Made by a program: the position numbers and the translations under genes
The notes under the pieces: model-generated
The model's database searches: none
The model's input: the letters and a program-made list of their open reading frames with translations, nothing else
Told to the model about the DNA's origin: nothing
DNA from: Rubrivivax sp.
Lineage (GTDB): Bacteria; Pseudomonadota; Gammaproteobacteria; Burkholderiales; Burkholderiaceae_C
Reading direction: 5' to 3'
Assembly: GCA_027491255.1 (NCBI GenBank)
Contig: JAIXWM010000122.1
Location: 1 to 64,000, forward strand
DNA length: 64,000 nucleotides
Part shown: piece by piece, positions 1 to 64,000 of the stretch
How positions within the stretch are numbered: the stretch's first letter is position 1
Layout: every line of letters begins with the position of its first letter

Positions 1-187
1 CAGTCAAATCAAGAAGGCGGCGGGCAAAGCAAGCGTAGTGCCATACGCGCCTCCGTGACGAGCTAAGCTGTTGATTTTATTTGGGTTGCGCTGAGAGGAT
101 GACAAACTCGGGCTAGGCCTGCCTTGCGAGCACAGGCATTTCTGTTCATGCTCGTGATCGCCCTAACATTGAGCACGTACGTTCTCA
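1..187. other. Left-edge region without assignable gene
   Basis: No convincing gene is visible. Two forward frames are open from the window edge for about 60 bases and then stop. Either could be the 3' end of a gene lying further left, but neither short peptide resembles a family I know. The stretch just before the Lrp-type gene is less GC-rich than the rest and probably holds its promoter, but no clear -35/-10 pair stands out. Confidence 0.3.
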
Positions 188-673
188 ATGAGAGATCCAG
201 AAGAAATGAATATGCTGGACAAAACCTCCCGCCGGATCATCGAGTGCCTGCAGTGCGATGCCACCCTCTCCGTGCAGCAGCTGGCCGAGGCCGTGGGCCT
301 GTCGCCCACGCCCGTGTGGAGGCGTCTGAAGGCCCTGGAGGATGCCGGCGTGGTGCGCGCCCGCGTCACGCTGATGGACCGCGAGAAGCTGGGCCTTGCG
401 GTATGCGTGCTGGCGCACGTGACGCTGGTGCGCCACACCGAGGGCGTGGTGGAGGACTTCGAGCGCATGGTGCGGACCAGCCCCGAGATCCTGGAGTGCG
501 CCAGCACCACGGGCGAGAGCGACTACCTTATCAAGGTGGTGGCCCCGGACATGAAGGCCTACGACCGCTTCTTGCAGGAGCGGCTGTTCCGCCAGCCCGG
601 GGTGGCCAGCATCAAGAGCAGCGTGGTGCTGCGCGAGGTGAAGTACGACACGGCGCTGCCAGTGCCAAGGTGA
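188..673 (+). CDS. Lrp/AsnC-family transcriptional regulator
   Basis: A 161-residue DNA-binding regulator of the feast/famine (Lrp/AsnC) family. Such proteins bind DNA as dimers or octamers and sense amino acids. An N-terminal winged helix-turn-helix covers about residues 10-56 (LDKTSRRIIECL, then LSPTPVWRRLKALEDAG). It is followed by the alpha/beta RAM ligand domain at about 70-150, containing the family-typical stretch around GESDYLIKV. The length is normal. Translation could begin at 188 or at the in-frame ATG at 206; the second gives a start closer to the helix. It is convergent with the amidase operon and 112 bases from it. Control of that operon, which includes an aminotransferase, is plausible by proximity but is only inference. 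Confidence 0.9.
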   Translation: MRDPEEMNMLDKTSRRIIECLQCDATLSVQQLAEAVGLSPTPVWRRLKALEDAGVVRARVTLMDREKLGLAVCVLAHVTLVRHTEGVVEDFERMVRTSPEILECASTTGESDYLIKVVAPDMKAYDRFLQERLFRQPGVASIKSSVVLREVKYDTALPVPR

Positions 674-785
674 GGCCCGGGGTGTTAAGGGCGGCGGTCA
701 GAAGTGCCTCACGGCGCAGGGGGGAGCCGGACTCGGTCCGGCATACAGCCTCATGCACCTCTGCCGATCGACAGTGCACCCCGCG

Positions 786-2183
786 TCAAGTTGGGTGCGC
801 CAGAGTCGACAGCACGCGTTCCAAAGCCGCGGCGGCGGCGATCAGGGTCAAGTCTTCGCCCCGCCGTGCCACCAGCTGCAAGCCGATCGGCATGCCCGCT
901 CGCGACAGCGCCACCGGCATCGACACTGCCGGATTGCCGCACAGGTTGAACGGGTAGGTGAAGTAGGACCAGTCGACCGGGTTGCGGCCCTCGTGACTCG
1001 GCGGCACGTCAATCCCTGCGGGCGGCGCCGTGATCGGCATGGTCGGCATGGCGAGGATGTCGAAGCGCTCGAATGCATCGTGCACGCATCCGATACACAT
1101 GTCGCGCTGACGCGCCACATCGCCTGGTGAGACCGTCCGGCGATGCAGCAACACGGCCTTCAGCGCGGCATCGATGTCCGCATTGACGACGTCGCCGCCC
1201 GCGAGTTGGCGAACACGCTCGCCGATGGCGCCGTAGAAGACTTCGTTCCAGGCCGATCCAGGATCCGTTTCGAACAACTGTCCCGCCACGGTTCTCACGA
1301 TCGCGCCCTCACCCGAGAGCCGACAGGCCGCTTCACCGCACGCCGCCTCGACCTCGGCATCGACATGTCCGTAGCCGAGTGAAGCGACCCAGCCGACCCG
1401 CAGCCCCCGCGCACCCCTGGCAAGGTGCGCGGTGGCATCGATCGGCGCGTCGACGATGCTGCCGGGATCGCGTGCATCGTGACCGCTGATCACGTCCAGC
1501 AGCAGCGCGACATCCCGCACGCAGCGGGCCATCGGCGCCACGTGCGCAACCGAGGGTGTCGCCGATGGAGGCCAGACCGGCACGCGCCCGAAGGTCGCCT
1601 TGAAGCCCACGAGCCCGCAGAACGACGCAGGGATGCGGATCGAGCCACCCCCGTCGGTGCCCAGGGCCACCGGGACCATTCGGGCTGCGACACCTGCCGC
1701 CGCGCCCGCGCTCGATCCACCTGCGGTGGTCTGCGTGTTCCACGGGTTGCGTGTGATGCCGGTGAGCGGCGAATCGCCCACCGCCTTCGACCCGAGTTCG
1801 CTGGTCGTCGTCTTGCCGGTGATGCACGCACCCGCGTCGCGCAATCTCGCCACCGATGGCGCATCGGTGGCGGCGATGTTGTCGTGCAATAGGCGAGAGC
1901 CGAAGGCTTGGCGCATTCCGCCAACCGCGATCAGGTCCTTCACGCTCACGGGCAAGCCGGCAAGAGGTCCTGGGTCGTGGCCCGCGCGGATGCGGGTATC
2001 GACGCCGTGCGCGGCGCGGAGAGCGCCTTGCGCATCCAGCGTTGAGTAGGTGTTCAGAACCTGCTCCAAGCGCTCGGTTCGCTCCAGGTGGCACTCCATC
2101 ACGCGCTCGGCCGTCAGTTGGCGCGCGCGCACCGCGGCGACGATGGCTTCGGCAGACAGGGCGCAGACGTCGTCAGCGGTCAT
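786..2183 (-). CDS. Amidase (amidase-signature family)
   Basis: A 465-residue amidase-signature hydrolase that cleaves C-N amide bonds. The Ser-cisSer-Lys triad is visible: Lys82 in VSVKDL, cis-Ser157 in TAGGSS and nucleophile Ser181 in GTDGGGSIRIP. The 24-residue Ser-Ser spacing matches the family. I start it at the ATG at 2183, which overlaps the stop of the upstream aminotransferase (ATGA); a longer frame upstream would run antisense-free but deep inside that gene. It is the last gene of a leftward operon with a periplasmic binding protein and an aminotransferase, so it probably works on the imported compound. GatA, the tRNA amidotransferase subunit, is unlikely because gatB and gatC are absent. 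The true substrate cannot be read from the sequence. Confidence 0.88.
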   Translation of the reverse strand: MTADDVCALSAEAIVAAVRARQLTAERVMECHLERTERLEQVLNTYSTLDAQGALRAAHGVDTRIRAGHDPGPLAGLPVSVKDLIAVGGMRQAFGSRLLHDNIAATDAPSVARLRDAGACITGKTTTSELGSKAVGDSPLTGITRNPWNTQTTAGGSSAGAAAGVAARMVPVALGTDGGGSIRIPASFCGLVGFKATFGRVPVWPPSATPSVAHVAPMARCVRDVALLLDVISGHDARDPGSIVDAPIDATAHLARGARGLRVGWVASLGYGHVDAEVEAACGEAACRLSGEGAIVRTVAGQLFETDPGSAWNEVFYGAIGERVRQLAGGDVVNADIDAALKAVLLHRRTVSPGDVARQRDMCIGCVHDAFERFDILAMPTMPITAPPAGIDVPPSHEGRNPVDWSYFTYPFNLCGNPAVSMPVALSRAGMPIGLQLVARRGEDLTLIAAAAALERVLSTLAHPT

Positions 2184-3391
2184 TGCAGCCGCTCCAGTGC
2201 AGCGACGATGCGGGCACATGCCTTTTCGATATTCGCCTCGCCCGTGGCCACGGAAGCCCTGAACCACGGTGACATGCCGAATGCGTCGCCTTCGATCACG
2301 GCCACACCGTGATCGAACAGGTGGTCGGCTACGTCGCCATCGCTCTCGATCAGCCTGCTGTCCGGACGCACGCGGCCGATCACCGACGAGCAGTCGACGA
2401 AGACGTAGAAAGCGCCTTCGGGTTCGACGCAGCGCAGACCAAAGCAGCCGTCCAGCCGGCGCACCAGGAGTCGCCAGCGTGACGCGTACTCGCTTCGCCA
2501 GGCCTGGATGAAGCCTTGAGGTCCGTCCAGAGCGGCAAGCGCCGCATGCTGCGCGACGGTACAGGTGTTGCTGGTCGATTGCGATTGCAGCGAGACCATC
2601 GCGTCGATCAGCGCCTGCGGTCCGGCGGCATAGCCCACGCGCCAGCCCGTCATCGCATAAGTCTTCGAGAGCGAGTTCACGATCAGCACCCGATCGGCCA
2701 GCCGTGGCGCGAGCGCCAGGGGATGCGAGGCAAGACCCCCGGCATAGACCACGTGTTCATAGACCTCGTCGGTCATCAAACGGACGTGGGGGTGCTCCTC
2801 CAGCAGGCGTACGAGCGCGCCGGCATCCTGCGCCGTGAGGTTGGCGCCGGTCGGATTGGCCGGGAAGTTCAGCACCAGCCACTTGGTGCGTGGCGTGATC
2901 GCGGCGGCCAGGGCAGCGGGGTCCACCTTCAGCGCGCGCGCCGGGTTGCCGGGCACGATCACCGGCGTGCCGCCGAAGAGGCGCACCAATTCCGGGTAGG
3001 ACACCCAGTAGGGCGCGGGCACGAGCACTTCGTCGCCCTGTCCGACGGTGGCCATGAAGGCAAGGAAGATAGCCTGCTTGGCGCCCGTGGTGACGATCAC
3101 TTGCGAGGGGTCGCACTGCACGCCGTTGTCGCGCGCGAGCTTGCGGCAGACCGCTTCGCGCAGGGGCAGGATGCCAGCCGACATGGTGTAGCGCGTTTGC
3201 CCCGTAGCGATCGCATCGCAGGCCGCTGCACGGATGTGCGGCGGCGTATCGAAATCGGGCTCGCCGATCAGCAGGCTCACGATGTCCGCGCCCGCGCGAC
3301 GGGCCCGCGCGAGCCGCGACACCGCCAAGCTGCTGCGCGACTCGCCGAAGGCCGACATGCGCGGATCGAGGAAGGAGTCGATGCTTGTCAT
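2180..3391 (-). CDS. Class I/II pyridoxal-phosphate aminotransferase
   Basis: A 403-residue fold-type I PLP enzyme closest in style to the aspartate aminotransferase I-gamma group. Visible landmarks are GEPDFDTP near residue 45, the substrate-loop NPTG at 179-182, DEVY at 208-211 that contacts PLP, and the Schiff-base Lys243 in NSLSKTYAMTGWRVGY. Full length. It moves an amino group between an amino acid and a keto acid in the cytoplasm; the actual pair is unknown. Its stop codon overlaps the amidase start by four bases, so the two are translationally coupled. An upstream Bug-type binding protein and a prephenate-dehydratase-like protein complete the operon. Confidence 0.9.
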   Translation of the reverse strand: MTSIDSFLDPRMSAFGESRSSLAVSRLARARRAGADIVSLLIGEPDFDTPPHIRAAACDAIATGQTRYTMSAGILPLREAVCRKLARDNGVQCDPSQVIVTTGAKQAIFLAFMATVGQGDEVLVPAPYWVSYPELVRLFGGTPVIVPGNPARALKVDPAALAAAITPRTKWLVLNFPANPTGANLTAQDAGALVRLLEEHPHVRLMTDEVYEHVVYAGGLASHPLALAPRLADRVLIVNSLSKTYAMTGWRVGYAAGPQALIDAMVSLQSQSTSNTCTVAQHAALAALDGPQGFIQAWRSEYASRWRLLVRRLDGCFGLRCVEPEGAFYVFVDCSSVIGRVRPDSRLIESDGDVADHLFDHGVAVIEGDAFGMSPWFRASVATGEANIEKACARIVAALERLQ

Positions 3392-3564
3392 GGTCCTGGG
3401 TACGGCCGTTGACGGCTAGTCTGCAGGAGCACTTCCTTGATGGCGTCGAAGATCCCGATCACGGCCTGCTCGGGGGCGACAGGATGCCGAGTCCCGCTTC
3501 GATCTGATGGCGCACCCGGCGCCTGCGCCTTACCGAAGGCCGCCGCTGTCGTGTCCTGCGCGTC

Positions 3565-4533
3565 CTACCGGCCTCCGGTTCCCAGCGCGCGAAGGAAGCC
3601 CGCCAGCTGGGCCGTCCGAACGGCTTCCAGTTCGCTGGCGCTTCCCTGCTGCGCGGGCGTGATCATCATGCCCAGTAGCTTTTCCCTGAAGGCCGCATCG
3701 CGCAGCATCGCGGAGCTGGCCTCGCCCAGGGCCTGGACGAGGCTGGCCGGCATTCCTGGAGGGCCGAAGACCCCGTACCAGACCTTGGTGTCGACACCCT
3801 TCACCGAGGCAGACTCTCCCAGTGTCGGCGTGTCAGGCAGCGCCGCCGAACGCGTCGAGTCCGTGACGGCGAGGGCCACCAGCGCGCCGCTGCGCACGTG
3901 CGGGATGGCTGTGGGCATGGCCAGCAGGGCCAGGTCGACATTGCCGCCCGCCAGGTCGGTCACCATCTGCGGGGTCGCCTTGTAGGGCACGTTCAGCAAG
4001 TCGATGCCGGAGGCCTTCTTGATCATCTCACCTGCCAGATGCAGGCTCGTGCCAGGCCCCGCCGAGGCCAGGGAGAGGGCGCCCGGGCGTGCCCTGGCGG
4101 CGCGCACGAGGTCGTCGGCGCTCCTCAGACCCAGAGCAGGCCTGGCCACCAGCACCATCGGCTGCGTGCCGATCAGCGTGATCGGCGCCAGGTTCGTCCG
4201 GCGGCCCCTGGCACTGTCGGGATCGGCGATCTGCAACATCTCGAATTCGATGCCGGTGCACACGATCAGCGTGTAGCCATCGGCAGCGGTGTCCATGACG
4301 CGCTGCGCTCCGATGGTTCCGCCTGCGCCGGGCACGTTCTCGACGACCACGGTCTGCTTGAGGCGCGCCCCGAGCTCGGTTGCATAGGTCCGGGCGAAGA
4401 CGTCCGTCGCGCCGCCCGCGCCGTAGGGCACGACGATCTTGATCGTCCTGGACGGGTACGGCTGGGCAGCAGCCATCGCGCAGGCAAAAGAAGTCGCCAG
4501 GAGTACGAGCGCACGGCGCACAGGTTTGAACAT
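3565..4533 (-). CDS. Bug-family (TctC-like) periplasmic solute-binding protein
   Basis: A 322-residue secreted binding protein of the Bug/TctC family, very abundant in Burkholderiales. A signal peptide occupies about residues 1-23 (basic start, hydrophobic core, cut after AMAAA). The mature protein begins with the family hallmark PSRTIKIVVPYGAGGATDVFAR. The family binds carboxylates, amino acids or amides through a water-mediated pocket and usually feeds a TctAB permease, but no tctA or tctB is present here. That is common for orphan Bug genes, which may share a permease elsewhere or act as sensors. It sits between the prephenate-dehydratase-like gene and the aminotransferase in the same orientation. 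Confidence 0.92.
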   Translation of the reverse strand: MFKPVRRALVLLATSFACAMAAAQPYPSRTIKIVVPYGAGGATDVFARTYATELGARLKQTVVVENVPGAGGTIGAQRVMDTAADGYTLIVCTGIEFEMLQIADPDSARGRRTNLAPITLIGTQPMVLVARPALGLRSADDLVRAARARPGALSLASAGPGTSLHLAGEMIKKASGIDLLNVPYKATPQMVTDLAGGNVDLALLAMPTAIPHVRSGALVALAVTDSTRSAALPDTPTLGESASVKGVDTKVWYGVFGPPGMPASLVQALGEASSAMLRDAAFREKLLGMMITPAQQGSASELEAVRTAQLAGFLRALGTGGR

Positions 4534-4740
4534 GCAAGTCTCCAGTGATTCGGATCATGCCAGTCTAGGCAAGCCTTGCGCTCGACTCAATATCTGCAGA
4601 TACACCGGGCAGAGTGTGCACCCGTTGACGGGGCAGGGAGGTCGCGGCGATGGACGTCGATGCCGCGCCGAGCGGCTTCCTGCAGCCTCGCGCGCTGCTG
4701 TGACGTTGGCGCGCAAGACCCCTTGCACGCCTGGCACCGC

Positions 4741-5331
4741 TCAGCGGGAAGACAACTGGGTCAATACCGCCCGCGCAGGGGTATCGCGCCAGGCGACCAT
4801 CGGCCCGGTGTTCACGCGCGTCATGCCATAGACGAGCCAGACCACGTCGACCTCGCCGATTTCCTTGTCGATCCGGAACCGCCCAGGATGGTCACGCGCG
4901 ACATCGAGCGAGGTGAAGCCTGAATCGAATTCCCCGGCGAGCAGCCGACGTGCCGTGTCCGAGTTCGACAGCGTGTGCACCTGCGTCTGGAAGCGCGACG
5001 GATCGAAGTAGCCGGCCGTGGGCAGGATGTAGCCTACCGACACCGGCGACTCCACTTCGGCCCTTGTCAGCAAGCCCATGGGGTGCGTGCGGCCGATGAA
5101 GCAGTCGATCAGGAAGACCTCGTCGTGATGCACCTCGATGGTGTCTGCCACGCGGTGATGGGCACACACCTGGATCATGAGATCGACCTCTCGACGCCGC
5201 ATCATTTCGATGCCCTCCAGGAAGTCCTCGATGAAGACGACCTCGGCACCATCGAGCCCGTGGAATTCGATGTAGCGGCGCGTGTTCAGGTCGTGGTTGC
5301 TGCCAGCAGGGCCCAGGGTTGCGATTTTCAA
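4741..5331 (-). CDS. Prephenate-dehydratase-like / type 2 binding-fold protein
   Basis: A 196-residue protein opening with KIATLGPAGSNHDLNTRRY, which resembles the start of prephenate dehydratase catalytic domains (TLGPxGT/S). The size and later pattern (SNSDTARRLLAGEFDSGFTSLDVA) recall stand-alone members such as the prephenate decarboxylase BacA. There is no ACT regulatory domain and no signal peptide, so it should be cytoplasmic. It lacks the fully canonical dehydratase threonine motif that I would expect in PheA, so true prephenate dehydratase activity is doubtful. It is first in the leftward operon with the Bug protein, aminotransferase and amidase. Function unassigned; the fold assignment is fairly secure. 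Confidence 0.6.
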   Translation of the reverse strand: MKIATLGPAGSNHDLNTRRYIEFHGLDGAEVVFIEDFLEGIEMMRRREVDLMIQVCAHHRVADTIEVHHDEVFLIDCFIGRTHPMGLLTRAEVESPVSVGYILPTAGYFDPSRFQTQVHTLSNSDTARRLLAGEFDSGFTSLDVARDHPGRFRIDKEIGEVDVVWLVYGMTRVNTGPMVAWRDTPARAVLTQLSSR

Positions 5332-5509
5332 GGGGGTTCCAATGGAGTAGTCTGGACGAGTCTAGCGGCAAGCCTGCGGCGGCGATGTATCTGGAGATCC
5401 TCTGGGCGCACCTTTGCCATTTGCCACTTGCATCTCGGGAGACCCGCCTGGGCTCCATGCGGCCCCTTGCCAGGGCGGCCGCGTCCGCAACACTCGTGGA
5501 CCGCTCACA

Positions 5510-6193
5510 TCAGGGCGTGGGTCTCGAGAGACTTTGCGCGTCCAGTACCTCGACGTGGCGCGCGCGCGAGCGTACGAGACCGGCTTCGGCGAGCCGGCGC
5601 AAGGCTCGCGCGGCGCTGATCCGGCTCATTCCGCACATCTCGGCGAGGCTTTCCTGGCTGAGCCAGACCTGCGCGGCGCGCCGCTCGTCTTCGGGGCTCG
5701 CGCGCCGCTGTACGGCGACCAGCTTGGCCAGCAGGTGGCGCAGGCGGCCCTCCGGGTCCTCGCTGTTGAACTCGAGCAGCTTGCCCGCCAGCACGCGCTG
5801 CTTGGAGGCCATGATCTTGATGATGCTTTGCAACAATGCTGCCGGATCGGGGTCCCCGAGGACATCTTCCTTCGTGTACACGGAGAAGCGCACGTCCGAC
5901 ACGGTCTCGGCGTGGACGTATCGCGGATGTCCGTCGAAAGCGGCGCCTTCGCCGAACATCGTCCCGGGTCCCATCAGCTCCAGCAGCAGGCGGCGGCCGC
6001 TGCCGTGCAGCATGGAGCAACGGACGAAGCCCTCGCGGATCAGGTAGAAGTAGCGGTGCGGTGAACCTTGGTCGTAAAGCACCGTGCCGGCCGGCACGCT
6101 GCGCAGGTACCCGAGAGTCGGCTTCGCCATCCAGGGGCCGGTGTGGTCCACGCAGGCGTCCCAGGAAGCAAGTACGGAAGTGCTTCGCGCCAT
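5510..6193 (-). CDS. Crp/Fnr-family transcriptional regulator
   Basis: A 227-residue regulator with an N-terminal cyclic-nucleotide-binding-type beta barrel (about residues 25-120, with GTVLYDQGSPHRYFYLIREGFVR and GTMFGEGAAF). A C-terminal Crp-type helix-turn-helix follows (about 165-215, SQESLAEMCGMSRISAARALRRL). No cysteine cluster for an Fnr iron-sulfur centre is present, so the signal is more likely a nucleotide or other effector. The ATG at 6193 is preceded by a GGAGA ribosome site. The gene lies 35 bases downstream of trkH in the same direction and is probably cotranscribed with trkA-trkH, so it may tie potassium uptake to a cellular signal. That link is inference. Confidence 0.88.
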   Translation of the reverse strand: MARSTSVLASWDACVDHTGPWMAKPTLGYLRSVPAGTVLYDQGSPHRYFYLIREGFVRCSMLHGSGRRLLLELMGPGTMFGEGAAFDGHPRYVHAETVSDVRFSVYTKEDVLGDPDPAALLQSIIKIMASKQRVLAGKLLEFNSEDPEGRLRHLLAKLVAVQRRASPEDERRAAQVWLSQESLAEMCGMSRISAARALRRLAEAGLVRSRARHVEVLDAQSLSRPTP

Positions 6194-6228
6194 GACAGTC
6201 TCTCCAGATGCAGCGCCCCGGCCGCCCC

Positions 6229-7689
6229 TCACCGCCGCCAGAACGCCGGCGTCAGCAGCACCAGCAGTGACAGCAGTTCCAGCCGTCCCAGCAGCATCGC
6301 GAAGGTGCAGACCCAGGTCTGGAAGTCGCTCAGGACCTGGAAATTGCCTGCCGGGCCGACCTGGCCGAGACCGGGGCCGATGTTGTTGACGCAGGCGATC
6401 ACGGCCGTGAAGGCGGTGACCGGGTCCAGGCCCGTGAACAGCAGCACCAGCGTCAGGCCGAAGATCGTGACGCCGTAGATCATCATGAAGGCCATGACGC
6501 CTTGGATGGTGGACTCGGCGATCGTGCGTCCGCCGATCACCACCGGGCTGACGGCGCGCGGATGCACGATGCGCACCAACTCGCGCCGCGCCTGGGCGGC
6601 CAGGATCATGAGGCGGATCATCTTGATGCCGCCGCCGGTGGAGCCCGCGCAGGTGGCAAAGCACCCCAGCAGCACGATCAGCAGCGAGGCGAACAGCGGC
6701 CACTGCGCGTAGTCATACGAGGCGAAGCCCGTGGTGGTGGCCACCGAGACGACATGGAAGGCCACGTGCCGCAACGCCAGCCCTGCGTCGCCGGTGGCGT
6801 AGTTGCCCACCGCCAGCAGGTAGGCCGTCAGCAGCGCCACGGCCGCCAGCAGCACGCCGTAGAAGGCGCGCACCTCGACGTTGCGCCAGAAGACCCCGAT
6901 CGAGCGCGTGCGCCAGACGACGAAGTACAGCGTCAGGTTGATGCCGGCCAGCAGCATGAAGACCGCAGCGACTGCCTCGACCAGCGGCGAGTTCCAGTGC
7001 CCGATGCTCGCGTCGTACGACGAGAAGCCGCCCAGGCTGATCGTCGAGCACATGTGCATGAAGGCGTCGGCCCAGCCCATGCCCGCCCAGCGGTAGGCCA
7101 GCGTGCAGCCTAACGCCAGCAGGGCGTAGATGATCCAGATCGCGCGCGCGGTGTCGGCGATGCGGGGTGTGAGCTTCTGGTCTTTCACCGGGCCGGTGAT
7201 CTCGGTGCGGAAGAGCTGGCTGCCGCCCACGCCGAGTATCGGCAGCACCGCGACTGCGAGCACGATGATGCCCAGCCCGCCCACCAGCATCATGAAGCAG
7301 CGCCAGACGTTGATCGACAGCGGCAGGTGCTCCAGCCCGGTCAGCACCGTGGCCCCGGTGGCGGTGAAGGCGGACATGGCCTCGAAGTAGGCGTCGGTCA
7401 CGCTCAGGCCCGGCAGGGCCAGCCACAGCGGAATCGCGCCGAACACCGGCAGCACGAGCCAGGTCAGACCCACGAGCAGAAAGCCGTCGCGCGGCTGCAA
7501 TTCGCGCTTGAAGCGTCGCGTGGCCAGACTCATCGCCAGCCCGACCGCGAAGGTCACCACGATCGAGGCGACGAACGCACCCTCGGCCGGGTCCCGCCGA
7601 TGCAGCGCGAAGGCCAGGGGCACCAGCATCAGCGCGGTGAAGATCAACACCATGCGCCCGATGAGCGCAACGACGGCAAGAGTTCCCAT
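6229..7689 (-). CDS. trkH: Trk potassium uptake protein TrkH (membrane subunit)
   Basis: A 486-residue multi-pass membrane protein, the ion-conducting subunit of the Trk potassium system. The four pore-loop repeats of the family can be recognised near TATGATVLTGL, STISLGGFSSYD, VATTTGFASYD and VIACVNNIGPGLG. CAGSTGGGIKMIR lies before the last repeat, as in other TrkH proteins. Length is as expected for TrkH (about 480). It starts 39 bases after the trkA stop and needs the TrkA ring for gating. The downstream Crp-type gene is probably part of the same transcript. Confidence 0.95.
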   Translation of the reverse strand: MGTLAVVALIGRMVLIFTALMLVPLAFALHRRDPAEGAFVASIVVTFAVGLAMSLATRRFKRELQPRDGFLLVGLTWLVLPVFGAIPLWLALPGLSVTDAYFEAMSAFTATGATVLTGLEHLPLSINVWRCFMMLVGGLGIIVLAVAVLPILGVGGSQLFRTEITGPVKDQKLTPRIADTARAIWIIYALLALGCTLAYRWAGMGWADAFMHMCSTISLGGFSSYDASIGHWNSPLVEAVAAVFMLLAGINLTLYFVVWRTRSIGVFWRNVEVRAFYGVLLAAVALLTAYLLAVGNYATGDAGLALRHVAFHVVSVATTTGFASYDYAQWPLFASLLIVLLGCFATCAGSTGGGIKMIRLMILAAQARRELVRIVHPRAVSPVVIGGRTIAESTIQGVMAFMMIYGVTIFGLTLVLLFTGLDPVTAFTAVIACVNNIGPGLGQVGPAGNFQVLSDFQTWVCTFAMLLGRLELLSLLVLLTPAFWRR

Positions 7690-7728
7690 GGCGGCGTTCG
7701 GCGACGGCGGGCGGCAGGGCGCGTGGCC

Positions 7729-9153
7729 TCAGAAGAAGGTCGCCGAGACCTGGAACAGCTTCTCGACTTCGCGCACCATGCGCTTGCTGGGCACGAAGAC
7801 GATGACGTGGTCGTTGGTCTCGACCACGGTGTCGTGATGGGCGATCAGCACCTGCGGCTCGGCCTCGTCGCCGGCTTCGCTGCCGTCGGCGCGGTGCAGG
7901 CCGCGGACGATGGCGCCCACCTGCGCGCCGGCGGGCAGCGCGATCTCCTCGATGCGGCGGCCGGCCATGCGGCAGGTCTTGCGGTCGCCGCGCACGATGC
8001 CCTCCAGGGCCTCGGCCGCGCCGCGGCGCAGCGAGTGCACGGCCTCGACGTCGCCGCGCCGCACGTAGGCCAGCAGCTCGCCGATGACGGCCTGGCTGGG
8101 CGAGATCGCGATGTCGATCTGCGTGCCCTGCACCAGCTCGGCATAAGCGCGGCGGTTGATCAGCGCGAGCACGCGCCTCGCGCCCATGCGCTTGGCCAGC
8201 AGGCAGGCCAGGATGTTGTCCTCATCGTCGCTGGTCAGCGCGACGAAGAGGTCCATGTCCTGCACGTTCTCCTGCTCCATCAGCTCCTCGTCGGTGGAAT
8301 CGCCGTGCAGCACCAGCACCTGCGAAGGCAGCTGGCTGGCCAGGTAGTCGCAGCGCGCGCGGTTGGTTTCGATGATCTTGATCTGCACCTGCTCGTGGAG
8401 CTGGCGCGCCAGGCGCAGCCCGACCTTGCCGCCGCCGGCGATCATCAGCCGGCGCACCGGGCGGTCGCGCTCGCGCAGCGCGCCCAGCACGGTGGCGATG
8501 TGGCGCGTGGCCGCAAGCACGAAGACCTCGTCGCCGGGCTCGATGCGGGTGCGGCCGTCCAGCTCGGTCAGCGCCTGGTCCTGGCGGTAGATGGCGACGA
8601 TGCGCATCTCGGCCTCGGGCACCAGCGACGGGATCTCGGCCAGGCTGTGGCGCACGAGCGGGCCGCCGGCCACGGCGCGCACCGCCGTCAGGCTGACCAG
8701 GCCGTGCGCGAACTCCAGCACCTGCAGCGCCTCGGGGTGCTCGACGAGCTGGCCGATGTAGCGCGTCACGCTCTCCTCGGGGCAGATCACGCGGTCGACG
8801 GCAAAGCCGCCGGCCTTGTCCATCAGCGGCGTGCCGTCCTCGAACTCGGGCGAGCGCAGCCGCGCGATGGTGGTGGGCACGCCGAAGCGGTCGTGCGCCA
8901 CCTTGCAGGCCACGAGGTTGGTCTCGTCCATCGGCGCGCAGGCGATGAACAGATCGGCGTCGGCGATGCCGGCCTCCTGCAGCACCGAGGGCTGGATGCC
9001 GTTGCCGGCCACGCCGCGCAGGTCCAGCCGGTCCTGCAGCAGTTGCAGCCGCGCCGGGTCGTTGTCGACGACGGTGATGTCGTTGCGCTCCGAGGCCAGG
9101 CTCTCGGCCACGCTCTCGCCGACGCGCCCAGCGCCGAGGATGACGATATTCAC
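7729..9153 (-). CDS. trkA: Trk potassium uptake regulator TrkA
   Basis: A 474-residue cytoplasmic NAD-binding gating subunit of the Trk system. It contains two RCK halves, each with a Rossmann glycine motif ([11 protein letters not shown] at the N-terminus, [14 protein letters not shown] in the middle) followed by RCK_C ligand domains. I start it at the GTG at 9153, which overlaps the stop of the preceding glyoxalase-like gene (GTGA) and places GAGRVG at the usual distance from the N-terminus. The frame is open further upstream, but that part overlaps the glyoxalase gene in another frame and is not protein-like. Translational coupling to the glyoxalase gene looks real. Confidence 0.95.
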
Positions 9154-9590
9154 TGCTTCGCGAACAGCTGGCCGAGATCGGCGAAGGCCTTGAACTCCAG
9201 GGCGTTGCCCGAGGGATCGAGGAAGAAGAAGGTGGCCTGCTCGCCCGCCAGGCCCTTGAAGCGCACGTGCGGCTCGATGATGAACTTCGTGCCGGCGGCG
9301 GTGAGCTTGTCGGCCAGCGGCTGCCACTCGGCCATCGGCAGCACGACGCCGAAGTGGCGCACCGGCACGGCGTCGCCGTCGACGGCGCTGGTCGACGCCT
9401 GCTTGCATTCCTGCGGCGAGAGGTGCGCCACGACCTGGTGGCCGTAGAGGTCGAAGTCGATCCACTCGGGCGAGCTGCGGCCCTCGGGGCAGCCGAGCAG
9501 GCCGCCGTAGAAGGCGCGCGCGACCTCGAGGTCGTGCACGGGGAAGGCGAGGTGGAAGGGGCGGGGGGGGGGAGATGTTGCGGTGTCCAT
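9150..9590 (-). CDS. Glyoxalase/dioxygenase-superfamily (VOC) protein
   Basis: A 146-residue vicinal-oxygen-chelate protein with one pair of the typical beta-alpha modules. The N-terminal strand has [18 protein letters not shown] with a candidate metal His, and the C-terminal module has [15 protein letters not shown] with the metal-ligand Glu. Similar small proteins are annotated as glyoxalase/bleomycin-resistance/dioxygenase; the substrate is unknown. It is the first gene of the leftward trkA-trkH-crp operon and overlaps trkA by four bases. Codons 8-12 lie in a run of ten identical bases, which could slip; see the repeat entry at 9563. Confidence 0.85.
9563..9572. repeat. Ten-base G/C homopolymer at the start of the glyoxalase gene
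   Basis: Ten consecutive G on the plus strand (poly-C in the coding strand) lie about 20 bases inside the glyoxalase-like gene and encode prolines. A change of one base would shift the frame close to the start codon. Such tracts are either slippage sites or sequencing trouble spots. Confidence 0.7.
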
Positions 9591-9660
9591 GGGTGCGATT
9601 TTGCGCTCGACCGGCGGTGATGTTTTCCCTGGGCGCAGCCTGTTTTTGCCGGTGGGCCGC

Positions 9661-9852
9661 CCGCGCCGGCTTGCAGCAGGGGTGTGGCTAAGCTGTGGCG
9701 CAGCACGGGGGGCGAGCACGGCTGGAACTGCCGCAAGCGCGCGATCAGGGTCTTGGGCAGAACAGTCACGCGGTCCTCGTCGCCCTTGCTGTTGCGAACC
9801 AGAAGCTCGCGTTTCTCGAAGCCGATGTCGTCCTCCACGTGCAGGCCGGCGC
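9661..9852 (-). pseudogene. Remnant of an integron-type tyrosine recombinase
   Basis: Reading leftward from about 9852, one frame gives a stretch with [32 protein letters not shown] and, after a deletion, [14 protein letters not shown]. This order matches the C-terminal catalytic domain of tyrosine recombinases, and the KGDxDRVTVLP wording is typical of integron integrases (IntI). The segment with the first catalytic Arg is missing. The middle is shortened, and the C-terminal tyrosine is absent because the frame runs into unrelated sequence. The fragment points away from the toxin-antitoxin genes that begin 20 bases to the right, the same geometry as intI and the first cassette of an integron. 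The integron reading is inference; that it is recombinase debris is fairly sure. Confidence 0.6.
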
Positions 9853-9864
9853 CGTTCGTACGGC
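9851..9864. promoter_or_regulatory. Small inverted repeat before antitoxin copy 1
   Basis: GCCGT-TCGT-ACGGC, arms of five bases, lies 10 bases before the frameshifted antitoxin start. The intact copy near 24.75 kb has a palindrome in a comparable place but with a different sequence, so this may be a decayed operator or chance. Confidence 0.25.
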
Positions 9865-9873
9865 ACCGCCGCC

Positions 9874-10079
9874 ATGCTTGCCATTCGCCCTGCCCGACGG
9901 CATCGAGCAGCGCGTCGCGGCGCTAGTCACCGAGACGGGCCGTACCAAGACCGCGTTGGCCGGCGAAGGCATCCTCGAGCGCATCGACGACCTGGAGGAT
10001 TACCACCTGGCCGAAGCGCGCGCGGCGCAACTGCAAGACCAATCCGCTCGAGGATGTGGAGCGCGATCTTGGCCCGTAG
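9874..10079 (+). pseudogene. Frameshifted RelB/CopG-like antitoxin (copy 1)
   Basis: Aligning with the intact copy at 24785 shows the same gene with two lesions. An extra C follows codon 5 (ATTCGCCCTG versus ATTCGTCTG), and two bases (GC) are missing in the alternating GC stretch near codon 47. The matching pieces are MLAIR in one frame, then [45 protein letters not shown] in the next. The C-terminal part that should bind toxin is in a third frame. Translation from the TTG at 9878 could still yield the middle section, but the toxin-binding tail would be wrong. The original stop codon position is retained at 10077-10079. Confidence 0.8.
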
Positions 10080-10338
10080 TGTCGAGTTCGATCCAGCGAA
10101 GCTGAAGGATCTCAGGAAGCTCGATCGCGCGATGCAGCAGCGGCTGGTGGGCTTTCTCAGGACCCGGGTCGCCACGCTGGAAGACCCCTGCAGCCTGGGC
10201 GAGGCGCTCGACGGCGCCCGGCTCGGCAGGTGCTGGAAGTACCGGGTTGGCGACTGGCGCATCATCTGCGACATCCAGGATGAGCGCATCGTGGTGCGCA
10301 TGCTGCGCATCGGCGACCGGCGGCAGATCTATCGCTGA
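10069..10338 (+). CDS. RelE/ParE-superfamily toxin (copy 1, intact)
   Basis: An 89-residue RelE-type protein, taken from the TTG at 10069 by analogy with copy 2; an in-frame ATG at 10054 would add five residues. The family fold is seen in VEFDPAKLKDLRKLD, then YRVGDWRIICDI and RIVVRMLRIGDRRQIYR. Arg64, Arg84/85 and Tyr88 occupy the places of the catalytic Arg61, Arg81 and Tyr87 of E. coli RelE, a ribosome-dependent mRNA endonuclease. It is open from end to end and about 87% identical to copy 2 at protein level, although its own antitoxin is broken. ParE-like gyrase poisoning is the alternative mode for this superfamily. Confidence 0.82.
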   Translation: MARSVEFDPAKLKDLRKLDRAMQQRLVGFLRTRVATLEDPCSLGEALDGARLGRCWKYRVGDWRIICDIQDERIVVRMLRIGDRRQIYR

Positions 10339-10721
10339 GCCTGGGTGCGGGCGCACGCGGGCTGGTCGAGAGCCGGGGCCGCGCAGCGTCCCCCTGCATG
10401 GTGGGCAGGCTCTCAGCGTCTCAAAGCAACACTCACCCGAAAAGATTTTGGACCGCAGTCCATCTGGCGTCCGTCTGAACCGGCCAAGGTAGCCCGAGAT
10501 ACCTTCCAAGTCCTGAACTCTCGCCTGTGAGAGTCCCCTGCGGTGCTTCTGCGCTGGCCGCCCCAGGTAGCCAAGACCGCCCTCGTGTTGACACTGGTCG
10601 AGTCCTGACCAGGGGCTGCTTCTATCTCGATCCAGAGCATCCCGCCGATCGACGGCGCCTGGACGATGCGCACGCCTTCCCACCCAGCCTGTCTTCGAAT
10701 CGGGATCGACGGCCGCAGAGG
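10339..10721. other. Non-coding or decayed stretch
   Basis: No gene could be supported in these 383 bases between the toxin and the end of the ABC permease operon. A reverse-strand frame of 86 codons (10413-10673, with APSIGGMLWIEIEAA) is open but resembles nothing I know and has no ribosome site. It may be a fragment of a lost gene. Confidence 0.4.
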
Positions 10722-11585
10722 TCAGTGATTCGGCCGTCTTTCGTGGTGGCGGTCGCCACCTAAGACCTGTGACGCCACAAACATCAGCGTGGTCACGAGG
10801 ATCATGATCGACGAGATGGCGGCGATGGTCGGGTCGATCTGGTCACGCAGGGCCAGGAACATCTGGCGCGTCAGGGTGGAGTTGGCGCCGCCCGAGACGA
10901 ACAGGGCAAGGATCACCTCGTCGAATGAGGTCAAGAAGGACAGCACTGCTGCAGACACCACCGCAAAGCGGATCTGCGGCAAGGTGATGGTGAGGAAGGC
11001 GCGCGGGCGCGACGCGCCCAGGCTGCGGGCCACCATCTCCTGGTTCATGTCAAAGCTCTTGAGCGCTGAGGCCACGACGATCATCACGATGGGTACGGCC
11101 AACATGGTGTGGGCCAGCACCAGACCTGCCAGCGAGTTATTGAGTTTGACCTTCACGTAGACGTAGAAAACGGCCACCGCGATCAGGATCACCGGAACGA
11201 TCATGGGGGTGATCAGCAGCACCTGCAGCGCCCGGGCTGCCCGCAGGCGCGAGGCGCTCAGCCCGTAGGCCGCCAGGGTGCCCAGCGGCGTGGCCAGCAG
11301 CGCTGTCCATGCGGCAGCCTTGAACGAGGTGGCCGTGGCATCCATCCAGGTGGCCGAGGAGAAGTAGTTCTCGTACCAGCGCAAGGACCACTGCCGCGGC
11401 GGAAATTCCAGGTACTGCGATGCCGAGAATGACATGGGCACGACGATCAACGTGGGCACGATCAGGAATGCCAGCACCGCCCCGGCCAGGGCGTACAGCC
11501 ACAGCCGTGCACGGTGCGTGATCTGGGTGGCGCTGGCCGGGCGGTCCAGCCAGCGTTGTGTGCCTGGATTGCCTGGCCCGCTCAT
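10722..11585 (-). CDS. ABC transporter permease, PotC type
   Basis: A 287-residue inner-membrane permease of the spermidine/putrescine (PotC/YdcV) class. About six membrane spans are visible, with the EAA-loop region around ARSLGASRPRAFLTITLPQIR that docks with the ATPase. The ATG at 11585 overlaps the stop of the PotB-type gene (ATGA), so I prefer it to the longer frame. It is the last of four transporter genes (binding protein, ATPase, two permeases) arranged with four-base overlaps between ATPase, PotB and PotC. Being next to oxidases and an aldehyde dehydrogenase suggests import of an amine or related cation. The substrate is not known. Confidence 0.92.
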   Translation of the reverse strand: MSGPGNPGTQRWLDRPASATQITHRARLWLYALAGAVLAFLIVPTLIVVPMSFSASQYLEFPPRQWSLRWYENYFSSATWMDATATSFKAAAWTALLATPLGTLAAYGLSASRLRAARALQVLLITPMIVPVILIAVAVFYVYVKVKLNNSLAGLVLAHTMLAVPIVMIVVASALKSFDMNQEMVARSLGASRPRAFLTITLPQIRFAVVSAAVLSFLTSFDEVILALFVSGGANSTLTRQMFLALRDQIDPTIAAISSIMILVTTLMFVASQVLGGDRHHERRPNH

Positions 11586-12490
11586 CGGTTGGCTCCGAGC
11601 AACTGCTCCAGCCGGGTCAGGCGCGAGGCCAGCCACAGGAGGGCCATGGTGGACACCAGCAGCACCACACCCAGCGAACTGGCCGCGCCCCAGTTGAAGA
11701 AGAGCTCGATGTCGTTGGCAATCTGGTTAGACACCATCACGATCTTGCCGCCACCAAGGACCGCCGGTGTCACGTAGAACCCGAGGCAGATCACGAACAC
11801 CAGCAGCGATCCGGCGAACAGCCCGGGCAGCGACAAGGGGAAGAAGACGCTCCAGAAGGCACGTGTCGGGCTGGCTCCCAGATTGGCCGCTGCTTTCATG
11901 CAGTCCATATCGATGGAGCGCATGGAGTTGAGCACCGGCAGCACCAGGAACGGCAACATGATGTGAACCATGCCAATGAGGGTGCCCGACAGGTTGTGCA
12001 CCAGGGCCAAGGGTTCGTCCCACAGGCCGAGCTCCATGCCCCAGGTGTTGACCAGGCCGCGGCGCTGCAGCAGCACCAGCCAGGCGTAGGTGCGCACGAG
12101 CAGCGAGGTCCAGAAGGGCAGCATCACGGCGATCAGGCACAGATTGGCCGCGCGCCGGGGCAGCTGCGACAGCACGTACGCCAGCGGGTAACCCAGCACC
12201 ACACACAGCGCCGTGGTCAACAGGCTGACCTTGAAGGTGGCACCGAAGATCCGCGCATAGGACGGCTGCTCGATCATGCGGCGGTAGTGCACGAGCGACA
12301 GGCTGCCGTCATCGGCCAGAAAGCTCAGGCCGAACAGCCAGGCGATGGGCAGCACCATGGTTACCAGCACCAGCGCCAGCGCTGGCCCGCTCAGGCCCAG
12401 CAGCATCCACCGCTCCCGGCGCTCATCGGCACGCAGGGCTGCTGCGTTCGGCCCATTGGACGTCACGGCAGCGGCTGTCCCCACGTTCAC
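11582..12490 (-). CDS. ABC transporter permease, PotB type
   Basis: A 302-residue permease of the spermidine/putrescine PotB/YdcU class with about six hydrophobic spans. The EAA region lies around KAAANLGASPTRAFWSVFFPLSLPG, and the PotB-typical phrase RTYAWLVLLQ is present. It starts with GTG at 12490, overlapping the ATPase stop (GTGA), and ends overlapping the PotC-type start (ATGA). It forms a heterodimeric channel with the PotC-type permease, driven by the ATPase encoded just upstream. Full length. Confidence 0.92.
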   Translation of the reverse strand: MNVGTAAAVTSNGPNAAALRADERRERWMLLGLSGPALALVLVTMVLPIAWLFGLSFLADDGSLSLVHYRRMIEQPSYARIFGATFKVSLLTTALCVVLGYPLAYVLSQLPRRAANLCLIAVMLPFWTSLLVRTYAWLVLLQRRGLVNTWGMELGLWDEPLALVHNLSGTLIGMVHIMLPFLVLPVLNSMRSIDMDCMKAAANLGASPTRAFWSVFFPLSLPGLFAGSLLVFVICLGFYVTPAVLGGGKIVMVSNQIANDIELFFNWGAASSLGVVLLVSTMALLWLASRLTRLEQLLGANR

Positions 12491-13605
12491 CTTGGCCCCT
12501 CCTCGGGCAGCAGCACGGCTTCGCCGGCCTCGAAGTGGAGCTCCACCGCCTCGTTGCGCGCGGGTGCGCGCGCCAAAGATGCAGCGCCGGCGATGGCGCG
12601 CGCACTCACCCGGGTGCCGTCGTCAAGAATCGCCTGGACCAGGAAGGTGTCGCCCTGGTAGATGACATCGCCTACGCGTGCGGGCAGCGCGTTGGTGCCA
12701 GTTGCAGGCGAACCCTGGCCAGCCTGAGCGATTCGCAGGCGCTCGGGTCGCAGCATCAGGCAGGCGCGTGCGCCCTGTGCGGGCTGCGGGTAGATCGACC
12801 CAGAGGGCTCGGTGCCGAGCTGCAAGGGTCTGCCGTTCCAGCACCAAGCTCCACCTGAGGCCGTGACCTCCAGGAAGGAGGACTCGCCAATGAACTCGGC
12901 CACGAAGCGATTCCCAGGCCGGTCGTACAGCATGCGCGGCGTGTCCACTTGCATGAGCCGGCCACCGGCAATGACGGCCACGCGATCCGACATGGTCAAG
13001 GCTTCCCGCTGGTCATGTGTGACGTAGACGGTGGTCATGCCCAGCTGGTCATGCAGGTTGCGCAACTCAATCTGCATGGACTCACGCAACTGCTTGTCCA
13101 ATGCCGACAATGGCTCGTCCATCAGTAGGATGCGTGGCTCGAAGACGATGGCGCGTGCCAGGGCCACGCGCTGGCGTTGCCCGCCCGAAAGTTCGTGGAC
13201 GCGGCGCGTGCCGAGTCCCTCCAGCTTGACGGTCTGCAAAGCCTTGGCCACGCGACGCGCACAGTCGGCCGTCGGCACACCACGAAGCTTCAACGGATAA
13301 GCGACGTTGGCGGCCACATCCAGGTGTGGGAACAGCGCGTAGTTCTGGAACACCATGCCGATGTCGCGCTTGTGCGGCGCCAGGCGGATAACCTCCTGGT
13401 CGCCGAAGCGCACGCTGCCCTGATCTGGCCGGATGAAGCCGGCCAGGACCATCAACAAGGTCGTCTTGCCCGAGCCCGAGGGCCCGAGCAGGGTCAGGAA
13501 TTCACCGCTTCTGACATCCAGGTCGACGCAGTCCAACGCCGCCACCGCCCCATAGGCCTTGGCCACCTGGCGGATGGTGATCGGCACTGCGCTTGCGCGG
13601 CTCAT
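12487..13605 (-). CDS. ABC transporter ATP-binding protein, PotA type
   Basis: A 372-residue ATPase of the PotA/UgpC class. Walker A GPSGSGKTT is at 41-49, Q-loop at VFQNYALFPH, signature LSGGQ at 139-143 and Walker B ILLMDE at 159-164. A C-terminal TOBE-type regulatory domain follows. Polyamine, iron and putrescine importers share this layout. I start at the ATG at 13605, which has AGGAG ten bases upstream; an ATG at 13635 is also open. The protein energises the two permeases downstream. It lies 51 bases after the binding-protein gene. Confidence 0.94.
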   Translation of the reverse strand: MSRASAVPITIRQVAKAYGAVAALDCVDLDVRSGEFLTLLGPSGSGKTTLLMVLAGFIRPDQGSVRFGDQEVIRLAPHKRDIGMVFQNYALFPHLDVAANVAYPLKLRGVPTADCARRVAKALQTVKLEGLGTRRVHELSGGQRQRVALARAIVFEPRILLMDEPLSALDKQLRESMQIELRNLHDQLGMTTVYVTHDQREALTMSDRVAVIAGGRLMQVDTPRMLYDRPGNRFVAEFIGESSFLEVTASGGAWCWNGRPLQLGTEPSGSIYPQPAQGARACLMLRPERLRIAQAGQGSPATGTNALPARVGDVIYQGDTFLVQAILDDGTRVSARAIAGAASLARAPARNEAVELHFEAGEAVLLPEEGPR

Positions 13606-13656
13606 CGTTGATGAGCTCCTGTCCAATTCATGCATCCTTGTGGCGGCCATCCGGCT

Positions 13657-14703
13657 TTACTCGGTAAGCATGTTTTGGTAGAGCTCCGCAGCCCGAGCCT
13701 CGTTCTTGATGTACCACTCCAAGTTGATCGGGATCTGCTTGGCCACGTTCTCCGGGTGCGAGGGCAGCTTCCTGGCGTAGGCAGCGTCGATGGTTCCCAA
13801 CTCGTAGGCCTTCTTGTTGGTGGGGCCGTAGGTGATGTACTTGGTGAACTCCGACTGGTAATTCGGCTTGACGATCTCGGCCAGGAACTTCATGGCCAGC
13901 GCCTTGTTCGGAGCGTCCTTGGGAATGCCGTAGCAGTCGTAGTCGAGCAGGCCCTGGTTGTAGGTGTAGGCCACCCTTCCGCCGTCCTTGGCCACGACAT
14001 CGAAGCGGCCATTCCAGCCGTTGACCATGTCCACCTCGCCATCTTTCATCAACTGTGCGTGCTGCGCGCCGGAGGACCACCACACCGCGATATGCGGCTT
14101 GAGCTCCTTGATTTTGCGAATCGCACGCTCAATGCCGCCCGGTGCAGACAGCACCTCGTAGACCTTGTTCGGCGGAACCCCGTCGGCCATCAGTGCCGGC
14201 TCCAGAGAGCCGGCCACGCCCCGACGGTAGGCGCGCTTGCCGGGAAACTTCTTCACGTCCCAGAAGTCGGCCCAGCTTTGCGGCCCTTTGTCACCATAAG
14301 TCTTGGTGTTCCAGGCCAGCACGGTTGAGAACACGTCGCCGCCGACGCAGTACTCCCCGGCAAAGCCCGGTAGAAAGGACGATACGTCGATAACCTTGTA
14401 GTCCAGCTTCTCCAGCAGGCCCTCGGCGCCAGCGCGCGCGGCGCTGCCCGAGCCGCTGGTCACCACGTCCCAGGTGTTGGCGCCGGCCCTCATCTTCAGG
14501 CGCAGGTCGCCGATGCCGGTGTAGGTCTCTTCCTTGACCGTGATCTTCATGGCCTTGGCCGCAGGCTGGAACAGTGCCTTGCTCTGGCCTTCTTGGTAAG
14601 CGCCGCCAAAGGATACGACGTTGACGGTCTGGGCGCTCGCGCCGAACACGGCTGCTGCCAGCAAAGCGCCGAGCCAGGGCGCCGAGAAATGTCTGATCTG
14701 CAT
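13657..14703 (-). CDS. Extracellular polyamine-type solute-binding protein (PotD class)
   Basis: A 348-residue periplasmic binding protein. A signal peptide spans residues 1 to about 24 (cut after FGASA) and the mature part begins TVNVVSFGGAYQEGQ, typical of the PotD/PotF/YdcS group (SBP_bac family). It captures the substrate and hands it to the PotBC-type permease. The acidic residues that would define putrescine or spermidine specificity cannot be assigned without an alignment. First of the four transporter genes; 179 bases separate it from the aldehyde dehydrogenase, leaving room for its own promoter. Confidence 0.92.
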   Translation of the reverse strand: MQIRHFSAPWLGALLAAAVFGASAQTVNVVSFGGAYQEGQSKALFQPAAKAMKITVKEETYTGIGDLRLKMRAGANTWDVVTSGSGSAARAGAEGLLEKLDYKVIDVSSFLPGFAGEYCVGGDVFSTVLAWNTKTYGDKGPQSWADFWDVKKFPGKRAYRRGVAGSLEPALMADGVPPNKVYEVLSAPGGIERAIRKIKELKPHIAVWWSSGAQHAQLMKDGEVDMVNGWNGRFDVVAKDGGRVAYTYNQGLLDYDCYGIPKDAPNKALAMKFLAEIVKPNYQSEFTKYITYGPTNKKAYELGTIDAAYARKLPSHPENVAKQIPINLEWYIKNEARAAELYQNMLTE

Positions 14704-14882
14704 GTCTCCTCCTCAGGGGGTGGTGGTGGGGAAATGAAGGTTGTGCTGCAGCCAGGATCAGGCAACCCAGAGGGCCCTGGCGCCAGACCAGTGTCGAAAC
14801 AATGCGGTTGACAACAAAGAGCCACTTTGAACGTCGGGCCAGTCCGCTTTGAGGCGGGTCGCGGCAGGGTTCGGGTTTACCT

Positions 14883-16391
14883 TCATGACAGCCGCGCCGC
14901 GACGCTCTTGATACGGCAGTAATTGCGCAGGCCTTCCAGGCCCCTCTCACGCCCGAAACCGGAGTGCCGGTTACCGCCGAACGGCACCTGGATGCCGCCA
15001 GCGAAGTACTCATTGATGTAGACCTGCCCGGCGTCCAGCTCGCGGGCGAGGCGGTGCGCGGCGGCGAAGTCGCGTGTGTACACCCCTGCCACGAGCGCGT
15101 AGTCGGTGCCATTGGCCAGCGCCAGGGCTTCCTCGGGTTCGTCGAAGACCTGTACGCACAGCACGGGGCCGAAGATCTCCTGCTGCACCGCAGGGTCGTC
15201 GGGGCTCAGGCCGTCCAGGATGGTGGGTTCGAAGAACCAGCCCCGGCCGCTGGCCGGGTCCGTGGTGGGGTGCCCGCCGGTGACCACTCTCACGCCTCGG
15301 GCTCGGGCGCGCTGCACATGGCCGTCGATGCGGGCCAGCTGGGCGGCAGAGTTCACCGGGCCGAGGCCAGGGTCGGTCAACGCATGGCCTGGCGTGAGGG
15401 CGCGAGCGCGCTCGGCCAGCGCCTGGACGAAACGCTCGTGCAGCGGCCGGGCGATCACCAGCCGCGAGCCGGCCGAGCAGATCTGGCCTGCGTTCTCGTA
15501 GATGGCGCCCAGCACCCCCTGCAAGGCCTGCTCCACATCGCAATCGCCCATCACCACCACCGGCGACTTGCCGCCAAGTTCGAGCAGCACGTGGGTGACC
15601 TGGGTGGCGGCCGCCTGCATCACGCCGATGCCCGTGGCCACGGAACCGGTGAAGGTCACGTGCTGGATGCCGGGGTGCGCCACCAGCGGCGCCCCGGCCT
15701 CGGTGCCCGTACCCGTGACCACATTGCACACGCCTGGGGGCAGCCCGGCGCGGCACAGCAAGTCGGACAGCAGGAGCGCCGTCAACGGCGTGGTCTCGGC
15801 GGGCTTGACCACCACGGTGCAGCCCGCGGCCAGGGCCGGGGCCACCCCACGGGCCATGGTCGCCAGAGGGTAGTTCCAGGGCACGATCTGCGCACACACG
15901 CCCACGGGCTCGAGCACCGTGTAGGCCAGGTGATCGTCGTCCAGCGGGATGGTGTCGCCCTGCAATTTGTCGCAGGCCCCGGCGTAGTACTCGAAGGCCC
16001 GCGCGGCCGAGCCCACGTCGCCATAGGCCTCGCTCAGGCGCTTGCCCGCATCCAGTGCCTCCACGACGGCCAGGCGATGGCTCTCCGCGCGGATCAGCGC
16101 AGCCGCGCGTTGCAGGATGCGCCCGCGCTCGGCCGGTGTGGTGCGCCGCCAGTTCGATGCCAGGGCGCGCCGGGCCGAGCCTACCGCGCGGTCGATGTCC
16201 TGCGCATCCCCCGCGGCAAAGGTTGCAAAGGCCTTGCCACGGCTCGGGTCAAAGGTGTCCATCAGGGCGCCGCCGGCCGCCGCCACAAAGCCGCCGTCGA
16301 TGAAGTGGCCCTGCGGCAGGCCTGTTAGCGCGCCGGTGGCCATCACCTCGGCCACCAGGGCGCTGGCCTGGGGGTGGTCAGGGGCGCTCAA
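14883..16391 (-). CDS. NAD(P)-dependent aldehyde dehydrogenase
   Basis: About 502 residues of the ALDH superfamily. Catalytic Cys305 lies in NAGQICSAGSR, general-base Glu271 in LLELGGKSP, the oxyanion Asn173 in PWNYP, and a Rossmann GSVATG motif is at 250-254. It oxidises an aldehyde to the acid, fitting a step after the amine or alcohol oxidases encoded on the other arm of the cluster. The start is uncertain: I use the TTG at 16391 because it overlaps the stop of the enolase-family gene (TTGA), matching the tight coupling elsewhere. The first ATG is at 16343. Close relatives include betaine-aldehyde and gamma-aminobutyraldehyde dehydrogenases. Confidence 0.92.
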   Translation of the reverse strand: MSAPDHPQASALVAEVMATGALTGLPQGHFIDGGFVAAAGGALMDTFDPSRGKAFATFAAGDAQDIDRAVGSARRALASNWRRTTPAERGRILQRAAALIRAESHRLAVVEALDAGKRLSEAYGDVGSAARAFEYYAGACDKLQGDTIPLDDDHLAYTVLEPVGVCAQIVPWNYPLATMARGVAPALAAGCTVVVKPAETTPLTALLLSDLLCRAGLPPGVCNVVTGTGTEAGAPLVAHPGIQHVTFTGSVATGIGVMQAAATQVTHVLLELGGKSPVVVMGDCDVEQALQGVLGAIYENAGQICSAGSRLVIARPLHERFVQALAERARALTPGHALTDPGLGPVNSAAQLARIDGHVQRARARGVRVVTGGHPTTDPASGRGWFFEPTILDGLSPDDPAVQQEIFGPVLCVQVFDEPEEALALANGTDYALVAGVYTRDFAAAHRLARELDAGQVYINEYFAGGIQVPFGGNRHSGFGRERGLEGLRNYCRIKSVAARLS

Positions 16392-17491
16392 GTGAGCTCG
16401 CTCATCTGGTACGTCGAGCGCGCCAACCAATTGGGCTCGATCTCCACGCCCCAACCCGGCGCGCTGGGGATGGTGACGTGGCCGTCCACCACCCGGTAGG
16501 GGGACTCGCGGAACAGCCCCTCCTGCCAGGGGTAGTAGTCAGGCCCCTCGATCGACAGTTCCAGATACTTGCCTGCGTTCGGGATGGCCCCCAGCAGGTG
16601 CATGGTGAAAAGGGTCACCATCGACAGGTTGGCACTGTGCGGCGTGCAGGGCAGGCCAGCCTGCTCCGCCATGCGGGCCACTCGCAGCGTACGGGTGATG
16701 CCCCCCATGTAGCAGACGTCGGGCTGCACGATGTCCACCGCGCGCATGTCGATCATCTGCCGCCAGGTGGGCATCCAGCAATCCTGTTCGCCGCCGGTCA
16801 CGTCGATCTCCAGCGCTTCGGTCACCGCCTTGGTCTGTTCCAGCTCCCAGTAGGGGCAGGGCTCCTCGTAATGGCTGATGCCGTGGTCCTGCAGCATGCG
16901 GCCCACCTCGATGGCACGCTCGACCGTGAAGCAGCTGTTGGCATCGACCATCAGCGCCACGTCCGACCCGAGGGCGCGCGCCATGGTGGGGATGATCTCC
17001 TCGGTGCGCCCCGGCCACTCGTCGACATTGCGCCCACACTCGGCGCCCACGCGGAACTTGAAGGCGTCAAAGCCCAGGCGGTCTCGCAGCTCGCACAGCC
17101 GCGTGGCCTCTTCCTGGGGAGTGATGTCGCGCTTCATCGATGAAGCGTAGGCGCGCAGGCGCCGCGGGGTGCCGCCCAGCAACTCGCACACGCTGCGGCC
17201 CTCGAGCTTGCCGCGCATGTCCCACAGCGCGGTCTCCACGCCGCCAATGGCGCGGTACAGCGTGGAGCCGGGAAACTTGTGCTCACGCTCGAAGACGTAG
17301 TCAACCAGGTCCACCAGATCCAGGGCATCGCGCCCGAGAGCCCAGGGAGCCACCTGGCGGTGCAGGATGGTGCAGGTGATGTCTGCCTGGTAGGGCGACA
17401 CCTGGCCCCAGCCCTGTGCGCCGTCGTCGGTGGTCACCCGCACAAAGCCGACGGCCGGGTTGCAGAACGTCTCGATGCGCTGGATCTTCAA
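16388..17491 (-). CDS. Mandelate racemase/muconate lactonizing enzyme family protein
   Basis: A 367-residue enolase-superfamily protein of the mandelate-racemase subgroup. Expected metal ligands are seen at Asp183 (MVDAN), Glu209 (YEEP) and Glu235 (TGGEQ). Catalytic Lys145 is in FKFR and the Asp258/His285 pair in QPD and TPHSAN. The second lysine of the usual KxK motif is Arg147, as in several sugar-acid dehydratases. Such enzymes abstract the proton alpha to a carboxylate and then racemise, epimerise or dehydrate. Start is TTG at 17491, placed just after a strong AGGAGGGG site. It is the first gene on the leftward arm and coupled to the aldehyde dehydrogenase. Confidence 0.9.
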   Translation of the reverse strand: MKIQRIETFCNPAVGFVRVTTDDGAQGWGQVSPYQADITCTILHRQVAPWALGRDALDLVDLVDYVFEREHKFPGSTLYRAIGGVETALWDMRGKLEGRSVCELLGGTPRRLRAYASSMKRDITPQEEATRLCELRDRLGFDAFKFRVGAECGRNVDEWPGRTEEIIPTMARALGSDVALMVDANSCFTVERAIEVGRMLQDHGISHYEEPCPYWELEQTKAVTEALEIDVTGGEQDCWMPTWRQMIDMRAVDIVQPDVCYMGGITRTLRVARMAEQAGLPCTPHSANLSMVTLFTMHLLGAIPNAGKYLELSIEGPDYYPWQEGLFRESPYRVVDGHVTIPSAPGWGVEIEPNWLARSTYQMSELT

Positions 17492-17579
17492 GCGCCCCTC
17501 CTGTTGGTGTTGGGCTCGACCGCGGCGTCTGAAGGGCACCGTCGGAGTCGGCTTTCGTGGACCGATGATGAAGGGGATA

Positions 17580-17608
17580 TTGGTCTGCCCGACAGGTCCA
17601 TTTTGAAT
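17580..17608 (+). promoter_or_regulatory. Candidate promoter of the MocR-type gene
   Basis: TTGGTC (17580-17585) and TTGAAT (17603-17608) are separated by 17 bases. Two GGTC words 13 bases apart lie in the spacer and may be the MocR binding site. The expected transcript start near 17615 supports the ATG at 17659 over a GTG at 17614. Confidence 0.4.
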
Positions 17609-17658
17609 ATTCCGTGATACCGTTTGCGCCCTTCACGGGGCCAGATCGGAGCGCATGG

Positions 17659-19197
17659 ATGGTCAAACAGGCCGGTGGTGCATTGCTGCTCTCGATTCAC
17701 ATCGAGCATGGTTCGCCGCGGCCGGTCAGCACCCAGTTGCATGTCGCACTTCGTGACCTCATCCTGTCCGGCGGCTTCGCCCCGGGCCAGCGCCTGCCAG
17801 CCAGTCGCACTCTGGCGCGTGAGCTGGCTGTGTCGCGCACCACCGTGATCGAGGCCTTCGACCGTCTGACCGCCGAAGGCCTCATCGAGTCTCGCGTGGG
17901 GGCGGGCACCTACGTGGCGCGGGCGCTCGAGGCGCCGCGCCCTATGATGCCGACGTCGACAGCACAGGGCCCCGCTGCCAGGCCGCCACGCCTGTCACGC
18001 GCGACGGAGCGCTCTCTGGAGCTGTTCGGTCAGCGCCGCCGGCTACCCGCCATTGCCCGGGCCTTCACCACGGCCCTGCCAGCGTTCGATGCCTTCCCGA
18101 TGGCCCAATGGGGGCGCCTGTCGGCCAAGCATTGGCGTAGAGCGCGCAACGAGATCATGGGCTACGGCGAGCCCTTCGGACACCCGCCGCTGCGCCGCGC
18201 CATCGCCGCGCACCTGCGCGCCAACCGCGGCATCAGTTGCGACGCCGAGCAAATCTTCATTGTCAGCGGGGCGCAGCAGGCCTTCTCGCTGACGGCTACC
18301 CTGCTGCTCAACCCTGGGGACCGTGTCTGGTTCGAGAACCCGGGAGCGATTGGCGCGCGCAACAGCTTGATTGCCGCGGGGGCGGAGTTGGTGCCGGTGC
18401 CGGTGGACGCCCAGGGCCTGTGCGTGGAGGACGGTCTGGCACACAGCCCGGATTTCTTGCTGGCCTTCGTCACGCCTTCGCACCAGCAGCCGCTGGGCGT
18501 GGTGATGAGCCTGGAGCGGCGCTTTGCCCTGCTGCACGCGGCCGCGCAGGCCGGCGCATGGATCATCGAGGATGACTACGACGGTGAGTTCACTTTTGGC
18601 GGCACACCCTTGCCCACGCTCAAGAGCATCGACACCACCGGCCGCGTGATCTACGTCGGGACTTTCAGCAAGTCGCTCTTCCCATCGCTGCGGTTGGGCT
18701 ACCTGCTGGTGCCGCCGTCCCTGGTGGACACGGTCAAGGCCCTCATGAGTCAGCTGTTGCAGGGCGTGCCCACGGTGGTGCAGGCGGTGGTGGCCGAGTT
18801 CATAGACGAAGGACATTTCTCGGCGCACCTGCGCCGCATGCGCCGCATCTATGCTGAGCGCCACGACACCTTGTGCGCCGCGGCCGGGCAGCGCCTGGCG
18901 GGGCTGCTGGAGGTGGTGCCCAGCCACAGCGGGCTGCACACCACCGCCCGTTTCCTCGCGGGGCAGTCGGAGGCGGCCGTGATGGAGGCGGCACGTCTGC
19001 GCGAGCTCACCGTCTCGCCCATCGCCCGCTTCTGGCTCACGCCACCGCCTGGCGGCGGCCACAGCGGCCTGGTGTTGGGGTTCGGGGCTATCAGGCCGCC
19101 GGACATCGAGCGCGGTGTAGAAGTGCTGGGTCAGGTGCTCGAAGCCCTGGGGCCGCCCCCGGTTGGCGCGCGTCCCACCAGTCGCCAGTGGCCTTGA
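17659..19197 (+). CDS. MocR-type (GntR HTH + aminotransferase domain) transcriptional regulator
   Basis: About 512 residues. An N-terminal GntR winged helix (about 27-87, with LPASRTLARELAVSRTTVIEAFDRL) is fused to a fold-I aminotransferase domain, with the PLP-binding Lys338 in GTFSKSLFPSLRLGY and Asp306/Asp308 in EDDYDGEF. This is the MocR/PdxR/GabR architecture, where PLP and an amine or amino acid act as signal. It is divergent from the enolase-ALDH genes and leads the oxidase genes, so it is the natural local regulator. No pyridoxal-synthesis genes are near, so PdxR is unlikely; GabR or TauR-like control of amine catabolism fits better. CGGAG precedes the chosen ATG. Confidence 0.9.
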   Translation: MVKQAGGALLLSIHIEHGSPRPVSTQLHVALRDLILSGGFAPGQRLPASRTLARELAVSRTTVIEAFDRLTAEGLIESRVGAGTYVARALEAPRPMMPTSTAQGPAARPPRLSRATERSLELFGQRRRLPAIARAFTTALPAFDAFPMAQWGRLSAKHWRRARNEIMGYGEPFGHPPLRRAIAAHLRANRGISCDAEQIFIVSGAQQAFSLTATLLLNPGDRVWFENPGAIGARNSLIAAGAELVPVPVDAQGLCVEDGLAHSPDFLLAFVTPSHQQPLGVVMSLERRFALLHAAAQAGAWIIEDDYDGEFTFGGTPLPTLKSIDTTGRVIYVGTFSKSLFPSLRLGYLLVPPSLVDTVKALMSQLLQGVPTVVQAVVAEFIDEGHFSAHLRRMRRIYAERHDTLCAAAGQRLAGLLEVVPSHSGLHTTARFLAGQSEAAVMEAARLRELTVSPIARFWLTPPPGGGHSGLVLGFGAIRPPDIERGVEVLGQVLEALGPPPVGARPTSRQWP

Positions 19198-19319
19198 AGA
19201 TTCACCAGAGTGGACCTGCCCGCCGGCCCGGGCGCTGTGTCAACCTTGTACCCAGATCTTCTCGAGACTGAACGGGTGATGCCACATGCAACTCGTTCGA
19301 GCGACTGGATCCCCCTGCC

Positions 19320-20945
19320 TTGAACACGTTCGACTACATCATCGTTGGCGCTGGCACCGCCGGCTGCGTGCTGGCCGAGCGGCTCACTGCTGACGGTCGG
19401 CACCGCGTGCTGCTGCTGGAAGCTGGGCCGAGTGACCAGCGCTTCTTCGTGCGCATGCCTATCGGCTACGGGCGCTGCTTCTTCGACCCCGAGATCAACT
19501 GGATGTATCGCACCGAGCCCGAGCCGGCCCTGGGCGGACGCACCGGCTACTGGCCGCGCGGCAAGCTGTTGGGCGGTTCAGGCACCATCAACGCCATGGT
19601 CGCCCTGCGCGGCCACCCCGCCGACTTCGACGAATGGGCCTCGCTGGGCAATCCCGGCTGGGGCTGGAGCGACGTGCTGCCCTACTTTCGCAAGCTCGAA
19701 GACAGCCCTTTCGGCCCGTCGCCGCTGCGCGGCGCGGGCGGGCCGATGCCGGTGGCCGACGTCTCGGGCGAGACGCACCCCATGTGCGAGGCCTTCCTGC
19801 AGGGCTGCCTCGAGGCCGGCCTGCCCCGCAGCCCGGATCTGAATGGCGCCATCGCGGAGGGCGTGGCCCACTATCAAATCAGCGTGCACCGGGGGAGCCG
19901 GGTCTCCACGGCCACGGCATACCTGCGCCCGGCCATGCGGCGAGCCAATCTGCAGGTCCAGACGCACGCCCACGTGCAGCGCATCGGCTTCGAGGGTCAG
20001 CGGGCGGCGATGCTGCACTACGGCGTCGGCGGCCAGCCCCGGCAAGCGCGGGCCACCCGGGAGGTCATCGTCTGCGCGGGCTCGGTCAACACACCGCAGC
20101 TGTTGCAGTTGTCGGGCGTGGGCCCGGCCGCGCAGTTGTCGGCGTTGGGTATCCCGGTGGTGCACGACAGCCCAGCCGTGGGGCAGCACCTGCAAGACCA
20201 CCTGTGCATCGACCACGTGTACCGAGCCCGCAGCCCCAGCTTGAACGAGCAGCTGCGCCCCTGGCACGGCAAGCTGCGCGTGGGTCTGCAGTACCTGCTG
20301 ACCCGGCGCGGCCCGCTGGCACTGTCGGTCAACCAAGCAGGTGGCTTCGTCCGCACGCGCCCTGGCCTGGCACGACCAGACCTGCAGCTGTATTTCTCGC
20401 CCTTGTCGTACACCCGTTCGCCCAAGGGTAAGCGGCCGCTGATGAGCCCGGATCCTTTCCCTGGCTTCATGCTCAGCGCCCAACCTTGCCGGCCCGCCAG
20501 TCGTGGCCATGTGGCCCTGCGCTCAAGTCACCCGATGGATCCCCCGCGGATCGTGCCCAACTCACTGGCTGACCCGCAGGACCTGGAGGATCTGCTGCAG
20601 GGTGCGGACCTGCTGCGCCGCCTGGCGGCCACCCCTGCCTTGGCGCGGCTGGTGGCGCAGGAGATGCAACCCGGTAGCGAAGTACATACCCGCGAACAAA
20701 TGATCGAAGACATCCGTGCCCGCTGCTCCACGGTGTTCCACCCAGTAAGTACCTGCCGCATGGGGCCCGACCCTGCGCAGTCGGTGGTGGACCATAGGCT
20801 GCGGGTGCACGGCCTGGCCGGTTTGCGCATCGTGGACGCCTCGGTCTTCCCCGCCGTCACGTCGGGCAACACCAACGTGCCTGTGGTCATGGTGGCCGAG
20901 AAGGCCGCCGATCTCCTGCTTGAGGATTCGAGACTGACCCCATGA
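19320..20945 (+). CDS. GMC-family FAD oxidoreductase (choline-dehydrogenase-like)
   Basis: A 541-residue glucose-methanol-choline oxidoreductase. The N-terminal FAD dinucleotide motif is DYIIVGAGTAGCVLAERL, then the GMC signature GGSGTINAMVALRG. C-terminal active-site FHPVSTCRMG carries the catalytic His and SGNTNVPV the second active Asn. These enzymes oxidise primary alcohols, for example choline to betaine aldehyde, passing electrons to quinone or oxygen. The only start near the motif is a TTG at 19320 with a weak ribosome site, so the N-terminus is less certain. Its stop overlaps the next gene (ATGA). The expected aldehyde product would suit the aldehyde dehydrogenase in the opposite arm. 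Confidence 0.9.
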   Translation: MNTFDYIIVGAGTAGCVLAERLTADGRHRVLLLEAGPSDQRFFVRMPIGYGRCFFDPEINWMYRTEPEPALGGRTGYWPRGKLLGGSGTINAMVALRGHPADFDEWASLGNPGWGWSDVLPYFRKLEDSPFGPSPLRGAGGPMPVADVSGETHPMCEAFLQGCLEAGLPRSPDLNGAIAEGVAHYQISVHRGSRVSTATAYLRPAMRRANLQVQTHAHVQRIGFEGQRAAMLHYGVGGQPRQARATREVIVCAGSVNTPQLLQLSGVGPAAQLSALGIPVVHDSPAVGQHLQDHLCIDHVYRARSPSLNEQLRPWHGKLRVGLQYLLTRRGPLALSVNQAGGFVRTRPGLARPDLQLYFSPLSYTRSPKGKRPLMSPDPFPGFMLSAQPCRPASRGHVALRSSHPMDPPRIVPNSLADPQDLEDLLQGADLLRRLAATPALARLVAQEMQPGSEVHTREQMIEDIRARCSTVFHPVSTCRMGPDPAQSVVDHRLRVHGLAGLRIVDASVFPAVTSGNTNVPVVMVAEKAADLLLEDSRLTP

Positions 20946-22267
20946 GCGACACCGCCTTGCGAACCCCGGCCCTCGGGTCGCCTTTCACGCCCGACGCCAA
21001 GTTGCAGCCTTATTGGTGGGAGCACACCCCGCGGCCCACGCTGGCCCCGCTGCCTGCCCCGGCGCAGGTGGACGTGGCGGTCATCGGGTCGGGCTACACC
21101 GGGCTGCAGGCCGCGCTGCAGACGGCCCGCGGCGGACGCCACACTGTCGTGTTCGACGCCGAGGACGCCGGCTGGGGCTGCAGCTCGCGCAACGGCGGGC
21201 AGGTCTCCACCAGTGTCAAGCCCAGCCTGGAGGCGCTGACCCGCCGCCATGGGCCGCAGACGGCCAAGGGCATCTTGGCAGAGGGCCGCCAGTCGCTGGA
21301 CTATCTCGGCCAGTTCGTGCGCGAGGAGGGCATCGACTGCAGCTTCGGGGTGGTGGGCCGGTTTCATGCGGCCCATAACGAGGTGCAGTTCCGCGCGCTG
21401 GCACGCAAGGTGGCGCAGCGGGGTCCGGCGCCCGGCACCGATGCCTATGTGCTGACGCGCGCGGAGCAGCGGGCCGAGATTGACAGCGATGTCTACCACG
21501 GTGGCGTGGTCTACACCCGCCACGCGAGCGTGGACCCGGCCCGCTACCACCAGGGTCTGCTGCAGTGCGTGCAGGCCGCCGGTGCGCAGGTGGTGCCCCG
21601 CTGCGCGGTGCAGGGCATCCAGCGCGACGGCGCCCGCTTCAGACTTACCACCGCCCGGGGCATCACACTGGCACGTGATGTGGTGGTGGCCACCAATGGC
21701 TACACGGGGCCGCTCACGCCCTGGCTGCGCCGCCGCGTCATCCCCATCGGCAGCTACATCATCGCCACCGAGGAGATGCCCCGGGAACAGGTGGCCGCGC
21801 TCATCCCCCACAACCGCATCGTCAGCGACACCCGCAAGGTGGTCTTCTACTACCGGGCCTCACCCGACCAACGGCGCATCGTCTTCGGCGGACGCGTGTC
21901 CTTCAACGAGACCGACCCGCGGATCAGCGGGCCCATCCTGCACCGCGATCTGGTGAGCATCTTCCCCTCGTTGGCCTCGGTGCGCGTCAGCCACTCCTGG
22001 TGCGGGTTCGTGGCCTACACCTTCGACGAACTCATGCACCTGGGCGTGCACGAGGGCATCCACTACGCCATGGGCTACTGCGGCTCGGGCGTGGGCATGG
22101 GCAGCTACCTGGGCATGCGCATCGGCCAGCAGGTGCTGGGGCGGCCCGAAGGGCGCACCGCGTTCGACGGCCTGGCCTTTCCGACGCGGCCGCTGTACAC
22201 CGGCAAGCCCTGGTTCCTGGCGCCCAGCATCCGCTACTACCGCTGGCGCGATCGGATGCCATGGTGA
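20942..22267 (+). CDS. FAD-dependent oxidoreductase, gamma-glutamylputrescine-oxidase-like
   Basis: A 441-residue DAO-family flavoenzyme. FAD motif VAVIGSGYTGLQAALQ is at about 40-56 and CSSRNGGQVSTSVKP follows, the wording seen in PuuB-type amine oxidases. FAD-domain strand DVVVATNGYTG and a C-terminal GYCGSGVGMG complete the fold. Members oxidise secondary or primary amines such as gamma-glutamylputrescine, glycine or sarcosine to an imine/aldehyde. No gamma-glutamyl-polyamine synthetase (puuA) is nearby, so the classic Puu pathway is not supported. It overlaps both neighbours and is cotranscribed with the GMC and second FAD enzymes. Confidence 0.88.
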   Translation: MSDTALRTPALGSPFTPDAKLQPYWWEHTPRPTLAPLPAPAQVDVAVIGSGYTGLQAALQTARGGRHTVVFDAEDAGWGCSSRNGGQVSTSVKPSLEALTRRHGPQTAKGILAEGRQSLDYLGQFVREEGIDCSFGVVGRFHAAHNEVQFRALARKVAQRGPAPGTDAYVLTRAEQRAEIDSDVYHGGVVYTRHASVDPARYHQGLLQCVQAAGAQVVPRCAVQGIQRDGARFRLTTARGITLARDVVVATNGYTGPLTPWLRRRVIPIGSYIIATEEMPREQVAALIPHNRIVSDTRKVVFYYRASPDQRRIVFGGRVSFNETDPRISGPILHRDLVSIFPSLASVRVSHSWCGFVAYTFDELMHLGVHEGIHYAMGYCGSGVGMGSYLGMRIGQQVLGRPEGRTAFDGLAFPTRPLYTGKPWFLAPSIRYYRWRDRMPW

Positions 22268-23604
22268 CCCCCGATCCTTCTGCCTCGACCATGGTGAATC
22301 CCAATCCGTCATTCGAGACGCCGGCTGCGCTGCAGAGGGTGCCCGATGCCGGGCGCAGGCGTGTGGTCGTCGTCGGGGCAGGGATCGTGGGCCTGTCATG
22401 TGCACTCTGGCTGCAGCGTGCCGGTCATGCCGTGACCGTGTGCGATCCCGCGCCGCCGCTGCCGGGCGTGGCCTACGAGTCTGCGGCGAGCTTCGGCAAC
22501 TCCTGCACCATCGCCTACGGCGCCGTGCTCCCCGTGGCCATGCCCGGCATCCTCACCGCCGTGCCACGCATGCTCAGTGACCGCGATGGTCCCCTGTCGC
22601 TGTTCTGGGGGGATGTCCCGGGCCTGCTGCCGTGGCTGTGGTCCTTCATCCGCGCCAGCCGGCCCAGCGAAGTGCGGCGCATCACCTCGGTGCTGGGACG
22701 ACTGGTGCGCCTGACCGCGGCGGGACTGGAACCCCTCATCGAGCAAGCCGGCCTTCAGGCACTGGTGCGGCGCACCGGATGTCTTTACGTGTACCGCACC
22801 GAGGCACAGTTCGAGGCCGCACAGGCCAACTTGCAGATGCGGGCTGAGCAGGGCGTGCGCATGCAGGTGCTGCAGGCCGCGCAGCTGCGCGAGGAAGAGC
22901 CGGGTCTCCAACCCGAGTATGCCCGGGCTGTGCGCTTCCTGGACACCTGCAGCCTGGACGACCCGCACCACTTCATGATGGGGCTGGCCCAGGACTTTCT
23001 CAGCCGAGGCGGCTCGGTTGTGCAGGCGGCGGTGGAGGCGGTCACCCGTCAGGGAGCGGCCCGGGTGGCGACGTCGGGTGGTCGGGCGCTCGCCCAGGGT
23101 GACCTGGTCGTGATTGCAGCCGGTGCCCACTCCAGGCTACTGGCCGCGGGTCTGGGCGACCGCATACGGCTGGACGCCGAACGGGGCTACCACGTGCTGT
23201 TCCCTGAAGACGGCAACCGCTTGAACTCGCCCGTGTGCGATCCCGAGTTCGGCTTCTACCTGACCCCCTTGGGCGAAGGATTGCGTGCGGCGGGCACGGT
23301 CGAGCTGGGCGGGCTGGGCAAGGCGATGCGGCCGCACCGCATCGCGATGATCGAGCGCGTGAGCCGCAGGCTCGTCAAGGACCTCGGCCCTGCCGGACGC
23401 ACCTGGCTGGGCTTTCGCCCCTCGATGCCCGACTCGCTGCCCGTCATCGGCCGCTCCCCCAGCGACCCCCAGGTGATCCACGCCTTCGGCCACGGGCACG
23501 TGGGCCTGACGCTGGGCGGCATCACCGGCCGGCTGGTGGCCGAGCTCGCCAGCGGCCTGCCCCCATCGATGGACCTCACCCCGTTCGCGGCGCACAGGTT
23601 CTGA
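22261..23604 (+). CDS. FAD-dependent oxidoreductase, D-amino-acid-dehydrogenase-like
   Basis: A 447-residue DadA-like flavoprotein. RVVVVGAGIVGLSCALWLQRAGH at about 34-56 is the FAD motif. The DadA-like ASFGNSC phrase follows, then the C-terminal GFRPSMPDSLPVIGRSP and HAFGHGHVGLTLGG. Family members deaminate D-amino acids or related secondary amines and feed electrons to the membrane chain. ATG at 22261 overlaps the previous stop by seven bases; a second ATG at 22291 is possible. It is last on the rightward arm. Together with the enolase-family enzyme, which could be an epimerase, a D-configured or alpha-substituted amino acid intermediate can be imagined, but this is speculation. Confidence 0.88.
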   Translation: MVTPDPSASTMVNPNPSFETPAALQRVPDAGRRRVVVVGAGIVGLSCALWLQRAGHAVTVCDPAPPLPGVAYESAASFGNSCTIAYGAVLPVAMPGILTAVPRMLSDRDGPLSLFWGDVPGLLPWLWSFIRASRPSEVRRITSVLGRLVRLTAAGLEPLIEQAGLQALVRRTGCLYVYRTEAQFEAAQANLQMRAEQGVRMQVLQAAQLREEEPGLQPEYARAVRFLDTCSLDDPHHFMMGLAQDFLSRGGSVVQAAVEAVTRQGAARVATSGGRALAQGDLVVIAAGAHSRLLAAGLGDRIRLDAERGYHVLFPEDGNRLNSPVCDPEFGFYLTPLGEGLRAAGTVELGGLGKAMRPHRIAMIERVSRRLVKDLGPAGRTWLGFRPSMPDSLPVIGRSPSDPQVIHAFGHGHVGLTLGGITGRLVAELASGLPPSMDLTPFAAHRF

Positions 23605-24239
23605 GGGGCTGAAGACCTGCGGCCTGCTGGGCATGCCTTGCATAGAAAATTCCGGATGGGCTTGGCCAGAGGCTGCCCCACCAGCCATCCTCCAAGTTCG
23701 ATCCCGACGAGCGTTTCTGAGCTGATCCGCCTGAGCGATACGCATACCCATCCACCAAGACGATGGTCCCCCACGGGGCCAACTGCGCTTCAGGAACCGA
23801 GGAACACAATACCGCCATCTTGCCAGCGACCAAGGGCCAACACTACCGGCGGCAACAGCTGCATTCACTCGAGCTTCTTCCACCGCTTCGCCTGCACCGT
23901 GCACTCGCCGGTGGGCCGGCGCCCGCAGGACTACGGCGTGACGCTGCAGCCGCTGCCGCCCGGCGCCTTCGCGAAGAACGACATCGGCTTCATCGACCCC
24001 ACCGGCACCGATCACGACACGCTGGGCCTGGCGCTGAAGAAGGCGCTGTACAACTACATGCACGGCATCGGCCTGGAGTAGGACGTGCGCAGCTGGTTCA
24101 CCGGCCGCGTGCCGCGGCCCACGGTGCGCCGCCACCGGATCGCCCGGGCGCTGGGGGTCTGAGCCGGGGGCTGGCTGGTGCCTTCTTGCTTTTTCATTGA
24201 AAAGGCCATGTCTATCGTTCGAATTTCAATGATGTTGGG
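23605..24239. other. Decayed region with an interrupted frame
   Basis: From about 23862 to 24081 a forward frame reads FFHRFACTVHSPVGR, then DYGVTLQPLPPGAF, NDIGFIDPTGTDHDTLGLALK and NYMHGIGLE. It then meets TAG at 24079-24081 and continues in the same frame with DVRSWFTGRVPR to a TGA near 24163. This looks like a real protein with a premature stop, but I cannot name the family. The rest shows nothing. Base composition becomes AT-richer near 24186-24250. Confidence 0.35.
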
Positions 24240-24587
24240 CCTTGATGCTTTCCAAGTCCTGAGCGGTCGTCTGAAAGCATCATCGACGAGCGCCGCCGCG
24301 CCGGACCTGATGCAGCAAATCAGCGAAACCCTGGCCGGCCGGGTGGCCTACGTGGATATCGGCCCCATCCACGCGCTGTAGCGGCCCGCCGCGGCTGTGA
24401 AGACTTCGTGCGCAGTGATCTCCAGCGCGAGGCGCCCACGCTGTGCAAGGGTTTCGACTTCGCCGGCGCGGACCCGGGGATCGAGCAACGCTGGGTGGTC
24501 CACCCCGGCGCCGAGCGCTTCCCCATGCACCACGGCGCGCAGGCCATCGGTCTGGCCGATCTGATGCGTCTTCTTGCCGCCGTCTGA
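24240..24587 (+). pseudogene. Remnant of an AAA_14/DUF4143-type ATPase
   Basis: Two pieces in different frames. The first ends in DLMQQISETLAGRVAYVDIGP and stops at TAG 24379-24381; it resembles the GSQxFxLMxxxSESLAGR section of AAA_14 ATPases. The second (about 24393-24587) reads LCKGFDFAGADPGIEQRWVV, HPGAERFPMHHG and AIGLADLMRLLAAV and resembles the C-terminal end of the same family (VVYPGxExF...L.ELM). The Walker motifs and the middle are missing. It lies just upstream of the intact toxin-antitoxin pair, another sign that this end of the catabolic cluster is a recombination scar. Confidence 0.5.
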
Positions 24588-24726
24588 GCGTCCGCAGGGC
24601 CTGTGCAGGCGCCAGCCTGCCCTGGCCTCGCCAAGTCAAGCCAGCGCCCGCCCGATCAGGGTCTTTCGGACAGACGCGCCAGATCATCCCGGTGGTGAAA
24701 GCGCTGCAGGAGGGGCGATGAGACCC

Positions 24727-24753
24727 TTGCAAGCCGATACCGCTCGCTATACT
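24727..24753 (+). promoter_or_regulatory. Candidate promoter of TA copy 2
   Basis: TTGCAA (24727-24732) and TATACT (24748-24753) with a 15-base spacer lie 32 bases before the antitoxin ATG. The -10 box is inside the palindrome at 24746-24761, which suits autorepression. Confidence 0.5.
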
Positions 24754-24761
24754 TGTATAGC
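24746..24761. promoter_or_regulatory. Palindromic operator of TA copy 2
   Basis: GCTATAC-TT-GTATAGC, seven-base perfect arms around two bases, ends 23 bases before the antitoxin start and overlaps the -10 box. Type II antitoxins usually repress their own promoter at such sites. Copy 1 at 9.87 kb lacks this sequence. Confidence 0.6.
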
Positions 24762-24784
24762 AAACACTGTCCAAGGTCCACAGC

Positions 24785-24991
24785 ATGCTTGCCATTCGTC
24801 TGCCCGACGCCATCGAGCAGCGCCTCGCGGCTCTCGCCAGCGAGACGGGCCGTACCAAGACCGCGCTGGCGCGCGAGGCCATCCTCGAGTACATCGACGA
24901 TCTGGAGGACTATCACCTGGCCGAAGCGCGCGCGCGGCGCAATCGCAAGACCGTTCCCCTCGAGGACGTGGAGCGCGAACTTGGCCTTTAG
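24785..24991 (+). CDS. RelB/CopG-like antitoxin (copy 2, intact)
   Basis: A 68-residue antitoxin. The N-terminal MLAIRLPDAIEQRLAALA is a ribbon-helix-helix DNA-binding start, TGRTKTALAREAILEYIDDLED is its helical part, and the acidic end PLEDVERELGL should wrap the toxin. It neutralises the neighbouring RelE-type protein and probably represses the promoter at the palindrome 24746-24761. It overlaps the toxin start by 11 bases. The sequence is the undamaged version of the gene broken at 9874. Confidence 0.85.
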   Translation: MLAIRLPDAIEQRLAALASETGRTKTALAREAILEYIDDLEDYHLAEARARRNRKTVPLEDVERELGL

Positions 24992-25250
24992 GGTCGAGTT
25001 CGATCCGGCGGCGCTGAAGGATCTCAGGAAACTCGATCGCGCGGTTCAGCAGCGACTGGTGGGCTTTCTCAGGACCCGGGTCGCCACGCTGGAAGACCCC
25101 CACAGCCTGGGCGAGGCGCTGGCCGGCGCCCGGCTCGGCAGCTACTGGAAGTACCGGGTCGGCGACTGGCGCATCATCTGCGACATCCAGGACGAGCGCA
25201 TCGTCGTGCGCGTGCTGCGCATCGGCAACCGTCGGGAGATCTGTCGCTGA
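24981..25250 (+). CDS. RelE/ParE-superfamily toxin (copy 2)
   Basis: An 89-residue RelE-type toxin starting at the TTG at 24981, inside the antitoxin's last codons, which gives the family-typical start (M)AFRVEFDPAALKDLRKLD. YRVGDWRIICDI and RIVVRVLRIGNRREICR form the catalytic strands. Residue 88, normally the conserved Tyr (IYR in copy 1), is Cys here, so activity may be reduced. No ATG is available in this frame close by. Partner of the antitoxin at 24785; alternative mode for the fold is ParE-type gyrase inhibition. Confidence 0.85.
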   Translation: MAFRVEFDPAALKDLRKLDRAVQQRLVGFLRTRVATLEDPHSLGEALAGARLGSYWKYRVGDWRIICDIQDERIVVRVLRIGNRREICR

Positions 25251-25452
25251 GCGCGGACGCCCGCGTGCGCTGCGTGGGCTGCTCGAGGGCCAGCGGCCGC
25301 ACGGCGTTGTCCGGCACGTTGGACAAGTGCCCAGCCTCACAACGCAAAGATCGCGCGGTCACGATCTTCCGAGCCTTGGTCTGAGAGGCTGAGGCGGCCG
25401 ATGCAATGGGCTTCAACCCGCGCGCCCCGCACTTGCTGCTGGCGGGTGCCTT

Positions 25453-26223
25453 TCAGACGCCAGCGCCGTCGGCCAGGCCCTTGTCCTTGGAGCCCGCCGT
25501 AGGGGCCTCGCCCGCCGGCACGATGCGGCCGAGGAGGGCGGCGATCGTCTCCAGCCTTCGCTGCGCGGGCAAGGCGGCGACGGCGGCCAGGCGGCCGGCC
25601 ACCAGCAGGTCGGCCAGGCCATGGGCCAGGGCCCACACGCACGCCACGTCGGCCATCGCCTGCGGGTCGGGCTGCGCTGCCGGATCGCGGCCCGTGATGG
25701 CCGCCACGTGACGAGCCAGGTCTGCATGGGCCGCGGCAGCTGCAGAGCCCAGGCCGGCGTCCGCGAAATCGGGCCGGCTCGAGCCGAACATCAGCCGGAA
25801 CAGGGCCGGGTGCTCCTGGGCGAAGACCACGTAGCCCACGCCCGAGGCCACCAGACGCGCGCGGGGCGTATCGGGCGCCTGGCGGCGGAAGTCCTCCTGG
25901 CGGGCGACGAAGCGCTCGAAACCGCGCGCTGCGATGGCCGTGAGCAGGCCGTTCACATCGCGGAAGTGGTGCGCCGGCGCCGCGTGGCTGACCCCCGCCC
26001 GCTTGGCCACGCCACGCAGCGAGAACGCCTCGATCCCCTTGTCTGCGAGTTCCGCCTCCCCCGCATCCAGCAGGGCGCTGGCCAGATCGCCATGGTGGTA
26101 GCGCTGCGGGGCTGGGGCACCGGGCGCATGGTCGCCAGTGGACGCGTCATCTGGTGACGGGGCGGAGAGTGCCTGTCGGGACAGGGTAGCGAAGCCAGAT
26201 AACTTGACATCGACAAAATACAC
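25453..26223 (-). CDS. TetR/AcrR-family transcriptional regulator
   Basis: About 256 residues if started at the GTG at 26223. The N-terminal helix-turn-helix follows RYHHGDLASALLDAGEAELADKG and includes SLRGVAKRAGVSHAAPAHHF, and the effector domain is a TetR_C type (YVVFAQEHPALFRLMFG). No ATG exists upstream within reach of the intergenic region and no ribosome site stands out, so the start is uncertain; a GTG at 26241 is also possible. It is divergent from a two-gene membrane operon and most likely represses it, and itself, through the palindrome at 26235. Confidence 0.85.
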   Translation of the reverse strand: MYFVDVKLSGFATLSRQALSAPSPDDASTGDHAPGAPAPQRYHHGDLASALLDAGEAELADKGIEAFSLRGVAKRAGVSHAAPAHHFRDVNGLLTAIAARGFERFVARQEDFRRQAPDTPRARLVASGVGYVVFAQEHPALFRLMFGSSRPDFADAGLGSAAAAAHADLARHVAAITGRDPAAQPDPQAMADVACVWALAHGLADLLVAGRLAAVAALPAQRRLETIAALLGRIVPAGEAPTAGSKDKGLADGAGV

Positions 26224-26231
26224 TTTATGAT
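26204..26231 (+). promoter_or_regulatory. Strong sigma-70-type promoter for the ABA4-like operon
   Basis: TTGACA (26204-26209), 16-base spacer, TATGAT (26226-26231), in a locally AT-rich stretch 57 bases before the ATG at 26288. One of the best promoter matches in the window. Confidence 0.65.
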
Positions 26232-26234
26232 GAT

Positions 26235-26247
26235 TTGACACTGTCAA
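26235..26247. promoter_or_regulatory. Probable TetR operator
   Basis: TTGAC-ACT-GTCAA, perfect five-base arms, lies just after the -10 box, where a bound repressor would block transcription start of the rightward operon. The adjacent TetR-type gene is the obvious binder. Confidence 0.5.
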
Positions 26248-26287
26248 GACAAGCCTGAAGACCAGCTTCACCGGAGGCGCCACCGCG

Positions 26288-26737
26288 ATGAACCCCGACA
26301 CCCTGTTCCAGGTCGCCAACCCGCTGGCCCTCGCGGGCTGGCTGGCGCTGGCCTTCAGCCCGCTGGCGCCCAGGCTGGCCCAGCGGGTCGCCGGCCTCTT
26401 CGTGCCGCTGGTGCTGTCGGCCGGCTACACGGCCCTCGTGCTGGCTTTCTGGGCCTCGTCCGAGGGCGGGTTCGACAGCCTGGCGAACGTCGCGCGCCTG
26501 TTCGAGAGCCGCTGGCTGCTGCTGGCCGGCTGGGTGCATTACCTCGCCTTCGACCTGCTGATCGGCGCCTGGGTGGTCCGCGTGGCGCGGCGCGAGGGCT
26601 TGCCGCACCTGCTGGTGCTGCCCTGTCTGGCGGCGACGTTTCTCTTCGGCCCGGCGGGCTTCCTGATGTTCCAGGCCTGGCGACTGTCGCTGCGCGGCCG
26701 GGCGGGCGGGAACGCGGGCACGGGGGTGGCCGCATGA
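26288..26737 (+). CDS. ABA4-like (DUF4281) membrane protein
   Basis: A 149-residue integral membrane protein with about four hydrophobic spans. The pattern FESRWLLLAGWVHYLAFDLLIGAWVVR and the ending FGPAGFLMFQAWR match the DUF4281 family, named after plant ABA4. The bacterial role is unknown; in plants the homologue is needed for neoxanthin formation. GGAGG lies ten bases before the ATG. It overlaps the next membrane gene (ATGATG across the stop) and is driven by the promoter at 26204. Control by the divergent TetR-type regulator is likely. Confidence 0.75.
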   Translation: MNPDTLFQVANPLALAGWLALAFSPLAPRLAQRVAGLFVPLVLSAGYTALVLAFWASSEGGFDSLANVARLFESRWLLLAGWVHYLAFDLLIGAWVVRVARREGLPHLLVLPCLAATFLFGPAGFLMFQAWRLSLRGRAGGNAGTGVAA

Positions 26738-27531
26738 TGCAGACCCTTCACGCCGACTCGCCACGCTACACGCCGCTGGCCGTGTTCCTGGCGGTGGCGA
26801 TGATCCCGGTGCTGGGCGCCATGGCGCTGGACGCGCGGCAGTTCCAAGGGGTCGACGTCTGGGCCAAGCCCTTGAAGTTCCTGGTCGCGCTCGTGGTGTA
26901 CCTGATGACCCTGGCCTGGATGGCGCGCTTCGCCGACCCCGGCGTGACGGCCCGCCCCTGGTGGCGCTGGCACGAGCGCGCCGTCGTCGTCGCCGTCCTG
27001 GCGGAGATGGTGTGGATCGGCGGCGCCGCCGCCCACGGCGTGGGCTCCCACTTCAACGTCGGCACGCCGGCCATGGCACTGGTGTACAGCTGGATGGGTG
27101 TGGCGGCCATCCTGCTCACCTCGGCCACGACCACGCTGGCCTGGGCCGTCCACCGCAGCGCCCCGGGCCGGCTGCCGCCGGCCCTGAAGTCCGGTCTGTT
27201 CTGGGGCCTGGCGCTCACCCTGCCGCTCACGCTCGTCACCGCCGGCACCCTGTCCGGCAACGGCAGCCACTGGGTCGGCGGCACGCCCAGCGACGCGGGC
27301 GGTCTGGCCGGGATGGGCTGGTCCCGCGACGGCGGTGACCTGCGCGTGGCGCACTTCCTGGCCACTCACGCCCTGCACGCGATACCGTTGGCGGCCTGGG
27401 GTCTGTCCCGATGGGTCGGTGCCTCGGCCGTGGGCGCCGTCAGGGCATTCGCGCTCTTGTACACCGCGTTCGTGTTCTTCACTTTTGCGCAGGCGCTGAG
27501 GGGCCAGCCCTTCCTGCCGGGTCTGGGCTGA
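26734..27531 (+). CDS. Multi-pass membrane protein of unknown function
   Basis: A 265-residue protein with about seven hydrophobic spans, starting at the ATG at 26734 that overlaps the previous stop. Conserved-looking features are KPLKFLVALVVYLMTLAW, HGVGSHFNVGTP with two histidines, and the C-terminal FFTFAQALRGQPFLP. I do not recognise a named family. It is cotranscribed with the ABA4-like gene. Its last ~100 bases have a diverged second copy at 31402-31513, so the gene or its locus was once duplicated. Confidence 0.75.
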   Translation: MMQTLHADSPRYTPLAVFLAVAMIPVLGAMALDARQFQGVDVWAKPLKFLVALVVYLMTLAWMARFADPGVTARPWWRWHERAVVVAVLAEMVWIGGAAAHGVGSHFNVGTPAMALVYSWMGVAAILLTSATTTLAWAVHRSAPGRLPPALKSGLFWGLALTLPLTLVTAGTLSGNGSHWVGGTPSDAGGLAGMGWSRDGGDLRVAHFLATHALHAIPLAAWGLSRWVGASAVGAVRAFALLYTAFVFFTFAQALRGQPFLPGLG

Positions 27532-27592
27532 GGCGCCGACGCGCGTGATGGTACGCCGCGGGGTTGGGTGTGCAAGCCTGCCGGATCCAGCG

Positions 27593-27796
27593 TCACGGTG
27601 TGCTGGCAGCGCGCCGTGCCAGGAGGGGGCGTATCCAAAGCGTCAGGCCGGCCGCGGCCACCAATGGAAACGCGCCCCACTGCACGACGTACACGAAAGT
27701 GTCGTTCTTTCGCAGCGCGCCGGAGTAGACGAAGGCGCCCACGAGAGGCGTGGTGGCCAGGTGCAGGTAGCAAAGCAGGCGATGTGACAGACGCAG
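27593..27796 (-). CDS. Possible small membrane protein or gene remnant with CTG start
   Basis: A 67-codon reverse frame beginning LRLSHRLLCYLHLATTPLVG, continuing with VYSGALRKNDTFVYVVQWGAF and ending LWIRPLLARRAASTP. Two hydrophobic spans and normal-looking composition suggest real protein. No ATG, GTG or TTG is available: the frame opens just after a TGA, and the only start is CTG at 27796, seven bases after AAGGAG. It is either a non-standard start or the 3' part of a gene whose beginning was lost. It lies between convergently placed genes in the otherwise empty 27532-27887 gap. Confidence 0.35.
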   Translation of the reverse strand: MRLSHRLLCYLHLATTPLVGAFVYSGALRKNDTFVYVVQWGAFPLVAAAGLTLWIRPLLARRAASTP

Positions 27797-27887
27797 GGGC
27801 GTACTCCTTCAGCGTGACGAAGATTCCTCAGGTGCAGTGTGCGAGGTGCTCGTATGAAGAAAGGGCCTCATGGGCGCATGGACCCGA

Positions 27888-29150
27888 TCAGGGAGACCCA
27901 TCGACCTGGTCCAGGAATGCACCGATGCGGCGCTCCAGGTCCGGGTAGTGCGGATTGAAGGTGGCCCGGGCGCCGGCCTCTCCGGCAGGGGGTGACTGCC
28001 CTCCGGCGCCGTACCAGAGCCGTTCTGCCTGTCTGCAGGACCGTACCTCGTCTTCCGTACGGAACGGGGTGCTTCCGCAGTTGCGGTACTTGCCCAGCAC
28101 GCCATAGTGCGGATTCCCTGGCGAGATGTGCACGGCGAGGTGGGAGAGTCCCACGACCCGCAACGTGGCGTCTGCAGCGGGGAGCCAGGGCACCCGTTCG
28201 CCCGGCGTCGCCCCGGGCTGGACAGAAAAGTAGTTCAAGAAGGTGCTGCGAGGATCGCGGGCGTTCGCCGCGAAGAACTGCCGGTTGCCGACCACATCGA
28301 CCACCTCGTCGTCTTCGCTCTGCACGACCAGCCAGGGCATCTGCAAGCCTGCCTGCCGCCTCACGCTGGCATCCATCGCGCGCAGCACCGCCGAGGTCGA
28401 AGCGATGCCCCGCGTTGGCATCGCCTCGTAGCGCGCGAACTCCTCGCGAGGGCCCGAGCGTAGCCAGGGGCGAAAGGCGGCGATCCATCGGGCTTGCCGC
28501 GCCAGCAAGGGCGACTCGATGCGATAGGCCGGCGACAAGCCGATGACCGCATCGACCTGGCCGGGCCACTCGGCTGCGACGGTCACCGCCAGCGCGGCGC
28601 CGAGGGAGAAACCCGCGATCACGACCACCTCGTTCTCGCGTCCGGCCTGCAGGACGGCGGCCTCGACGTGATCCAGCCAGTCCTCGTGATCGACGACCAT
28701 CAGGTCCGCCGGCCTTGTTCCATGTCCGGGCAGCAGCAGGACGCGTGATTCGAAACAAAGGTTCGACAGCGAAACAGCGAGATCGCGCATCGCGAAGGCG
28801 GTGTCGGACAGCCCGTGCACGAGGATCGCGATGCCGCGGGGCCGGCCGACCGGGCAGTGCGGGCTCGACAGGATCCGCAAGGGAGCCACCCAACCCAGTT
28901 CGGTATCGGCCATCGTCGGATCGAAGGGCAGCCGGTGCAGGCGCAACTCCTGGGTCACCTGCGCGACATAGGCATCGAAATCGGCGACGGGCGCGAGCGC
29001 TGGCGCGTTCTTCCAGCCGCTGCTCACGAGTTCCGAAGAGGGCGCCGCGCCGTCTCTCGAGGCGCAGCCGGACAAGAGCGAGGCCAGGGCGATGCAGATG
29101 GCGATCGCGGCCGTCGAAGCCCGGTCGAAGCGCTGGGACTGGATCGACAC
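27888..29150 (-). CDS. Alpha/beta-hydrolase lipoprotein
   Basis: A 420-residue lipoprotein with an alpha/beta-hydrolase fold. GTG at 29150 has GGGAG six bases upstream. The signal peptide ends in the lipobox LLSG-Cys29, so the enzyme is anchored to a membrane on the outer side of the inner membrane or in the outer membrane. The oxyanion section AILVHGLSDTAFAM, nucleophile Ser in GFSLGAA, Asp in QSEDDEVVD and His in GLSHLAVH form the triad. The substrate is probably an ester or lipid. It is 73 bases downstream of the quinone-oxidoreductase-like gene and probably in its operon. Confidence 0.85.
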   Translation of the reverse strand: MSIQSQRFDRASTAAIAICIALASLLSGCASRDGAAPSSELVSSGWKNAPALAPVADFDAYVAQVTQELRLHRLPFDPTMADTELGWVAPLRILSSPHCPVGRPRGIAILVHGLSDTAFAMRDLAVSLSNLCFESRVLLLPGHGTRPADLMVVDHEDWLDHVEAAVLQAGRENEVVVIAGFSLGAALAVTVAAEWPGQVDAVIGLSPAYRIESPLLARQARWIAAFRPWLRSGPREEFARYEAMPTRGIASTSAVLRAMDASVRRQAGLQMPWLVVQSEDDEVVDVVGNRQFFAANARDPRSTFLNYFSVQPGATPGERVPWLPAADATLRVVGLSHLAVHISPGNPHYGVLGKYRNCGSTPFRTEDEVRSCRQAERLWYGAGGQSPPAGEAGARATFNPHYPDLERRIGAFLDQVDGSP

Positions 29151-29223
29151 GGTTGGCTCCCTGCGGCGTGGATGAGGCTGTGGCTTGCTGGTGGGTGGCG
29201 CGGTGGAATCGAGCCCGGCCGGA

Positions 29224-30327
29224 TCAGTGCTCAGGGCCCCGCCAGGCGCCACGTCGGGTCGATGAGCCGAGGTCGAGCACCAGCCGGCCCTCGACCTGCC
29301 CCGCCTCGATCAGGCGATGCGCCTCGACGGCCCCGTCGAGCCGGAAGACACGCTGGATGCTTGGCGAGATCCGACCGGCCTCCAGCAGGGCGAAGAGCGT
29401 CGAGAGATCTTCCTCGAACCAATCCGGATGACGGGCCCGGCACCCGGAGATGTCGTAGAAGGTGACCCGCCCCGAGACGCCCGCCCGGGAGGCCAGCCAC
29501 TGGATGCGCAGGAAGTCGAAGGCGAAGCGCATCCGCGCCCAGCGGCCCGGCTGCGCCTTGCCGGCGCTGTGGGCGTCCCGGAACGCAGCGCTGAAGCCCA
29601 GCGCGACCAGTCGTCCGCCCGGCGCCAGGCGCGCCATCGTGGTGGCCAGCGGCTCCCCCCGGGCGGCATCCAGGATGGCCTTGAAACCGCCGACGTCGCG
29701 CGACAGGCGGTCCAGTTCTTCGGCGGCCCCGGCCCGGTCATAGGCCACAAAGGTCGCGCCGCGTTCGGTGATCGCCCGCTCCCGCCGCGCCGAGGCGACA
29801 CCGACCGCAGCCAGCCCGTAGGCGCGGCACAGGTCGAGTGCCGCCAGGCCCACGGCGCCGCTGGCGCCGTGGATCAGGACGGGATCGCCCGGCTGGACCT
29901 GGGCCTCGCGGAAGAGCGCCTGATAGGCCGTCAAGTAGCTCAGGATCAGGGGCTCGGCCCGTGTCGCGTCGAGCCCCTCCGGAACGCGGACGAGCGTGGC
30001 GGCCGGACGCAGCAGGTGCGTCGCGTTGCCCCCCAGCTGGGTCAGGTCGGCCACCCGGTCGCCGACGCGCCATCGGGTCACCCCCGGCCCGACGGCATCG
30101 ATGCGGCCGATGACGTCGTAGCCCAGGGTCAGCGGCAGCGTCAGCTTCAGGACCGGGTAGAGCTTGCGCCGGATCAGCATGTCGGTGAAGACGAGGCTGG
30201 ACGCCTCGACCTGGATGCGCACTTCACCGGGGCCGGGCTGCGGCAGCGCCGCATCCTCCACCAGCTGGATGAGCTCGGGGCCGCCGAAGGCCGCGATCTG
30301 CAGATGCCTGACCGGCATGGCCGTCAT
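29224..30327 (-). CDS. Quinone-oxidoreductase-like MDR-family protein
   Basis: A 367-residue medium-chain dehydrogenase/reductase. The N-terminal GroES-like domain contains GYDVIGRIDAVGPGV and VGDRVADL. A Rossmann domain follows with HGASGAVGLAALDLCRAYG, the NADPH-binding AxxGxxG of zeta-crystallin-type quinone reductases. Zinc-binding cysteines of alcohol dehydrogenases are absent, so it should be the zinc-free reductase type acting on enones or quinones. The ATG at 30327 overlaps the stop of the upstream membrane gene (ATGA). Confidence 0.88.
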   Translation of the reverse strand: MTAMPVRHLQIAAFGGPELIQLVEDAALPQPGPGEVRIQVEASSLVFTDMLIRRKLYPVLKLTLPLTLGYDVIGRIDAVGPGVTRWRVGDRVADLTQLGGNATHLLRPAATLVRVPEGLDATRAEPLILSYLTAYQALFREAQVQPGDPVLIHGASGAVGLAALDLCRAYGLAAVGVASARRERAITERGATFVAYDRAGAAEELDRLSRDVGGFKAILDAARGEPLATTMARLAPGGRLVALGFSAAFRDAHSAGKAQPGRWARMRFAFDFLRIQWLASRAGVSGRVTFYDISGCRARHPDWFEEDLSTLFALLEAGRISPSIQRVFRLDGAVEAHRLIEAGQVEGRLVLDLGSSTRRGAWRGPEH

Positions 30328-31073
30328 CCTCGAGCGGGCTGGCGCCAGGCGCGCCAGAGGAACAGCAGTCCCAGCGCCATGAACCAGAGCTGGATCCCGG
30401 TGGTGGACACCACGATCGACACCGGCGGCGCGATGCCGAAGAGCTCGAGCGCCGGCAAGGCCACGAAGACACCGACCACGAGCCCCGCCACGCCCGCCCA
30501 GACCGGGAGCTGGCGGTCGCGCAGGATCACCAGGCTTGCGGCGATGGCCCAGATCGCGGCGAAGGCCGCCACACCCAGCATCTCCCCGATGGCGCCGCCC
30601 CAGGCGTTGATCGCTGCCTGCATGGCCTCGATCGCGGCGCTACCCTCCGCCGACAGGCCGGGGGCGGCGTACGCATCGGCCAGGACCGTGCTGCCGGTGA
30701 GCCAGCGCAGGATGCCGATCGACCGCGCGAGCGCCGAGGCCGCTGCCGCGCCGATCGCGATGAGCGCCAGCGCGCCCAGCGGGCCGGGCCGGGCCGCCAG
30801 GCGAACGGTCAGGACGCCCGTGGCCAGGAAAAGCAGCGAGTAGCCGAGGTAGAGCCCGTAGCCCAGCCGCACGCCGGCCAACTGCTCCCGCAGCAGGGGC
30901 AGCATCTGCGCAGGCGGGAAGTCGAGGCTGTCGGGCCACTGGATCGCGCCGCCGAGCACGGCCATGGGCGCGAAGAGGCTGAAGTCCTGCACGAGCAGGA
31001 CGATGCCCGCTGCCAGCACAAGGCTGCGGGAGGGCGTGTTGTCGTCAGGGGAGGAGTCGATTGGCGATGGCAT
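30324..31073 (-). CDS. Multi-pass membrane protein (DUF4386-like)
   Basis: About 249 residues from the ATG at 31073, with six hydrophobic spans, for example SLVLAAGIVLLVQDFSLFAPMAVLG and VWAGVAGLVVGVFVALPALELFG. The layout resembles DUF4386 membrane proteins, but the assignment is weak. First gene of a leftward operon with the MDR enzyme and the lipoprotein hydrolase. No function can be given. Confidence 0.7.
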   Translation of the reverse strand: MPSPIDSSPDDNTPSRSLVLAAGIVLLVQDFSLFAPMAVLGGAIQWPDSLDFPPAQMLPLLREQLAGVRLGYGLYLGYSLLFLATGVLTVRLAARPGPLGALALIAIGAAAASALARSIGILRWLTGSTVLADAYAAPGLSAEGSAAIEAMQAAINAWGGAIGEMLGVAAFAAIWAIAASLVILRDRQLPVWAGVAGLVVGVFVALPALELFGIAPPVSIVVSTTGIQLWFMALGLLFLWRAWRQPARG

Positions 31074-31598
31074 GGCAGATCGGGACGGCTGGGGTGTGCG
31101 CGCATCCCACGCCCACGCTCCGTGCGGAGTGTCCCGAGGGTCACGCCTGGCGCCAAGGCCCACAGCCGCATGCTCGGCATTCATTCCTGCATGGCGGAAG
31201 TGGGCACGCCGGGCACGCGCGGGAATGGCTTGCCCCGCCCGGGCCGCCGATGGGAAGATGCCGCGGCATCCGGGCGGTCTGGAACGACGGAGTCAGCCAA
31301 GAGCAGCAGCGTCGAGCCGAGCCCCGGCAACCGTCGGCAAGGAGTGCATCAGGATGGGAATCGAATCCCTGGGCAAGTTCGCCCTCGCGGTGATGAATTC
31401 GGCCTCGGGTGTCGTCGCGTGTCAGGGCATTGGCAATCCTGTACACCTCGCTCGTGTTCTTCACTTTCGCGCAGGCGCTGAGGGGCCGGCCCTTCCTGCC
31501 GGCTCTGGGATGATGCGCCGACGCGCCGGATGGCGCGCCACGGGGGCGAGCGTGCAGGTGATGTCGAGCGGGGTGCGAGCTTCGAAGGGGACCAGGCG
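31074..31598. other. Intergenic region with a duplicated gene end
   Basis: No intact gene in 525 bases between the divergent membrane-protein and patatin-like genes. The only recognisable content is the remnant at 31402-31513; the rest is GC-rich and featureless by eye. Confidence 0.5.
31402..31513 (+). pseudogene. Duplicated 3' end of the membrane gene at 26734
   Basis: The frame VRALAILYTSLVFFTFAQ followed by ALRGRPFLPALG and TGA copies the last ~30 codons of the protein encoded at 26734-27531 (VRAFALLYTAFVFFTFAQ...FLPGLG). DNA similarity, about 85% by eye, continues some 35 bases past the stop. Upstream similarity fades after GCCTCGG. It is a relic of a duplication or of a lost paralogue. 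Confidence 0.75.
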
Positions 31599-32606
31599 GT
31601 GAGCACCGGATCACAGGGGCCGGCGACGGACGGCTGGCGCATGCGGCGCCGCTGGCTGCTTTTGGGGGGTGCCGCGGCGGCCGGCAGTCTGGCGCTGGGC
31701 AGTTGCATCGCCGTGAAGGAGGGAGCCTCGGCCGGCTACGCCGCTCCCGAGGCGGCGCCGCTCGCGCTGCCGCCCACGGGCGCGGATGCGGTGCGCACGG
31801 CGTGGGTCTTCAGTTCGGGCGGGCCGCGCGGCTTCGTGCACATCGGCGTGCTCAAGGGGCTGGCCGCGCTCGGGCTCCAACCCGATCTGGTGGTGGGCAG
31901 CTCGGTGGGCGCGCTGGCCGGCACGCTGTGCGCCGCGGGCCTGGACGCGGCCCGGCTGGAGGACCTGGCCCTGTCGGTCCAGCCCTGGGACCTGCTGCGC
32001 CTGAATCTGAGCGGGCCCGGGTGGCTGAGCGGCGCCGGCATGGCCGAACTCGTGCGCGAGGCGCTGGGGGGCCGGCGCCTGCAGGACCTGCCCGTGCCGA
32101 TGGCCTGCGCGGCCCTCAGGCTCGACGACGGCGAGGTGGTAGCCTTCACGCGCTGCGACGCCGGCCTGGCGGTGCAGGCTTCCACCGCCATCGTGGGGCG
32201 CCTGGCCCCGGTGCCGATCCGCGGGGCCCGCTACGCAGACCCCGATCTGCACCTGCCGCTGCCGTTGCGCCTGGCGAGCCGGTTGGGCGCCACACGCGTG
32301 CTGGCCGTGGACGCCTCGGCGCACGAGGATCGCGCGCCGCTCGAGGCCGCCGCGTATCGCGACGCCGATCTGCGAAAGCGCGAGCTCACGCGGCCCGATG
32401 CACGCCTGGCCGATGTGCTGCTGCACCCCGACACTGGCTACCGGGCCGGCTGGACGCGCGACTACCGGGCCCGGCTGATCGCCCTCGGCGAGGAAGCGGT
32501 GCACGCCCAGGCCGAAGCCCTGCGCGAGCTGCACGCCGGCCCGCGCCGGATTGCGGGCGCCGGGCGCTGGGTTGCTGACGGCGGAGGCGAACAGCGGCCT
32601 GCATGA
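31599..32606 (+). CDS. Patatin-like phospholipase, lipoprotein
   Basis: A 335-residue patatin-family hydrolase. The N-terminal RRRWLLLGGAAAAGSLALGSC combines an arginine-rich, Tat-like start with a lipobox Cys. The patatin oxyanion motif SSGGPRGFVHIGVL and the nucleophile elbow GSSVGALAGTL are clear. The Asp of the dyad is probably in RYADPDLHLP, where most family members have DGG/A, so this is a variant. It would hydrolyse acyl esters at the cell envelope. GTG at 31599 has AAGGGG upstream; ATG at 31641 is the alternative start. Confidence 0.85.
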   Translation: MSTGSQGPATDGWRMRRRWLLLGGAAAAGSLALGSCIAVKEGASAGYAAPEAAPLALPPTGADAVRTAWVFSSGGPRGFVHIGVLKGLAALGLQPDLVVGSSVGALAGTLCAAGLDAARLEDLALSVQPWDLLRLNLSGPGWLSGAGMAELVREALGGRRLQDLPVPMACAALRLDDGEVVAFTRCDAGLAVQASTAIVGRLAPVPIRGARYADPDLHLPLPLRLASRLGATRVLAVDASAHEDRAPLEAAAYRDADLRKRELTRPDARLADVLLHPDTGYRAGWTRDYRARLIALGEEAVHAQAEALRELHAGPRRIAGAGRWVADGGGEQRPA

Positions 32607-32665
32607 CGCCCGCCGCATCGGGCGCTGCGGCGATGGTCACCGAGGTGCTTACGGGCTCGCACCGC

Positions 32666-33796
32666 CTACGCCAGCGCGCGCCCGATCAGGATCTTCTGCA
32701 CCTCCGACGTGCCCTCGTAGATCTGGCATACGCGCACGTCGCGGTAGATGCGCTCGACGGGGAAGTCGCTGACGTAGCCATAGCCGCCGTGCACCTGGAT
32801 GGCATCCGAGCAGACGCGCTCGGCCATCTCGCTGGCGAAGAGCTTGGCCATCGCGGCCTCCTTCAGGCAGGGGCGGCCGGCGTCCTTGAGCGCGGCGGCA
32901 TGGCGGATCATCTGCCGCGCGGCCTCGATCTGCGTGGCCATGTCGGCCAGCTTGAACTGCACCGCCTGGTGCTGGAAGATGGGCTGGCCGAAGCTCTGGC
33001 GCTCCTTGGCGTAGGCCAGCGCGGCCTCGAAGGCGGCGCGCGCCATGCCCACGGCCTGGCTCGCGATGCCGATGCGCCCGCCCTCCAGGCCTGAGAGGGC
33101 GATCTTCAGGCCCATGCCTTCCTCGCCCAGCAGGTTCTGCACCGGCACGCGGCAGTTCTCGAACAGGATCTGCGCGGTGTCGCTGGCGTGCTGGCCCATC
33201 TTGTCCTCGAGCCGCGCCACGGTGTAGCCCGGGCTCGAGGTGGGCACGAGGAAGGCGCTGATGCCCTTCTTGCCCGCCGCCTTGTCGGTGACGGCCATGA
33301 CGATGGCCACGTCGCCGTGCTTGCCGCTGGTGATGAACTGCTTGACGCCATTCAGGACGTAGTGGTCGCCGTCGCGCACCGCCGTCGTGCGCAGGCCGCC
33401 GGCCTCGGAGCCCACGTGCGGCTCGGTCAGGCAGAAGGCGCCGAGCATGTCGCCGCGGGCCAGCGGCTTCAGGAAGCGCTCCTTCTGGTCCGCGTTGCCG
33501 AAGGCCATCAGGATGCTGCACACCGGGCAGTTGTTGACGCTGACGATGGTGCTGGTGGCGCCGTCGCCGGCAGCGATCTCTTCCAGGATGACGGAGAGCG
33601 CCAGGTAGTCCAGCCCCGCGCCGTCCCACTCGGTGGGCACGGCCACGCCGTAGCAGCCGAGTTCGGCCAGACCGCGCAGCTGCGTCTTCGGGAACCGATG
33701 GCTCTTGTCCCAGGCGGCGGCGTGCGGCGTGATCTCGCGCTGCACATAGGTGCGCACGGCGTCCTGCACGGCCAGGTGGTCTTCGGGCAGCAGCAT
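32666..33796 (-). CDS. Acyl-CoA dehydrogenase
   Basis: A 376-residue FAD acyl-CoA dehydrogenase of normal length. N-terminal helices lead to [19 protein letters not shown] (FAD and substrate contact), a middle beta domain ([20 protein letters not shown]) and a C-terminal helical domain with [21 protein letters not shown]. Catalytic Glu lies in [12 protein letters not shown]. It makes the alpha-beta double bond of short or branched acyl-CoAs and passes electrons to ETF. It is last in a leftward block with a thiolase, AceK, carbonic anhydrase and isovaleryl-CoA dehydrogenase, which suggests branched-chain or fatty acyl-CoA breakdown. Confidence 0.94.
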
Positions 33797-33835
33797 GGGG
33801 GATCCTGTGCAGTCGGAGGGGTGAGGGTGTGCCTG

Positions 33836-34561
33836 TCAGCCCACGCCCGGGGCGCGGCTGGTCCACAGGCGCCAGGCCAGCACGCCGAAAAGCACGCCGG
33901 CGCTGCCGTGCAGCCAGCGGCCCGTGGCCGCCGGCCAGGGCAGGGCGCGCAGCCGGGTGCACAGCGCCACCACGGCCAGCAGGAAGAGCGTGCCCTGCAC
34001 CACGAACAGCGCGCCCAGCACCAGGAAGGCGGCGGTCTTGGCGCTGGCCGTGGGGGCGATGAACTGCGGCACGAAGGCCAGGAAGAACAGCGCCACCTTG
34101 GGGTTCAGCACATTGGTCAGCAGGCCGCGGTGGAACTCGGCCGCCCAGCGGGGAGCTGGCGCGATCGCGCAGGCTGCGGGCGTCGAGGCCGGGGGCGTCG
34201 AGGCCGGGGCCGCCTGCGTGCCGGCCAGGCCGCCGCCCAGCGCCGCCTGCGGCCGCCAGGCCGTGCGCAGCAGGCCGAAGGCCAGCCACAGCAGGTAGGC
34301 CACCCCGGCCGTCTTGAGGACGTCGAACACGGCAGCCGACACGGCCAGCAGCGCCGCCAGCCCGCCCGCGGCGGCCAGCGCGTGCACGGCGCAACCGGCG
34401 CCGATGCCCAGGGCCGCCGCCGCCCCGGCCCGCGGGCCCGCCTGCAGCGTGCGCGCGATGGTCAGCAGCAGGTCTGCGCCCGGGGTGGCGTTGAGCACCA
34501 GCGTCGCGCCGATGAACAGCAGCCAGGTCTGCGCGTCGGCCAGGCCCAGGGCTTCAAGCAT
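33836..34561 (-). CDS. LysE/RhtB-family exporter
   Basis: A 241-residue inner-membrane protein with about six spans. The start LLFIGATLVLNATPGADLLLTI is the LysE/RhtB hallmark (xxPGP/A-type). RGLLTNVLNPKVALFFLAFVPQF is the second conserved section. These proteins export amino acids or homoserine lactones. The loop between spans 3 and 4 is stretched by an Ala/Pro/Thr-rich segment encoded partly by a 15-base tandem repeat. It lies between the thiolase and acyl-CoA dehydrogenase genes. Confidence 0.88.
   Translation of the reverse strand: MLEALGLADAQTWLLFIGATLVLNATPGADLLLTIARTLQAGPRAGAAAALGIGAGCAVHALAAAGGLAALLAVSAAVFDVLKTAGVAYLLWLAFGLLRTAWRPQAALGGGLAGTQAAPASTPPASTPAACAIAPAPRWAAEFHRGLLTNVLNPKVALFFLAFVPQFIAPTASAKTAAFLVLGALFVVQGTLFLLAVVALCTRLRALPWPAATGRWLHGSAGVLFGVLAWRLWTSRAPGVG
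34181..34210. repeat. 15-base tandem duplication in the LysE-type gene
   Basis: Two nearly identical 15-base units (CGTCGAGGCCGGGGG and CGTCGAGGCCGGGGC) duplicate five codons (ASTPP/ASTPA) in the cytoplasmic loop of the exporter. Confidence 0.7.
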
Positions 34562-34723
34562 GGCGGCTTCCTGGCGGGGTGTGCCGCGCGCCGGGCAAGG
34601 GCATGGTCGGCGCGCGCGCGCTCACGGCAGGCGCGCGGCGCCACGCCGAAGGCATCGCGACGAGCCCGACCGAGGGCGTGGCCGACAACCCCGCCGCCCC
34701 CTCCGCCAACAGCCCCGCTGCCG

Positions 34724-35902
34724 TCACAGCATCTCCAGCGCCATCGCCGTGGCCTCGCCGCCGCCGATGCACAGGGCGGCCACGCCACGCTTCAGCCCGC
34801 GCCGGCGCAGGGCGCCCAGCAGCGTGACGACGATGCGCGCGCCGCTGGCGCCGATCGGGTGGCCCAGCGCGCAGGCGCCGCCGTGCACGTTGACGATCTC
34901 GTGCGGCAGGTGGTACTCGGCCATGGCGGCCATGGTCACCGCGGCGAAGGCTTCGTTCACCTCCCACAGGTCCACCTGACCGGCCTGCCAGCCGGCCTTG
35001 GACAGCGCCTTGGCGATGGCACCCGCCGGCGCGGTCGAAAACCACTCGGGCGCCTGCGCGTGCACGGCGTGGCTCACGATGCGCGCCACGGGCTGCAGCC
35101 CCAGCGCGCGCGCGGTGCTTTCGCGCACCAGTACCAGCGCCGCCGCGCCGTCGGAGATGCTCGAGGCGTTGGCTGCGGTGATCGTGCCGTCCTTCTTGAA
35201 GGCGGGCTTCAGCGACGGGATCTTGTCGAGCTTGGCCTTGAAGGGCTGCTCGTCACGGGCGACGACGACATCGCCCGCCTTGCCCGGCAGGGTGACGGGA
35301 GCGATCTCCCAGTCGAAGCTGCCGTCCTCGTTGGCCGCCTTGGCGCGCGTGGTGGAGGCGATGGCGTAGGCGTCCTGGGCCTCACGCGTGAATGCGTACT
35401 TGGCGACGCATTGTTCGGCGAACACGCCCATGGCCTTGCCGCGTTCGTAGGCGTCCTCCAGGCCGTCCATGGCCATGTGGTCGAACATGGTGGCCGCGCC
35501 GTAGCGCACGCCCTTGCGCGCGAACATCAGGTGCGGCGCGTTGGTCATGCTCTCCATGCCACCGGCCACCACGGCCTGCGCGCTGCCGGCGGCCAGCATG
35601 TCGTGCGCGAACATCATCGCGCGCATGCCCGAGCCGCACATCTTGCTCAGCGTCACGGCGCCGGTGGCGTCGGGCAGGCCGGCGCGGCGCATGGCCTGCC
35701 GCGCCGGGGCCTGGCCCTGGCCGGCCATCAGGCAGTTGCCCATCAGCACCTCGTCGATGCGGTCGGCGGGCACGCCCGAGCGCTCGACAGCTGCACGGAT
35801 GGCCACGCCGCCGAGTTCCCAGGCGGCCAGGGCGGCGAAGTCGCCGAGCAGGCCGCCGATGGGGGTGCGGACGGCGGAGACGATGACGACAGGGTCTTGC
35901 AT
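34724..35902 (-). CDS. Acetyl-CoA acetyltransferase (thiolase)
   Basis: A 392-residue thiolase. Nucleophile Cys in LSKMCGSGMRAMM (about residue 89), His in VNVHGGACALGHPIGASG (two His of the GHP/NVHGG motif) and the C-terminal Cys in AALCIGGGEATAM. It condenses or cleaves acetoacetyl-CoA and shorter 3-ketoacyl-CoAs. The biosynthetic thiolase length suggests acetyl-CoA acetyltransferase rather than FadA. In the same direction as aceK, can and ivd and probably part of the same acyl-CoA degradation operon. Confidence 0.94.
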   Translation of the reverse strand: MQDPVVIVSAVRTPIGGLLGDFAALAAWELGGVAIRAAVERSGVPADRIDEVLMGNCLMAGQGQAPARQAMRRAGLPDATGAVTLSKMCGSGMRAMMFAHDMLAAGSAQAVVAGGMESMTNAPHLMFARKGVRYGAATMFDHMAMDGLEDAYERGKAMGVFAEQCVAKYAFTREAQDAYAIASTTRAKAANEDGSFDWEIAPVTLPGKAGDVVVARDEQPFKAKLDKIPSLKPAFKKDGTITAANASSISDGAAALVLVRESTARALGLQPVARIVSHAVHAQAPEWFSTAPAGAIAKALSKAGWQAGQVDLWEVNEAFAAVTMAAMAEYHLPHEIVNVHGGACALGHPIGASGARIVVTLLGALRRRGLKRGVAALCIGGGEATAMALEML

Positions 35903-35941
35903 GGAGGCCTCCGGTGTCTTGGGTGGAGCCGGGCCGGGTGT

Positions 35942-37735
35942 TCAGGCCGGCGTGTCGGCAGGACGGTGGTGTGCAAAGCGGCGCGAGGGGTCGTAGGGGA
36001 AGACGTCATGCACGTGGCCGGCGCGGATGCGCTGCTGGTGGCCTTGCCAGAAGGCCGCGTCCAGCAGGTCGGCGTGGTGGCGCATGAAGACCTCGCGCAC
36101 CGCGTGGTTGCCGAGCAGGAAGGGGCCGAAGGTCTCGGGGAAGACGTCCTTCGGGCCCACCGAATACCAGATCTCGCCCGACATCTCGTCGTCCTCGTCG
36201 CGCGGCGCGGGCACGCGGCGGAAGTTGCAGTCGGTGATGTACTCGATCTCGTCGTAGTCGTAGAAGACGACCTTGCCGTGGCGCGTGACGCCGAAGTTCT
36301 TCCACAGCATGTCGCCGGGGAAGATGTTGGCGGCCACGAGGTCCTTGATGGCGTTGCCGTACTCCACGACCGCGCGCTCGATCTGCTCGCGCTGGCCGGC
36401 GGCCGAGGCGTCCTGCAGATGGATGTTGAGCGGGATCATGCGCCGCTCGATGTACAGGTGGCGGATCAGCAGCATGTCGCCGTCCTCCTCGACCAGGCTC
36501 GGGCAGAAGTGGCGCAGTTCAGCGATGAGTTCCTCGTCGAAGCGGTGGCGCGGGAAGGCGACGTTGCTGTACTCCAGTGTGTCGGCCATGCGGCCGACGC
36601 GGTCGTGCTGCTTGACCAGCAGGTACTTCGACTGGATCTGCTCGCGCGTGGTGTCCTTCTGCGGCGGGTAGAAGTCCTTGATGACCTTGAAGACGTAGGG
36701 AAACGACGGCAGGTCGAAGACCAGCATCACCATGCCCTTGATGCCCGGGGCGATGCGAAAGCGGTCGCTCGAGTGGCGCAGGTGGGCGAGGAAGTCGCGG
36801 TAGAACAGGTTCTTGCCGTGCTTCTGCAGCCCGAGGGCGCTGTACAGCTCGTTGCGCGGCTTGCGCGGCATCAGGCTGCGCAGGAATTGCACGTAGGCGC
36901 TGGGCACCTCCATGTCGACCATGAAGTAGGCGCGCGCGAAGCTGAAGACGATCAGCAGGTCGTCTTCGCGAAACAGCGCCGCGTCGATCACGAGCCGGCC
37001 CGATTCCGCGTGCAGCACCGGCAGGCACATCGGGATCTCGGTGTAGCCGTTGATCACCTTGGCGACGATGTAGGCGCCCTTGTTGCGGAAGAACAGCGAG
37101 CTCAGCACCTGGATCTGGAAGTTCGCACGCAGCAGCCATTTCCCGATGGGCAACTGCAGGTGCGCCTGCAGCGCCTCGATCACGGCGTCGACGTCGCGCG
37201 GCAGGTCCTCGAACTCGCGTTCGAGCTGGAAGTTGTCGACGATGCGAATGAGCGTCTCGCGCAGGTTCTCGCGCGTGGGGTAGTAGACGCGATAGGTCGG
37301 AATCGCCCCGGGCGCGTCGTTCTCGATGTATTCGGTGCTGACCGCCGGACGCACGAAGATGAACTCGTTGCGGAAATAGCTGCGCGTCAGCAGCTTGGCC
37401 GTGACCGAGTTGAAGAAGGTCTCGGCGAGCTCGGGTTGGTGGTGGTCGGTCAGCAGGCCGATGTAGTGCAGCTTGGCCTGCTGCCAGGTGTCCTGCGACA
37501 AGGTGTCGACGGCAAACTCGGTGCGCAGGCGTGCCACGGCTTCGTTCACACGCTTGTCGTAGTACTCGATGCGCTCGCGCTGGGCGCGCTGCTGGCCGTG
37601 CCAGTCGCCCTGCGCGAAGCGCTGCTTGGCCGCAGCGCTGACGGCGCGGAACAGGCGGTAGTGGCGGTCGAAGCCCTCGAGCATCGCCTGCGCGATGTCG
37701 AAGGCGCGGTGGTCCGTGAGTGCTTGCGGGAACAT
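35942..37735 (-). CDS. aceK: Isocitrate dehydrogenase kinase/phosphatase
   Basis: A 597-residue bifunctional enzyme that phosphorylates and dephosphorylates isocitrate dehydrogenase, steering carbon into the glyoxylate shunt. Family wording is clear throughout: ATP-binding section [39 protein letters not shown] and the later [15 protein letters not shown] with the acidic metal site. Length is normal. In enteric bacteria aceK follows aceBA, but here it sits between a thiolase and a carbonic anhydrase, as in other Burkholderiales. Placement with acyl-CoA catabolism fits growth on acetyl-CoA-yielding substrates. Confidence 0.97.
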
Positions 37736-37751
37736 CGGCCAGCGGGCGTTT

Positions 37752-38441
37752 TCAGTCGTCGTCGTCGGGGAGCGTCAGCGCTTCGGTGCCGGTGGCCGTG
37801 GCGACGCGCCGATAGCGCTTGATCGCCGCCGAAAAGGTCTCCACCACGGTCTCGGTCCGGTCCATCGTCACCTGCAGGTCCTTCAGCAGGCCGTCGCGCA
37901 AGCCGTAGACCCAGCCGTGGACGGCCACGGGCTGCCCGCGCGCCCAGGCGTCCTGGATCACGGTCGACAGCGCCACGTTGCCCACCTGCTCGATCACGTT
38001 CATCTCGCACAGGATGTCCTCCTGCTGCTCCGGCGGCAGGTGGTCCAGGCGCTTGCGGTGGCGCAGGCGCACGTCGTGCACGTGGCGCAGCCAGTTGTCG
38101 GCCAGACCCACGCGCAGGCCGCGCATGGCCGCGCGCACGCCGGCGCAGCCGTAGTGCCCGACGACGAAGATGTGCTCGACCTTCAGGTGCTCGACAGCGA
38201 ACTGCACCGTCGACAGCGCGTTCAGGTCGGAGTGGACGACGACGTTGGCGACGTTGCGGTGCACGAAGACCTCGCCCGGGTCCAGGCCGACGATCTCGTT
38301 GGCCGGCACCCGGCTGTCGGCGCAGCCGATCCACATGTAGCGCGGGGTCTGCTGCTGCGCCAGGCGGGTGAAGAAGCCCGGGTCGCGGGCCTTCGTCGCG
38401 CGGGCCCAGGCCTGGTTGTTGCCGAGAAGGCGGTGTGGCAT
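37752..38441 (-). CDS. can: Beta-class carbonic anhydrase
   Basis: A 229-residue beta carbonic anhydrase that interconverts CO2 and bicarbonate. Zinc ligands are visible as Cys-x-Asp-x-Arg in [12 protein letters not shown] and His-x2-Cys in [12 protein letters not shown]. It lies 16 bases before aceK and just after isovaleryl-CoA dehydrogenase. A bicarbonate supply suits leucine degradation, where methylcrotonyl-CoA carboxylase consumes it, though that carboxylase is not encoded here. Confidence 0.95.
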
Positions 38442-38462
38442 GGCCGGTGTCGTCCGCAGCGT

Positions 38463-39641
38463 TCAGAGGGTCTCGGCGAACAGCTCGCGCCCGATGAGCA
38501 TGCGCCGGATCTCGCTCGTGCCGGCGCCGATCTCGTACAGCTTCGCGTCGCGCCACAGGCGGCCCAGCGGGTAGTCGTTGATGTAGCCGTTGCCACCGAA
38601 GATCTGGATGCCTTCGCCGGCCATCCAGGTGGCCTTTTCCGCGCACCACAGGATGACGCTCGCGCAATCCTTGCGCACCCGGCGCACATGCCCGCTGCCC
38701 AGGGCGTCGAGGTTCTTGCCCACCGTGTAGCAGAAGCTGCGCGCGGCCTGCAGCACGGTGTACATGTCGGCGACCTTGCCCTGGATGAGCTGGAACTCGC
38801 CGATGCTCTGGCCGAACTGGCGGCGCTCGTGGATGTAGGGCACGACGTTGTCCATCACCGCCTGCATGATGCCCACGGGCCCGGCGGCGAGCACGGCGCG
38901 CTCGTAGTCCAGTCCGCTCATCAGCACCTTGGCCCCGCCATTGACGGCGCCCAGCACGTTGTCGGCCGGCACCTCGACGTCGCGGAACACCAGCTCGCCG
39001 GTGTGCGAGCCGCGCATGCCCAGCTTGTCGAGCTTCTGCGCGACGCTGAAGCCCTTCATGCCCTTCTCGATCAGGAAGGCGGTCACGCCCCGCGCCCCGA
39101 GCTCGGGCTCGGTCTTGGCGTAGACCACCAGGGTGTCGGCGTCCGGGCCGTTGGTGATCCACATCTTGCTGCCGTTGAGCAGGTAGCTGCCGCCCTTGTC
39201 CAGCGCGCGCAGCTTCATGCCCATCACGTCGGAGCCGGCGCCGGGCTCGCTCATCGCGAGTGCCCCCACGTGCTCGCCGCTGATCAGCCCCGGCAGGTAC
39301 TTGCGCTTCTGCGCCTGCGTGCCGTTGCGGCGGATCTGGTTCACGCACAGGTTGCTGTGCGCCCCGTAGCTGAGCGCCACGCTGGCGCTGGCGCGGCTGA
39401 TCTCCTCCATCGCGATCATGTGCGCGAGGTAGCCCATGCCGGCGCCGCCCTCGTCCTCGGGCACGGTGATGCCGAGCACGCCAAGCTCGCCCATCTTGCG
39501 CCACAGGTCCATCGGGAACTGGTCGCTGCGGTCGATCTCGGCGGCCCGCGGCGCGATCTCTGCCTGGGCAAAGTCGCGCACCGCGTCGCGCAGGGCGTCG
39601 ATGTCTGCGCCGAGCTGGAAGTCGAGTCCGGGAAGGTTCAT
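38463..39641 (-). CDS. ivd: Isovaleryl-CoA dehydrogenase
   Basis: A 392-residue acyl-CoA dehydrogenase matching isovaleryl-CoA dehydrogenase (LiuA). Landmarks are [49 protein letters not shown], and the C-terminal [40 protein letters not shown]. This second segment and the GAHSNL wording are specific for the IVD branch. It converts isovaleryl-CoA to 3-methylcrotonyl-CoA in leucine breakdown. Its ATG overlaps the stop of the LiuR-like regulator. Other liu genes (carboxylase, hydratase) are missing from this locus. Confidence 0.93.
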
Positions 39642-40126
39642 GCGGTGTTCTCCGTCGCGGTTGCGGCTGCGGTGGGGGCCTTGCGGCGGGGGCGGGTCCT
39701 GCCTCGGGCCTGGCTGAGGAGTTGCCTGCAGCGGGTTTCGTGCTGCCCGATCTCGGCCAGCGTCACCTCGAGGTCTTCGCGCTGCTGCTCCAGCAGCCGC
39801 CGGTGCTCGGCCAGCACGGCGAGGAAGGCCTGCAGTTGCGACACCGTGTCCGCAGGCGATTCGTACATGTCCACCAGCCCGCGGATCTCCAACAGGCTCA
39901 GCCCGAGACGCTTGCCGCGCAGTGTGAGCTTCAGGCGCGTGCGGTCGCGCTGCGTATACACACGGTTGCGCCCGGCGCGCGTGGGCTGCAGCAGTCCCAT
40001 CGCTTCATAGAAGCGGATCGCCCGCGGCGTGATGTCGAATTCCTGCGCGAGCTCGGTGATCGTCAAGGAGGCTGGCCGTTCGGGGCGCGGCGCGCGCGAA
40101 GGCGGTGGGAGGGCGTGGGCTGACAT
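39638..40126 (-). CDS. liuR: MerR-family regulator, LiuR-like
   Basis: A 162-residue MerR-family protein. The DNA-binding domain [36 protein letters not shown] lies at about 22-57, followed by a long coiled-coil dimer helix with [24 protein letters not shown]. No metal-binding cysteines are visible beyond one, so it is an organic-effector type. LiuR regulators of this family control branched-chain amino acid and acyl-CoA degradation in Proteobacteria and are usually placed next to ivd, as here (four-base overlap). The palindrome at 40135-40154 directly upstream is the obvious autoregulatory site. Confidence 0.88.
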
Positions 40127-40134
40127 CGTTAGAC

Positions 40135-40154
40135 TGACGTTGACGTCAACGTCA
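40135..40154. promoter_or_regulatory. LiuR-type operator at the liuR/MBL divergent promoter
   Basis: TGACGTTGACGTCAACGTCA is a perfect 20-base palindrome in the 45-base gap between liuR and the divergent metallo-hydrolase gene. The 16-base core 40140-40155 (TTGACGTCAACGTCAA) differs at one position from the palindrome before icmF at 54698-54713. The position between both start codons suits joint control of both directions. Confidence 0.75.
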
Positions 40155-40171
40155 ATGTAACGCGATCGGAC

Positions 40172-41245
40172 ATGAACCCACGCTCAGACAGCGCGCTGCG
40201 CTATCCCCTGGACGACGCGCTGCCGCCGGCGGGAGGCAGCCTGGAGGTCGCGCCTGGTGTGCGCTGGCTGCGCATGCCGCTGCCTTTCGTGCTCGACCAC
40301 ATCAACCTGTGGCTGCTGCGCGACGAGATCGACGGACACCTCGGCTGGACCCTGGTCGACTGCGGCGTCGACACCCCGCCCACGCGGGCCGTCTGGGAGC
40401 AGGTGTTCGCGCAGGAACTCCAGGGCCTGCCGGTGCTGCGCGTCGTCGTCACGCACATGCATCCGGACCACATCGGCCTCGCGCATTGGCTGACCGCCCG
40501 CTGGAGCGAGCCCGGGCGCGAATGCCGCCTGTGGATCAGCGCCGCCGACTGGAACGCGGCCTGCAACGCCAGCCGCGGCAGCACCGGCCCGGCAGGCGAG
40601 GAGGCCGCGGCGTTCTACGCGCTGCACGGGCTGGACGACCCTGCCGTGCTCCAGCGGGTGCGCAGCCACCGCAGCGACTACATGACCCTGGTGCCCGAGG
40701 TCCCGCCCCGCCACCGCCGTCTCATGGACGGGCAGTTGCTGCGCATCGGCGGGCACGACTGGACGTGCCTCGCAGGCTACGGCCACTCCCCCGAGCACAT
40801 CGCGCTGCACTGCCCGGCGCTGGACGTGCTGATCGCCGGCGACATGGTTCTGCCGCGGATCTCGACCAACATCAGCGTGTTCGGGCATGAGCCCGAGGGC
40901 GACCCGCTGACCTTGTACCTGGAGTCGTTGGCGCGCCTGCGCGCCTTGCCTGCCCACACCTTGGTGCTGCCCTCGCATGGCAAGCCCTTCACCGGTCTGC
41001 ACGAGCGCATTGCCCAATTGGAGACCCACCACGCGCAACGCCTGGCCGAGGTGGCCCGGTCCTGTGCCCAGGAGCCCCGCTCGGCCTTGGACCTGCTGCC
41101 GGCGATGTTCCGGCGCCCGCTGGATGCCACGCAGATTCCCTTCGCCCTTGGCGAGGCCGTGGCGCATCTGCACCGGCTGTGGGCGCAAGGACTGCTGAAG
41201 CCGCTGCGCGGCGCGGACGGCGTGCGGCGCTGGGTCGCCTGCTGA
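40172..41245 (+). CDS. Metallo-beta-lactamase-fold hydrolase
   Basis: A 357-residue MBL-fold protein. The binuclear metal motif HMHPDHIGLA (HxHxDH) is at about residue 98, the second-site His is in GYGHSPEHI, a bridging Asp is in IAGDMVLPRI and the final His is in LPSHGKPF. A C-terminal helical domain as in Lactb2/glyoxalase-II-like hydrolases follows. The substrate could be a thioester or lactone, which would fit control by the shared LiuR-type operator. It is divergent from liuR and starts 18 bases after the palindrome. Confidence 0.88.
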   Translation: MNPRSDSALRYPLDDALPPAGGSLEVAPGVRWLRMPLPFVLDHINLWLLRDEIDGHLGWTLVDCGVDTPPTRAVWEQVFAQELQGLPVLRVVVTHMHPDHIGLAHWLTARWSEPGRECRLWISAADWNAACNASRGSTGPAGEEAAAFYALHGLDDPAVLQRVRSHRSDYMTLVPEVPPRHRRLMDGQLLRIGGHDWTCLAGYGHSPEHIALHCPALDVLIAGDMVLPRISTNISVFGHEPEGDPLTLYLESLARLRALPAHTLVLPSHGKPFTGLHERIAQLETHHAQRLAEVARSCAQEPRSALDLLPAMFRRPLDATQIPFALGEAVAHLHRLWAQGLLKPLRGADGVRRWVAC

Positions 41246-41496
41246 TCCCGCCAGTCACCCGAGATTCGGCAGCGGGGCCCGCCCGGGCGGGCTGTCGTCG
41301 GCCGCGATGGCAAGGCGCGAACCGCAGCCATGGCCTGTGCCATGGCGAGGATACGCAACGCCGCCAGCGTGGTCGAGGGCAGCTCGATCGGGTGTGCAGC
41401 GCTTTCACCCTGCTGCTGAAGCCGGTCGTGGCCGGAATCTTCCGACCCGGCAAGCACTTGCTCGCGGAAGAAAGCGGTCAACTGCCGAATCCAGGG
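41246..41496. other. Gap without supported gene
   Basis: 251 bases between the convergent MBL-fold and YgjP-like genes. A reverse frame (ELPSTTLAALRILAMAQAMAAV) is open here but runs into the antisense of the MBL gene and has no known counterpart. I annotate nothing. Confidence 0.5.
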
Positions 41497-42504
41497 TCAC
41501 TCCAGCACGGGCAGCACCTCGTCGCGCAGCCGGCCGCGCGCGGCTTCCACGTCGGGCACGACGGAGCGTACGACGCTCCAGAAGGCCTCGGAGTGGTTCA
41601 TCTCGCGCAGGTGCGCGAGCTCATGCGCGACGACATAGTCGATCACCGGCAGCCCGAAGTGCACGAGGCGCCAGTTCAGCCGTATCGAGCCGTCGGCGCT
41701 GGCGCTGCCCCAGCGCGTGGAGGCCGAGCTCAGCGACAGGCGGCGCATGCGCACGCCCAGCCGGGGGGCGTAGATCGCGCAGCGTTCCTCGAAGATGCGC
41801 CGGGCCTGGCGCTGCAGCCAGCCCTGCACGGCGTCGCGCAGCCGAGCCGGTTCCGCCTCGTGGGGCAGGCCCACGTGGAGCGTCAGGCGCGGAACACCGG
41901 GCAGGGTGTCCTCGGCGCTGCGCAGCACGGCGCCGGCGCTGCGCGGATCGACGACGACGATCACGGTCTCGCCCAGAAAGGGAAGGGTCGTGCCGTCGCG
42001 CCACTCGATGCGTGCCCGCTCCAGGCGGCGCGCGCGCTCGCGCTGCTCCTGGAGCTTGCGCAGGATCCAGCGCCCCTTGGCCCGCAGCGCGGTGTCGATG
42101 TCGGTCACGCCCACCCAGCGCGGCGCGCTCACGCTCAGGCCGTCCGGGCCGACGACGAAGCCGATGCTGCGCCGGCGCGCACGCCGCAGTTCGAAGGCCA
42201 CGGCATGCCCCTCGAGCAGGACCTCGCGACTGGCGCGTGGGTGCTCGAAGCGCACCGCCGCGGCGGCGACGGCGGTGCGCGCCGGGGCGCATGCCGGCTG
42301 CGGCGGGTGGTGGTCGGCTGTACCGGGCCTGGGCGGGGCGGAGCTGCCCAGGCGCCGGTCGGCGGGCGGGCCATCGAACGCGGCTCCAACCGGCGCCGCC
42401 CGGTTCGCCCAGACGTCAGCGTGGGGGTCGTCGAACAAGGAAAGCTGCGTGGCTGCGCTTTCGCGCGGCTCCTGCGCGGCTGGAGGCCACCGGCTCGCGC
42501 CCAT
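41497..42504 (-). CDS. YgjP-like M48-type metallopeptidase domain protein (DUF45)
   Basis: A 335-residue protein whose C-terminal half matches the YgjP/DUF45 family: a beta-rich section, the segment RLSLSSASTRWGSASADGSIRLNWRL, then the zinc motif HELAH in DYVVAHELAHLREMNHS. The N-terminal ~90 residues are low-complexity and poorly conserved, so the exact start (ATG at 42504) is uncertain. Function in bacteria is not settled; a zinc-dependent protease is expected. It lies 14 bases after plsC. Confidence 0.85.
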   Translation of the reverse strand: MGASRWPPAAQEPRESAATQLSLFDDPHADVWANRAAPVGAAFDGPPADRRLGSSAPPRPGTADHHPPQPACAPARTAVAAAAVRFEHPRASREVLLEGHAVAFELRRARRRSIGFVVGPDGLSVSAPRWVGVTDIDTALRAKGRWILRKLQEQRERARRLERARIEWRDGTTLPFLGETVIVVVDPRSAGAVLRSAEDTLPGVPRLTLHVGLPHEAEPARLRDAVQGWLQRQARRIFEERCAIYAPRLGVRMRRLSLSSASTRWGSASADGSIRLNWRLVHFGLPVIDYVVAHELAHLREMNHSEAFWSVVRSVVPDVEAARGRLRDEVLPVLE

Positions 42505-42518
42505 GGACCGCGAACGTC

Positions 42519-43286
42519 CTACCTGCCGGGCGCCGCCGGGGCGTAGGCCTCGGGGTCGATGCGACGCATCTCCGCCTCGATCCAGGCCTCGACCTCGCGC
42601 ATCAGCTCGTCGGGCTGGCGCCCCGTGCTGTCGATCGGGCGGCCGATCGACACCGGCACCGTGCCAGGCCGCAGCAGGAAGCTCTTGCGCGGCCAGCAGC
42701 GGGCCGACGCCACGGCGATCGGTACGATCGGCACGCCAGCGGAGATGGCCAGGCGCGCTGCGCCGTTCTTGTAGGTGCCCTGGTCGCCGCGCGGGGTGCG
42801 CGTGCCTTCGGGGAACATGATGACCCACACGCCCTCGTCGAACAGCCGCCGGCCCTGCTCGGCGACCTTGGCCCAGGCCTCGGCGCGGCGGCTGCGGTCG
42901 ATGTGCACCATGTCCAGCCGCCCCATGGCCCAGCCGAAGAAGGGGACGCTCAGCAGCTCGCGCTTGAACACGTAGGCCAGCGGGTGCGGCATCAGTGTCG
43001 GGAAGAAGAAGGTCTCCCAGGTCGACTGGTGCTTCGGTGCCAGCAGCACCGCCGAGCGTGCCTGTGCCGAGGTGGGCAGATGCTCGAGCCCGCTGACCTG
43101 CGGCTGCACGCCGCAGAGCACGCGCGCCCCCCACATCGCCACGCGCAGCCAGCCTATCGTCGGCCAGTACAGCTTCTGCCCGCGCCAGAAAAGCGACAGC
43201 ACCAGCATGGCCACGGCCCAGGGCACGACCGTGACCGCCATCAGGCCGATGAACAGCATCGAGCGCAAGGCCCAGACGGCGCGCAT
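42519..43286 (-). CDS. plsC: 1-acyl-sn-glycerol-3-phosphate acyltransferase
   Basis: A 255-residue inner-membrane acyltransferase. N-terminal membrane segment, then catalytic motif I (NHxxxxD-type, here KHQSTWETF), motif II VHIDRSRR and motif III FPEGTRTPRG. It acylates lysophosphatidic acid to phosphatidic acid. In motif I the usual Asn is Lys and the acidic residue is Glu, as in many betaproteobacterial PlsC proteins. The ATG at 43286 overlaps the gmhB stop by one base, so the two are cotranslated. Confidence 0.93.
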   Translation of the reverse strand: MRAVWALRSMLFIGLMAVTVVPWAVAMLVLSLFWRGQKLYWPTIGWLRVAMWGARVLCGVQPQVSGLEHLPTSAQARSAVLLAPKHQSTWETFFFPTLMPHPLAYVFKRELLSVPFFGWAMGRLDMVHIDRSRRAEAWAKVAEQGRRLFDEGVWVIMFPEGTRTPRGDQGTYKNGAARLAISAGVPIVPIAVASARCWPRKSFLLRPGTVPVSIGRPIDSTGRQPDELMREVEAWIEAEMRRIDPEAYAPAAPGR

Positions 43287-43882
43287 CAGGATGGCTCCTG
43301 CGCCGTGGCGCCGGCGGCGCTGGCGCCGCGCGGGCTGCCGATCAGATGGTCGGCAAAGGCCGCCAGGTCGCGGTGCACGGTGGTCTCGGGTACCTGCTGC
43401 AGGATCTGCCGCAGGCCGTCCTCGTCCAGATCGGCGGCGCGGCCGCTGAGCACCAGGTGCGGCGGGCAGCCGGCGGCGCGCGCGGCCAGCAGGTCGCGCA
43501 GGGTGTCGGCGACCATCGGCACCCCGTGCAGGTCCATGCCGTAGCGCCGGCCGATGTCCAGCATCATTCCGGGCAGCGGCTTGCGGCACTCGCAGCGGTC
43601 CTCGGGGGTGTGAGGGCAGAAGAAGACGGCATCGATGCGCCCGCCGCTGCCCTGGGCCAGCCGCATCATCTGCTGGTGGATGGCATTGACCGAGGCCATG
43701 TCGATCATGCCGCGCCCGATGCCGGCCTGGTTGGTGGCCACCACCGCATGCCAGCCCGCATGGTTCAGGCGCGACAGCGCCTCGAGGGCGCCGCGGATCG
43801 GCACCCATTCCTCGGGGGACTTGACGTGGTCCTCGCGGTACTCGTTCAGGATGCCGTCACGGCCGAGGATAAGCAGCTTCAC
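43286..43882 (-). CDS. gmhB: GmhB-like HAD phosphatase with altered nucleophile
   Basis: A 198-residue HAD phosphatase matching D-glycero-beta-D-manno-heptose 1,7-bisphosphate 7-phosphatase of LPS heptose synthesis. VVATNQAGIGRG (motif II), the zinc loop CPHTPEDRCECRKP with motif III Lys, and VADTLRDLLAA (motif IV) are in place. But motif I reads LILGRDGILN where GmhB has LDRDGxIN: the nucleophilic Asp is Gly7 (codon GGC instead of GAC). As read, it should not form the phospho-aspartate intermediate. Either a sequencing error, a damaged gene or a protein with a new role. Start is GTG at 43882. Confidence 0.88.
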   Translation of the reverse strand: MKLLILGRDGILNEYREDHVKSPEEWVPIRGALEALSRLNHAGWHAVVATNQAGIGRGMIDMASVNAIHQQMMRLAQGSGGRIDAVFFCPHTPEDRCECRKPLPGMMLDIGRRYGMDLHGVPMVADTLRDLLAARAAGCPPHLVLSGRAADLDEDGLRQILQQVPETTVHRDLAAFADHLIGSPRGASAAGATAQEPS

Positions 43883-43922
43883 GGCAATGATTATCGTGGG
43901 CGCTGCGGTTCGGGGCGGCCCC

Positions 43923-46034
43923 TCATGCCGCCAGCCGTGCCAGGTCGGCCACGCGGTTCATGGCCCGGTGGAGTGCGCGCAGCAGTGCCAGACGATTGGC
44001 GCGCAGCGCCGGATCCTCGGCGTTCACCATCACGGCGTCGAAGAAGGCGTCCACCGGCGCCTTCAGCGCCGCCAGCGCCTGCAGCGATGCGGTCAGGTCG
44101 CCGGCTTCGAAGGCGGCTTCGGCGCGCGGTGCGACCGCATCCAGTGCGGCGGCCAGGGCCTGCTCGGCCGGCTCGACCAGGCGCGCCGGATCGATCTTGA
44201 CCTCGGGCGCGTCGTCGGACTTGCGCAGGATGTTGCCCACGCGCTTGTTGGCGGCGGCCAGCGCCGCCGCCTCCGGCAGCGTGGCAAAGGCGCGCACGGC
44301 AGCCAGGCGCTGCGGCAGCGCTGCCCACTGCGCGGGCTCGAGCGCGAGCACGGCGTCGACCTCCTGCGCGCTCCAGCCCTGTTCGCGCAGCCAGCCCGAC
44401 AGGCGCTCGTGCAGGAAGCGCAGCACTTCGGCCTGGGCCTGGCCATGGCCCTCGGGGAAGGCGCGGAAGGCCAGCCCCACGAGCTGCGGCACCGCCAGCC
44501 GCAGACGCCGCTCGACCAGCATCCGCACCACGCCCAGCGCGTGGCGCCGCAGCGCGAAGGGGTCCTTGTCCCCGGTGGGCAGCTGACCGATGCCGAACAG
44601 GCCGGCCAGCGTCTCGAGCTTGTCGGCCAGTGCCACCGCCAGGCCTGCATCGCCGCGCGGCAGCGCGTCGCCGGCGAAGCGCGGCTTGTAATGGTCTTCG
44701 ATCGCATCGGCGATCGCGTCTCGCAGGCCGTCGTGGCGGGCGTAGTAGGCCCCCATGATGCCCTGCAGCTCAGGGAACTCGCCGACCATGTCGGTCAGCA
44801 GGTCAGCCTTGGCCAGCGTCGCCGCCTCGTCCGCGAGGTCGGCCAGCGCGAGGCCACCGATCTGCTCGCCGATCTGGCGCGCGATCAGGCGCACGCGCTC
44901 GACACGCTCGCCCTGGGTCCCCAGCTTGCCGTGGTAGACGACCTTGGCCAGCCCGGGCACGCGCGAGGCCAGCGTGCGCTTGCGGTCCTGGTCGAAGAAG
45001 AACTTCGCGTCCGCCAGGCGCGGCCGCACGACGCGCTCGTTGCCGGTGATCACGCGCGACGGGTCGGCCGGACTGACGTTGCTGACGACGAGGAAGCGGT
45101 GCGTGAGCCGGCCGTCGGCGTCCAGCATCGGGAAGTACTTCTGGTTGGCCTTCATCGTCAGGATCAGGCATTCCTGGGGCACGGCGAGGAACTCGGGCTC
45201 GAAGGTGCAGCGCAGCACGTTCGGGCGCTCCACGAGCGCAGTCACCTCGTCCAGCAGCGCCTCGTCCTCCACCGGGCGCAGACCTTCGCCCGCCGCGGCC
45301 TCACGCAGCTGGCGGGCGATCTCGGCGCGCCTCGCAGCGAACGAGGCGATCACCGCGCCTTGTTCGCGCAGGCGCTGCTCGTAGCCGTCGGCGTCGTCGA
45401 TCACCACCGGGTCGACGGCGGCCTCGAAGCGGTGGCCGTGCGTCAGGCGGCCGGCGACGAGGCCCAATGCCGACACCGGCACCACTTCGCCGCCGTGCAA
45501 GGCCACGAGCGCATGCGCCGGGCGCACGAAGTTCACGCTCTTCCAGCCGTCGTCGAGCTGGTACTGCATCACCTTCGGGATGGGCAGCTTTGCCAGGGCC
45601 TCGTCGAGCGCACGCTGCAGCCCTGCGACCAGCGTTGCGCCAGGCTGCACGCTGTCGAGGAACAGTGCCTCGGCCTTGCCATCGACCGCGCGGCGCAGCC
45701 CGGCGGCTGCCGCGGCGTCGGCGCCGAGCGCTGCCAGCTTCTTGCGCAGCGCCGGCGTCGGCGCACCCGTGGCGTCCAGGCCCACGGCTACCGGCATCAG
45801 CTTGTGCGACATGGCCTTCGGCGGCGCGACGCCGCGCACGGCGCTGATCCGGGCGGCCAGGCGGCGCGGTGAGGCGTAGCTCGTCAGCGCCGCGCCTTCG
45901 GCCAACAGGCCCTGGGCGCGCAGCCCGTCGTGCAGCGATTGCCCGAAGGCCTCGCCCAGGCGCTTGAGCGCCTTGGGCGGCAGTTCCTCGACGAAGAGCT
46001 CGACCAGCAGGGCCGGGGTGTGGGTGGTGTCCAT
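43923..46034 (-). CDS. glyS: Glycyl-tRNA synthetase beta subunit
   Basis: A 703-residue beta chain of the alpha2-beta2 bacterial glycyl-tRNA synthetase. The start LLVELFVEELPPKALKRLGEAF is the family signature, and the HD-like middle section, including YYARHDGLRDAIADAI and KLETLAGLFGIGQLPTGDKDPFALRR, is clear. The C-terminal anticodon-binding-like region ends at 43923. It is coupled to glyQ with three bases between genes. Essential for protein synthesis. Confidence 0.97.
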   Translation of the reverse strand: MDTTHTPALLVELFVEELPPKALKRLGEAFGQSLHDGLRAQGLLAEGAALTSYASPRRLAARISAVRGVAPPKAMSHKLMPVAVGLDATGAPTPALRKKLAALGADAAAAAGLRRAVDGKAEALFLDSVQPGATLVAGLQRALDEALAKLPIPKVMQYQLDDGWKSVNFVRPAHALVALHGGEVVPVSALGLVAGRLTHGHRFEAAVDPVVIDDADGYEQRLREQGAVIASFAARRAEIARQLREAAAGEGLRPVEDEALLDEVTALVERPNVLRCTFEPEFLAVPQECLILTMKANQKYFPMLDADGRLTHRFLVVSNVSPADPSRVITGNERVVRPRLADAKFFFDQDRKRTLASRVPGLAKVVYHGKLGTQGERVERVRLIARQIGEQIGGLALADLADEAATLAKADLLTDMVGEFPELQGIMGAYYARHDGLRDAIADAIEDHYKPRFAGDALPRGDAGLAVALADKLETLAGLFGIGQLPTGDKDPFALRRHALGVVRMLVERRLRLAVPQLVGLAFRAFPEGHGQAQAEVLRFLHERLSGWLREQGWSAQEVDAVLALEPAQWAALPQRLAAVRAFATLPEAAALAAANKRVGNILRKSDDAPEVKIDPARLVEPAEQALAAALDAVAPRAEAAFEAGDLTASLQALAALKAPVDAFFDAVMVNAEDPALRANRLALLRALHRAMNRVADLARLAA

Positions 46035-46037
46035 CGT

Positions 46038-47003
46038 TCAGGCCTCCTGGCGCTGCGGAGCCTGGGCTGCGCGCTGGGCCAGCACCTCCTCGGCCCAGGC
46101 GCGCGGCGCCATCGGAAAGCCGAGCCGGGCACGGCTGTCGACATAGCTTTGCGCCACGGCGCGGGCCAGATGCCGGATGCGGCCGATGTAGGCGGCGCGC
46201 TCGGTCACGCTGATCGCGCCGCGCGCGTCCAGCAGGTTGAACGAGTGGGCGGCCTTCAGCACCTGCTCGTAGGCGGGCAGCGCGAGCTGCTGCGCGATCA
46301 GGTGCAGCGCCGTCTTCTCGTGCGCGCCGAAGGCTCCCAACAGGAAGTCCACGTCGCTGTGCTCGAAGTTGTAGGTGCTCTGCTCGACCTCGTTCTGGTG
46401 GTAGACGTCGCGGTAGTGAAGGCGACTCGAGGTCGCGCCGGGCGTCGCCGCAGCGCTTTCGGTCCAGACCAGGTCGTAGACGTTCTCCACGCCCTGGATG
46501 TACATCGCCAGGCGCTCCAGGCCGTAGGTGATCTCGCCGGTCACGGGCTTGCAGTCGATCCCGCCCACCTGCTGGAAATAGGTGAACTGGGTCACCTCCA
46601 TGCCGTTGAGCCAGACCTCCCAGCCCAGGCCCCAGGCCCCGAGCGTCGGGTTCTCCCAGTCGTCCTCGACGAAGCGGATGTCATTGCTCTGCAAGTCCAG
46701 CCCCAGGGCCTGCAGAGAGCCGAGGTAGAGCTCGAGGATGTTCTTCGGCGCCGGCTTGAGCACCACCTGGTACTGGTAGTAATGCTGCAGGCGGTTCGGG
46801 TTGTCGCCGTAGCGGCCGTCCTTGGGGCGCCGGCTGGGCTGCACGTAGGCGGCCTTCCAGGGCTCGGGCCCGAGGGCGCGCAGGAAGGTCGCGGTATGGC
46901 TGGTGCCGGCACCGACCTCCATGTCGTAGGGTTGCAGGAGCGCGCAGCCCTGCGCGTCCCAGTAGGACTGCAGGTTCAGGATCATCTGCTGGAAGGTCAG
47001 CAT
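46038..47003 (-). CDS. glyQ: Glycyl-tRNA synthetase alpha subunit
   Basis: A 321-residue class II synthetase catalytic chain. [33 protein letters not shown] opens the protein, the class II motif appears in [33 protein letters not shown], and [17 protein letters not shown] is motif 3. Start at the ATG 47003; a longer reading frame upstream belongs to the antisense and frame-shifted copy of lnt. It activates glycine and works with the beta subunit. Confidence 0.97.
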
Positions 47004-47074
47004 GGCAGTGGCCGGCGACGGCCCCCGATCTGGGAAAACCCGAAAGTTTACGGGGGCGGGCCGTGCAGGCCGGT

Positions 47075-48697
47075 TCAGGGGGCGTGGCTGCGGCGGCGCG
47101 CGCAGGCGGCGACCAGCGCGAGCGCCAAGGCAAACAGGGGCCACAAGCCCCAGCGCCCGGCCCAGGCGGCGTAGGGCGTCGTGCCGATGCGGCCCTCGAA
47201 CTCCCCGTCGAGCAGGCCGCGCTGGCGCGGCTCGAGCCGGTGCGTGACCAGGCCGCGATGGTCGACGATCGCCGTCGAGCCGGTGTTGGTCGCGCGCAGC
47301 ATGGGCCGCTGCAGTTCGAGCGCGCGCAGGCGCGAGATGTTCAAGTGCTGCGGTATGGCCACCGTGTCGCCGAACCAGCCGATGTTGCTGAGGTTGACGA
47401 GCACCGTCGGGGCCTGGGCGGCGTCGACGAAGCGCACGGCGAGCTCCTCGCCGAACAGGTCCTCGTAGCAGATGTTGGGAGCCAGGCGTTGCCCGCCCAC
47501 GGCCAGCGAGGGCGCGTTCACCGGGCCGCGGTCGAAGTCGCCAAGGGGGATCTGCATCAGTTCGGTGAACCAGCGAAAGCCCCACGGTATGAACTCGCCG
47601 AAGGGCACGAGATGGGCCTTGTCGTAGCGATAGGCCTGCGCCTGGCCCGGCAGCAGCCCGACCGCCGAATTGGTGTAGCCGGTCTCGAAGCTGCCCAGCG
47701 GCATGCCGATGAGTGCGGCCTGGGTGGACTTCTGGAAGTGCTGCGCCAGCGTCTGCCACCAATCTGGGGCGATCGCGGCGAGTTGCGTGGGCAGCAGTGG
47801 AAGGGCGGTTTCCGGGGCGACCACGAGCTGCCCGCGCGCCTGCGTGAGGGCATCACCCAACCAGGCAAGGTGTTGCGGCAGGCGCTCACCCGAGAACTTC
47901 TCGTCCTGCGCCACCCGTGGCTGCAGCAGGGTCACCGACATCCGGCCCGCCGTCTGCGTGAATTCCAGCGGGCGCAGCAGGGCGGGCGCCAGCAGCAGCG
48001 CCAGGCCTGCGGCGACGGACAGGGCGCGGGGGCCATGCGCAAGCGCACGCTGCCTGCGCGTGCCGTCACCTGGTCCTGTGCCCGGCGGCGCCCCGGTCGG
48101 CACGGCGCCGAACACGGCCAGCGAGGCGGCAAAGGCCAGCACCGCACCCATTCCATACACGCCGATCCAGGGCGCGAGCCCCGCCAGCGGTGCGTCGACC
48201 TGGGTGTAGCCGCTGGCGGCCCAGGGAAAGCCTGTGAACAGCGCGCCGCGGGCCCACTCCGCCAGCAGCCACAGCGCCGCAAACAGCCCGGCGTCGCGCA
48301 AGGGCTGGCCGCTGCGCCAGCGTGCCCAGGCGGCGCAGGCCAGCGCCAGGTAGCACGACAGCGCCGCGGCCAGGGCCAGCACGGCCAGCGCCGCCATCCA
48401 AGCCGGCAGCCCACCGTAGCGGTGCATGCTGATGTGCAGCCACCACACGGCGGCGAGCAGCCAGGCGGTGCCGAAGACGCCGCCGAGCCAGGCCGCGCGC
48501 CCGACGCCGGCCTGCCGCAGCCGCCAGCCGAGCACGCCCACGGCCAGCGGCGCCGCCGCCCAGGCCTCGGTGTAGGTGCAGGCCAGCGGCAGCGCCGCGC
48601 CTGCAGTTGCGACGGTCAAGGTGTCGAGCGCGGCCCTGCCCGCCCGCGGGCCGCGCGCCTCGTCCACCGCGTGTTCCGGGGTGTCGGGCCCGTGCAC
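47075..48697 (-). CDS. lnt: Apolipoprotein N-acyltransferase
   Basis: A 540-residue inner-membrane enzyme that adds the third acyl chain to lipoproteins. About eight membrane spans surround a periplasmic nitrilase domain with the Glu-Lys-Cys triad: Glu in [11 protein letters not shown], Lys in [11 protein letters not shown] and Cys in [10 protein letters not shown]. Start GTG at 48697 follows the corC stop immediately. The corC-lnt pairing is common in Gram-negative bacteria. It should serve the three lipoproteins in this window (LolB, the hydrolase, the patatin). Confidence 0.95.
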
Positions 48698-49603
48698 TCA
48701 GCCCGCCGCCTCGAGGGCGGCTGCGTCATCGAGGGGCGCGCGCGCGACGCGGAACCATCGCACGGCGCCGCCCCGGGTCAGCATCACGGTGAAGCGCAGG
48801 CCCGCCAGGTCCACCGCCTCGCCCCGGCGGGGCACCCTGCCCAGCCGATCGGCCACCAGGCCGCCGATGGTGTCGAAGTCCTCCTGAGGCAGTTCCACAG
48901 CGAAGGTGTCGTTGACGACCCGCACCTGCGCATCGCCAGCCACGCGGTGGCTGCCATCGGCCAGCGAGACGATGCCGCTGTCGGCGTCGCGCTCGTCGAA
49001 CTCGTCCTCGATCTCGCCGACGATCTCCTCGAGCACGTCCTCGATCGTGATCAGCCCGGCGGTGTTGCCGAACTCGTCGATCACGATCGCGAGGTGATTG
49101 CGATTCGAGCGGAAGTCGCGCAACAACTCGTTCAGGCCCTTGCTCTCGGGGACGAAGACCGCGGGCCGCAGCAGCGTGCGCAGGTTCAGCTCGGGCGCGC
49201 GCTGCAGCTTCAGCAGGTCCTTGGCGAGCAGGATGCCGATGATGTTGTCGCGCTCGCCGTCGTGCACCGGGAAGCGCGAATGCCCGGTGTCGATGACCAG
49301 GGCGAGCAGTTCGTCGTAGGGAGCGTTGATGTCCAGCAGGTCCATGCGCGGCGCGGCGACCATGACGTCGCCGGCCGTCATGTCGGCCATGCGGATCACG
49401 CCCTCGAGCATGGCACGCGATTCGGGCCCGATCAGCTCGCGCTGCTCGGCGTCGGCCAGCGATTCGATCAGCTCGTCGCGGGAGTCGGGGCCTGGGGAGA
49501 TGAATTCGACCAGCCGCTCGAAGAGGGTGCGCTTGTCGAGAGGCTTGTCGGCACCGCGCGCGGTCGGATGGCGCGGTGCCTTGGCTGGCGGAGTTTCTGA
49601 CAC
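48698..49603 (-). CDS. corC: CorC/HlyC-family CBS-domain protein
   Basis: A 301-residue cytoplasmic protein. A CBS pair covers about residues 65-190 (MTAGDVMVAAPRMDLLDINA; DEFGNTAGLITIEDVLEEIVGEIEDEFDE) and a C-terminal CorC_HlyC transporter-associated domain follows (about 210-285). It lacks the DUF21 membrane domain of full-size relatives. E. coli CorC is linked to magnesium/cobalt efflux, but a role with lnt in envelope stress is also discussed. Start GTG at 49603 chosen because upstream residues are not conserved-looking. Confidence 0.9.
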   Translation of the reverse strand: MSETPPAKAPRHPTARGADKPLDKRTLFERLVEFISPGPDSRDELIESLADAEQRELIGPESRAMLEGVIRMADMTAGDVMVAAPRMDLLDINAPYDELLALVIDTGHSRFPVHDGERDNIIGILLAKDLLKLQRAPELNLRTLLRPAVFVPESKGLNELLRDFRSNRNHLAIVIDEFGNTAGLITIEDVLEEIVGEIEDEFDERDADSGIVSLADGSHRVAGDAQVRVVNDTFAVELPQEDFDTIGGLVADRLGRVPRRGEAVDLAGLRFTVMLTRGGAVRWFRVARAPLDDAAALEAAG

Positions 49604-49758
49604 GATCGTGCCGGAAGTGACGACAGGCAGGAGAATACCGCAGCGCCAGTCGCGCGGTGCCGCAAAGCGGACCGCCGGCTGAGCGGGCGGCTTGAATTCC
49701 GCCCGCGTGCACTGCAACTCAGCCCCACACCATTCAGCGCCCGAACGCGCCCCACGCC

Positions 49759-50805
49759 ATGTCCCTCATCCCTGTCACCATCCTCACCGGTTTCCTCGGC
49801 GCCGGAAAGACGACGCTGCTCAAGCGCGTGCTGACCGAGGCCCACGGCCAGAAGATCGCCGTGATCGAGAACGAATTCGGCGCGGAGAACATCGACAACG
49901 ACATCCTGTCGGTGAGCACCGAGGAGCAGATCATCCAGATGAGCAACGGCTGCGTGTGCTGCACGATCCGCGAGGACCTGCGCACCACGCTGGCCGAACT
50001 GGCGGAGAAGCGGCGCAAGGGCGAACTGCACTTCGAGCGTGTCGTCATCGAGACCACGGGCCTGGCCGACCCCGGGCCGGTGGCCCAGACCTTCTTCATG
50101 GACGACGAGGTGGCGGGCAGCTTCCTGCTCGACTCCATCCTGACCCTGGTCGATGCCAAGCACGCCGACCAGCAACTTGACACGCGCCAGGAGGCGCGCC
50201 GGCAGGTGGGCTTCGCCGACCAGATCTTCATCAGCAAGACCGACCTCGTGCCCCCGGGCGCGGTCGACGCCTTGGTTCACCGCCTCAAGCACATGAACCC
50301 GCGCGCGCCGCACCGCGCGGTGCACTTCGGTGAGGTGTCGATCGCGGAGGTGTTCGACCTGCGCGGCTTCAATCTGAATGCCAAGCTCGACATCGACCCC
50401 GATTTCCTCAATGCCGACGACGGCCACGGCCACGATCATGGGCACGACCATGACCATGACCATGAGCACGGCGAGCATTGCGATCATCCCCATCACCACC
50501 GCCACGACGACGACGTCAAGTCCTTCGTCTACCGCGCCGACCGGGCCTTCCATCCGGCCAAGCTCGAGGATTTCCTCGGCGCCGTGGTCCAGGTCTACGG
50601 CCCGAAGATGCTGCGCTACAAGGGTGTGCTGCACATGAAAGGCAGCGACCGCAAGGTCGTCTTCCAGGGCGTGCACCAGTTGATGGGCAGCGACCTCGGC
50701 CCGAAATGGGCGCCCGGCGAGAAGAAGGAAAGCCGCATGGTCTTCATCGGCATCGACCTCCCGCGCGAGGTGCTGGAGCAGGGCCTGGAGCAGTGCCTCG
50801 TCTGA
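49759..50805 (+). CDS. CobW-type G3E GTPase (zinc chaperone class)
   Basis: A 348-residue G3E GTPase. P-loop GFLGAGKTT at 11-19, metal-binding GCVCC at 64-68, guanine motif SKTD, and a His/Asp-rich loop at about 220-252 (HGHDHGHDHDHDHEHGEHCD split by other residues). A C-terminal CobW_C domain (FVYRADRAFHPAKLEDFL) follows. The His loop and position before dksA suit the zinc-chaperone subgroup (ZNG1/ZigA/YjiA) rather than true CobW. No Zur-like palindrome was found upstream. Confidence 0.92.
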   Translation: MSLIPVTILTGFLGAGKTTLLKRVLTEAHGQKIAVIENEFGAENIDNDILSVSTEEQIIQMSNGCVCCTIREDLRTTLAELAEKRRKGELHFERVVIETTGLADPGPVAQTFFMDDEVAGSFLLDSILTLVDAKHADQQLDTRQEARRQVGFADQIFISKTDLVPPGAVDALVHRLKHMNPRAPHRAVHFGEVSIAEVFDLRGFNLNAKLDIDPDFLNADDGHGHDHGHDHDHDHEHGEHCDHPHHHRHDDDVKSFVYRADRAFHPAKLEDFLGAVVQVYGPKMLRYKGVLHMKGSDRKVVFQGVHQLMGSDLGPKWAPGEKKESRMVFIGIDLPREVLEQGLEQCLV

Positions 50806-50988
50806 GGGCATATCCGTTTGCAGAGCTCTTCGGCGCCGCGGTGTCGGCGCTGAATGCAGGCGGCGTGCCGCCGTGGCTACAATCCGCGCGCTTCGGCAGG
50901 GGGGGCGGCTTTGGTCGCGGGTCTCCTGGCCGAGCCCGGCATGCACCCGCAGGATCCCGGCACAAGGACCCCAGGCCAGGAGAGACCC

Positions 50989-51630
50989 GTGAGCAAGACC
51001 CCTGCCAAGCCGGCTGCAGCCCCCAAGGCGGTCAGCGCCAAGACGGGCGGCAAGCCGGAACCCGTCAAGTCCGTGGCACCGGCGCCCACACACTCATTTG
51101 CTGATCGTTTCGGACCGGTGCGTGCGCCGGCCCGGGCTCACCCTGAACCGATGGAACCTGTGAAGACTCCGGTCAAGTCCGACCCCAAGCTGGCCAACGC
51201 CTGGAAGACCAAGGCGGGCCGCGACCTGACCGAGGACGAGCTCCTGGCGATGCCCGAGTCGGAGTACATGAACGACAAGCAACTGGAGTTCTTCCGCGCC
51301 CGCCTGCAGGGCCAGAAGGATGACCTGCTGTCCAACGCCGGCGAGACCACCGAGCATCTGCGCGAGGACACGACCATCGTGCCCGACCCGGCCGACCGCG
51401 CCACGATCGAGGAGGAGCACGCCCTGGAGTTGCGCACCCGCGACCGCGAGCGCAAGCTGCTGAAGAAGATCAGCCAGGCCCTGGCCCTGCTGGACACCGG
51501 CGAGTACGGGTACTGCGACGAGACCGGCGAGCCCATCGGACTGCCGCGCCTGCTGGCGCGTCCGACGGCGACGCTGTCCCTGGAGGCGCAGCAGCGGCGC
51601 GAACTCAAGCAGAAGATGTTCGGCGATTGA
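50989..51630 (+). CDS. dksA: DksA-type RNA polymerase secondary-channel regulator
   Basis: A 213-residue DksA protein. GTG at 50989 has AGGAG six bases upstream. An Ala/Pro/Lys-rich N-terminal tail precedes the coiled coil (MNDKQLEFFRARLQGQKDDLL) and the tip with conserved acidic residues (ADRATIEEEHALELRTRDRERK). The zinc-finger region reads GYGYCDETGEPIGLPRLLARPTATLSLEAQ: of the four cysteines of E. coli DksA only the first remains, so zinc binding is unlikely. It works with ppGpp on ribosomal and amino-acid promoters. It follows a zinc-chaperone-type GTPase gene. Confidence 0.92.
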   Translation: MSKTPAKPAAAPKAVSAKTGGKPEPVKSVAPAPTHSFADRFGPVRAPARAHPEPMEPVKTPVKSDPKLANAWKTKAGRDLTEDELLAMPESEYMNDKQLEFFRARLQGQKDDLLSNAGETTEHLREDTTIVPDPADRATIEEEHALELRTRDRERKLLKKISQALALLDTGEYGYCDETGEPIGLPRLLARPTATLSLEAQQRRELKQKMFGD

Positions 51631-51637
51631 CGGCCAT

Positions 51638-51652
51638 GGCGGTGGAACCGCC
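51638..51652 (+). terminator. Possible weak terminator after dksA
   Basis: GGCGGT-GGA-ACCGCC hairpin eight bases after the dksA stop, not followed by a T tract. It may be a pause or processing hairpin only. Confidence 0.3.
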
Positions 51653-51875
51653 GCCTTGCTTGCCGGTCAAGGTCCACGGGGCCCCTTCTGCGCGTCGAAA
51701 TGTCGCTGACGGGTGGTTGGTGGGTGCGGCTCCTCGGGCATGCCGACCTCGCCCTGGGTTTGCGTGTATCGCGCTTGGCGCGCCGGCGGCTTCGGCAAGT
51801 CAACGACCGTGCGGCCGACCGCGAGCCAGACCGGCCGGACGAGCCCCTTTTCCTGCAGCCTGAGGGCCACCCTGC

Positions 51876-52411
51876 ATGAACGACAGTTTTCACGGCACGA
51901 CCATCCTCAGCGTGCGTCGCGGCGCGCGCGTGGCCATGGGCGGTGACGGCCAGGTCACGCTCGGCAACATCGTTGTCAAGGCGAGCGCGCGCAAGGTGCG
52001 CAAGCTCCACCGCGACCAGGTGCTCGCCGGGTTCGCCGGTGCCACGGCCGATGCCTTCACGCTGTTCGAGCGTTTCGAGGCCAAGCTCGAAAAGCACCAG
52101 GGCCACCTGGTGCGCGCGGCGGTCGAACTGACCAAGGACTGGCGCACCGACCGCGTTTTGCGTCGGCTCGAAGCCATGCTCGCCGTGGCCGACCGGGAGA
52201 GCTCGCTCATCATCACCGGCAACGGCGACGTGCTCGAGCCCGAGCGCGGCATCGTGGCCATTGGCTCGGGCGGTGCCTACGCCCAGGCGGCGGCGATGGC
52301 GCTGATGGAGCACACCGAGCTCGCCCCGTCCGAGGTGGTGGCCAAGGCGCTGTCGATCGCCGGCGAGCTGTGCATCTACACCAATCAACGCCACACGATC
52401 GAGGTGCTCGA

Positions 52412-52415
<4 letters not shown>
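51876..52415 (+). CDS. hslV: ATP-dependent protease subunit HslV
   Basis: A 179-residue proteasome-like peptidase. Short leader MNDSFHG precedes the catalytic Thr8 ([21 protein letters not shown]), which becomes the N-terminus of the mature enzyme. The C-terminal section [18 protein letters not shown] is typical. It forms two stacked hexamers that degrade proteins fed by HslU. The stop overlaps the hslU start. No convincing heat-shock (sigma-32) promoter was seen in the 244 bases upstream. Confidence 0.96.
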
Positions 52416-53746
<1,331 letters not shown>

Positions 53747-53798
53747 AGGCTGAGAGGCTTCCCCTCGTGGTTGCCGTGCGCGCGCAGACTCCCCGCCT

Positions 53799-54566
53799 TC
53801 AGCCGCCCGCACGCTCGGCTTGCAGCACCAGCAGGCCGTCGAAGATCAGCGCGTCGACGAGCTCATGCGGAACGTCGAGATAGGGTGAGACCTTCCAGCC
53901 CGCGCCGCCGGTCATGAGGGTGTGCGGCGGTCGGCCGCAGTGCGCGCTCAGGCGCCGGTGCATGCGCTCGATCGCACCGGTGATCGCGTAGGTGCCGCCG
54001 CTGGTCAGCGCGTCACTCGTGTTCTTCGGAAAGTCGACGACCTCGCCCGTGGGTACGCGCAGGCCGGCGGTGCCGCCTTCGAGCGCGCGCAGCATGATGC
54101 CGTGTCCGGGCAGGATCAGGCCGCCGAGGAAGTGGCCGTCGGCGTCCATCGCGTCCACAGTGACAGCAGTGCCGATCATGACGACCAGCACCGGCCCCGA
54201 TTCGCCGCGCGCGACGCAGCGCCAGCGTGCACCGACCTGGGCCACGAAGCGGTCGGTGCCGAGCCGCCCCGGATGGTCGTAGCCGTTGATGACGCCACCG
54301 CCCTTCGGGCCCGAGGCCACCCAGCGACCGGGAATGTCCCACAGTTCGAGTTGTTCCTCGACCCGCTTGCGCACCGCATCGCCGGCGACGTTGCAGCCCA
54401 GCATGCCCTCGGGCACTGGAAGGTTGCGCCAGTCGCCCTCGGCCAGGGTGTCGATGTGCTCCAGGAAGACCGCGCCCTGGGCCAGCAGCCGCGCTGCCGG
54501 CCGGCCGGAGTCGAACACGGCCCACTTCAGCCGCGTGTTGCCGATGTCGATTGCCAGAAAACCCAT
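53799..54566 (-). CDS. coaX: Type III pantothenate kinase
   Basis: A 255-residue pantothenate kinase, first step of coenzyme A synthesis. N-terminal [17 protein letters not shown] (phosphate motif of the ASKHA fold), [29 protein letters not shown] with the catalytic Asp, and MTGGAGWKV near the end. Start ATG at 54566. Usually next to birA, but here it stands between hslU (convergent) and icmF (divergent). A second coenzyme A gene, coaD, lies 4 kb away. Confidence 0.95.
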
Positions 54567-54697
54567 GGACCGCGCCCTCGCCACTCCCCCTGACCGCAGC
54601 CCTGCATCCTAACCACTGGAGCCCGGGTCTTGCGCCGCCCTGAGGGTTTGCCCGCCGCCTGGCAAGCTCGTGTCAGGCGGAGATGGCATCATTGCAA

Positions 54698-54713
54698 TTG
54701 ACGTTAACGTCAA
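54698..54713. promoter_or_regulatory. LiuR-type operator before icmF
   Basis: TTGACGTTAACGTCAA, a perfect 16-base palindrome, ends 14 bases before the icmF ATG. It matches 15 of 16 bases of the core at the liuR-ivd promoter (40140-40155). A second gene controlled by the same MerR-type regulator is the simplest reading. Confidence 0.75.
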
Positions 54714-54727
54714 CCGGGAACCTGCAA

Positions 54728-57700
54728 ATGACCGATCTCTCCGCCGAATTCAAGGCCCTGGCCGAGTACCGGCCCGTCAACAAGGTGCGCTTCGTGACGG
54801 CGGCCAGTCTCTTCGACGGGCACGACGCGGCCATCAACATCATGCGTCGCATCCTCCAGGGCATGGGCGCGGAGGTCATCCACCTCGGGCACAACCGCTC
54901 TGTCGACGAGGTCGTCACTGCGGCGCTGCAGGAAGACGCGCAGGGCATCGCGGTCAGCAGCTACCAGGGCGGGCACGTCGAGTACTTCAAGTACATGGTG
55001 GACCTGCTGCGCGAGCGCGGCGGGCCCGACGTGCAGGTCTTCGGCGGCGGCGGTGGCGTCATCGTCCCGGCGGAGATCCGCGAACTCCAGGGCTACGGTG
55101 TCGCGCGCATCTACAGCCCCGAGGACGGGCAGCGCATGGGGCTGCAGGGCATGATCGGCGAGATGCTGATGCGCTGCGATCGCGACCTGTCGGTGCAGGC
55201 GCCCCGTGACGTGGCTGCGCTGCAGGGGCACACCGGGACGGCCTGGCGCGCGTTGGCGCAGGCGATCACGGCGCTGGAGAACGGGCGCGCCGATCCGGCC
55301 TTCAAGAGCGCGCTGCACGCCCAGGCGGCGCAGGCGCGCGTGCCCGTGGTGGGCATCACCGGCACGGGCGGGGCGGGCAAGTCCAGCCTGACGGACGAAC
55401 TCATCCGCCGCCTGCGCCTGGACCAGGGCGACGCGCTGCGGCTGGCGGTGATCTCGATCGACCCGAGCCGGCGCAAGAGCGGCGGCGCTCTGCTGGGCGA
55501 CCGCATCCGCATGAACGCCATCGGCGAATGGTCTGCCTCGAGGCTCGCGCTTGCGCAGAGTTCGCCATCCGCCGAGTCGGATGACGCCGCCTTGGGGCGG
55601 CCTGGCGGTCGCGGAGGGCAGGGCGCGCGCGTCTTCATGCGCAGTCTGGCCACACGCGACTTCGGCAGCGAGATCAGCCAGGCGCTGCCCGACGTGATCG
55701 CGGCGTGCAAGTGCGCCGGCTTCGACCTCATCGTCGTCGAGACCTCCGGCATCGGCCAGGGTGACGCCGCGATCGTGCCACTGGTGGACGTGCCGGTGTA
55801 CGTGATGACGCCGGAGTTCGGCGCCGCGAGCCAGCTCGAGAAGATCGACATGCTGGACTTCGCCGAGTTCGTGGCGATCAACAAGTTCGACCGCAAGGGC
55901 GCGCTGGACGCGCTGCGCGACGTGGCCAAGCAGGTGCAGCGCAACCGCGAGGCCTGGGGGAAGCGGGCCGAGGAGATGCCGGTCTTCGGCACCATGGCCA
56001 GCCGCTTCAATGACGATGGGGTGACGGCGCTGTACCAGGCGATCTTGCCGCGTCTGGGAGAACTCGGGCTGCGGCTCATGCCGGGCCGGCTGGCACCGAT
56101 GTCCACGCGCCACAGCACGCAGCAGGTGGCCATCGTTCCCGGGGCGCGGGTGCGTTACCTGGCCGACGTCGCCGACACCGTGCGCGGCTACAAGCGGCGC
56201 GCGCGCGAGCAGGCGGCGCTGGCCCGTGAGGTGCAGCAATTGAGGGCTGCGGCGGGCATGCTGGCGGCCAGCAAGCCCGACAAGCCGCGAGCCGCCGATG
56301 CCGCGCTGACCCTGGCCGATGAGCGCGAAGCCCGGCTCGATGCGCGCGCGCGCAATCTTTTGGCCCAGTGGCCCGAGACGGTCCGCACCTACGCCGGCGA
56401 CGAGTACGTGGTGAAGGTCCGGGACCGCGAGATCCGCACCGCGCTCACCCACACCACGCTGTCGGGCAGCAGGATCCGCAAGGTCGCGCTGCCCGCCTGG
56501 GAATGCCACGGCGAACTGCTGAAGTGGCTGCTGCTCGAGAACGTGCCCGGCTCCTTCCCCTACACCGCCGGCACCTTCGCCTTCAAGCGCGAGGGCGAGG
56601 ACCCGACGCGCATGTTCGCCGGCGAGGGCGATGCCTTCCGGACGAACCGTCGCTTCAAGCTGTTGTCCGAGGGCATGCCGGCCAAGCGGCTGTCCACCGC
56701 CTTCGACTCGGTCACGCTGTACGGACACGACCCCGACCTGCGCCCGGACATCTACGGCAAGGTGGGCAACTCTGGCGTGTCGATCGCGACGCTGGACGAC
56801 ATGAAGGTGCTGTACTCGGGATTCGACCTGACGAACCCGACGACCTCGGTCAGCATGACGATCAACGGGCCGGCGCCGTCGATCCTGGCGATGTTCATGA
56901 ACACCGCGATCGACCAGAACCTGGAGAAGTTCCGCGCCGACAACGGCCGCGTGCCCACCGACGACGAGGCGCACAAGATCCGCGCCTGGACGCTGGCCAA
57001 CGTGCGCGGCACGGTGCAGGCCGACATCCTGAAGGAGGACCAGGGCCAGAACACCTGCATCTTCTCCACCGAGTTCAGCCTGAAGGTGATGGGCGACATC
57101 GCCGAGTACTTCGTGCAGCACGACGTACGCAACTTCTACTCGGTCAGCATCTCGGGCTATCACATCGCCGAGGCTGGAGCCAACCCGATCAGTCAGCTCG
57201 CCTTCACGCTGTCCAACGGCTTCACCTTCGTCGAGGCCTACCTCGCGCGCGGGATGCACATCGACGACTTCGCGCCCAACCTGAGCTACTTCTTCAGCAA
57301 CGGCATGGACCCGGAGTACACGGTGCTCGGGCGCGTCGCGCGCCGCATCTGGGCGGTGGCGATGCGCGAGCGCTACGGCGCCAACGAGCGCAGCCAGAAG
57401 CTGAAGTACCACATCCAGACCAGCGGCCGCAGCCTGCACGCGCAGGAGATCGCCTTCAACGACATCCGCACCACGTTGCAGGCGCTGATCGCGATCTACG
57501 ACAACTGCAACAGCCTGCACACCAACGCCTACGACGAGGCCATCACCACGCCCACCGAGGAGAGCGTGCGCCGCGCCATGGCGATCCAGCTGATCATCAA
57601 CCGCGAGTGGGGCCTGGCGAAGAACGAGAACCCGAACCAGGGCGCCTTCATCATCGACGAGCTGACCGAGCTGGTCGAGGAGGCGGTGCTGGCCGAGTTC

Positions 57701-58105
57701 GAGCGCATCGCCGAGCGCGGCGGCGTGCTCGGCGCCATGGAGACCGGCTACCAGCGTGGCCGCATCCAGGAGGAGAGCATGCACTACGAGATGCTCAAGC
57801 ACACCGGCGAGCACCCGATCATCGGCGTGAACACCTTCCGCAACCCGGCAGGCGACCCGGTGCCCGAGCACATCGAGCTCGCGCGCTCGACCGAGGACGA
57901 GAAGCAATCGCAGCTGCAGCGCCTGCACGATTTCCACGCCCGCCACGCCGACGTGGCGCCGGCGGTGCTGCAGCGGCTGAGGCAGGCGGTGATCGACAAC
58001 GCCAACGTCTTCGAGGTGTTGATGGAGGCGGTGCGGTGCTGCAGCCTGGGCCAGATCACCAGCGCTCTCTTCGAGGTGGGCGGGCAGTACCGGCGCAGCA
58101 TGTGA
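54728..58105 (+). CDS. icmF: Fused isobutyryl-CoA mutase IcmF
   Basis: A 1125-residue fusion of three parts. The N-terminal B12-binding domain has DGHDAAI at 30-36 with the lower axial His32. A MeaI-type G-protein chaperone has its P-loop [12 protein letters not shown] at 209-220 and [16 protein letters not shown]. The C-terminal mutase catalytic domain follows (about 560-1125, with [30 protein letters not shown]). IcmF interconverts isobutyryl- and n-butyryl-CoA and also isovaleryl- and pivalyl-CoA, using adenosylcobalamin. An extra ~35 residues (266-300) lie in the G domain, encoded by hairpin-rich DNA. The operator at 54698 suggests LiuR control. Confidence 0.95.
55523..55627. repeat. In-frame REP-like insertion in icmF
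   Basis: 105 bases (35 codons) absent from the usual IcmF layout, between RMNAI and [10 protein letters not shown]. It contains a near-inverted pair GGCGAATGG (55523-55531) / CCATCCGCC (55565-55573) and a perfect hairpin GCCGCC-TTGG-GGCGGC (55586-55601). The encoded peptide is Ser/Ala/Gly-rich and unlike its surroundings. Small mobile repeats of this sort insert in frame in related genomes. Confidence 0.6.
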
Positions 58106-58235
58106 GCGGGCGCCCACCGCAAGTTGCGGCCGTCCTGGCGACCCGCGCGATGGCCGTAACCGGCGGGAGGGTCGGGGACGTCTCGGCGCCGCTAAACTCA
58201 TGCGTCCGGCGCGCGATGCTCGCGCACCTCCCCGC

Positions 58236-59671
<1,436 letters not shown>

Positions 59672-59686
59672 GCGTCGCCCTCAAGG

Positions 59687-59716
59687 AAAAAGGGCCCCAC
59701 CGCTGAGGTGGAGCCC
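59687..59716 (-). terminator. Rho-independent terminator between rplY and pth
   Basis: Read leftward: GGGCTCCACC - loop TCAGC - GGTGGGGCCC followed by TTTTT. The ten-base stem has one G-U pair. It ends 15 bases before the pth start codon, so it can end the rplY transcript or act as an attenuator in the pth leader. Confidence 0.8.
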
Positions 59717-59771
59717 TGGCAGGAAGGCCTGAATCCTCGGACCGCCGGCGTCGGCGACCCGGGGATGCGGC

Positions 59772-60416
59772 TCACTTCTTGTTCTGCTTCTCGTCCTTCT
59801 TCTTGGCCGGGGTCTTGGCTGCGGGGGCCACGACAGGCGCCGGGGCGGCCTCTTCCTCTTCCTTCGGCACGGTCACCGCCGCGATCACCGGGTTGAGCGT
59901 GCCGTGACGCACGGCCTTGATGCCCTCGGGCAGCTTCAGGTCGTTCACGTGCAGAGACTGGCCCTTGACCATGCCGGACAGGTCGATCGTGACGAACTCG
60001 GGCAGCTGCGAGGCCAGGCACTCGATCTCGAGCTCGGTCTGGACGTGGCTGATGAGACACTTGTCCGTCTTGACCGCAGGCGCGTTTTCTTCGCCGGTGA
60101 AGTGCAGGGGCACCTTCTTGCGCAGACGCGTCGATTCGTCCACGCGCTGGAAGTCGATATGCAGGACCTGCTGCTTCCAGGCGTGCATCTGGAAGTCGCG
60201 CAGCAGCACCTTCTGCACCTGGGAGCCGATCTCCATCTCGAGGATGGAGGAGTGGAAGGCTTCCTTCTTCAGGGCGAAGTACAGCGCGTTGTGATCGAGC
60301 TCGATCATCGTGGGCGTGCCGGCACCATAGACGATGCCAGGCACCTTGCCGGCGTTGCGCAGGCGGCGGCTCGCTCCGGTCCCCTGCAGCGCACGCTCGA
60401 AAGCGGTGAATCTCAT
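59772..60416 (-). CDS. rplY: 50S ribosomal protein L25 (Ctc form)
   Basis: A 214-residue L25/TL5/Ctc protein. The start [31 protein letters not shown] is the 5S-rRNA-binding domain and a C-terminal beta domain follows ([27 protein letters not shown]). A lysine/alanine-rich tail ends the protein. Start ATG at 60416 rather than a longer frame. It sits between prs and pth as in most Betaproteobacteria. Confidence 0.95.
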
Positions 60417-60489
60417 CTTGAACTCCAGTTGGAAGCGCCCGCGACCAGGCGCTGAATATGCATGGGCCTCACGACCCACGCGGCTTGCT

Positions 60490-60517
60490 GCCTGCCGTCG
60501 CTCACACGCCGGCAGGC
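60490..60517. promoter_or_regulatory. Inverted repeat between prs and rplY
   Basis: GCCTGCCG and CGGCAGGC, eight-base perfect arms with a 12-base loop, start seven bases past the prs stop on the coding side. No T tract follows, so it is a processing or stability hairpin more than a terminator. Confidence 0.4.
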
Positions 60518-60523
60518 GGACAC

Positions 60524-61486
60524 TCAGAAGTTGTTGTTCTGCTCCGCGAAGAGCGAGGTCACCGATTCGCCATCGGAGATGCGGCGGATCGTCTCGGCGA
60601 ACAGGAAGGCGACCGACAACTGGCGGATCTTGCGGCAGGCGCGGGCAGCCTCGCCGAGCGGTATGGTGTTGGAGATCACGACCTCGTCGAGCTGCGAGCC
60701 CGCGATGCGCTCGATCGCCGGCCCGGAGAACACCGGGTGCGTGCAGTACGCGTAGACGCTGCCCGCCCCACGCTCCTTCAACACCTCGGCCGCCTTCACC
60801 AGGGTGCCGGCGGTGTCGATCATGTCGTCCATGATGACGCAGTTGCGGCCCTCGATCTCCCCGATCACGTGCATGACCTCGGAGACATTGGCTTTCGGAC
60901 GGCGCTTGTCGATGATGGCGAGGTCGCAGCCCAGTTGCTTGGCCAGCGCGCGGGCTCTCACCACGCCGCCGACATCGGGCGAGACGACGACGAGCTCAGG
61001 GTAGTTGCGGCTTTTCAGGTCGCTCAACAGCACCGGCGAGGCATAGATGTTGTCGACCGGGATGTCGAAGAAGCCCTGGATCTGGTCGGCGTGCAGATCC
61101 ATGGTCAGCACGCGCTCGACGCCCACGGTCTCGAGCAGATTGGCCACGACCTTGGCGCTGATCGGCACCCGGGTCGATCGCGGGCGACGGTCCTGGCGTG
61201 CGTAGCCGAAGTACGGCATGACGGCGGTGATGCGGCGAGCACTCGCTCGCTTGAGGGCATCCACCAGGATCAGCAGTTCCATCAGGTTCTCGTTCGTCGG
61301 ACTGCAGGTCGACTGCACGACGAAGATGTCCCGAGCCCGGACGTTCTGCTGGATCTCGACCGTCACTTCGCCGTCGGAGAAGCGGCCGATATGGGCCTTG
61401 CCGAGCTCGACGCCCAGGCTGGCAGCGATCTCGCGGCCCAACGCCGGGTTGGCATTGCCGGAGAAGAGCACGGTGTTGAAGAGCAA
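60524..61486 (-). CDS. prs: Ribose-phosphate pyrophosphokinase
   Basis: A 320-residue PRPP synthase feeding purine, pyrimidine, histidine and NAD synthesis. [14 protein letters not shown], the ATP-binding [10 protein letters not shown] and the PRPP loop [13 protein letters not shown] are all in place. The frame starts with TTG at 61486, with GAGG six bases upstream; the usual ATG is absent. Full length. Followed by rplY and pth in one direction. Confidence 0.96.
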
Positions 61487-61555
61487 GGTGGGCCTCGGCG
61501 CGGCGGGCAGCGGGGGCGACGCGCTGGGCGTCAGCGCACGCAGCCTTGTGTCATT

Positions 61556-61632
61556 TGGCAGGGGAGGAAGGACTCGAACCCTCGCATGTCGGAATCAAAA
61601 TCCGATGCCTTAACCAACTTGGCGACTCCCCT
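61556..61632 (-). tRNA. tRNA-Gln (anticodon TTG)
   Basis: Read leftward from 61632. Acceptor arm AGGGGAG pairs with CTCCCCT, the D arm has the GTTGGTTAAGGC loop, the anticodon loop is TTTTGAT with anticodon TTG (glutamine), and the T arm holds GTTCGAGTC. The CCA end is encoded (61558-61556). 77 bases in all. It is between ispE and prs, the usual place in Betaproteobacteria. Confidence 0.97.
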
Positions 61633-61668
61633 ACACAGGACCCCGCTCGCGCGACGCCCTCGAACCGT

Positions 61669-62559
61669 TCACTCCGCCCAGTCCGCCAGAGGGTGACGAA
61701 CCAAGCCTCGACACAGACGGACCACCCAGCCTTCGGGACATGAACCCTCCAGCCGTGTCGCCTCGGGCAGGACGCCCGCGTCGATCTTGGAGAACACCGC
61801 GCTGCCAGACCCGGTCATCAGGCTGTTGCCAAACCGGACCTTCAGCCATTCCGCAACTTGCGCTACTTCCTGGCATCGGGCTTCGGCCGGGCTTTGCAGG
61901 TCATTCCTGCCGAAGAGCCCGGTCGGGCTGGCAAGCGCTGTCAAAGCGCTGCTCTCCAAAGAGCCCGCTACTATAACTGAAGGCGAGTCGCGCCGCAGCA
62001 GCGGGCTGCCGAAGATGTCGGCCGTGGCGATCGACCCTGGTGGCTTGACAACGGCATAGGCGCGCGGCCCGGGCAAGTCCACGGCACGCAGCTGCTCGCC
62101 CACACCTTGGGCCAGGGCATCGTGCCCGTGGACGAAGAAGGGCACGTCAGCGCCGAGCGTCGCCGCGATCTCGAGCAGCCGGGCGCGCGGCCAGCGCAGG
62201 CCCCAAAGGCGGTTCAACGCCAGCAGCACGGTCGCGGCATCGGAACTGCCGCCACCCATGCCCGCGCCGGAGGGCACGCGCTTGTCGATCCAGATGTCTG
62301 CGCCCCACGCCACGCTGCTGGCAACCCGCAGCGCACGCGCAGCGCGCAGGCACAGGTCGTCGGCAGGCAGAGGCGCGCCGAGGTCGTGACGACGCAGCAG
62401 CCCGTCATCCCGGCGTTCGAAGTGCAAGGTGTCGCACCAGTCGATCAGCACGAAGACCGATTCGAGCAGGTGATAGCCGTCCGCGCGCCGCCCCGTCACG
62501 TGCAGGAACAGATTCAGCTTCGCAGGCGCTGGCAGGTCGTGCAGGGCACGAAGGCTCAC
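61669..62559 (-). CDS. ispE: 4-diphosphocytidyl-2-C-methyl-D-erythritol kinase
   Basis: A 296-residue GHMP kinase of the MEP isoprenoid pathway. APAKLNLFLHVTGRRADGYHLLESV opens the protein, the ATP-binding VPSGAGMGGGSSDAATV is in the middle, and LMTGSGSAVFSKI is near the end. The start is GTG at 62559 with AGGAG six bases upstream; a longer frame upstream runs into lolB. ATP phosphorylates CDP-methylerythritol at position 2. Confidence 0.95.
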   Translation of the reverse strand: MSLRALHDLPAPAKLNLFLHVTGRRADGYHLLESVFVLIDWCDTLHFERRDDGLLRRHDLGAPLPADDLCLRAARALRVASSVAWGADIWIDKRVPSGAGMGGGSSDAATVLLALNRLWGLRWPRARLLEIAATLGADVPFFVHGHDALAQGVGEQLRAVDLPGPRAYAVVKPPGSIATADIFGSPLLRRDSPSVIVAGSLESSALTALASPTGLFGRNDLQSPAEARCQEVAQVAEWLKVRFGNSLMTGSGSAVFSKIDAGVLPEATRLEGSCPEGWVVRLCRGLVRHPLADWAE

Positions 62560-62633
62560 GGGGGCTCCTCGGTGTCGTTCAGCAGCTGGAGGTGCCCGGC
62601 GCGCCACCGAGCGTGGTTCCGGGCCTCGGCCTG

Positions 62634-63209
62634 TCAAGGGTCGGGCGTCATGCGCAGACGCAGCGTCACGGCGGGTCGGCTGTCGCGGCGCGCGACGATG
62701 CTGCCGCGCGCGAGCGCGGAGATGTCGACTTCCCAGCCCTCCTGCGCGAAGCCCTGGGGACGGGACGCGTGCGGCACACCGGCATAGGGGCGCCCCTGCA
62801 GCCAGTCGAAGAGTGCCTCGATCGGCAGCCGTTCGCCGAGCGCGCGCAGGGTGAGCTCGCCCAGGTCCGCGAACCGCGCCGAACCCTGCCCCGCCTCAAG
62901 CTGAGCCGAGCCCGGCTGCCACACCGCGCGCGCGACCACGGTGCCCGTGGGGGCGAACAGATCGAGCCGGCCGGCGGCGGGGTCGCCGCGCAGTTCGAAG
63001 CCGGCGCTGAAGGCCCGTGCGGGCTCGTTGTCGGACGCCGAAATCACCACGGAAAGGCGACCGACCACCGTGTCGCTGGTCGAGCGCGTTGGCTGAACCG
63101 CGCAGCCGCCGAGCGCGCACGCGACGACGACCGCCACGAGGCGGTGCAGGCGCCACGCCCTCTGCGCGGGGCGCTCCGGGGCAGGGGCGTGAGCGGTGAC
63201 GGGGCGCAT
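62634..63209 (-). CDS. lolB: Outer-membrane lipoprotein insertion protein LolB
   Basis: A 191-residue lipoprotein. Signal peptide with lipobox ALGG-Cys36, then a LolB-like beta-barrel half with GRLSVVISASDNEPARAFSAGFELRG and LPIEALFDWLQGRPYAG. It takes lipoproteins from LolA and places them in the outer membrane. It lies between the TPR gene (24 bases) and ispE (74 bases), the standard order. Moderately divergent, but context settles the assignment. Confidence 0.92.
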   Translation of the reverse strand: MRPVTAHAPAPERPAQRAWRLHRLVAVVVACALGGCAVQPTRSTSDTVVGRLSVVISASDNEPARAFSAGFELRGDPAAGRLDLFAPTGTVVARAVWQPGSAQLEAGQGSARFADLGELTLRALGERLPIEALFDWLQGRPYAGVPHASRPQGFAQEGWEVDISALARGSIVARRDSRPAVTLRLRMTPDP

Positions 63210-63233
63210 GGAAGGGCCAGGTCTGGCGGATCC

Positions 63234-64000
63234 TCAGGGCTCGGCCCGAAGCCGCTGCAGGGTCTCGCGCAGCACCTCGTTGCTGGCGTCGCGCTGCCGG
63301 CCTTCACGCCAGATGTTCAAGGCCTCCTCGCGCTGGCCCTTGACCCACAGCACTTCGCCAAGATGGGCCGCGATCTCGGTGTCTGCGCGCGCGGCATAGG
63401 CCTGCTGCAGCAGACGCAAGGCCTCCGCGTGATTGCCGAGTCGGAACTCCACCCAGCCCAGGCTGTCGGTGATGAAGGGGTCGCCGGGCAGCAGCTCCAG
63501 AGCCCGGACGATCAGCGCGCGCGCTTCCTGCAGCCGCGTGCCGCGGTCGGCCAGCGAGTAGCCGAGCGCGTTGTAGGCGTGCGCGTGGTCGGGCTTGAGT
63601 TCGATGACGCGGCGCAGCAGCCGCTCCATGTCCTGCAGCCGGTTCATTTTCTCGGCAACCATCGCCTGCTCGTAGAGCAAGTCCAGGTCGCCCGGCCAAC
63701 GTTCGACAGCGCGACCATAGACCTCGTAGGCCTCTGCATGGCGCTTGAGCTCGCGCAGCAGCTGCGCCTCGGCGACCAGCTTCGCACGGGCCTCGTCGTC
63801 GTCGCGCGCGGGCACCTTGCGGATCAGTTCCCGCGCCTCGTCCACCCGCCCCTGGCGGGCGAGGATCGTCGCGCGTCGAGTCTGCACCTCGAGCAGGCGC
63901 TGAGGGTTGTCGATGCGTTGCAGATAGGCTTCGGCGGCAACGAAGTCCTGTTTGAGCTCCGCAATCTGCGCGAGCATGAGCCAGGCCTGCGCCGTCGCGC
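63234..64000 (-). CDS. Tetratricopeptide-repeat protein (partial, N-terminus outside window)
   Basis: At least 255 residues, continuing past the right edge. Several TPR units are visible, for example AYEVYGRAVERWPGDLDLLYEQAMVAEKMNR, HAYNALGYSLADRGTRLQEARALIVRALELLPGDP and HAEALRLLQQAYAARADTEIAAHLGEVLWVKGQ. Proteins of this type encoded before lolB are usually secreted or envelope-attached scaffold proteins of unknown function. The in-frame ATG at 63977 is internal; the reading frame stays open to the edge. Confidence 0.85.
   Translation of the reverse strand, partial: ATAQAWLMLAQIAELKQDFVAAEAYLQRIDNPQRLLEVQTRRATILARQGRVDEARELIRKVPARDDDEARAKLVAEAQLLRELKRHAEAYEVYGRAVERWPGDLDLLYEQAMVAEKMNRLQDMERLLRRVIELKPDHAHAYNALGYSLADRGTRLQEARALIVRALELLPGDPFITDSLGWVEFRLGNHAEALRLLQQAYAARADTEIAAHLGEVLWVKGQREEALNIWREGRQRDASNEVLRETLQRLRAEP

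What the first reader, a model, noticed from the sequence alone, without database searches (positions are those of the whole stretch)
40135..54713. Shared 16-base palindrome links liuR-ivd and icmF in one regulon
TTGACGTCAACGTCAA (40140-40155) lies at the liuR/ivd and MBL-hydrolase divergent promoter, and TTGACGTTAACGTCAA (54698-54713) lies 14 bases before icmF. Fifteen of 16 bases agree, both lie just upstream of start codons, and such sites are absent elsewhere as far as I could see. Known: LiuR (MerR family) controls branched-chain degradation, and IcmF can interconvert isovaleryl- and pivalyl-CoA. Isovaleryl-CoA is the substrate of Ivd. Joint control of Ivd and IcmF around isovaleryl-CoA, with the MBL hydrolase as a third member, would be a coherent regulon.
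Basis: partly seen in the sequence, partly recalled or inferred. Interest (0 to 1): 0.75.

Follow-up and report, generated by a model that had tools for sequence, protein, structure and literature searches.

The report
Leucine-breakdown regulator also controls icmF
A DNA switch that bacteria appear to use to control leucine breakdown also sits in front of the gene for a vitamin B12 enzyme, IcmF, in many related bacteria, which suggests that this enzyme works in branched-chain amino acid breakdown.

Summary
In detail: both sites are real, near-identical and far beyond chance. In the 6.5 Mb genome the motif TTKACGTNNACGTMAA occurs exactly four times (about 0.008 expected): between liuR-ivd and the MBL hydrolase, and upstream of icmF, liuB and etfBA. 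"Absent elsewhere" therefore holds for the window only, and the regulon is larger than proposed.

Relatives support the icmF link. In the window's genus icmF has the operator in 18 of 19 genomes with the MerR regulator and 3 of 15 without it; in those 3, ivd is cut by a contig end or not found, so an assembly gap is likely. Seven genomes that keep ivd and icmF but lack the regulator have no operator at either, while the icmF -10-like element remains. The icmF operator also occurs in Cupriavidus (22 of 29) and in 36 of 74 named icmF loci.

Best reading: icmF is a LiuR target, probably repressed through an operator at the transcription start. The isovaleryl/pivalyl-CoA rationale is untested; isobutyryl- to n-butyryl-CoA is at least as likely. 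There are no binding or expression data.

The parts
39638..40126 (-). MerR-family regulator, 162 aa (P0001), here called LiuR from its context
   Evidence: Pfam MerR_1 and MerR-DNA-bind over cut-off; NCBIfam hits are all MerR-family but none over cut-off; only one other, 30% identical match in the own genome
38463..39641 (-). ivd, isovaleryl-CoA dehydrogenase, 392 aa (P0002); its start overlaps the end of liuR
   Evidence: Best five solved relatives are isovaleryl-CoA dehydrogenases (513-591 bits; next 306 bits); no NCBIfam model over cut-off
34724..38441 (-). Downstream genes on the same strand: carbonic anhydrase (37752-38441), aceK (35942-37735), thiolase (34724-35902); possible operon with liuR-ivd
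   Evidence: Pfam, NCBIfam; operon membership inferred from order and strand
40134..40155 (.). Operator between liuR and the MBL gene: two overlapping 16-mers containing the perfect palindrome 40135-40154
40172..41245 (+). MBL-fold hydrolase, 357 aa (P0003), divergent from liuR
   Evidence: Pfam Lactamase_B and B_lactamase-like_C; best solved relatives are titled only beta-lactamase domain protein or Zn-dependent hydrolase
54684..54692 (+). TGGCATCAT, -10-like element of icmF, 5 bases before the operator
   Evidence: TGGCAT[CG]AT in 20 of 21 genus promoters with the operator and 11 of 13 without; the sigma-70 consensus scan finds nothing here
54698..54713 (.). Operator of icmF, perfect 16-bp palindrome
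   Evidence: conserved in relatives
54728..58105 (+). icmF, fused isobutyryl-CoA mutase/GTPase

Best explanation
The palindromes are operators of the MerR-family regulator encoded at 39638-40126, a LiuR-type regulator of branched-chain amino acid catabolism, and icmF belongs to its regulon together with liuR-ivd, the MBL hydrolase, the liuB operon and etfBA. Shown by sequence: the four exact motif places, their rarity, their conservation and their co-occurrence with the regulator gene. Inferred: a LiuR dimer sits over the start of transcription (operator overlapping or up to 12 bases after the -10-like element) and blocks RNA polymerase until a product of Leu/Val/Ile breakdown releases it. Inferred too: IcmF then moves branched acyl-CoA, most likely isobutyryl-CoA from valine, into the straight-chain n-butyryl-CoA pool. 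The inducer is unknown.
For: Own genome: four exact TTKACGTNNACGTMAA places in 6.5 Mb, about 0.008 expected from base composition, next to liuR-ivd/MBL, icmF, liuB and etfBA. P0001 has no close paralogue there. Genus g1: icmF operator (up to 1 mismatch) in 18 of 19 genomes with the regulator and 3 of 15 without, Fisher p 9e-6. Of the 3 exceptions, G011 and G035 have ivd cut by a contig end and in G015 no ivd was found. Counting as regulator-less only genomes whose ivd is found with its flank: 0 of 7 (p 1.2e-5). Around ivd (1.5 kb each side) a site is found in 15 of 17 genomes with the regulator and 0 of 8 without (a ninth, G035, is truncated and also has none). Sister comparisons on an icmF+ivd tree with the 3 exceptions set aside: about 3 of 3 pairs on supported branches and 9 of 9 on the best tree go the same way. 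Wider: 36 of 74 named icmF loci have the operator; 33 of 44 genomes with the regulator, 0 of 6 without. Cupriavidus: 22 of 29 at icmF, 30 of 30 regulator loci. Reversed-pattern control in these stretches: 0.
Against: No binding, expression or inducer data. No call compared P0001 with a published LiuR; the name rests on context. G020 has the regulator but no icmF operator at 2 mismatches at either icmF copy; 11 of 44 named genomes with the regulator lack one, as do 7 of 29 Cupriavidus and the order-level relative G059. G007 and G032 have the regulator but no site within 1.5 kb of ivd; their site is beside liuR. With all rows kept, the supported-branch sister test shows nothing (about 2 same, 1 opposite, 1 no difference); with exceptions removed p is 0.25; the tree is poorly resolved. 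The sigma-70 consensus scan finds no promoter at either place, so the -10 elements rest on conservation and reading by eye. In Cupriavidus the operator lies upstream of the -10, with candidate -35s at 15 and 19 bp, so the blocking model need not hold everywhere.
Confidence: 0.88

Rival explanations
1. The link is LiuR control, and its point is isovaleryl-CoA to pivalyl-CoA interconversion.
For: IcmF is reported to act on pivalyl- and isovaleryl-CoA too (PMC10481361 passage); the own-genome targets include the leucine genes ivd and liuB.
Against: The same passage names isobutyryl/n-butyryl-CoA first. That the isovaleryl activity is much weaker is recalled (Cracan and Banerjee 2012, not held). 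The protein is an ordinary IcmF. mmsA, part of the usual valine route, is present, so the genome decides neither way.
Confidence: 0.2
2. Another transcription factor binds the shared palindromes, and LiuR is only a neighbour.
For: The core is simple and palindromic. Many relatives carry a second MerR protein (39-48% identical to P0001) and similar sites were seen near its gene in the three loci read.
Against: The own genome lacks that second protein. Operators at ivd and icmF are missing where the LiuR-type gene is missing, also in G019, G029 and G033, which still carry the second protein.
Confidence: 0.07
3. Chance similarity of two palindromes.
For: At 1 mismatch some genomes have as many matches to the reversed control as to the motif (for example G023, 5 against 7), so weak matches alone mean little.
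Against: Four exact places against about 0.008 expected, three of them at genes of acyl-CoA or leucine metabolism besides icmF; conservation at icmF with 0 control hits in the promoter stretches.
Confidence: 0.01

Closest known systems
[quoted passage not shown]
   Same: MerR-family regulator next to ivd, with sites at liu and ivd genes. PMC3223726 (passages) calls LiuR a MerR-family repressor with predicted targets ldh, liu, ivd, bkd, gltBD, thrABC and aceBA in Shewanella.
   Different: Here the sites also lie at icmF, etfBA and an MBL hydrolase. icmF is not named in the passages seen of PMC3223726 and PMC5343134. Kazakov 2009 is not held and the regulon tables were not read.
ILV box / LiuR in Rhodospirillum rubrum (PMC7238569, passages)
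   Same: The passages suggest that the LiuR-controlled Leu/Ile/Val degradation regulon takes part in butyrate assimilation, so butyrate and branched-chain metabolism are linked.
   Different: That paper thinks an isobutyryl-CoA mutase unlikely in R. rubrum; in the window's lineage icmF itself carries the operator.
IcmF of Cupriavidus metallidurans (PDB 4xc6; PMC10481361, passages)
   Same: Same fused mutase/GTPase; icmF promoters in the genus of Cupriavidus sp. LEh25 carry the same operator in 22 of 29.
   Different: In Cupriavidus the operator lies upstream of the -10, in the window's genus downstream of the -10-like element.

Membership tests
LiuR regulon | MerR-family regulator | tested here: met
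   Pfam MerR_1 and MerR-DNA-bind over cut-off
LiuR regulon | Regulator gene near ivd, with operators at liu and ivd promoters | tested here: met
   Own genome; a site in 24 of 25 regulator loci of relatives and 30 of 30 in Cupriavidus; around ivd 15 of 17 with the regulator
LiuR regulon | Operator matches the published LiuR motif | not testable with these tools
   Motif paper not held; similarity is recalled only
LiuR regulon | Sequence relationship of P0001 to a characterised LiuR | not tested
   No reference sequence was fetched
LiuR regulon | Binding and Leu/Ile/Val-dependent expression | not testable with these tools
   Needs experiments
IcmF | Fused B12-binding, GTPase and mutase domains, over family cut-off | tested here: met
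   NF045497 1916.7 bits, cut-off 1500; 4xc6 alignment
IcmF | Isobutyryl-CoA mutase activity | not testable with these tools
   Needs an enzyme assay
Isovaleryl-CoA dehydrogenase | Closer to proven IVDs than to other acyl-CoA dehydrogenases | tested here: met
   NCBIfam gave no model over cut-off

The most novel reading that the evidence does not exclude
icmF is a widely conserved target of the LiuR regulon in Betaproteobacteria and some Gammaproteobacteria. IcmF's natural job would then lie in branched-chain amino acid catabolism, moving branched acyl-CoA into the straight-chain pool; the operator at icmF disappears repeatedly together with the regulator while the core promoter stays.
Probability: 0.6. 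Interest if true: 0.6.

Novelty: new member of a known kind. Interest (0 to 1): 0.45.

Why it matters
IcmF is studied as a structure and as a model of B12 delivery (PMC10481361, passages), but its physiological context is less clear (recalled). A conserved LiuR-type operator gives it one and makes it testable in a laboratory Cupriavidus strain. It would extend a known regulon by a B12 enzyme, an electron carrier (etfBA) and an uncharacterised MBL hydrolase, whose function could be guessed from its company.

Tried and rejected
Chance: rejected. RNA element or riboswitch: Rfam at gathering thresholds finds only one tRNA in the window. Sigma-70 consensus scan: nothing at either place, so promoter elements were read from conservation. 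Genome-wide counts of 1-mismatch sites as evidence: rejected, since the reversed control is similar in some genomes (whose list of places was also cut) and gives 4 against 9 in the own genome. IcmF as a replacement for the usual valine route: not supported, since mmsA is in the own genome; 48 of 61 genomes searched, own included, exceed the family cut-off. Trees: icmF start alone poorly resolved, icmF+ivd little better, rerun without the three likely assembly-gap genomes. A MerR-type 19-bp spacer at Cupriavidus icmF was considered; candidate -35s at 15 and 19 bp score about equally (mean 3.57 and 3.81 of 6, 21 promoters), so it is left open.

Literature: no paper in the held library holds both 'LiuR' and 'icmF' (0 papers); one holds 'LiuR' and 'isobutyryl-CoA mutase', PMC7238569. 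Wider searches were seen as listings only, mostly in part. Kazakov 2009 and three IcmF papers are not held.

Rows dropped or assigned by hand: of 80 named icmF loci, 6 lacked a usable start or 200 bp before the anchor (one of them, L049, showed a 1-mismatch site). Upstream stretches were the 300 bp before the codon of P0004 residue 34, so they include some coding sequence. Of 37 genus genomes, G004 and G013 had no icmF match and G001 no N-terminal part, leaving 34. Order-level relatives are outside the genus counts: site in G038 and G056, none in G046, G047, G052, G059. In the 50-genome count G061 (43% identical match) is counted as without and G069 (fragment) as with the regulator. L081 and G012 appear to be the same genome, so the named and genus sets overlap by one.
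Full report
1. Observation. The window has 7 strand-matches at up to 3 mismatches against 0.37 expected, none of 100 shuffles reaching 7; six of the seven are these two places. The first site is two overlapping 16-mers, 40134-40149 and 40140-40155, inside a perfect 20-bp palindrome (40135-40154). The second is a perfect palindrome.

2. Whole genome. G000 (6.5 Mb, 202 contigs) holds exactly four exact matches to TTKACGTNNACGTMAA, against about 0.008 expected from the window's base composition: window 40140, window 54698, C34:37928 and C54:69002. The C34 site precedes a carboxyltransferase gene (liuB; Pfam Carboxyl_trans), followed by a VapB/VapC pair, an enoyl-CoA hydratase and an HMG-CoA-lyase-like gene; the stretch between the last two was not resolved. 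The C54 site precedes etfB-etfA, an acyl-CoA dehydrogenase and a nitronate-monooxygenase-like gene. Five more places match with one mismatch, one of them the overlapping 40134 site; the reversed control gives 4 at the same stringency, so the other four are probably chance.

3. Genes. P0001 (39638-40126) is a MerR-family protein, with no NCBIfam model over cut-off and one other match in the genome, 30% identical at E 9e-5. P0002 is isovaleryl-CoA dehydrogenase: its five best solved relatives are IVD sequences at 513-591 bits, the next is at 306. P0004 is IcmF (1916.7 bits, cut-off 1500; PDB 4xc6). P0003 is an MBL-fold hydrolase. The name LiuR rests on context; no published LiuR sequence was compared.

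4. Relatives in the same genus. Of 37 genus genomes (G000-G036), 20 have a regulator orthologue (E below 1e-50) and 17 do not. The stretch before icmF could be examined in 34. The operator (up to 1 mismatch, in the 300 bp before the codon of P0004 residue 34) is present in 18 of 19 with the regulator and 3 of 15 without (Fisher p 9e-6). The miss with a regulator is G020. The three hits without one are G011, G015 and G035: in G011 and G035 the ivd gene is cut by a contig end, and in G015 no ivd was found, so the regulator next to it may be unassembled. Counting as regulator-less only genomes whose ivd is found with its flank gives 0 of 7 (p 1.2e-5). Within 1.5 kb of ivd a site is found in 15 of 17 genomes with the regulator (not in G007 and G032, where ivd lies apart from the operator) and in 0 of 8 without (G035, truncated, also has none). 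In G018 and G025 ivd and an MBL gene face each other with the regulator gone (read by eye).

5. Phylogeny. Related genomes are not independent. On an icmF+ivd tree the regulator changes 11 times and the site 10 times. With all rows kept, supported branches give 4 sister pairs, about 2 the same way, 1 opposite and 1 without difference: no significance. With G011, G015 and G035 set aside, about 3 of 3 supported pairs go the same way (sign test p 0.25), and on the best tree regardless of support 9 of 9 in 298 of 300 random pairings. This favours repeated joint loss but rests on a poorly resolved tree and on that exclusion.

6. Wider range. Of 80 named icmF loci, 74 could be examined; 36 have the operator, by record title in Comamonadaceae, Sphaerotilaceae, Oxalobacteraceae, Burkholderiaceae, Rhodocyclales, Methylophilaceae, some Gammaproteobacteria and one record titled Rhodospirillales. 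For 50 of them the genome was searched for the regulator: 33 of 44 with it have the icmF operator, 0 of 6 without (p 8e-4). In the genus of Cupriavidus sp. LEh25, 22 of 29 icmF promoters and 30 of 30 regulator loci have sites. Reversed-pattern controls in these stretches gave 0 hits.

7. Promoter anatomy. In the window's genus a -10-like TGGCAT[CG]AT lies 4-12 bases before the icmF operator in 20 of 21 promoters with it, and remains in 11 of 13 without it. In the own genome the liuB (TACAAT), etfB (TAGAAT) and MBL (TAGACT) operators also overlap or closely follow -10-like hexamers (read by eye). This fits repression by blocking the start. In 21 of the 22 Cupriavidus icmF promoters with the operator a TATAAT or TACAAT follows it instead. 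The sigma-70 consensus scan found no promoter at either window place.

8. Mechanism. Shown: the motif, its rarity, its conservation and its co-occurrence with the regulator. Inferred: binding by P0001, repression, release by a branched-chain catabolite, and IcmF's role. [quoted passage not shown] PMC7238569 (passages) suggests that the LiuR regulon takes part in butyrate assimilation in Rhodospirillum rubrum, where an isobutyryl-CoA mutase is thought unlikely.

9. Novelty. A new target of a known kind of regulon. No paper in the held library contains both 'LiuR' and 'icmF', and the only one with 'LiuR' and 'isobutyryl-CoA mutase' is PMC7238569. The main source on LiuR regulons (Kazakov 2009) is not held, so the link may already be listed there under another gene name.

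Noticed in passing
L018:11964-12711 (G000:C34); also L219 and L217: A VapB/VapC-type toxin-antitoxin pair lies inside the liu operon after liuB (Pfam). Similar small genes follow liuB in G014 and G036 but not in G007 or G032 (ORFs read by eye).
   Followed up: partly
L218, L220, L221 (relatives G036, G014, G012): A second MerR protein (41-43% identical to P0001) sits by short-chain-dehydrogenase-like and carboxyltransferase-like ORFs (by eye) with a GTGACGTTAACGTCAA site. The own genome lacks it.
   Followed up: partly
window 35942-37735: aceK (isocitrate dehydrogenase kinase/phosphatase) lies downstream of liuR-ivd (Pfam), and aceK-like ORF starts follow ivd in several relatives (by eye), hinting that leucine breakdown and the glyoxylate shunt are controlled together.
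   Followed up: no
L268-L296 against L134-L208: The icmF operator lies upstream of a TATAAT-like -10 in Cupriavidus but downstream of the -10-like element in the window's genus, so the same operator may act differently in the two lineages.
   Followed up: partly
window 49759-50805: A CobW-like P-loop GTPase gene (named by eye from its start) lies near icmF; a similar ORF follows the MBL gene in relative G039 (L262).
   Followed up: no
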